Source: Priapulus caudatus (lineage: Eukaryota > Priapulida > Priapulimorpha > Priapulimorphida > Priapulidae). Taken from it: a DNA stretch of 23,163 nt. The notes beneath the pieces are model-generated. The model saw nothing but the letters and a program-made list of their open reading frames with translations. It was not told the DNA's origin and did no database searches. Shown here one piece after another: positions 1 through 23,163 of this stretch (position 1 is its first letter; the number at the start of each line of letters is the position of its first letter). Position numbers and translations under genes: made by a program. The stretch spans positions 22,027-45,189 of the forward strand of contig NW_014578628.1 of NCBI RefSeq assembly GCF_000485595.1. Direction: 5' to 3'.

Positions 1-12
1 AGAGACAGAGAC

Positions 13-73
<61 letters not shown>

Positions 74-80
74 GGGGGGG
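1..80. repeat. GA-rich microsatellite
   Basis: Purine-only run of agagac and gagaga units followed by a G tract. It is CU-rich in the KANSL2 transcript and begins about 40 nt after the donor of the exon at 119-288. Confidence 0.9.
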
Positions 81-118
81 AAGAGGTGTGAAGCATCTGT
101 GCATCGCGACGCATTTAC

Positions 119-288
119 CTGTATCAGATCCGTGTCGATGGCGGTGCTGGGTCCAGCGGACGCGAGAATCGTCAGCGGCATGTTCTCTTGTTTGAACGCG
201 CTGCCGTTCAACAGCCGACGCTGCTCCTCATTGTGCTCGAGATACTGTTGCGAAGCCAGCGACACCAATGGCAGATCCTCGGAGCTTC
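119..288 (-). CDS. KANSL2: KANSL2 coding exon 10, last visible exon
   Basis: Acceptor attgcag and donor gtaaat bound it. It encodes [20 protein letters not shown] and later [17 protein letters not shown], ending in phase 0. The [14 protein letters not shown] part plausibly corresponds to the vertebrate YLSAAELQ region. The final exon or exons are outside the window. Confidence 0.85.
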
Positions 289-2703
289 CTGCAATACAGA
301 ATTATGGTTCATCCCCTTATACGGCCACTTGTACGCTGACACGTTTCACGCTAACAGCCGTCTACCCTACGAAGCCTTACACAGTAACCAGTCAACCCCC
401 AAAAATCAACCGAGAACATAGCCCATTCCAGCTGCAATACAGCATGTAAACGGAGTGTGGCCTGACCATTGGTTTTCACACTTATTTTTACACGTGCAAG
501 TGTTTGGCACCAACTGAATCTCCGCACTGCAACGATTGTACAAACATGTCAAGTGAAGGTGAAATATGTAAATTTTTAGACTTCATAAATAAAACTCAGA
601 GGTCGTGTAAGCGCAGATTCACTAAAATCGTCAGCTTGGGAGTTTCAGTGACGAACACTCGACGCGACATCTTCCTTTAAAACATAAATGTGACGGAGCC
701 GTCATCTTGCATCCGCGATCGCGACGGCGTTCGCTTGTCGCCAGGGGGCAGCACTAACCTGTCTCCGTTCGCTCTCGCTTCGTCTTCTCCTCGCTGTCTG
801 ACTTGTCTACGTTGATCAGCGTGTCAGAGTGCGTCGCCTCCGCATCCTGCCGAGACAAGAAAACGCGTGCGGCGTGTGTACGTAACGACACGGCGGAGCT
901 CGCGGTATAGAGGGCAGCACGAGCCGTCACGCAGCAGAGCTTGCAGTATAGAGGGCAGCACACGTCGCACAGCTGAGCATTATAAACGACCTATGTGCCT
1001 GAGCGAGAAAACTTGGCATGCCTTTGATACTGTTACTATGTCCAACAAGCTAGTCGAGCTTATACAAGCTTTCACACACGTGTACGTCAAATTGTAGATT
1101 GTTTGCGATACTTTGTTATGAAGCAATATCTTTTAGTGTCCTATTGCCACAGTGGTTGGTTAGAACTGCCTATTAATCATCCCTGGCAGATAGGTCTGTT
1201 AGTGAAATCCTTAAATCCTTAGCTTATTAAAGCTCGTTAGAGAATTTCTTTAGTTAATGAAATACTAATAAGAAAAATGTCTAGTGTATAAATCTGCGGT
1301 ATCTCATGAATGTACTCACACTTGCTTCCTCTGGTAGGAGTCTGTCTTTAAACAGAGGCAGCACTGTATGTACCGGACATGCCGCATCCTCCATCGCCAT
1401 GACGATGGGCTTGTCGCATTCTGGATCGCCGTGGTTACAGGGTACATACAACAGCTGATTGACATCGTGGCAGATATCTGAACGACATCTGGTCAAGGAT
1501 TGCAGCAACGAATCCACACAAATACGAATACTCTATCCAAGACATTTTATATTACAGGTATCTTATAGCCGGGTAGACACTGCTACTAACTGTTTCTGCA
1601 GATAGTGCTACTTCCTACAAAAGTTTAAACTCGTGTAACATTTTATCAGTCTGTCTGATAGTGTCCTGTTGTAAAATTAGGAACACATGTTAGGAAACAG
1701 TTACATCTAACATACGTTTGAAGTTTTATGACATTTGCATGACACTTTATGAGCAAAAGTCAGAACCATTTTGAACATGTGATGTCATAACTACTGACAT
1801 TTCCCCAATTGACTAATTTCACTTCGTCAGATAGCCACCCACACAGACTTTAATTTACTAACCGGTCCGACCTCGCCTTGAAAATACATGAAAGGTAAAC
1901 TATGCTACTTGTCCTATCTATACTTGTACTATGCTAATATACCGATGCTACTTCATTTCGAGGACTAACATAAACCACGAACCCCCAGCGATTCACGCAT
2001 CTGCTACACTGACCACACAAGGATACGACGCTGACAGAACGAGGTGAGTGGCAGCACCTGCGCGTTGCATGTGGCGCCATCTACGACGTATGAGCACCTG
2101 ATCACGGCCGGCTTCTGGTAGCTGTCGCCTGCGCGAGGAAACAACAAAGCTGGCTCTCGTCACATTATCACATGCGTTCACCCACTACCGTCCGTGCGTC
2201 CAACACCCACATTCCAAACATCACAAACAACCGTCCCACCCACAAATACAAAAATCACTCCTAGATACGGTCAAATCTTTTCGACCAAAAATGGCACCTC
2301 AGTACGAACATCAATCCCATGTCATCGGTTCGATCAAAAATGGCGCCCGCTGTGGGGACGAGGCTGCGTACCTTCGGAGTGGACGATCCTGCGCTGCTTC
2401 GACTGCTGGTGCAGCAGGGCCTCCTTGCCGTGGCGTCGGTGGTAACGCTTGAGGGCGTGCAGCTTGTCGTACTGCCGCTTCGCCTGCAGGCTGGACGGTA
2501 TGACCATGTGATCACCACCTAGCCGCAGGAAAGAAACACGTCAGAAAATAAACAAACAAACAAACAGCCTGCGAGTGCCTGGAAGGGATGGAGAGTGAGA
2601 GAGAGCGAGAGGGAGGGAGAGAGAGTGATGGGGGATACAGAGCGAGAGAGAGTGAGAGAAAGCGAGGGGGAGGGAGGGAAAGGGAGAGAGAGAGACAGAG
2701 AGC

Positions 2704-2746
<43 letters not shown>

Positions 2747-5700
2747 GAAGAGAGCGAGGGAGGGAAAGAGAGAGAAAGAGAGATTTTCACTTGCTACTGT
2801 CACATCACGAGCAATGCGCGGAAAGAGACCCGCGTCGTCATACACGTACCGATCAAGTCGTCCTGATTCTTCTTATCCAGTAGATACTTCCTCCTCTTCT
2901 CCCGCAGCATGTGCTGCAGTCGCTTGAACTGGTCAATGTAGAGCGACTGCAGGCGTATGAGCTTGTCGCGCGTCATCAGAGCCACCTCCTCCGCAGTGTA
3001 GACCCCAGCGTGCCTGAACGCAGACGAACGTGACGTGTTACCACGGAAACGTATACGTGGATCTCTTAACGAGCGACGAAGGAGAGTTAAAGGAGGAAAA
3101 GGAAGAAAGAGGAAGAGGAAAGGAGTTAAAGGAGGAGCGGGAACTGTTGTGTGTCCCTCGGGCAACCAGGATTCGAATTAGATTCAAGCTTGTGTTAGTG
3201 GCCACCTGTATAGAATGTGAACTTGCCCATAAAGGACACACTTGCTGTCCCCCCCCCCCCGAGTGCCAGCAACACTGTGACATCACCTCTATAGAACGGA
3301 CACCTGTCTATAAAGGACATTTTCCGAGTTTCTCTCGACTAATCCTCATTTACATGTCTGAAGCCCCACGATTACACTACTGCAAACAAGTTTAGAGCCA
3401 TGTTTTCGTTTCCCCTCGAAATATCAAAATATATAAGTATCGAAATATCGAAAAATCGGAGTAATTCTCAACGGGACACCGCGGGATGAAGCAGGGGGGT
3501 CGCGCGTTCGTACTTGAGCGGGTCTTCCTGTTCAGAGTCAATGCTCTCCGCGTCACTGTCGCCATCGCCGCGCCATGTTTGATCGACGAGCACCGTCTCC
3601 TGCTCGCTCTCGCTCTCACTCGCGTAGTCTGCAAACGCAAAACAATCGCCGCCGCCGCTCGAATCCTAGATCTTTTTTTGGGCCAGTGTTGCCTACATTT
3701 AAGCTATATATGTAGTGTATTCAGTTCTATAAAGCAAGTTCTATTTCTACATTTCTAAAGGGATGTTGCGCAAATTCAAAAATCTTATTTTGTTCTTTTT
3801 TCCAAATAAAATAAAGAAAGGTTATTATTTCCACTCACTTTTTAACAGCACATTTATGTGCGAAAAACAGCGATAGATATGCTACGAGATTAACAAGATG
3901 AGCACGGAGGCACACCAGCTTGGGCTGCCACGGCAGTCTATCCCTATGGACATTAAATTTTTATTTCCGTAAAACACCGGTGAAATCAGGCGGCAGCCAA
4001 AGCAATTGCCGTCAGAGTTATGGGGGAAATTTGAGCTCTGCATCACTAAACGTAAACCGTGGCAAGGTCACTCGTGACGTACCCAGGATTCTGCTGGCTG
4101 CGCTCTGTGCTGACTCGTGTTTCTTCCCCGACAGCTCGCCCGCGCTCGTGCCCGGTTCCTCTAAGCCCCGGGTCGCGTCGTAGCGCACGAGCTCGGCCAT
4201 CAGGCTGTCCGGCGTTTCGGCGGGACGCTTCTTACGCAGCGCCCTCTGTCTCATCACGGTCGTCTTCTTGGCGTGCTCCGCGCAGTACCTGCTCACAGAC
4301 AAGATGCCCTTGTAGTCTGCATGCGATTACACGTGATCACAGACACAGTCACAGACACAGTCACAGACACAGTCACAGACACAGTCACAGACACAGTCAC
4401 AGACACAGTCACAGACACAGTCGATCTGACACAGACAAGTCTGCAGGTGAAAAACAACTCGCAGCACTACTGCTATTCAGGGCTGGCATGAAAAAAACGG
4501 TAATATTTTAGGCTATTACTTATTTTACTTATTTACGGCATGGAGCGTCTCTACGGGATGCAGATCCACTGCAATGCACTGTGTGCGTTCTTACCACCGA
4601 ATGCAACCGAGCGACAAACTTAGCGACGAACGACTAGTTTCGACTGATGGTAGCCCTTATCAGATTCTTCCAACTCTATAAACCTTAACGACGGCTCTGA
4701 GTAACTATGCAACACCCACCCATCGCGCTTGTCGGACTTTGGCGTCGCGCCGTGGCACCGGCGGCCATGTTTGCTCGACACGTAGCTGCACTGCTTGTAG
4801 GGAGCATTCTTGTCCTCCAGGATGTGTCTGATGCAGTACTCCGATCCCTCGATGCGCGTCTGCATGCAGATCCTGCCACAAACGAAAACGGGTTGCAGAC
4901 GACATCACGGGGTGGAACTTGGGAAATTTTAAGGCAGGGCGACTGTTGCCTCGGGTTTAATCAGTACATGTATTTGTATTTGAATTACATGCAATAAAGA
5001 TTTAATAATAATAATAATAATCAGAAACTTTGGGTTATACGGCAAGTTGGATGAGGAGATAGGCAGTCATTTCCTTCAAAGAAAGGTTACTGAGCCTACC
5101 TGCTTTTTAACGGCACATTTTTATGTGGAACAAAGAGGGATACATATATGCTACATGGAATTTATGTGAAGGGATAAGAAGCAAACAAGGTATGGCAGCC
5201 ACAGTGGTTTATTGTCATGAATATTATACATTTTAATGGCGCCATGGCCTGTAATGAGGGGAACCACAGCACTTGCAGCCGTGTAGTAATTAAATTTGAA
5301 CCCCGATTAATTACAGGAAAGTGCATTAACCAATTTTTAAACAGGTGTGACCTGATGTCATCTAATGGAATGTTTAGACAAGTTCCTGGTCATTATTATA
5401 AGCAAAAAAGGACGAGGAAGGTGTAACAGCACTGGCTTTTGTACAGGAGGGCATACCAATTGTACAGGAGGGCATACCAATTGTACAGGAGGGCATACCA
5501 ATTGTACAGGAGGGCATACCAATTGTACAGGAGGGCATACCAATTGGTGGAAATTAGATCGTGTTAACTGTAAGTGTTTATGAGCCGAGCGGTTTTACGG
5601 GGTAGTGCGACCTAGAACATACCTTCTTTAAATCTCAAGCTTCTAGATAACAATTAGCATTGGGTTAATTGTATTCTACAATCTACATTACAATATATGA

Positions 5701-5807
5701 TATTTTACTCCATTTCAATACCTGTGTGAATAATTGCAAAACAGTCCTTCGATCGGTCCTTTAGGTTTTGGTCTTTGGAGACTGATGGCAATTTTCTGCT
5801 TAAACAT
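119..5807 (-). CDS. KANSL2: KANSL2, NSL complex subunit 2 (10 coding exons, 3' end outside window)
   Basis: KANSL2 is a nuclear scaffold subunit of the NSL complex, which contains the acetyltransferase KAT8/MOF and acts on histone H4 at active promoters. Ten exons join in frame: 5722-5807, 4720-4872, 4083-4288, 3514-3628, 2850-3013, 2372-2518, 2027-2128, 1320-1477, 759-846 and 119-288. Every junction is GT/AG and the phases agree throughout, giving 463 residues. Four C-C-C-H zinc modules are visible: C24/C31/C42/H45, C57/C68/C82/H85, C302/C311/C322/H325 and C338/C345/C358/H361. Near-identity to the vertebrate protein is seen in [34 protein letters not shown] and [16 protein letters not shown]. 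Vertebrate KANSL2 is about 490 residues, so only a short C-terminus should be missing; exon 119-288 ends at a good donor, so at least one more exon lies to the left. The product is an ordinary housekeeping chromatin protein and shows no break. Confidence 0.95.
289..758 (-). other. KANSL2 intron, no further content
   Basis: Intron between the exons at 759-846 and 119-288. I see no conserved reading frame or repeat in it. Confidence 0.7.
759..846 (-). CDS. KANSL2: KANSL2 coding exon 9, charged linker
   Basis: Acceptor cggcag and donor gttagt bound it. It encodes a short hydrophilic Asp/Glu/Lys segment ([16 protein letters not shown]). It is weakly conserved, and is assigned because its phases (0 in, 1 out) fit both neighbours exactly. 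Confidence 0.8.
1320..1477 (-). CDS. KANSL2: KANSL2 coding exon 8, fourth zinc module
   Basis: Acceptor gttcag and donor gtgagt bound it. It encodes [20 protein letters not shown] and then [16 protein letters not shown], with C338, C345, C358 and H361. It ends in phase 0 after EEAS. Confidence 0.93.
1478..2026 (-). other. KANSL2 intron, no further content
   Basis: AT-rich intron sequence between the two downstream zinc-module exons. The shorter intron at 847-1319 is likewise without recognisable features. Confidence 0.7.
2027..2128 (-). CDS. KANSL2: KANSL2 coding exon 7, third zinc module
   Basis: Acceptor gcgcag and donor gtatcc bound it. It encodes [18 protein letters not shown] and then TSFCQR; the His of the module (H325) is completed across the splice. 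Confidence 0.92.
2372..2518 (-). CDS. KANSL2: KANSL2 coding exon 6
   Basis: Acceptor ggctag and donor gtacgc bound it. It encodes [19 protein letters not shown] and then [14 protein letters not shown], matching the vertebrate Arg/Tyr-rich segment that ends in EALLHRQ-KERR. Confidence 0.92.
2584..2785. repeat. 200-bp GA-rich purine tract
   Basis: Nearly pure purine on the plus strand (gagaga, ggga, gaaag units). In the KANSL2 transcript it is a long CU tract that starts about 65 nt after the donor of the exon at 2850-3013. It reads open in several frames only because of the simple repeat; it is not a gene. Confidence 0.9.
2850..3013 (-). CDS. KANSL2: KANSL2 coding exon 5, helical core
   Basis: Acceptor gttcag and donor gtacgt bound it. 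It encodes [12 protein letters not shown], then [18 protein letters not shown] and a Lys/Arg-rich helix. This long amphipathic helix is close to identical across animals and probably makes protein contacts in the complex (inference). Confidence 0.95.
3199..3325. repeat. Degenerate minisatellite with ataaaggaca units
   Basis: The pattern cacctNtatagaa ... ataaaggaca occurs twice, interrupted by a poly-C run at 3250-3260. It lies in the intron between exons 3514-3628 and 2850-3013. Confidence 0.5.
3514..3628 (-). CDS. KANSL2: KANSL2 coding exon 4, acidic segment
   Basis: Acceptor tttgcag and donor gtacga bound it. It encodes an acidic Ser/Glu run followed by [20 protein letters not shown] and EDPLK, which aligns with the conserved WRGD segment of vertebrate KANSL2. 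Confidence 0.95.
3835..3965 (+). repeat. Dispersed repeat, copy 1
   Basis: It shares gctt/actttttaacNgcacatttN, gataNatatgctac and a following ggcagNcta block with 5098-5235 in the same orientation. The copies are diverged. It is in a KANSL2 intron. Confidence 0.5.
4083..4288 (-). CDS. KANSL2: KANSL2 coding exon 3
   Basis: It begins after gagcag with YCAEH, which completes the second zinc module (C82, H85). It continues through a basic, poorly conserved linker ending in SAASRIL, and the donor is gtacgt. The join gives DG-YC, two residues shorter than the vertebrate protein at the same point. Confidence 0.9.
4337..4422. repeat. 12-bp tandem repeat, about 7 copies
   Basis: Perfect repeats of acagacacagtc. 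In the transcript the unit is gactgtgtctgt, and the array ends about 48 nt before the acceptor at 4289, within or next to the branch-point zone. Confidence 0.95.
4720..4872 (-). CDS. KANSL2: KANSL2 coding exon 2, zinc module core
   Basis: Acceptor tggcag precedes it and donor gtgggt follows. It encodes [15 protein letters not shown] and then [14 protein letters not shown] up to SDKRDG. It holds most of the first two C-C-C-H modules and is the most conserved exon of the gene. Confidence 0.95.
5098..5235 (+). repeat. Dispersed repeat, copy 2
   Basis: Second diverged copy of the sequence at 3835-3965, same orientation, beginning around tgctttttaacggcacattt. Confidence 0.5.
5440..5546. repeat. 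21-bp tandem repeat, 5 copies
   Basis: Five essentially identical units built on gtacaggagggcatacc. The unit is a multiple of 3 and has no stop in some frames on both strands, so it mimics a repeat protein. It sits in the first coding intron of KANSL2. Confidence 0.95.
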
Positions 5808-5838
5808 TTTGGCCCGTGAACAGACAATAGCTTCCTTC
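5722..5838 (-). CDS. KANSL2: KANSL2 first clear coding exon
   Basis: The exon follows a good acceptor (ttttcag). ATG at 5805-5807 starts [17 protein letters not shown] and leads into the first zinc module (CNYSHR). It ends at 5722 with donor gtattg, in phase 2. Bases 5808-5838 lie upstream of this ATG and are open in the same frame, so translation could begin in an earlier exon. I chose this ATG because its position before the first Cys resembles the vertebrate start, about 20-30 residues upstream. Confidence 0.85.
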
Positions 5839-7319
5839 CTGAAAAACAACAACATTTGTATGATGCCATGTTTTAAGATATTAAATACTTAGTATGAATA
5901 CAATGGGTGTGGGGTGGACTCAGGGTTAGCCTTACTTATAAGCTAAGGTAGCATTAGGTTTATACTAGGTAATATTTCTCTGGTAATACACATACGACAG
6001 AAATAGCAAAAAAGTTAAATACCCGCTCCCTACCACCCACAACAGGGTGCAAAATTAACGGGAGTCCGGAGTCAAATACTACCTGATTTACTGCCGGACT
6101 CCCTAATTTGACATATGCAGGCGTCCGTGTGACTCCCTGAAAATTCTGCCATACTACCTAGTTCGTTCCGGAGCACGGCCTCGTGGAAATACCGTATTTT
6201 TTCAGCTAATATCCAAAGAAAATTTGACAGACGTGTAACCGCACGAATCTTAAAAATAAGCACATGCGTTATTGTTAATATCTTGAACCTCAGACTGCGG
6301 ACTCCTTCATTTTGCTGCGGACTCCCTCTTTTTGAGGGTAGGGAGTCCGTTGGACTCCCCCGTGTTCAAAAGTTCATTTCTCCCCCTGCACAATATACCT
6401 AGCCACTAGCAGTATAACGATGCATCAAACTATCGATTAATTGCATTAGTTTTCTTCAATATTAATGCTCGACAGCAGAGTAAAACATGTCTTTGAATGT
6501 TTTTAAATACACATGCCATTGCCTCTAGATTTGGCTCCGAATTTCTGGTTGCACTAGTGAGAAGACTTGATAATTTTAAAATTATAAATTTAATTACAGA
6601 TTCGATCCACAGCGTTGATCTGTTGATTTGATCAAATTGTCTCTGTCTTCGTTACAGTCCCGTGGACTTTTGAAGACTGATATTTATTGGGTTATGAGGT
6701 TATAAATTCTTTTGAAAACCAATCTAAACCAATGTTTTACTCTACCACGAAAGCTCTTGCACTTCTGCAGGAAATACGGGGCATAGGAGGGGGAGTGGGA
6801 AGGTGGCACAGTTTATTAGATTGACTGTGTACAGATCGCAACACACTGACCTGAACTATATCGGCGACAAAGCGGGACCACTGTACAGTGACAGTGTATT
6901 ATGTTGTGCGTTCGATTTGCTTCCCCAAGTTAACCTGGGTCTACTCGGGCCAGCCACAAATATACATTCGATTTGGCAGTCACGTGGTATTTTTGCATTA
7001 CCCGGGTGAGGCCGAAGTAACCCGCTAGCCGAGCCGCTCACTTGGGGAAGTATCCCACAATTCATTGCAACGAAATGGCGACGATATATCAGTGCGGGAA
7101 TTGCAGTGCAGGAAGTGCGGGACTCGGTAACAAACAGATTGAATGTTTCCCTCTCCAGGCGGAAATGAGATTTAAAATCAGTGGGTGAATAGCTTTGAAT
7201 GGTGACCTCAACATAATTTTCGATCCGAGGAACCTTGTCTCATCTGCTATGCCTATGCCTAGATGGCTCTCTTCAAGCAGTAATGAAGCACGACTGTCGA
7301 TGACTGCGTGTGTTTGCTT
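5839..7319. other. KANSL2 upstream or 5' intron sequence
   Basis: No supported exon. Around 6050-6390 an inverted-repeat segment rich in gggagtccg / cggactccc may be an old MITE beginning cagggtgc. At 6920-7051 an 11-bp inverted repeat (cttccccaagt) flanks a GC-richer patch. Confidence 0.5.
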
Positions 7320-8690
7320 ATTTGCTATTTACTACCAGTCTTAAGTTAATGTTTCTCTACTCTCTTTCACCTATTATTGCCGACAATTTCCTATAAATGC
7401 TGTCCAAATGCTCATCTGCAACACACGCTGGCCGCCGCACGCTAGCTGCTGCACACTGACACATAAATATATAGCAGGTAGGAAAGCGTGCTGCCAAAAT
7501 TCGCTCGACGCTCGCTTGATTTCATACGAATACAACACAAACATTCAACCATTCTACTCCATCTTTGTTTCTATTTGAAGAACAGTGTTCACTTTTTATA
7601 AACACATACTGTCTGTGTTCGTAACCGAGCTGTGTCACGCGAAATCGCGTTCGCTCCTGTTGCGCAGTTTATGTAAATGGCTGCAAGTACAGGGCTATAG
7701 ACGGCGCACTGCATTTTGGGAAACTACCACGCTGCTTTCCAACTCCCGTATGAGCCTCGTCAAAGCCCCAGTAGAGCGTTGCAAAAACGTTGCAGCGTTG
7801 CAGCGCAAAAATGAGGTCACGAAGAGCGCCGGTGGGTGTTTCCTGATTCCGACAGCAATTTACATAAACTGCGCGACGGGAGCGAACGCGAGAATTTCGT
7901 CAGGCTTTGTGTGATTTCACGTGACACAGCTCGGTTACAAACACAGACAGTATGTTTTTATAACAAGTGAACACTGTTCTTCAAATAGAAACAAAGATGG
8001 AGTAGAATGGTTGAATATTTGTGTTGTATTCGTATGAAATCAAGCGAGCGTCGAGCGAATTTTGGCAGCACGCTTTCCCACCTGCTATTAGCTCTAGTAT
8101 CTATAGCCCGGGTACGGTTGCCGCAGGCGTACGCGGGCTATAGTTACTAGAGCTGAGAGGGTCTATGTCCCCCAGGGTACTGCCGGAACGTACCCTGGTA
8201 CCAGAGCATATAAATCAACGTGATTTATATGCTCTGCTGGTACTATCTAATAGTAATATGCCGGACCGTACCTCGCCTACTCCACTAACGAGTCTAGGGA
8301 GTTGCCTACGCCTACTCCCTAACCCTAACCATATCAGATAGTTACCAAGGTACATTCCGGTATACCGGACCGTACCCAGGGTACGTTCCGGCAGTATCCT
8401 GGGGGACATAGACCCTATGAGTATGACTATGAGCGTTACTAGAGCTAACCTGCTTAGTTCAAGGATAGAGATAATGTCCAGTACGGTGATTGGATAGGAT
8501 GATGTTAGTTGATAAGATAGGACTGGACATCTTCTCTATCCCTGAGCCACCTGCTTTATGTGTCAGTGTGCAGCAGCTAGCGTGCAGTGTACTTGTGGGT
8601 TGCAGATGAGCATTTGACCGGCATTTACAGGTGATTATAGGCGAAATAGAATATAGAAACATTAAGACTTTGATAGTGAATACATTTCGT
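7320..8690. mobile_element. Large inverted-repeat element (MITE or foldback type)
   Basis: The left arm (about 7320-7688) is inversely repeated on the right (about 7850-8690). The best part pairs 7481-7639 with 7920-8078 with few mismatches, for example aaagcgtgctgcc against ggcagcacgcttt. The central spacer is about 160 bp. I see no transposase. The right arm is split by a 461-bp insertion at 8087-8547 and resumes at ttatgtgtcagtgtgcag. The outer ends are fuzzy. Confidence 0.85.
8087..8547. mobile_element. Insertion nested in the inverted-repeat element, with 8-bp target duplication
   Basis: It is flanked by the direct repeat cacctgct (8079-8086 and 8548-8555), exactly where pairing of the outer element is interrupted. 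It is itself built of hairpins: 8157-8197 with 8376-8416 (41 nt, one mismatch), a perfect 15-bp palindrome at 8203-8235, and 8463-8482 with 8522-8541. An 8-bp duplication fits hAT-like elements, but no coding sequence is present. Confidence 0.75.
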
Positions 8691-9603
8691 GTTTATTTAC
8701 CTTTTTTATTGAGACGTTCCAAGTGCCTGTGTGTGTGACGATTGTGCAATAACAACAGTCAACACTGTCACTAGAAGTTGAACCACTCAACTAGCATCTA
8801 GGCCTACTTCTCCCTGCCTACATACAATATTACATTACACGCCATCATAATGACATACTACTAGTATTTTACTAACGACTAACGAGGAGTAACCAACCTT
8901 TTTAGCTAATATAAATAATACAAATAATAATGAAGGGAAACTGCCGGACATCGACAGCCTCCCGTAATCCAAAGCAAGAATGCGGAGGGCGCTCATTAGT
9001 CCAGTACTTACGGAGTTGAAGGCGCCATATTTGATTCACTCGTAGCCCACCCCGTGGTTCAAAGCGCAGACGCGAAAAAAGACAGACACATTAGATGTAT
9101 GTTATTACTTATTACACAGTTTGCTAATTTGATTCAGAAATATAAAAGGTTATCATAATAACAAAAATAAGTAAATAACCTATATGATAACATATTTTTT
9201 AACGTAATGTAAACAGTTTTTACATTTATATATTTAGTTACATTATACTTCCGTTTACTGATTTTATTCAAATGCATATTTATTGTTTTATTAGTTATAT
9301 AGTAACTTCTCACTATTAAACATATCAGCTCTATTGTATCAATAGTACGACATATTTTGTTATTATGCCATTATTTATCATTTCTTTCAACATATGGTCG
9401 TTTTTCATTGCCAACTATGTTTGTTTGTTTTTTGAAACTAAGGTGTTTTTTTAAATTTTGTTCAGAGAGAGCTAGAGAGAGGGAGACAGAAATATATAAT
9501 ATAGATTATCTTAGATTTGTAGTAGATACGCAGCAGATACTCGCAAGGAGTTAGACACAAAAAATGTCAATCACCATATTTTAATTTTAAAATGCACATA
9601 GTA
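8691..9603. other. AT-rich intergenic DNA
   Basis: Apart from the candidate KANSL2 first exon at 9012-9028 and a short GA run near 9465-9488, I see no feature in this stretch. Confidence 0.5.
9012..9028 (-). CDS. KANSL2: Possible upstream first exon of KANSL2
   Basis: On the minus strand ATG at 9026-9028 is followed by a 17-nt reading frame (MAPST plus two bases) and a consensus donor gtaagt. Joined to the acceptor at 5838 it would run in frame (KEAIVCSRAK) into the MFKQK start. The ATG sits in aaatATGGCGCC, resembling the YY1-type start context of many housekeeping promoters. The intron would be 3.2 kb. This is inferred from splice signals alone. Confidence 0.3.
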
Positions 9604-9609
9604 TTTATT
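9604..9609 (-). terminator. COQ2: Candidate COQ2 polyadenylation signal
   Basis: AATAAA on the minus strand about 390 nt after the COQ2 stop codon. It is the first canonical hexamer I noticed downstream; cleavage would fall near 9580-9595. Confidence 0.4.
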
Positions 9610-9674
9610 GACTGATTGATGAACTGGCGGTTGAGCAAAATTACACAATTTAGTGCACTATACAGATCATACAT

Positions 9675-9781
9675 TGATTACTATAAAATTTACACTGCCT
9701 CTACGAGAGTGCAGCATCACCACCGTATTGCTATCGATAATAACACCAGTTGCTACCGGCAACCACACTAGAGGCACGTGA
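9675..9781 (+). repeat. 105-bp dispersed repeat, copy in the COQ2 3' UTR
   Basis: About 95% identical, in the same orientation, to 14567-14674. Shared landmarks are gattactataaaattta, gcagcatcaccaccgta, ttgctatcgataat and ttgctaccggcaacc. Confidence 0.9.
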
Positions 9782-9999
9782 GACGGAATCTGATGAGATG
9801 CATATGAAACTTGCATTGTCACGCATCGCACCATTCACCGAGAACAATATTTACACAACAGTCACGTGTCATTCGTCTTCTACTGCGATGGCTCGAGTGC
9901 ACCGCCACACAGAACAACTGCCACATGCTCCAATAGATGGCACCACCACCCACCACACAGCAGAACCTGCCCTCACAGTCTCGCCCCGCAGCTCGTGTC

Positions 10000-10203
10000 T
10001 CAGCTCTCATCGCTCGGTGCCTCAGAACCCGTATCTGTCTCGCCTCTCGGTGCCTCGGAACCCGCGTCTGTCTCGTCGTCTGCTGTCTCAGGCTTCAGCA
10101 GGTTGCCGGCGACGATGCCAGCGAAGAGGATGAGGCCGAGGCGTATGTTGGAACGGAAGCTTTCCCAGCAGCTGTCAACATCGTTGATGTCCAGCCACCA
10201 CAC
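10000..10203 (-). CDS. COQ2: COQ2 exon 7, last exon and acidic tail
   Basis: Acceptor gttgcag leads into [19 protein letters not shown] and then [18 protein letters not shown], matching the last helix of COQ2. The stop TGA is at 10000-10002. The final 25 or so residues are an acidic tail with a near-duplicate 11-residue unit ([22 protein letters not shown]). This tail is absent from vertebrate COQ2 and probably arose by a 33-bp tandem duplication. Confidence 0.93.
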   Translation of the reverse strand: MWWLDINDVDSCWESFRSNIRLGLILFAGIVAGNLLKPETADDETDAGSEAPRGETDTGSEAPSDES

Positions 10204-13200
10204 CTGCAACAAGACATGATACAGTGACATGGTAGAGTGACATGATACACTGATAGCCTACAGTGACACACAACAGTGACATGGTACAGCAATATGCTAC
10301 AGTGACACACAGCAGTGACATGGTACAGTGACGTGCTACACCAAGACCCTGCAGTGACATGGCACAGCGACATGATATACTGCCACCAGGAGTGGCATAA
10401 CATATTATAACACTACTGCTGACACCCTACAGTGACACACTACAGTGACATGCTACTGTGTTACACTTCAATATCATAAACAGTGTCACGGGAACAGTTT
10501 ATAAGTGATCTAGATGGTTTATATATTAGAATGCTACGCTCACTACGACACGGCATGTCACGTGGACGACACCGCACGCTCGGCTACAATACAGCATGCC
10601 ACTTGTGGACGACACGCACACGCTCACTACAACACAGCATGCACGTTGATGACACAGCACGCTCGCTCGACCCGCATGCCCACACGTTGACGACCACAGC
10701 ACCGCTCGCTCGACACCGCATGCCACGGTGACGCACACAGCATGTGTTTGCCACGGACATGGCCCACCCTCACAATGACATGACACGCCACAGTTGACGA
10801 TACGACACCGAGCATGCGTACCTGTTCGCTACTCGTGAGCGGCGGCGTGAGGGCGAGGGAGCACTGTAAACGGGCCACGTCTGCTCGCCCACATGTAGCC
10901 CGCCGCGCCGAGCCCGCCAATCACATGAGCGCCCCGAAGCCGCCTCAACCACTGATCCATGCACGTGTTGTCGGCAACAGCCCCAGCCCGTAGACTTGAC
11001 CGCCGGATGAGCACTGTCGTTCCTCCTTGCCTTCTGCGAACGAGAACACGCGGGCGCGCGCGCGTAGGTTCAGCGTAGCGGCCACACGAGGGGAACGCGG
11101 CGGTAAGGTCAGCGTGCGGCCAGCACGCGGGAACGCACGCAGGGGTAGGTCAGCTGTGCGGCATTACGAGGGAACGCGTGGCTTAGGTCATCGTGCGGGC
11201 CACACGCGGGACGGCGCGGGTACCGGTCAGCGTGCGGCACACGCGGGAACGCGCGCGGTTAGCGTCAGCGTGCGGCCAGCACGCGGAACCGCGCGCAGTC
11301 GTCAGCGTGCGCCATACGAGGGAACGCGCGCGTAGGTCAGCGTGCGTCCCATACGCGGAACGCGTGCGTTAGGTCAGCGTGCGGCCATACGGCCGGGAAG
11401 CGCGCCGTAGGTCAGCGTGCGGCCTCATACGAGGGCAACGCGGCGCGGCATACGTGTATAGGTCAGCGTGCCGGCACACGGCGAACGCGTGGGCGTAGGT
11501 CAGCGTGCGGCCACACGCCTGGGGGAACGGCGCGCATGCGGGTAGGTCAGCAGTGCGCGCCATACGCGGAACGATCAGACCGCGGGTAGGTCAGCGTGCG
11601 GCCATACGAGGGAACGGCCGCGCGGTAGCGTCAGCGTGCGGCCCACACGCTGGGGATACGCGTGGGTAGGTCAGCGTCGCGGACCAAACAGATGGCGGAA
11701 CGAGCGCGGTAGGTCAGTGTGCGGCCATACTGAGGGGACCGACGCTGGCGGTAGGTCAGCGTGCGGCCATACGCAGTGGTCTGGAACGCGCGCGTAGGTC
11801 AGCGTCGGCCACACGCCCCCGGGAGACAGCGCGGTTAGTGGTGCAGCGTGCGGCCAACGAGAACGCGCGCGGGCTCTAGCCGTCAGCGTGCGGCCACACG
11901 CGGCCGAACGCGTGCGGTAGGTCAGCGTGCGGGCACACGCCGGGAACGAGCTCGGGGTAGGACGTGTCGCAGCGTGCGGCCACACGCGGAACCCCGCGCG
12001 CGTAGGTCAGCGTGCGGGCCATACGAGGGAACCGGCGGGCGCGGTGGTCAGCGTGGCGCCTACGAGGGAACGCGCGCATGGGGCATTGGAGGCATTCAGG
12101 GTGAAGAGACTCGCATACCGGAGGGAAGCCGCGACGCGATGGATGGATGGAGCTGGCTAGGTCAGCGTTGCAGTGGCGAATAGAGGGAACGCGGCGGTAG
12201 TCAGCCGTGCGGCATCGAGGGAACCGCGGGCCGTTAGGTCAGCGTGCCGGCATACGAGATGACGGGCCGCGCGGCGTTAGGTCAGCTCGGCCATACGAGG
12301 AAGCGCTCGGGGGTCAGCCGTGCGGCCATTACGAGGGAAACGCGGCAGGTGGATGGCGGATGGTAGGTCAGGCGTGCCAGGGTGGGCCATACGCAGCGGA
12401 ACGCGTGGCCCCGGTAGGTCAGGCGTGCGGCCACACGGGAACGCGCGCGGGTAGGTCAGCGTGCGGCCACACGTCGCGGGGTGAACGCGCGGTGGTAGGT
12501 CAGCGTGCGCCACACGCGGGGAACGCGCGCGGTTAGGGTCAGCGTGCGGCCAACACGCGGGAACGCGCGCGGTAGTCAGCGTGCAGGTGCCACGACGGGG
12601 AACGCCCCCCCGGCGGTACGTCAGCATGCGGGCCATTAACTCGCGGGGGAACCGCGTGCTGGTTAGGGTCAGCGTGCGGCCATACGCCGGGACGCACGCG
12701 GACGTTAGGTTCAGCGGTTGGGCCATACGAGGGAGACCCGCGCGGCATGGCATGGTATGGGTGCAGCGTGCAGGTGGCAGCACGCATGGTCGGGAACGCG
12801 TGGCTCGGGTAGATCAGGTGCGGCCATGACTGCGGGAACCGCGCGCGGGTAGTATGGATGGGCTCAGCCGTGCGGCCATACGCCAGGGAAGCGCGCGCTG
12901 GGTAGGTCAGCTTGCGGCCATACGAGGGAACGCGCGCGGTTAGGTCAGCGTCGGCCACACGCGGAACGCGTGGGGTAGGTTCAGCGTGCGGCCATACGAA
13001 TGGGGGAACGAGGCGCGGCTAGGTCATTGTGCGCCATACGAGGGAAACCGCGCGCCGTAGATGGGGTCAGCGTGATTGGGGCCATACGCGGGGATAACAT
13101 TTGCGCGGCGGTAGTCACGCGTGTCGGCCACACGCGTGGAATGCGCGCGGCATGGGGTAGTGGGTCGCGATGTGGCGCCATACGCTGCGACGCGCACGCT

Positions 13201-14923
13201 GGGGATAGGTCACGCGTGCGGCCTATAGCGAGGGAACGCGCGAAGCGTTAGTCAGCGTGCGGCCACACGCAGGGAACGCGCGCGGATAGGTCAGCGATGC
13301 GGCCATACGAGGGAACGCGGCGGTAGGTCAGCGTTGCCGGACCCACGCCGGGAACGGCGCGCATGGGATGTAGGTCAGCGTGGCGGGCCACACGGGGAAC
13401 CACGGCGCGGCGGATGGTTAGGCGGTCAGCGTTCGCGGCCCATACGAGGGACCGGCGCGGATGGTAGGTCAGGTGGCGGCCACACGCGGGAACGCGCGCG
13501 GTAAGGTCAGGTGGCGGCCATACGAGGAACGCCTGCGCACTGGGTAGGTCAGCGTGCGGCACACGCTATGAATGGGCGAACGCGTGCCGGTATGCGTCAG
13601 CGTGCGGCCACACAAAAGCGGAACCTCCAGCTGCGGGGTTTAGCGTTCAGCGTGACTGGCCACACGCCGGAACGCCGCGGTAGGTCGCGTGCGGCCATAC
13701 GCAGGGAACGCGCGCCGGCAGGTAGGCGTGCGGCCATACGCGGGAAGCACATGGCGGGTAGGGTCAGCGTTGCGGCCATACGAGGGACGAGCGCGGTAGC
13801 GTCAGCGTGCGGCCATTACGAGGAACGCGCGCGGTATAGGTGTCAGCGTGCGGCCATAACGAGGGAACGCCGCGCGGGAAATATATGGAATGGTTAGTCA
13901 GCGTGCACTCGATACGAGTGGAACGCGCCGCATGGGGCTCCGAGGTCATTGCGTGCGGGCCATACGAGGGAACGCGCGCGGCAAGGTATACAGCGTTGCT
14001 GGCCAACGGCGGGAACCGCGCACGGTGAGCGGTCAGCGTGCGCCACCACGCGGGGAACCGCGCGCGGATGGATAGGTGCGAGCGTGCGGACATACGAGGG
14101 AACGCGCGCGGGATAGGTTCAGCGTGCGCGCCATTTACGCCGGGAACGCGCCGGGGTAGGTCAGCGTTGCGCGCCCATTACGAGGGACGCGCGCGGTAGG
14201 TCAGCGTGCGCCATACGAGGGAAACGCGCGCGGTAGGTCAGCGTGCGGCCATACGATGGGAACGGCGCGCCGGTAGCGTCAGCGTGCGGCCATACGCGCG
14301 GGAACCGCGCGCGGTAGGTCAGCTGCTGGCCAATACGAGGAACGCGCGCGGTTAGGTCAGCGCTGCGGCCACCAGGGACGACAGGATGGCCCGAGTGAGG
14401 ACTCGGTTCAGAGGTATAATATAGATCTATATTATACACTATCTATATTATACACTCCCGACTCATTAGTACACGATCACATGGTAGGTCAGAGACAAGA
14501 GTAGTTAGCACACGGTAGGTCAGCAACAATATACTACACATTAAAAATGATTTTATACCGCACACCGATTACTATAAAATTTATACTGCCTCTATGAGAG
14601 ATTGCAGCATCACCACCGTATTGCTATCGATAATGACACCAGTTGCTACCGGCAACCACACTAGAGACAAGTGACTCATTAGTATATGATCGGTTACCAT
14701 TAGAAGCTGTGCTCCTGGGGGGGGGGCACTCCATATATATTGCATGGTAGGTATGTGCCGCGGGAGAGACACCCATTTTCAACCCTAAACTTCCATTCCA
14801 ATGCATCGCATTTTTAAGAATATCTCGTTCCAAAGCATCACAAGTTTAGTTACCATGCAGATCTTACATTTTCCCCGTTCCGGAGACCCTAGTTGTGTCC
14901 CTGTTAGTGTGCGTGCGTCTGTG

Positions 14924-14955
<32 letters not shown>

Positions 14956-17900
14956 TGCGTGTGCGTGCGTTCATTTCTGTCTGGGTCATGTTTTTCTCTC
15001 CTGTACATAATACAACAATTATTGGTTCAAGTGCTACAGCATAGATTTTAAAGCAAATCACAGTTTCCCCACAGTTCCGGAGACCCCCTCTTTTAAACAT
15101 GTCCAGTTCCACAGCATTGCATTTCAACGAAATCCTAGTTCCGGAGACCCCCATTTTCGAAAATAGCCAGTTCCAGAGCATCCCACATTCAACAGACATA
15201 AGTTCCAGAGACCCACATTTTCAGGTCTGAGTTAGTTCCAGAGCCCCCGATTTTTGACTTCTCAGTGGCACATACCTACCATAATGTGGGGTGAGTGCCC
15301 CCCCCCCCTGTGCTCAGACTTAGACGACTGCTGATACGTTTCAGTGATGTGTGTGTAAACTAGGAACGTGTGCTGATCAAGACAACAGCTATCAGCATCG
15401 TGAGTGCTACCGACAATAAACTCAACTACGGCTATGCCGGGGAAAAAAAACAAATTCAACTTAAAAGAATAGACTTTTGCAGAGGAGGGTAAGGATCATG
15501 CTGGTAGGATGGGTGGTAGCAGATAGGCGGGAAAGGAGATAGATGTGCTGGTAAAGAAAACGACTAAATGTAATTATATGAAGATGGAGGATGAAGGAAA
15601 AGAACTGGGAGGATGCAGCAGCAGAGGTTGGAGAGGCAGAGGACGTTGAGCATGAAGGAAAATAATTGGGAGGATGCAGAGGTTAAGGAGGAGGCAGATG
15701 CAGATGATGAGGACGAGGTGATGGTGCAGAAGTTACGTATGCGAAAGCAGGAAGATTTCGAACGAGCTTCTAACGATAGGCTGTACCTGGTGGGCGTAGA
15801 TTGTGTCATAGATCATTGTCCACGCAAAGCAGCCAGCGTAGAGGGGCAGGACAACGCCGAAGCTTGGACACCCCGTCACAGCTACCCAGCCCAGCAGCGA
15901 ACCGAAGTTAAATGTCAGCCCTGGCCGAGAACAAGCGAACAGTGGCAGCAGCGTGCATTCGCGACCAGAACGGTGTACGCCAGCGAACATTTGTCTCAGG
16001 AGGACCAGCGTACCGCGTGTGAACGATGCGCGCGCACGTGCGTGTACGCCGGCTCCCCCTGGAGGCTGCTGCTCGCCGTGCGTCTACAGCACGTGTTCGT
16101 AGCGCATCGCCACCCGCCGCCACGGCGATCACACCACACGCGTCTAGTCGCACAGCTGCCGCTCAGTGTGCCGTGCTTACGTCTTACACCGGCCGCGTAA
16201 CAACGTGACGACACACACCGCAGACGTCAAGGGCATATAGTCGACTGAAGATGAAGCCGAAGGTCAAAGTTATAGGTCGCTGTGTTCCACGACGAGGTTT
16301 CGCGTACGTCGCACGAGTGCTTATCAGGAGGAAGGCGAGAACTTGTCGTTCTCACACGTGCTGGCTTTTAGCCCACAAACAGGGCACCAGCAGCAACAGC
16401 AGCAGTGCCAGCAGCAACAGCAACAGCTGCAGTAGCAGAAGCGCTACCAACAACGGCAGAACGACTCGCAATGACATATCACGGTAATATCCTCGACCAG
16501 ATTGCAATAGGAGGTGCAATCAGCTAGTCCCTCGTGTCCTGAATCACATACACTGCCTCCCTCTATGATCACCTTTGCCCTCAGCTGATGCTGTCTTGGT
16601 CACCTTTTAAAGACCTTACCCTCTGGGTTCCCTTGCCCAGCCCCCCATGACAGCCACAGTTCACCCCACCAGATACAAGATTCTACGGACAACCGGCAAG
16701 CAGAGAAGCAAAGGAAGCTAGTGCAAGCTTGGACATTGGCTGATTATTGCAAGTGGAATGTAGAAATCTTTCTAATAGACATGTGTGAAAGGCTAGGACA
16801 AAAACAGGACGAATAAAAATAAAAAGATTACGAGAAAGAGTACAGCAAAAGCTGCGTTTTTAAGACTATTTACAGTCAAGTAATGTTCATGTGTTGATGG
16901 AATTTTGTAGTTTTAATTCATTGGAAAGAATAATGCCAGATTAGACGTAATGTAATGCAGAATTTTACATCATTTGAACCTTTACTTGAATATATAAATT
17001 CCCTGTCTACTAGTACTATACAAAAAATACTGAACTATTGCTAGCAGGATTCTCTAACATTCATGGACAAACTACACTTTCACATTTACTATTTGGTTTG
17101 TAGAAGATTTTAGAATTTGTCTCATACAAACATCCTCCACTAGAATGGACGCGCTACTCTAACATTCAGGGAGCCTCGAACACGACCAAAATGATGGTTG
17201 TATTCCTTTATACGTTAACCTTTGTTTTAATATTCTATAAGCCGGTTATAATGAATATCCCACTACTTATTAGGTACAATAAACTATTTGCTTTTAAAGA
17301 AACTACTGCACAAACATGCAGAAAAAAACACAAGAACATGATTAGCTGAAATTTAGTAAAGAACCAAATATGGGTCTTTGCATAATTCGAAACAGTATTC
17401 AATACCAGTATCGTTATTGTTGAAGTATTAGATAGAGTTGATATATAGATAATTCTCAAGTTAGGCCGTAAATGTGAAAAACTAAAAGTAATTACTTGAA
17501 ATAAGGAATAACTAATAAATTAATCGACTAACTAATTCCATCATATAATATTCGAGAAAGTAGGAAAATCATTCATATGATAGAGAACTGTACAAAAACA
17601 CTACGAAGACAAAAGAGATACAAATCAGAATAGTACCCAAAAATAGAAAGTGAAATAGTATCATCAAAGAGACGACTCTAGCCATCTATACACGTAGACT
17701 AACACCACTGACCAGGATCGGAAACATACATTCTACCGCTGATGCACTGGACCCCGGACCTGTATTAGCAATGTCTCCAAAACACACCGATGCCTCACCT
17801 GATGCGAATATATAGTGTCGTATATAATTGTCCAAGAAATGCACGACAAGTAGATGAGGGTAGGCGTCACCGTATTTAGCGAGCCGTGCACAGCTGCCCA

Positions 17901-20900
17901 GCTGATAAGAACGCCCCAGTTCAGGGAGAGACCTGCAGGAGAGCGCAAAAACCGGGCTGAGAACATTACCGCGCTGCTACCTGTGCGCGCGGTCGAGCGG
18001 ACATCATCGTGCTGCCAGCGCCACCTGCAGGCCGCAAGAGCGACCACTCTTTCGCGCAGACGAAGGCTTGACGTGGCGCCACCTGCCTGCCATTCACTGC
18101 CACACATATATGTACATATACGCTGCTGCCCCCTGCCAGCAGCATGGCCGACGAACGCTGCATGTACTACGTTGCCTGGGAAGCGCAGTGTTTCACCAGT
18201 GATGGCGGCCATGCAGCGACCCTGCGAGATGGGCTGTTACCGGTACGATAACAGAGATCGCCCCCCACTTGCCGCAACACGTAATAATGGTGCAGGGAAC
18301 GACACACAGCGTGCTATAACTTTGACCTTCGGTGACCCTCGTGACACGATTACCTCTATTATCGGGCAACATTGCTATTAGGCGCAACCAAGTTTCTTCA
18401 TGACCACGAGTGCAAAGTTTTGCCTCACAGGCTATACTATACAACATCTGAGCACAATATGATGCTTTGACCAATGGTCTGTACTATATTACACAACATA
18501 CTAGAGTCAGACCTGTGGTCAGCTCTAGAGAATAGTCACCTATAAATGGAATTTTTATTTTTCCCTTCAGGGACCTTCAAAACATTCAAGTTCTATTGTA
18601 TGGTCCAACACTCAGTGCTTTTGCTTTCACATTTACTGCACTCTACCATTTGTAGCATTCGGCACGGTCTCGGCTGTGCTGATATAATGCATGTGCTGGT
18701 ACGACAACTAGTGTGTATTCACCTAAGAATGCCTGAGGCCAGTAGGTAAGCCTCTTCATAACTGGGTAGGTGGCAACCAGAAGCAGAGAACTAGCTCCTA
18801 GCACGATGCTGTAAAATAAAGACAACAAGAAAGAGAGAAGTGAACTTGTGCTACAATCAATCATGTAAGGCAGGGCTTCTCTCTAGCCTTTTAACGCATG
18901 TCGGGTTCGATATATACCTGCGAATTTGTATCTAAAAATGTGTGATATCCCATAAATTCTTCAACATCCCTTAATTGCTTAATCGACATGCCTTCTTTTC
19001 TAGCTCTGTATACATATGACAGTCCCAACACAGTCATGCTGTTTTCACCGCTTTTAAAATGTATGTCTATGAACTGATATTTTTATCTGTGTATTGCAGC
19101 TGCTTGTGCCACAAATAATTAACTGTAATTAGCAATCACGAATTAATTGCTAATGATTGTCCGACGTGCTTAGAGGAATTCCTGGCTGACAACATATAAT
19201 TTGGCTGGCCACCTAGCAGTAACTCAGGTAACTATATGCAAGCATATTATTCTTTCTTATAGTATAATACTCTGGCCTAGACGTTAAATTCCAGAAATGG
19301 ACATGAAACCCAAAATTAAAAGAACATTATATTGTTTTATATGTTTGCAAGGTGGTGGGGGGCGCAGAGTTCTACGTTCCACTATTTCTCACTGAGCAGG
19401 GATAACATGATGGTACTGTGAATGTGGCAATGCTTTTGAAAATATGGCAGAGGCATACCTTACACAATGACCCTACACTTGATACCTTTAATATTTTTAC
19501 TAACGACTATTTGATGGTAGTCAGTAGTCAACAGTCTATGTTATACCTATAGTTGTTAAGCTGTAGAAGAATGGCTAGAGCAGCTGTCAGGTTCAGACCA
19601 AGGAATGCGAGTGCCTGTACGTTCGTCAGCTCTCCTGACGCCAGAGGGCGCCCCTTTGTGCGTGCAACCTAAAAAAAGCCAAGAGTGAAACTGGGTGTAG
19701 AACGCAAGCGGTACAAGACATGCGAGTAGGATACAACACACCAGAGAAAACTCGAGTACGAAATGCACATCGCCCTTACAGTTCAGCGAACGCACGATCA
19801 ATATTTATTTTCTTCGCGATTACACTTTACAGGCTGTCGTCTCAGCTGTCACAAGGATTGACAATTCACAACATTGACGAAAATCGCAAAGACACGTGCG
19901 GTCGCACAGCGACGACCTGACGAAGGCGTTCCCCCTACACTATATACCTTCCGGTCAATGTCCTGGTCCCACATATCGTTCACGATGCAGCCGGCCCCGC
20001 GCATGATGAGAGATCCGGCTCCGAACAGGACGAGGAGGTAGAGATCGGGCAACTGTCCCGGAGCCGCAGCCAGGGCAATGCTCCACGCACACGGCCAGTA
20101 CAGCAGCCACGTACCTGCACGGAGTCACGATTAAAGTCGCCGGAACGATACAAGTAAGGATAAGATGAAAATAAAGATATATATAATTATATATATTAAA
20201 GGACATTATAACTTTTATTCTTACATATAATTATGTATCTTTATTTTATTATAAGTAAGGATACGAGTCGCATGAACAGGAAAACCTGCGCCTCACACAG
20301 TGAGTTGGAACTGTTTATGAAGCGTGAGCAAACGATCGTCACGTGGCAACATACCTGGCATCTTTTAAATTTGGTAGCAACTTGTAAAAAATATGGAATA
20401 ACAAGTATAATGAAACAAATTCGAGCATGATGATAGGGAAAGATAATTATATAGAGGGTGAGACGGCATTTTTATGAATGTAGGGCAGACCTAGGGGGGT
20501 GTCCAGGGGTCCGGATTTTTTTTAGAGGGTCCTTTAATTTCAAAGTGCACTAAAAAATTTCATCACAATTTTTTTTAGGGCTAGTTTTTCTGATAAAGAT
20601 TTACTTATATATATAAAGAGCTTTTTCCTGCTTAATTTTTCTGGTGTTTCAAAAGCTGCCAAAGGCCACTTAGGGGGGGTTGGGGGACCTCCCCCAAGAA
20701 AAAAAAAATTGGTGCATTCTGAGGATCCGGTCCCCCGGATGCCCCGCGGACCCCCCTTTGCCAATTTCTAGGTTTTTGTAACGAATATATATATATACCC
20801 CCCTAAGTGGCCTTTGGCAGCTTTTGAAACACCAGAAAAATTAAGCAGGAAAAAGTGCCCTTTATTTCTTCCTGGACACCCCGCTTTCAAAAATCCTGGA

Positions 20901-21744
20901 TCCGCCCCTGGAATGTACAAGTAGATCAACACTGGAATTAGGAACAATAGAGTAATATGGCTCCAATGATGCCAACAAAAGCCACGCTGCACACCGCTAA
21001 GGCCGATGAAAGTTGATTTCATGGTTCTCGTCAGGCATTGTTGAGATTTTGATGAGGGATTTAGATCAACATTCATCTTTCATATACAAACCAATAGAAC
21101 TTAGTGAGGGTATCGGGTCTTGTACATATGCAAAATAAGATTGAAAAATGTCATAACTTCTTTGTTGACAGTTTTTATTCAAATTTTTACTGTTTGTCTT
21201 CCATACATGTAGTGCTGACTGTAGATTGTTGATTTTTTGAGGCGGGAATTTCATATGGGGACTTTTTGATGCGGGAATTTCGTCAGCGATGAGTGTTGAA
21301 CTTTTTTGGTGCGGGAGTAAAATTTGATGCGGGCGCTGACGAGAACCATGACATCAACTTTCATCGGCCTAATCTCTCACCTGTCGGCGAATGCAATCGT
21401 ATCAAGCGCAGGTATGGTTGCCACGCCGACGGAGCAGCATCCACCATCGCCTGCGCCGACAATCGCACCTTTCTCGCGTTACTTGTAGAGTTCTGTGAGA
21501 CCTGCACTAGCATCGGCGTCGCCCGCCTATGTCGGTCAACGCCGCTCCGGTGGCAGTGCGAACCGGGGCAAGCGATCCTTGACCACTGAGCACCGACGCA
21601 GTCATGCTGCTGTGTACGATCGGGGAAGCAGACGGCCAGGCTGTGATATTTACGCGTTAAGGACATGTTCACGCCACCGAGCGTGCGACACAAGGGAACT
21701 CTGACGCATGCACGCCAGAGCGGAGTCTGTTTCAAGCAGAACAT
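10000..21744 (-). CDS. COQ2: COQ2, 4-hydroxybenzoate polyprenyltransferase, with alternative exons 5e/5a
   Basis: COQ2 is a mitochondrial inner-membrane UbiA-family prenyltransferase. It attaches the polyprenyl tail to 4-hydroxybenzoate for ubiquinone; in rhodoquinone-making animals an alternative form is thought to use 3-hydroxyanthranilate. Exons: 21381-21744, 19948-20114, 19547-19668, 18723-18808, then either 17799-17932 or 15787-15920, then 10822-11033 and 10000-10203. All have GT/AG junctions with matching phases except 10822-11033, which is frameshifted. The first Asp-rich motif N167-D168-xx-D171-xxx-D175 is intact, as is the YDTIY-HQ start of the second motif. A basic N-terminal presequence and an in-frame TAA upstream support the start at 21744. 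The expected length is about 420 residues. The acidic C-terminal tail is lineage-specific. Confidence 0.95.
10210..10480. repeat. Degenerate cagtgacatg tandem repeat
   Basis: Many irregular units of tacagtgacatg and cagtgacacac. It fills the 5'-distal half of the COQ2 intron between exons 6 and 7 and contains no reading frame of interest. Confidence 0.8.
10540..10815. repeat. Degenerate minisatellite of about 40-46 bp
   Basis: Roughly six units built on cagcatgccacgttgacgac and cacgctcgctcgac. With the preceding repeat it makes COQ2 intron 6 almost entirely repetitive. Confidence 0.75.
10822..11033 (-). CDS. COQ2: COQ2 exon 6, frameshifted in this sequence
   Basis: Acceptor ttcgcag and donor gtacgc are intact, but the 212-nt length is not a multiple of 3 although both neighbours demand phase 0 at each end. 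Family matches move between frames: VKST, then a Leu-Gly-Leu-like step and [19 protein letters not shown], then [10 protein letters not shown], and [13 protein letters not shown] before the donor. At least three frame changes are needed. The exon abuts the GC-rich array, whose units show the same scattered one-base gains and losses, so consensus errors are more likely than a pseudogene; all other exons are intact. Confidence 0.75.
11036..14375. repeat. GC-rich satellite-like array, about 37-bp unit, roughly 90 copies
   Basis: Each unit reads approximately ggtaggtcagcgtgcggcc, then atacgagggaa or acacgcgggaa, then cgcgcgc. Copies differ mainly by one-base insertions and deletions and by small atgg insertions, so the exact count and sequence are uncertain. 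Every unit carries AGGTCA and GCGTG. It starts about 3 bp outside COQ2 exon 6 and lies in the intron between the alternative exons and exon 6. Open frames across it on both strands are a by-product of GC content. Confidence 0.95.
14376..14566. repeat. Decayed flank of the array with AT palindrome
   Basis: Two stray ggtaggtcag pieces remain after the array. A palindromic tatagatctatattatacac segment sits at about 14415-14456, and gactcattagta occurs near 14460 and again near 14672. Confidence 0.6.
14567..14674 (+). repeat. 105-bp dispersed repeat, intronic copy
   Basis: Direct-orientation partner of 9675-9781. The two copies bracket the array and the last two COQ2 exons. Confidence 0.9.
14715..15307. 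mobile_element. 593-bp TIR element with 8-bp target duplication
   Basis: Direct repeats ctgtgctc at 14707-14714 and 15308-15315 flank it. The ends are inverted: a long G run, gcactcc and ggtaggtatgtgcc on the left against ggcacatacctacc, gagtgcc and a C run on the right. The inside is a degenerate tandem of agttccggagacccc and agttccagagcatc, interrupted by a GT/GCGT microsatellite at about 14905-14970. No transposase; a non-autonomous element. Confidence 0.8.
15560..15786 (-). promoter_or_regulatory. COQ2: CU-rich intron segment just downstream of exon 5a
   Basis: Purine-rich on the plus strand, hence pyrimidine-rich in the transcript, beginning within about 60 nt of the exon 5a donor. It contains a duplicated 25-bp block (tgggaggatgcag near 15605 and 15668). 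Such tracts can bind PTB-type or TIA1-type regulators. The plus-strand frame through it (a Glu/Asp-rich stretch) runs over exon 5a antisense and is not judged a gene. Confidence 0.35.
15787..15920 (-). CDS. COQ2: COQ2 alternative exon 5a (ubiquinone-type)
   Basis: Acceptor cggccag and donor gtacag bound 134 nt with the same phases as the upstream copy. It encodes [17 protein letters not shown] through [14 protein letters not shown], which is closer to vertebrate COQ2 ([24 protein letters not shown]). Phe250 and Ala289 are the standard ubiquinone-type residues. A Phe replaces the usual Trp at residue 252, a position the other copy keeps. Confidence 0.93.
16384..16470 (-). promoter_or_regulatory. 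COQ2: CUG/UGUU-rich intron segment upstream of exon 5a
   Basis: The plus strand reads agcagcaacagcagcagtgc and similar; the transcript therefore carries clustered CUGCUG, UGCU and GUUGUUG. Clusters of YGCY and UGUU are binding sites for MBNL and CELF/Bruno splicing regulators in animals. It lies between the two alternative exons, about 460 nt before exon 5a. Confidence 0.35.
16500..17798 (-). other. Intron between the alternative exons, AT-rich part
   Basis: No exon or mobile element recognised. A short direct repeat ctctaacattca occurs near 17050 and 17157. Confidence 0.6.
17799..17932 (-). CDS. COQ2: COQ2 alternative exon 5e (rhodoquinone-type)
   Basis: Acceptor ctcctgcag and donor gtgagg bound 134 nt, phase 1 in and phase 0 out. 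It encodes [17 protein letters not shown] through [14 protein letters not shown]. Relative to the downstream copy it has Leu instead of Phe at residue 250 and Ser instead of Ala at residue 289. These are 39 residues apart, the same spacing as the Phe204/Ala243 pair that, as I recall, becomes Leu/Ser in the rhodoquinone form of C. elegans COQ-2. The reading frame is clean and the splice sites are strong, so decay is unlikely. Assignment to the rhodoquinone form is inferred from those residues. Confidence 0.88.
17933..18722 (-). other. COQ2 intron between exon 4 and exon 5e
   Basis: The part next to exon 5e (17933-18240) is GC-rich and has long open frames on both strands, but none resembles a known protein. 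I treat it as intron. The rest shows no features. Confidence 0.55.
18723..18808 (-). CDS. COQ2: COQ2 exon 4
   Basis: Acceptor tttacag and donor gtgaat bound it. It encodes [20 protein letters not shown] and then LTYWPQAFL. The YP-MKR-T-WPQ signature is diagnostic for the family. It ends in phase 1, which both alternative exon 5 copies accept. Confidence 0.95.
18809..19546 (-). other. COQ2 intron between exons 3 and 4
   Basis: AT-rich. It has a small palindrome at about 19126-19152 (ttagcaat ... attgctaa) and is otherwise without recognisable content. Confidence 0.6.
19547..19668 (-). CDS. COQ2: COQ2 exon 3
   Basis: Acceptor tttttttag and donor gtataa bound it. It encodes [16 protein letters not shown] and then a hydrophobic helix ending LQLNNY. 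The R-T-x-x-RPLA-G pattern follows the first Asp-rich motif in all UbiA-type enzymes. Confidence 0.95.
19948..20114 (-). CDS. COQ2: COQ2 exon 2, first Asp-rich motif
   Basis: Acceptor gtgcag and donor gtatat bound it. It encodes [20 protein letters not shown], a membrane helix, and [20 protein letters not shown]167, D168, D171 and D175 are the Mg-diphosphate-binding residues of the UbiA family. Confidence 0.96.
20152..20263. mobile_element. AT-rich foldback insertion flanked by aagtaaggata
   Basis: The 11-bp direct repeat aagtaaggata at 20152-20162 and 20253-20263 brackets a palindromic segment in which aaaataaagata...ataattata pairs with its inverse. It looks like a small insertion with target duplication, about 40 bp upstream of COQ2 exon 2. 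Confidence 0.5.
20484..20910. mobile_element. hAT-like MITE with strong hairpin
   Basis: The right end, read on the minus strand, is caggggcggatccagg, a terminus seen in hAT-type elements. gaatgtag (20476-20483) and gaatgtac (20911-20918) resemble an 8-bp target duplication. Inside, 20621-20678 is an essentially perfect inverted copy of 20798-20855 (58 bp). It sits in COQ2 intron 1. Confidence 0.7.
21001..21369. mobile_element. Inverted-repeat element beside the COQ2 exon 1 donor
   Basis: The 34-bp arms at 21001-21034 (ggccgatgaaagttgat...) and 21336-21369 differ at one base. The interior repeats the phrase gatgcggga or ggcggga. The right arm ends about 10 nt from the exon 1 splice donor. 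Confidence 0.8.
21381..21744 (-). CDS. COQ2: COQ2 exon 1, mitochondrial presequence
   Basis: ATG at 21742-21744 has an in-frame TAA shortly upstream. The first 60 or so residues are rich in Arg, Lys, Leu, Ser and Cys with few acids ([16 protein letters not shown]), as expected of a matrix-targeting signal. The conserved entry follows: [18 protein letters not shown]. The exon ends HSPT plus G at donor gtgaga. Most COQ2 proteins have D-K/R-P-I here, so the HSPT variant is unusual. Confidence 0.92.
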
Positions 21745-22130
21745 GTTGTTGGCAACAACTATTTACGAGAATTGCGGTTGCCAAGTCGCGCCTGTGTTCG
21801 TGCGTATACCGGTATAGGATGACGGAAGGCTCGTTACGACCATCCCACTACACGACGCACACAAATACCACACAGCACTGGAAAACAGTGAGACGTGAAT
21901 TAGGAATAGGATGGCGATTTCGAGAAAACCACTCAGACACTCTGCAAGATTGCAGCTTATGCAGTTATATTGCGAAGAAGTTGCGTATTAACTATTCAAA
22001 GTCAACCTAACGATACATGATAGATGTGGGCCGCCTAGCCCCACCAATGGCACCATGCTGTGCGACGGATTGTCTAACCCTAGCAAGACCGTTTCTTGGA
22101 GCTATGGGCCGCCATGTTGTACGCGTTGGA
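21745..22130 (-). promoter_or_regulatory. COQ2: Probable COQ2 promoter and 5' UTR
   Basis: CpG-containing sequence upstream of the start codon. It has a CCAAT box on the plus strand (22044-22048) and, on the minus strand, acaacATGGCGGCC at 22107-22120, which resembles a YY1 initiator site. That ATG opens an 11-codon upstream frame ending at TAG. The transcription start itself cannot be placed from sequence. Confidence 0.4.
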
Positions 22131-22143
22131 GCAGCGGTGGGAT

Positions 22144-22240
22144 TAGACTGGTACCCGTTTGCCACCTTCACTCCGGCATATATCCTTCGCTACACTGACG
22201 TTAGTGTAGCGTGTGGAACTGTCGACCGGGTTCCAGTCTA
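22144..22240. repeat. Nested imperfect palindrome
   Basis: 22144-22157 (tagactggtacccg) pairs with 22227-22240 with one mismatch, and a perfect 9-bp stem with a 6-base loop (cgctacact / agtgtagcg) lies inside at 22188-22211. Confidence 0.6.
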
Positions 22241-22479
22241 CAGTAAGATCTACTTTAGCGCCATCTATTAACAACTTGAGCAAAACGGCACTAGTTCAAC
22301 CACCTTTGGAGCATTTTTTACATTATGATAACTAAGATATTTCTATAAGTATTATAGCTCATAATAAGCAAGAGATATTAAATAATAATGTTACAATTTA
22401 TTCTTAGCATTTTAAGTTGACATGTTCAAGCGGGTTTAGGCTACTACCGCCACCTAGCGAGTTCACGGTGTATTAATAG

Positions 22480-22616
22480 ATAATAATTTATTATTATATT
22501 ATATTATATTATATTATATTATATATATTATATATAATTATATTATGATTATATTATAATTATATTATATTATATTATATTATATATAATATATATATAT
22601 AATTATGTTAATTTAT
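22480..22616. repeat. ATTAT microsatellite
   Basis: Tandem attat pentanucleotides grading into ta repeats and palindromic tataattata. The flanks 22245-22480 and 22617-23080 show no feature. Confidence 0.9.
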
Positions 22617-23121
22617 TTTATATTACTAGCTGCTGGTACCCGCTGCGCTGGGAAATCGTGCTAGCTAATCAATACTACTTAAAATATGGACACAAGAACA
22701 TTGGGTAATAAAATCGATAATAACATTGCACACAATAGAATATTTAGAAATGCAGTCTAATAAGATAATAAGCGATGGGTAAAACTAGTTTACGTATGAA
22801 TTTATATGACAGCAGCAACCAACTTAAGAACGGACCCTGGAACATAATAGTATATGTTATGACAAAAATTATTATATGCACTTTTCAATTTGAAAAGCTC
22901 TATGATAAACTAATTAAAAGTGTTTTCGGTCTATATTCTCTGTGGCAAAATATGGTAAAGATTCCTGGGCGGTCCTCGAACTGTTACTCCCGACGTACGG
23001 CATGCGACGTATGGCACGTACGCACAACATCATGTACGCAATGGGTTCGCTTACTCATTTCAAAGCCCTGCTTTGATAAACAATGGCATCGACATCCTTG
23101 ACTGCTGTGCTTCTGTTTTAG

Positions 23122-23163
23122 CTCGGTGCTCGTGTTCGGGTTCACATACGCAGCACTGATGGA
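23122..23163 (+). CDS. Possible partial exon, TMEM14-like
   Basis: A good acceptor (cttctgttttag) is followed by an open frame reading SVLVFGFTYAALM to the edge. FGF-YAAL resembles the start of the first helix of TMEM14 proteins, small mitochondrial membrane proteins. Only 14 codons are visible, so the call is weak; it could be chance. Confidence 0.25.

What the first reader, a model, noticed from the sequence alone, without database searches (positions are those of the whole stretch)
15787..17932. Mutually exclusive COQ2 exons: a putative ubiquinone/rhodoquinone splice switch
Seen: two homologous 134-nt exons in tandem, with the same phases, clean frames and good splice sites, each fitting the same slot between exon 4 and exon 6. 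Established: in nematodes and other helminths coq-2 is spliced with alternative exons, and the coq-2e form is needed for rhodoquinone, the electron carrier used in anaerobic respiration with fumarate reductase. Inference: this animal has the same switch and can make rhodoquinone under low oxygen. The e-like copy lies first in transcript order. If the species is a lophotrochozoan, independent or ancient origin of the exon pair is an open question.
Basis: partly seen in the sequence, partly recalled or inferred. Interest (0 to 1): 0.92.

Follow-up and report, generated by a model that had tools for sequence, protein, structure and literature searches.

The report
Low-oxygen quinone exon pair in Priapulus
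The coenzyme Q gene of the marine mud worm Priapulus caudatus carries the same pair of swappable exons that roundworms use to change from the oxygen-breathing quinone to the low-oxygen one, in an animal phylum where I found no report of it.

Summary
Two 134-nt exons (5e, 17799-17932; 5a, 15787-15920; minus strand) fill one COQ2 slot with the same phase and AG/GT borders. They carry the published diagnostic residues: Leu/Ser in 5e, Phe/Ala in 5a. The organism is Priapulus caudatus (Priapulida, Ecdysozoa), not a lophotrochozoan: NCBI's X1 isoform equals window exons 1-2-3-5e-5a-7 letter for letter. That model reads 5e in the wrong frame; I retrieved no correct e-form. Using both exons gives a stop at once; skipping both shifts the frame. 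The order, e before a, matches 13 of 13 retrieved nematode and mollusc models that hold both. Exon trees (LG+G4) reject separate origins in nematodes, molluscs and Priapulus taken together, but not an independent origin in Priapulus alone. Kynureninase exon matches and one likely TDO exon are in the genome. Splicing and rhodoquinone were not testable. The kind of switch is known (Tan et al. 2020); the phylum is new as far as I searched, and bears on whether the switch is ancestral to protostomes. Exon 6 is frameshifted here, probably by unpolished gap-fill.

The parts
21381..21744 (-). COQ2 exon 1 (from the ATG of NCBI's model; N-terminal leader and start of the UbiA domain), 364 nt coding
   Evidence: translation identical to P. 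caudatus NCBI models
19948..20114 (-). COQ2 exon 2 (167 nt), contains NDMWDQDID motif
   Evidence: TIGR01474 hit of the joined protein, 260.3 bits against a 275.45-bit cut-off for a protein that lacks exons 6-7
19547..19668 (-). COQ2 exon 3 (122 nt)
18723..18808 (-). COQ2 exon 4 (86 nt)
   Evidence: present in NCBI X3, skipped in X1
17799..17932 (-). Exon 5e, e-type (rhodoquinone-type) alternative exon, 134 nt, Leu and Ser at the diagnostic positions
15787..15920 (-). Exon 5a, a-type (ubiquinone-type) alternative exon, 134 nt, Phe and Ala at the diagnostic positions
10822..11033 (-). COQ2 exon 6, homologous but with 12 frameshifts in the alignment to a relative (likely unpolished long-read gap-fill)
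   Evidence: frameshift-tolerant alignment; three broken frames
10000..10203 (-). COQ2 exon 7 with stop codon
   Evidence: translation [16 protein letters not shown]...SDES*
11046..14371 (.). GC-rich tandem repeats, unit about 36-44 nt, with many indels, inside the 5a-6 intron
   Evidence: several rows within this span

Best explanation
This is the one COQ2 (4-hydroxybenzoate polyprenyltransferase) locus that I found in Priapulus caudatus, with the tandem pair of alternative exons e and a. SHOWN: two homologous exons in one slot, same phase and length, e upstream of a, each with its class's diagnostic residues. SHOWN BY TRANSLATION: using both exons gives a stop at the second codon of 5a, and using neither shifts the frame, so only one-of-two transcripts can encode a full enzyme; the 134-nt length (not a multiple of 3) makes the choice exclusive at the protein level, with nonsense-mediated decay the likely way of clearing the rest (inferred). 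INFERRED: the a-form uses 4-hydroxybenzoate and makes ubiquinone; the e-form takes 3-hydroxyanthranilate from the kynurenine pathway and starts rhodoquinone synthesis, so that complex I and fumarate reduction can run without oxygen, which suits a burrower of oxygen-poor mud. INFERRED: the pair is homologous to that of nematodes and spiralians, hence present in the protostome ancestor.
For: Exact exons and residues. C. elegans 6a and 6e are also 134 nt, and Leu204/Ser243 versus Phe204/Ala243 define e and a in Tan et al. 2020 (PMC7434440; part 1 of the Results, the regulation section and passages read). Editing those two residues into C. elegans COQ-2a let worms survive where RQ is needed (PMC8659336; passages). 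Class match beyond own-gene kinship: oyster e is 60% identical to 5e and 47% to 5a; P0003 e 67% and 50%; Ascaris e 50% and 40%; oyster a 69% to 5a and 47% to 5e. Profile log-odds of 5e +14.1, inside the leave-one-out range of 33 e exons (3.0 to 77.5) and far from 38 a exons (-81.8 to -36.3). Order e then a in 13 of 13 retrieved models holding both, from 12 species (12 models, P0014). Exon tree: 34 e against 39 a on one branch, 88/90.6, bootstrap not settled. Joint separate origins rejected under LG+G4. Double inclusion stops at codon 293; skipping both gives a stop at codon 256 when exon 4 is joined to exon 7. Kynureninase: 4 collinear matches on one contig; one TDO exon with a DEHLFIITHQ motif (that this is a TDO motif is recalled).
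Against: No RNA or lipid data. Leaving out the two diagnostic columns, 5e scores only +1.1 (e range -10.0 to 67.9; a range -69.9 to -24.4). With nematode-only profiles it is -1.1 (other non-nematode e exons -17.5 to 33.1; a exons of non-nematodes -68.4 to -27.2) and -10.4 without those columns. 5e keeps an a-type Trp where 32 of 33 other e exons do not. An independent origin in Priapulus alone is not rejected (AU 0.455; 0.459 and 0.365). NCBI's models never use 5e in its proper frame. The Alvinella paper finds the second residue not clearly diagnostic (PMC12403961, passages). RQ is now reported in mammals (PMC13174367, passages), which Tan et al. found to lack an e exon, so e exons may not be the only route. 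KMO was not searched. The kynureninase and TDO matches are each under the curated cut-off, and 3 of the 4 kynureninase pieces and the TDO piece count stop codons inside, as matches running past exon ends would.
Confidence: 0.82

Rival explanations
1. Independent duplication in the priapulid line: 5e arose from a local copy of 5a and converged on the e residues under selection for 3-hydroxyanthranilate.
For: Holding only the two Priapulus exons together is not rejected (AU 0.455; 0.459 and 0.365). 5e keeps a-like Trp and Ile in its 3' half. Tan et al. cite mrp-1 as a case of repeated independent exon duplication (passage).
Against: Same length, phase, order and four e-type states (Leu, Val, Ser before Trp, Ser before His-Gln); third codon positions agree in only 15 of 42 codons, so no recent copy; the three e exons tried match 5e better than 5a; a joint independent origin across phyla is rejected under LG+G4.
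Confidence: 0.2
2. 5e is real and used but does not serve rhodoquinone: a second ubiquinone form with another tissue or substrate role.
For: No chemical data on RQ in priapulids; no paper in the library holds both words.
Against: The two residues, edited into COQ-2a, gave RQ-dependent survival in C. elegans (passages); kynureninase matches and a TDO exon are in the genome; long-term anaerobiosis of the priapulid Halicryptus is in the title of a 1990 paper seen in a reference list only.
Confidence: 0.12
3. 5e is an unused relic, or NCBI's X1 (5e and 5a together) is the real product.
For: NCBI's X1 joins exons 3-5e-5a-7 and X3 lacks 5e; neither uses it in frame.
Against: X1 skips exon 4 and exon 6 and reads 5e out of frame, as a predictor might to get past a frameshifted exon 6; 5e keeps good sites, an open frame and class residues although third positions have diverged.
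Confidence: 0.05

Closest known systems
coq-2 exons 6a/6e of C. elegans and other nematodes (Tan et al. 2020, PMC7434440)
   Same: One slot, both exons 134 nt in C. elegans, Leu/Ser against Phe/Ala, e before a in the 11 nematode models with both that I retrieved.
   Different: Priapulus 5e keeps Trp where the nematode e exons in my set have another residue. Splicing and the need of the e exon for RQ are shown in C. elegans, not here.
COQ2 e/a exons of molluscs and annelids (Tan et al. 2020; Alvinella pompejana and siboglinids, PMC12403961)
   Same: Same slot, order (2 of 2 mollusc models with both exons) and diagnostic residues in most.
   Different: The mollusc e exons in my set encode 44 residues, Priapulus 5e 45. 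Priapulida is ecdysozoan. I retrieved no annelid e exon.
NCBI P. caudatus COQ2-like isoforms X1 and X3 (P0002, P0001)
   Same: Same locus, exons identical.
   Different: X1 reads 5e in the wrong frame and next to 5a; X3 lacks 5e and starts 5a at an inner acceptor; both lack exon 6.

Membership tests
coq-2 a/e mutually exclusive exon pair | Two homologous exons in tandem in one COQ2 slot, same phase and length | tested here: met
   134 nt each as in C. elegans
coq-2 a/e mutually exclusive exon pair | e exon with Leu and Ser, a exon with Phe and Ala at the positions of C. elegans 204 and 243 | tested here: met
coq-2 a/e mutually exclusive exon pair | e exon groups with e exons of other phyla rather than with its own a exon | tested here: inconclusive
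   free tree puts all 34 e against all 39 a (88/90.6), pairwise identities agree, but Priapulus e+a together is not rejected
coq-2 a/e mutually exclusive exon pair | Only one of the two exons gives a full-length protein | tested here: met
   both: stop at codon 293; neither: frame lost, stop at codon 256 when joined to exon 7; not tested through the broken exon 6
coq-2 a/e mutually exclusive exon pair | RNA junctions show one-of-two use | not testable with these tools
   no RNA reads on hand
Rhodoquinone-making animal | Kynurenine pathway that can supply 3-hydroxyanthranilate | tested here: inconclusive
   kynureninase 4 collinear matches, one TDO exon match at E 2.1e-4 beside a run of N; KMO not searched; all under curated cut-offs
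Rhodoquinone-making animal | Rhodoquinone present in tissue | not testable with these tools
   no paper in the library holds 'priapul' and 'rhodoquinone'

The most novel reading that the evidence does not exclude
The UQ/RQ splice switch of COQ2 arose once, before the split of Ecdysozoa and Spiralia, and is an inherited low-oxygen adaptation of the protostome ancestor. Priapulids (and perhaps their kin, the loriciferans of anoxic basins) still use it to make rhodoquinone, and arthropods lost it.
Probability: 0.6. Interest if true: 0.78.

Novelty: new member of a known kind. Interest (0 to 1): 0.58.

Why it matters
Tan et al. wrote that their data could not tell whether rhodoquinone synthesis is ancestral with many losses or arose separately in helminths, annelids and molluscs. 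An e exon in a priapulid puts the pair in a second, non-nematode ecdysozoan phylum; a nemertean (Lineus) and a probable brachiopod e exon add spiralian lineages. With the joint rejection of separate origins, the ancestral reading becomes testable by ordinary means: LC-MS and RNA-seq on a worm that can be collected and kept without oxygen. It also predicts where to look next: kinorhynchs and loriciferans.

Tried and rejected
Lophotrochozoan origin: rejected, the window is Priapulus caudatus. Assembly duplication of one exon: rejected, third codon positions agree in only 15 of 42 codons. Steric exclusion by a very short intron: rejected, 5e and 5a are 1878 nt apart. Splicing-motif counts (TGCATG, GCATG, CTGCTG, TGTGTG and CACACA in three introns, single-base shuffles) gave nothing I would interpret: for example one TGCATG in each intron against 0.3, 0.5 and 0.9 in shuffles, 5 CTGCTG against 0.5 upstream of 5a, and 9 CACACA against 1.0 downstream of it, where there is a simple repeat. 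Rfam search at gathering threshold: no match.

Trees. Free-tree log-likelihoods differ by about 8 (all columns) and 6 (reduced) between the two runs, and the one-split tree scored above the free one, so these searches had not converged. Joint three-phylum separate origin: AU 0.0006, SH 0.008; without the three class columns AU 0.0099, SH 0.076. One origin in nematodes+Priapulus and another in molluscs: AU 1.7e-6, SH 0.013; without those columns AU 0.010, SH 0.063. Four-phylum version: SH 0.002 and an AU of about 1e-104 that I do not take at face value; without those columns AU 0.0037, SH 0.0197; its brachiopod pair combines P0003 with Lingula, two different animals. Nematode-only independent origin: AU 0.025, SH 0.148; without those columns AU 0.117, SH 0.282. 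Single-phylum tests with the mixture model rejected nothing: Priapulus 0.455, nematodes 0.204, molluscs 0.126.

Rows. 65 of 174 retrieved proteins were chosen by hand for names and spread; with the two window exons they gave 79 exon rows, and 6 were dropped before the trees (5 repeats of a species or near-copies, and a truncated Dracunculus e exon). e and a were typed by a pattern that uses columns 3 and 7, so those two columns separate the classes by construction. The backbone tree used 37 proteins and the window.
Full report
WHAT IS THERE. The minus strand holds a COQ2 gene with coding exons at 21744-21381, 20114-19948, 19668-19547, 18808-18723, then 17932-17799 (5e), 15920-15787 (5a), about 11033-10822 (exon 6) and 10203-10000 (exon 7 with stop). 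5e and 5a are each 134 nt with AG and GT at the borders, share 74 of 134 bases, and translate in the slot frame without stops. The 5a peptide finds 5e in the window at E = 5e-13; the next match is E = 0.74. Agreement by codon position is 25, 32 and 15 of 42 codons: protein-level constraint with third positions close to saturation.

WHICH ANIMAL. The first protein search put Priapulus caudatus first, COQ2-like isoforms X3 (90% identity) and X1 (81%), with every other listed protein at 65% or less (120 of 1723 listed). Exons 1-2-3-5e-5a-7 of the window translate to X1 letter for letter, and exons 1-2-3-4, an inner part of 5a and 7 to X3. The window lies in a 385-Mb assembly of 2952 contigs. Priapulus is Priapulida, Scalidophora, Ecdysozoa.

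ANNOTATION. X1 skips exon 4, joins 5e to 5a, and so reads 5e in the wrong frame; X3 has no 5e; both lack exon 6. No third hit named Priapulus appeared among the 120 listed hits, the 37 or the 40, so the correct e-form is unannotated as far as these lists go; members hidden in 90% clusters (X3 stands for 4) and fragments outside the length limits were not seen. Exon 6 is homologous (score 74; best of 30 shuffles -5; 33 of 66 residues) but needs 12 frameshifts, and the tandem repeats beside it (within 11046-14371, units of about 36-44 nt) are full of indels. I read this stretch as gap-fill with unpolished long reads; that is inference.

CLASS OF EACH EXON. Tan et al. 2020 (part 1 of the Results, the regulation section and passages read) define e by Leu204 and Ser243 and a by Phe204 and Ala243, with both C. 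elegans exons 134 nt. 5e has Leu and Ser; 5a has Phe and Ala. Oyster e (Ostrea): 60% to 5e, 47% to 5a. Ascaris e: 50% and 40%. P0003 e: 67% and 50%. Oyster a (Crassostrea): 69% to 5a and 47% to 5e (these four relatives were tried). Profile log-odds from 33 other e and 38 other a exons: 5e +14.1, 5a -31.0; leave-one-out e 3.0 to 77.5, a -81.8 to -36.3. Without the two diagnostic columns 5e is +1.1 (e -10.0 to 67.9; a -69.9 to -24.4). With nematode-only profiles it is -1.1 (other non-nematode e exons -17.5 to 33.1), and -10.4 without those columns; with non-nematode profiles +16.5 and +4.4. So the class call is clear on the known residues and only mild beyond them.

MORE CLASS POSITIONS. At column 10, before the Trp of 'GW', a exons have Gly in 38 of 38, while e exons have Ala or Ser in 32 of 33; Priapulus 5e has Ser. 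At column 34 a exons have Trp in 38 of 38 and e exons Tyr or His in 30 of 33; Priapulus 5e and Lineus e keep Trp. The Ser/Ala position is Ser in 32 of 33 e and Ala in 36 of 38 a. Two filarial e exons (Loa, Onchocerca) have Ser at the Leu position. The Alvinella paper (passages) already reports that the second residue is not cleanly diagnostic in annelids.

ORDER. Of 174 retrieved proteins, 13 carry both exons by my pattern, probably as wrongly fused annotations; all 13 have e first, then a: 11 nematode models from 10 species and 2 mollusc models (12; P0014). The window has the same order.

HOW THE CHOICE IS MADE EXCLUSIVE. 134 is not a multiple of 3. Using both exons gives a stop at codon 293, the second codon of 5a in the shifted frame. 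Using neither gives a stop at codon 256 when exon 4 is joined to exon 7; exon 6 is too broken here to read through. Introns of 790, 1878 and 4753 nt speak against steric exclusion, and both exons have AG/GT borders. So reading frame plus decay of wrong forms, with an unknown splicing regulator, is the likeliest mechanism (inferred).

ONE ORIGIN OR SEVERAL. On 73 exon rows and 45 columns the best tree has all 34 e on one side of a branch and all 39 a on the other, support 88/90.6, with the bootstrap not settled. Holding e and a of one phylum together was not rejected for any of the three phyla tried with the mixture model: Priapulus p 0.455, nematodes 0.204, molluscs 0.126. Holding them together in several phyla at once was rejected under LG+G4 on 51 rows: three phyla AU 0.0006 (SH 0.008), four phyla SH 0.002, nematodes+Priapulus against molluscs AU 1.7e-6 (SH 0.013); without the three class columns AU 0.0099, 0.0037 and 0.010 (SH 0.076, 0.0197 and 0.063). 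One split was never rejected (AU 0.617, 0.334, 0.448, 0.642). An independent Priapulus pair was not rejected either (0.459, 0.365). Few columns, unconverged searches, a simpler model than and possible convergence limit this.

OTHER PHYLA SEEN. Lineus longissimus (Nemertea) has an e-type exon (P0063). P0003, unnamed, has an e exon, and its backbone is sister to Lingula (100/98, the only brachiopod in that tree), so it is probably a brachiopod or near kin. Tan et al. list nematodes, platyhelminths, molluscs and annelids. I found no paper that holds both 'priapul' and 'rhodoquinone', and one search counts no 'priapulid', 'brachiopod' or 'nemertea' in Tan et al. Most subscription journals are not in that library.

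PATHWAY CONTEXT. PF01040 gave three places in the genome: this gene, a MenA/UBIAD1-like gene and a heme O synthase (COX10-like) piece (the animal gene names are recalled). Kynureninase: four collinear matches on contig C127, none over the whole-protein cut-off, three of them with a stop counted inside; the same search also rings in 6 of 14 control genomes. TDO: one match, E 2.1e-4, under the cut-off, with a stop counted inside, next to a run of N; read in frame it ends in DEHLFIITHQ (motif recalled). KMO was not searched; alternative oxidase was asked for but did not complete. Priapulids and anoxia: titles of Oeschger 1990 and Oeschger and Vetter 1992 seen in reference lists only. Loricifera are drawn with Priapulida and Kinorhyncha in a 2010 commentary (figure legend).

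LIMITS. No RNA, no lipids. RQ is now reported in mammals (passages of a preprint), which Tan et al. found to lack an e exon, so the e exon need not be the only route to RQ. That arthropods lost the exon rests only on the a-type arthropod proteins in my lists; no arthropod genome was searched.

VERDICT. The system is known, the phylum is new as far as I could search, and it sharpens an open evolutionary question. New member of a known kind.

Noticed in passing
window 1-5900, minus strand: The next gene downstream has two zf-C3Hc3H domains (PF13891; 2 of 4 pieces tried), as in KANSL2 of the NSL complex (name recalled).
   Followed up: partly
window 11046-14371: GC-rich tandem repeats, unit about 36-44 nt, with very many indels; together with the frameshifted exon 6 they look like unpolished long-read gap-fill.
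   Followed up: partly
window 9705-9781 and 14598-14674: A 77-nt direct repeat, 95% identical, lies on both sides of the noisy stretch, one copy in the 5a-6 intron and one past the coding end of the gene.
   Followed up: no
window 7471-8088, 20621-20855, 8153-8421: Long inverted repeats (176-nt arms 97%, 58-nt arms 100%, 46-nt arms 93%), perhaps MITE-like elements.
   Followed up: no
P0023, P0031 (Loa loa, Onchocerca ochengi): Filarial e exons have Ser, not Leu, at the first diagnostic position (2 of 33 e exons), an exception to the 'invariant' Leu.
   Followed up: no
a/e exon alignment, column 10: A further class position: Gly in 38 of 38 a exons, Ala or Ser in 32 of 33 e exons; a candidate third residue for substrate choice.
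   Followed up: partly
P0063 (Lineus longissimus), P0003 (Lingula's sister in the backbone tree): e-type exons in a nemertean and in a probable brachiopod.
   Followed up: partly
P0128, P0138, P0144, P0152: Unnamed UbiA-family proteins from metagenome-type sources have Ser at the second diagnostic position without the e-type Leu, so Ser alone does not mark an e form.
   Followed up: no
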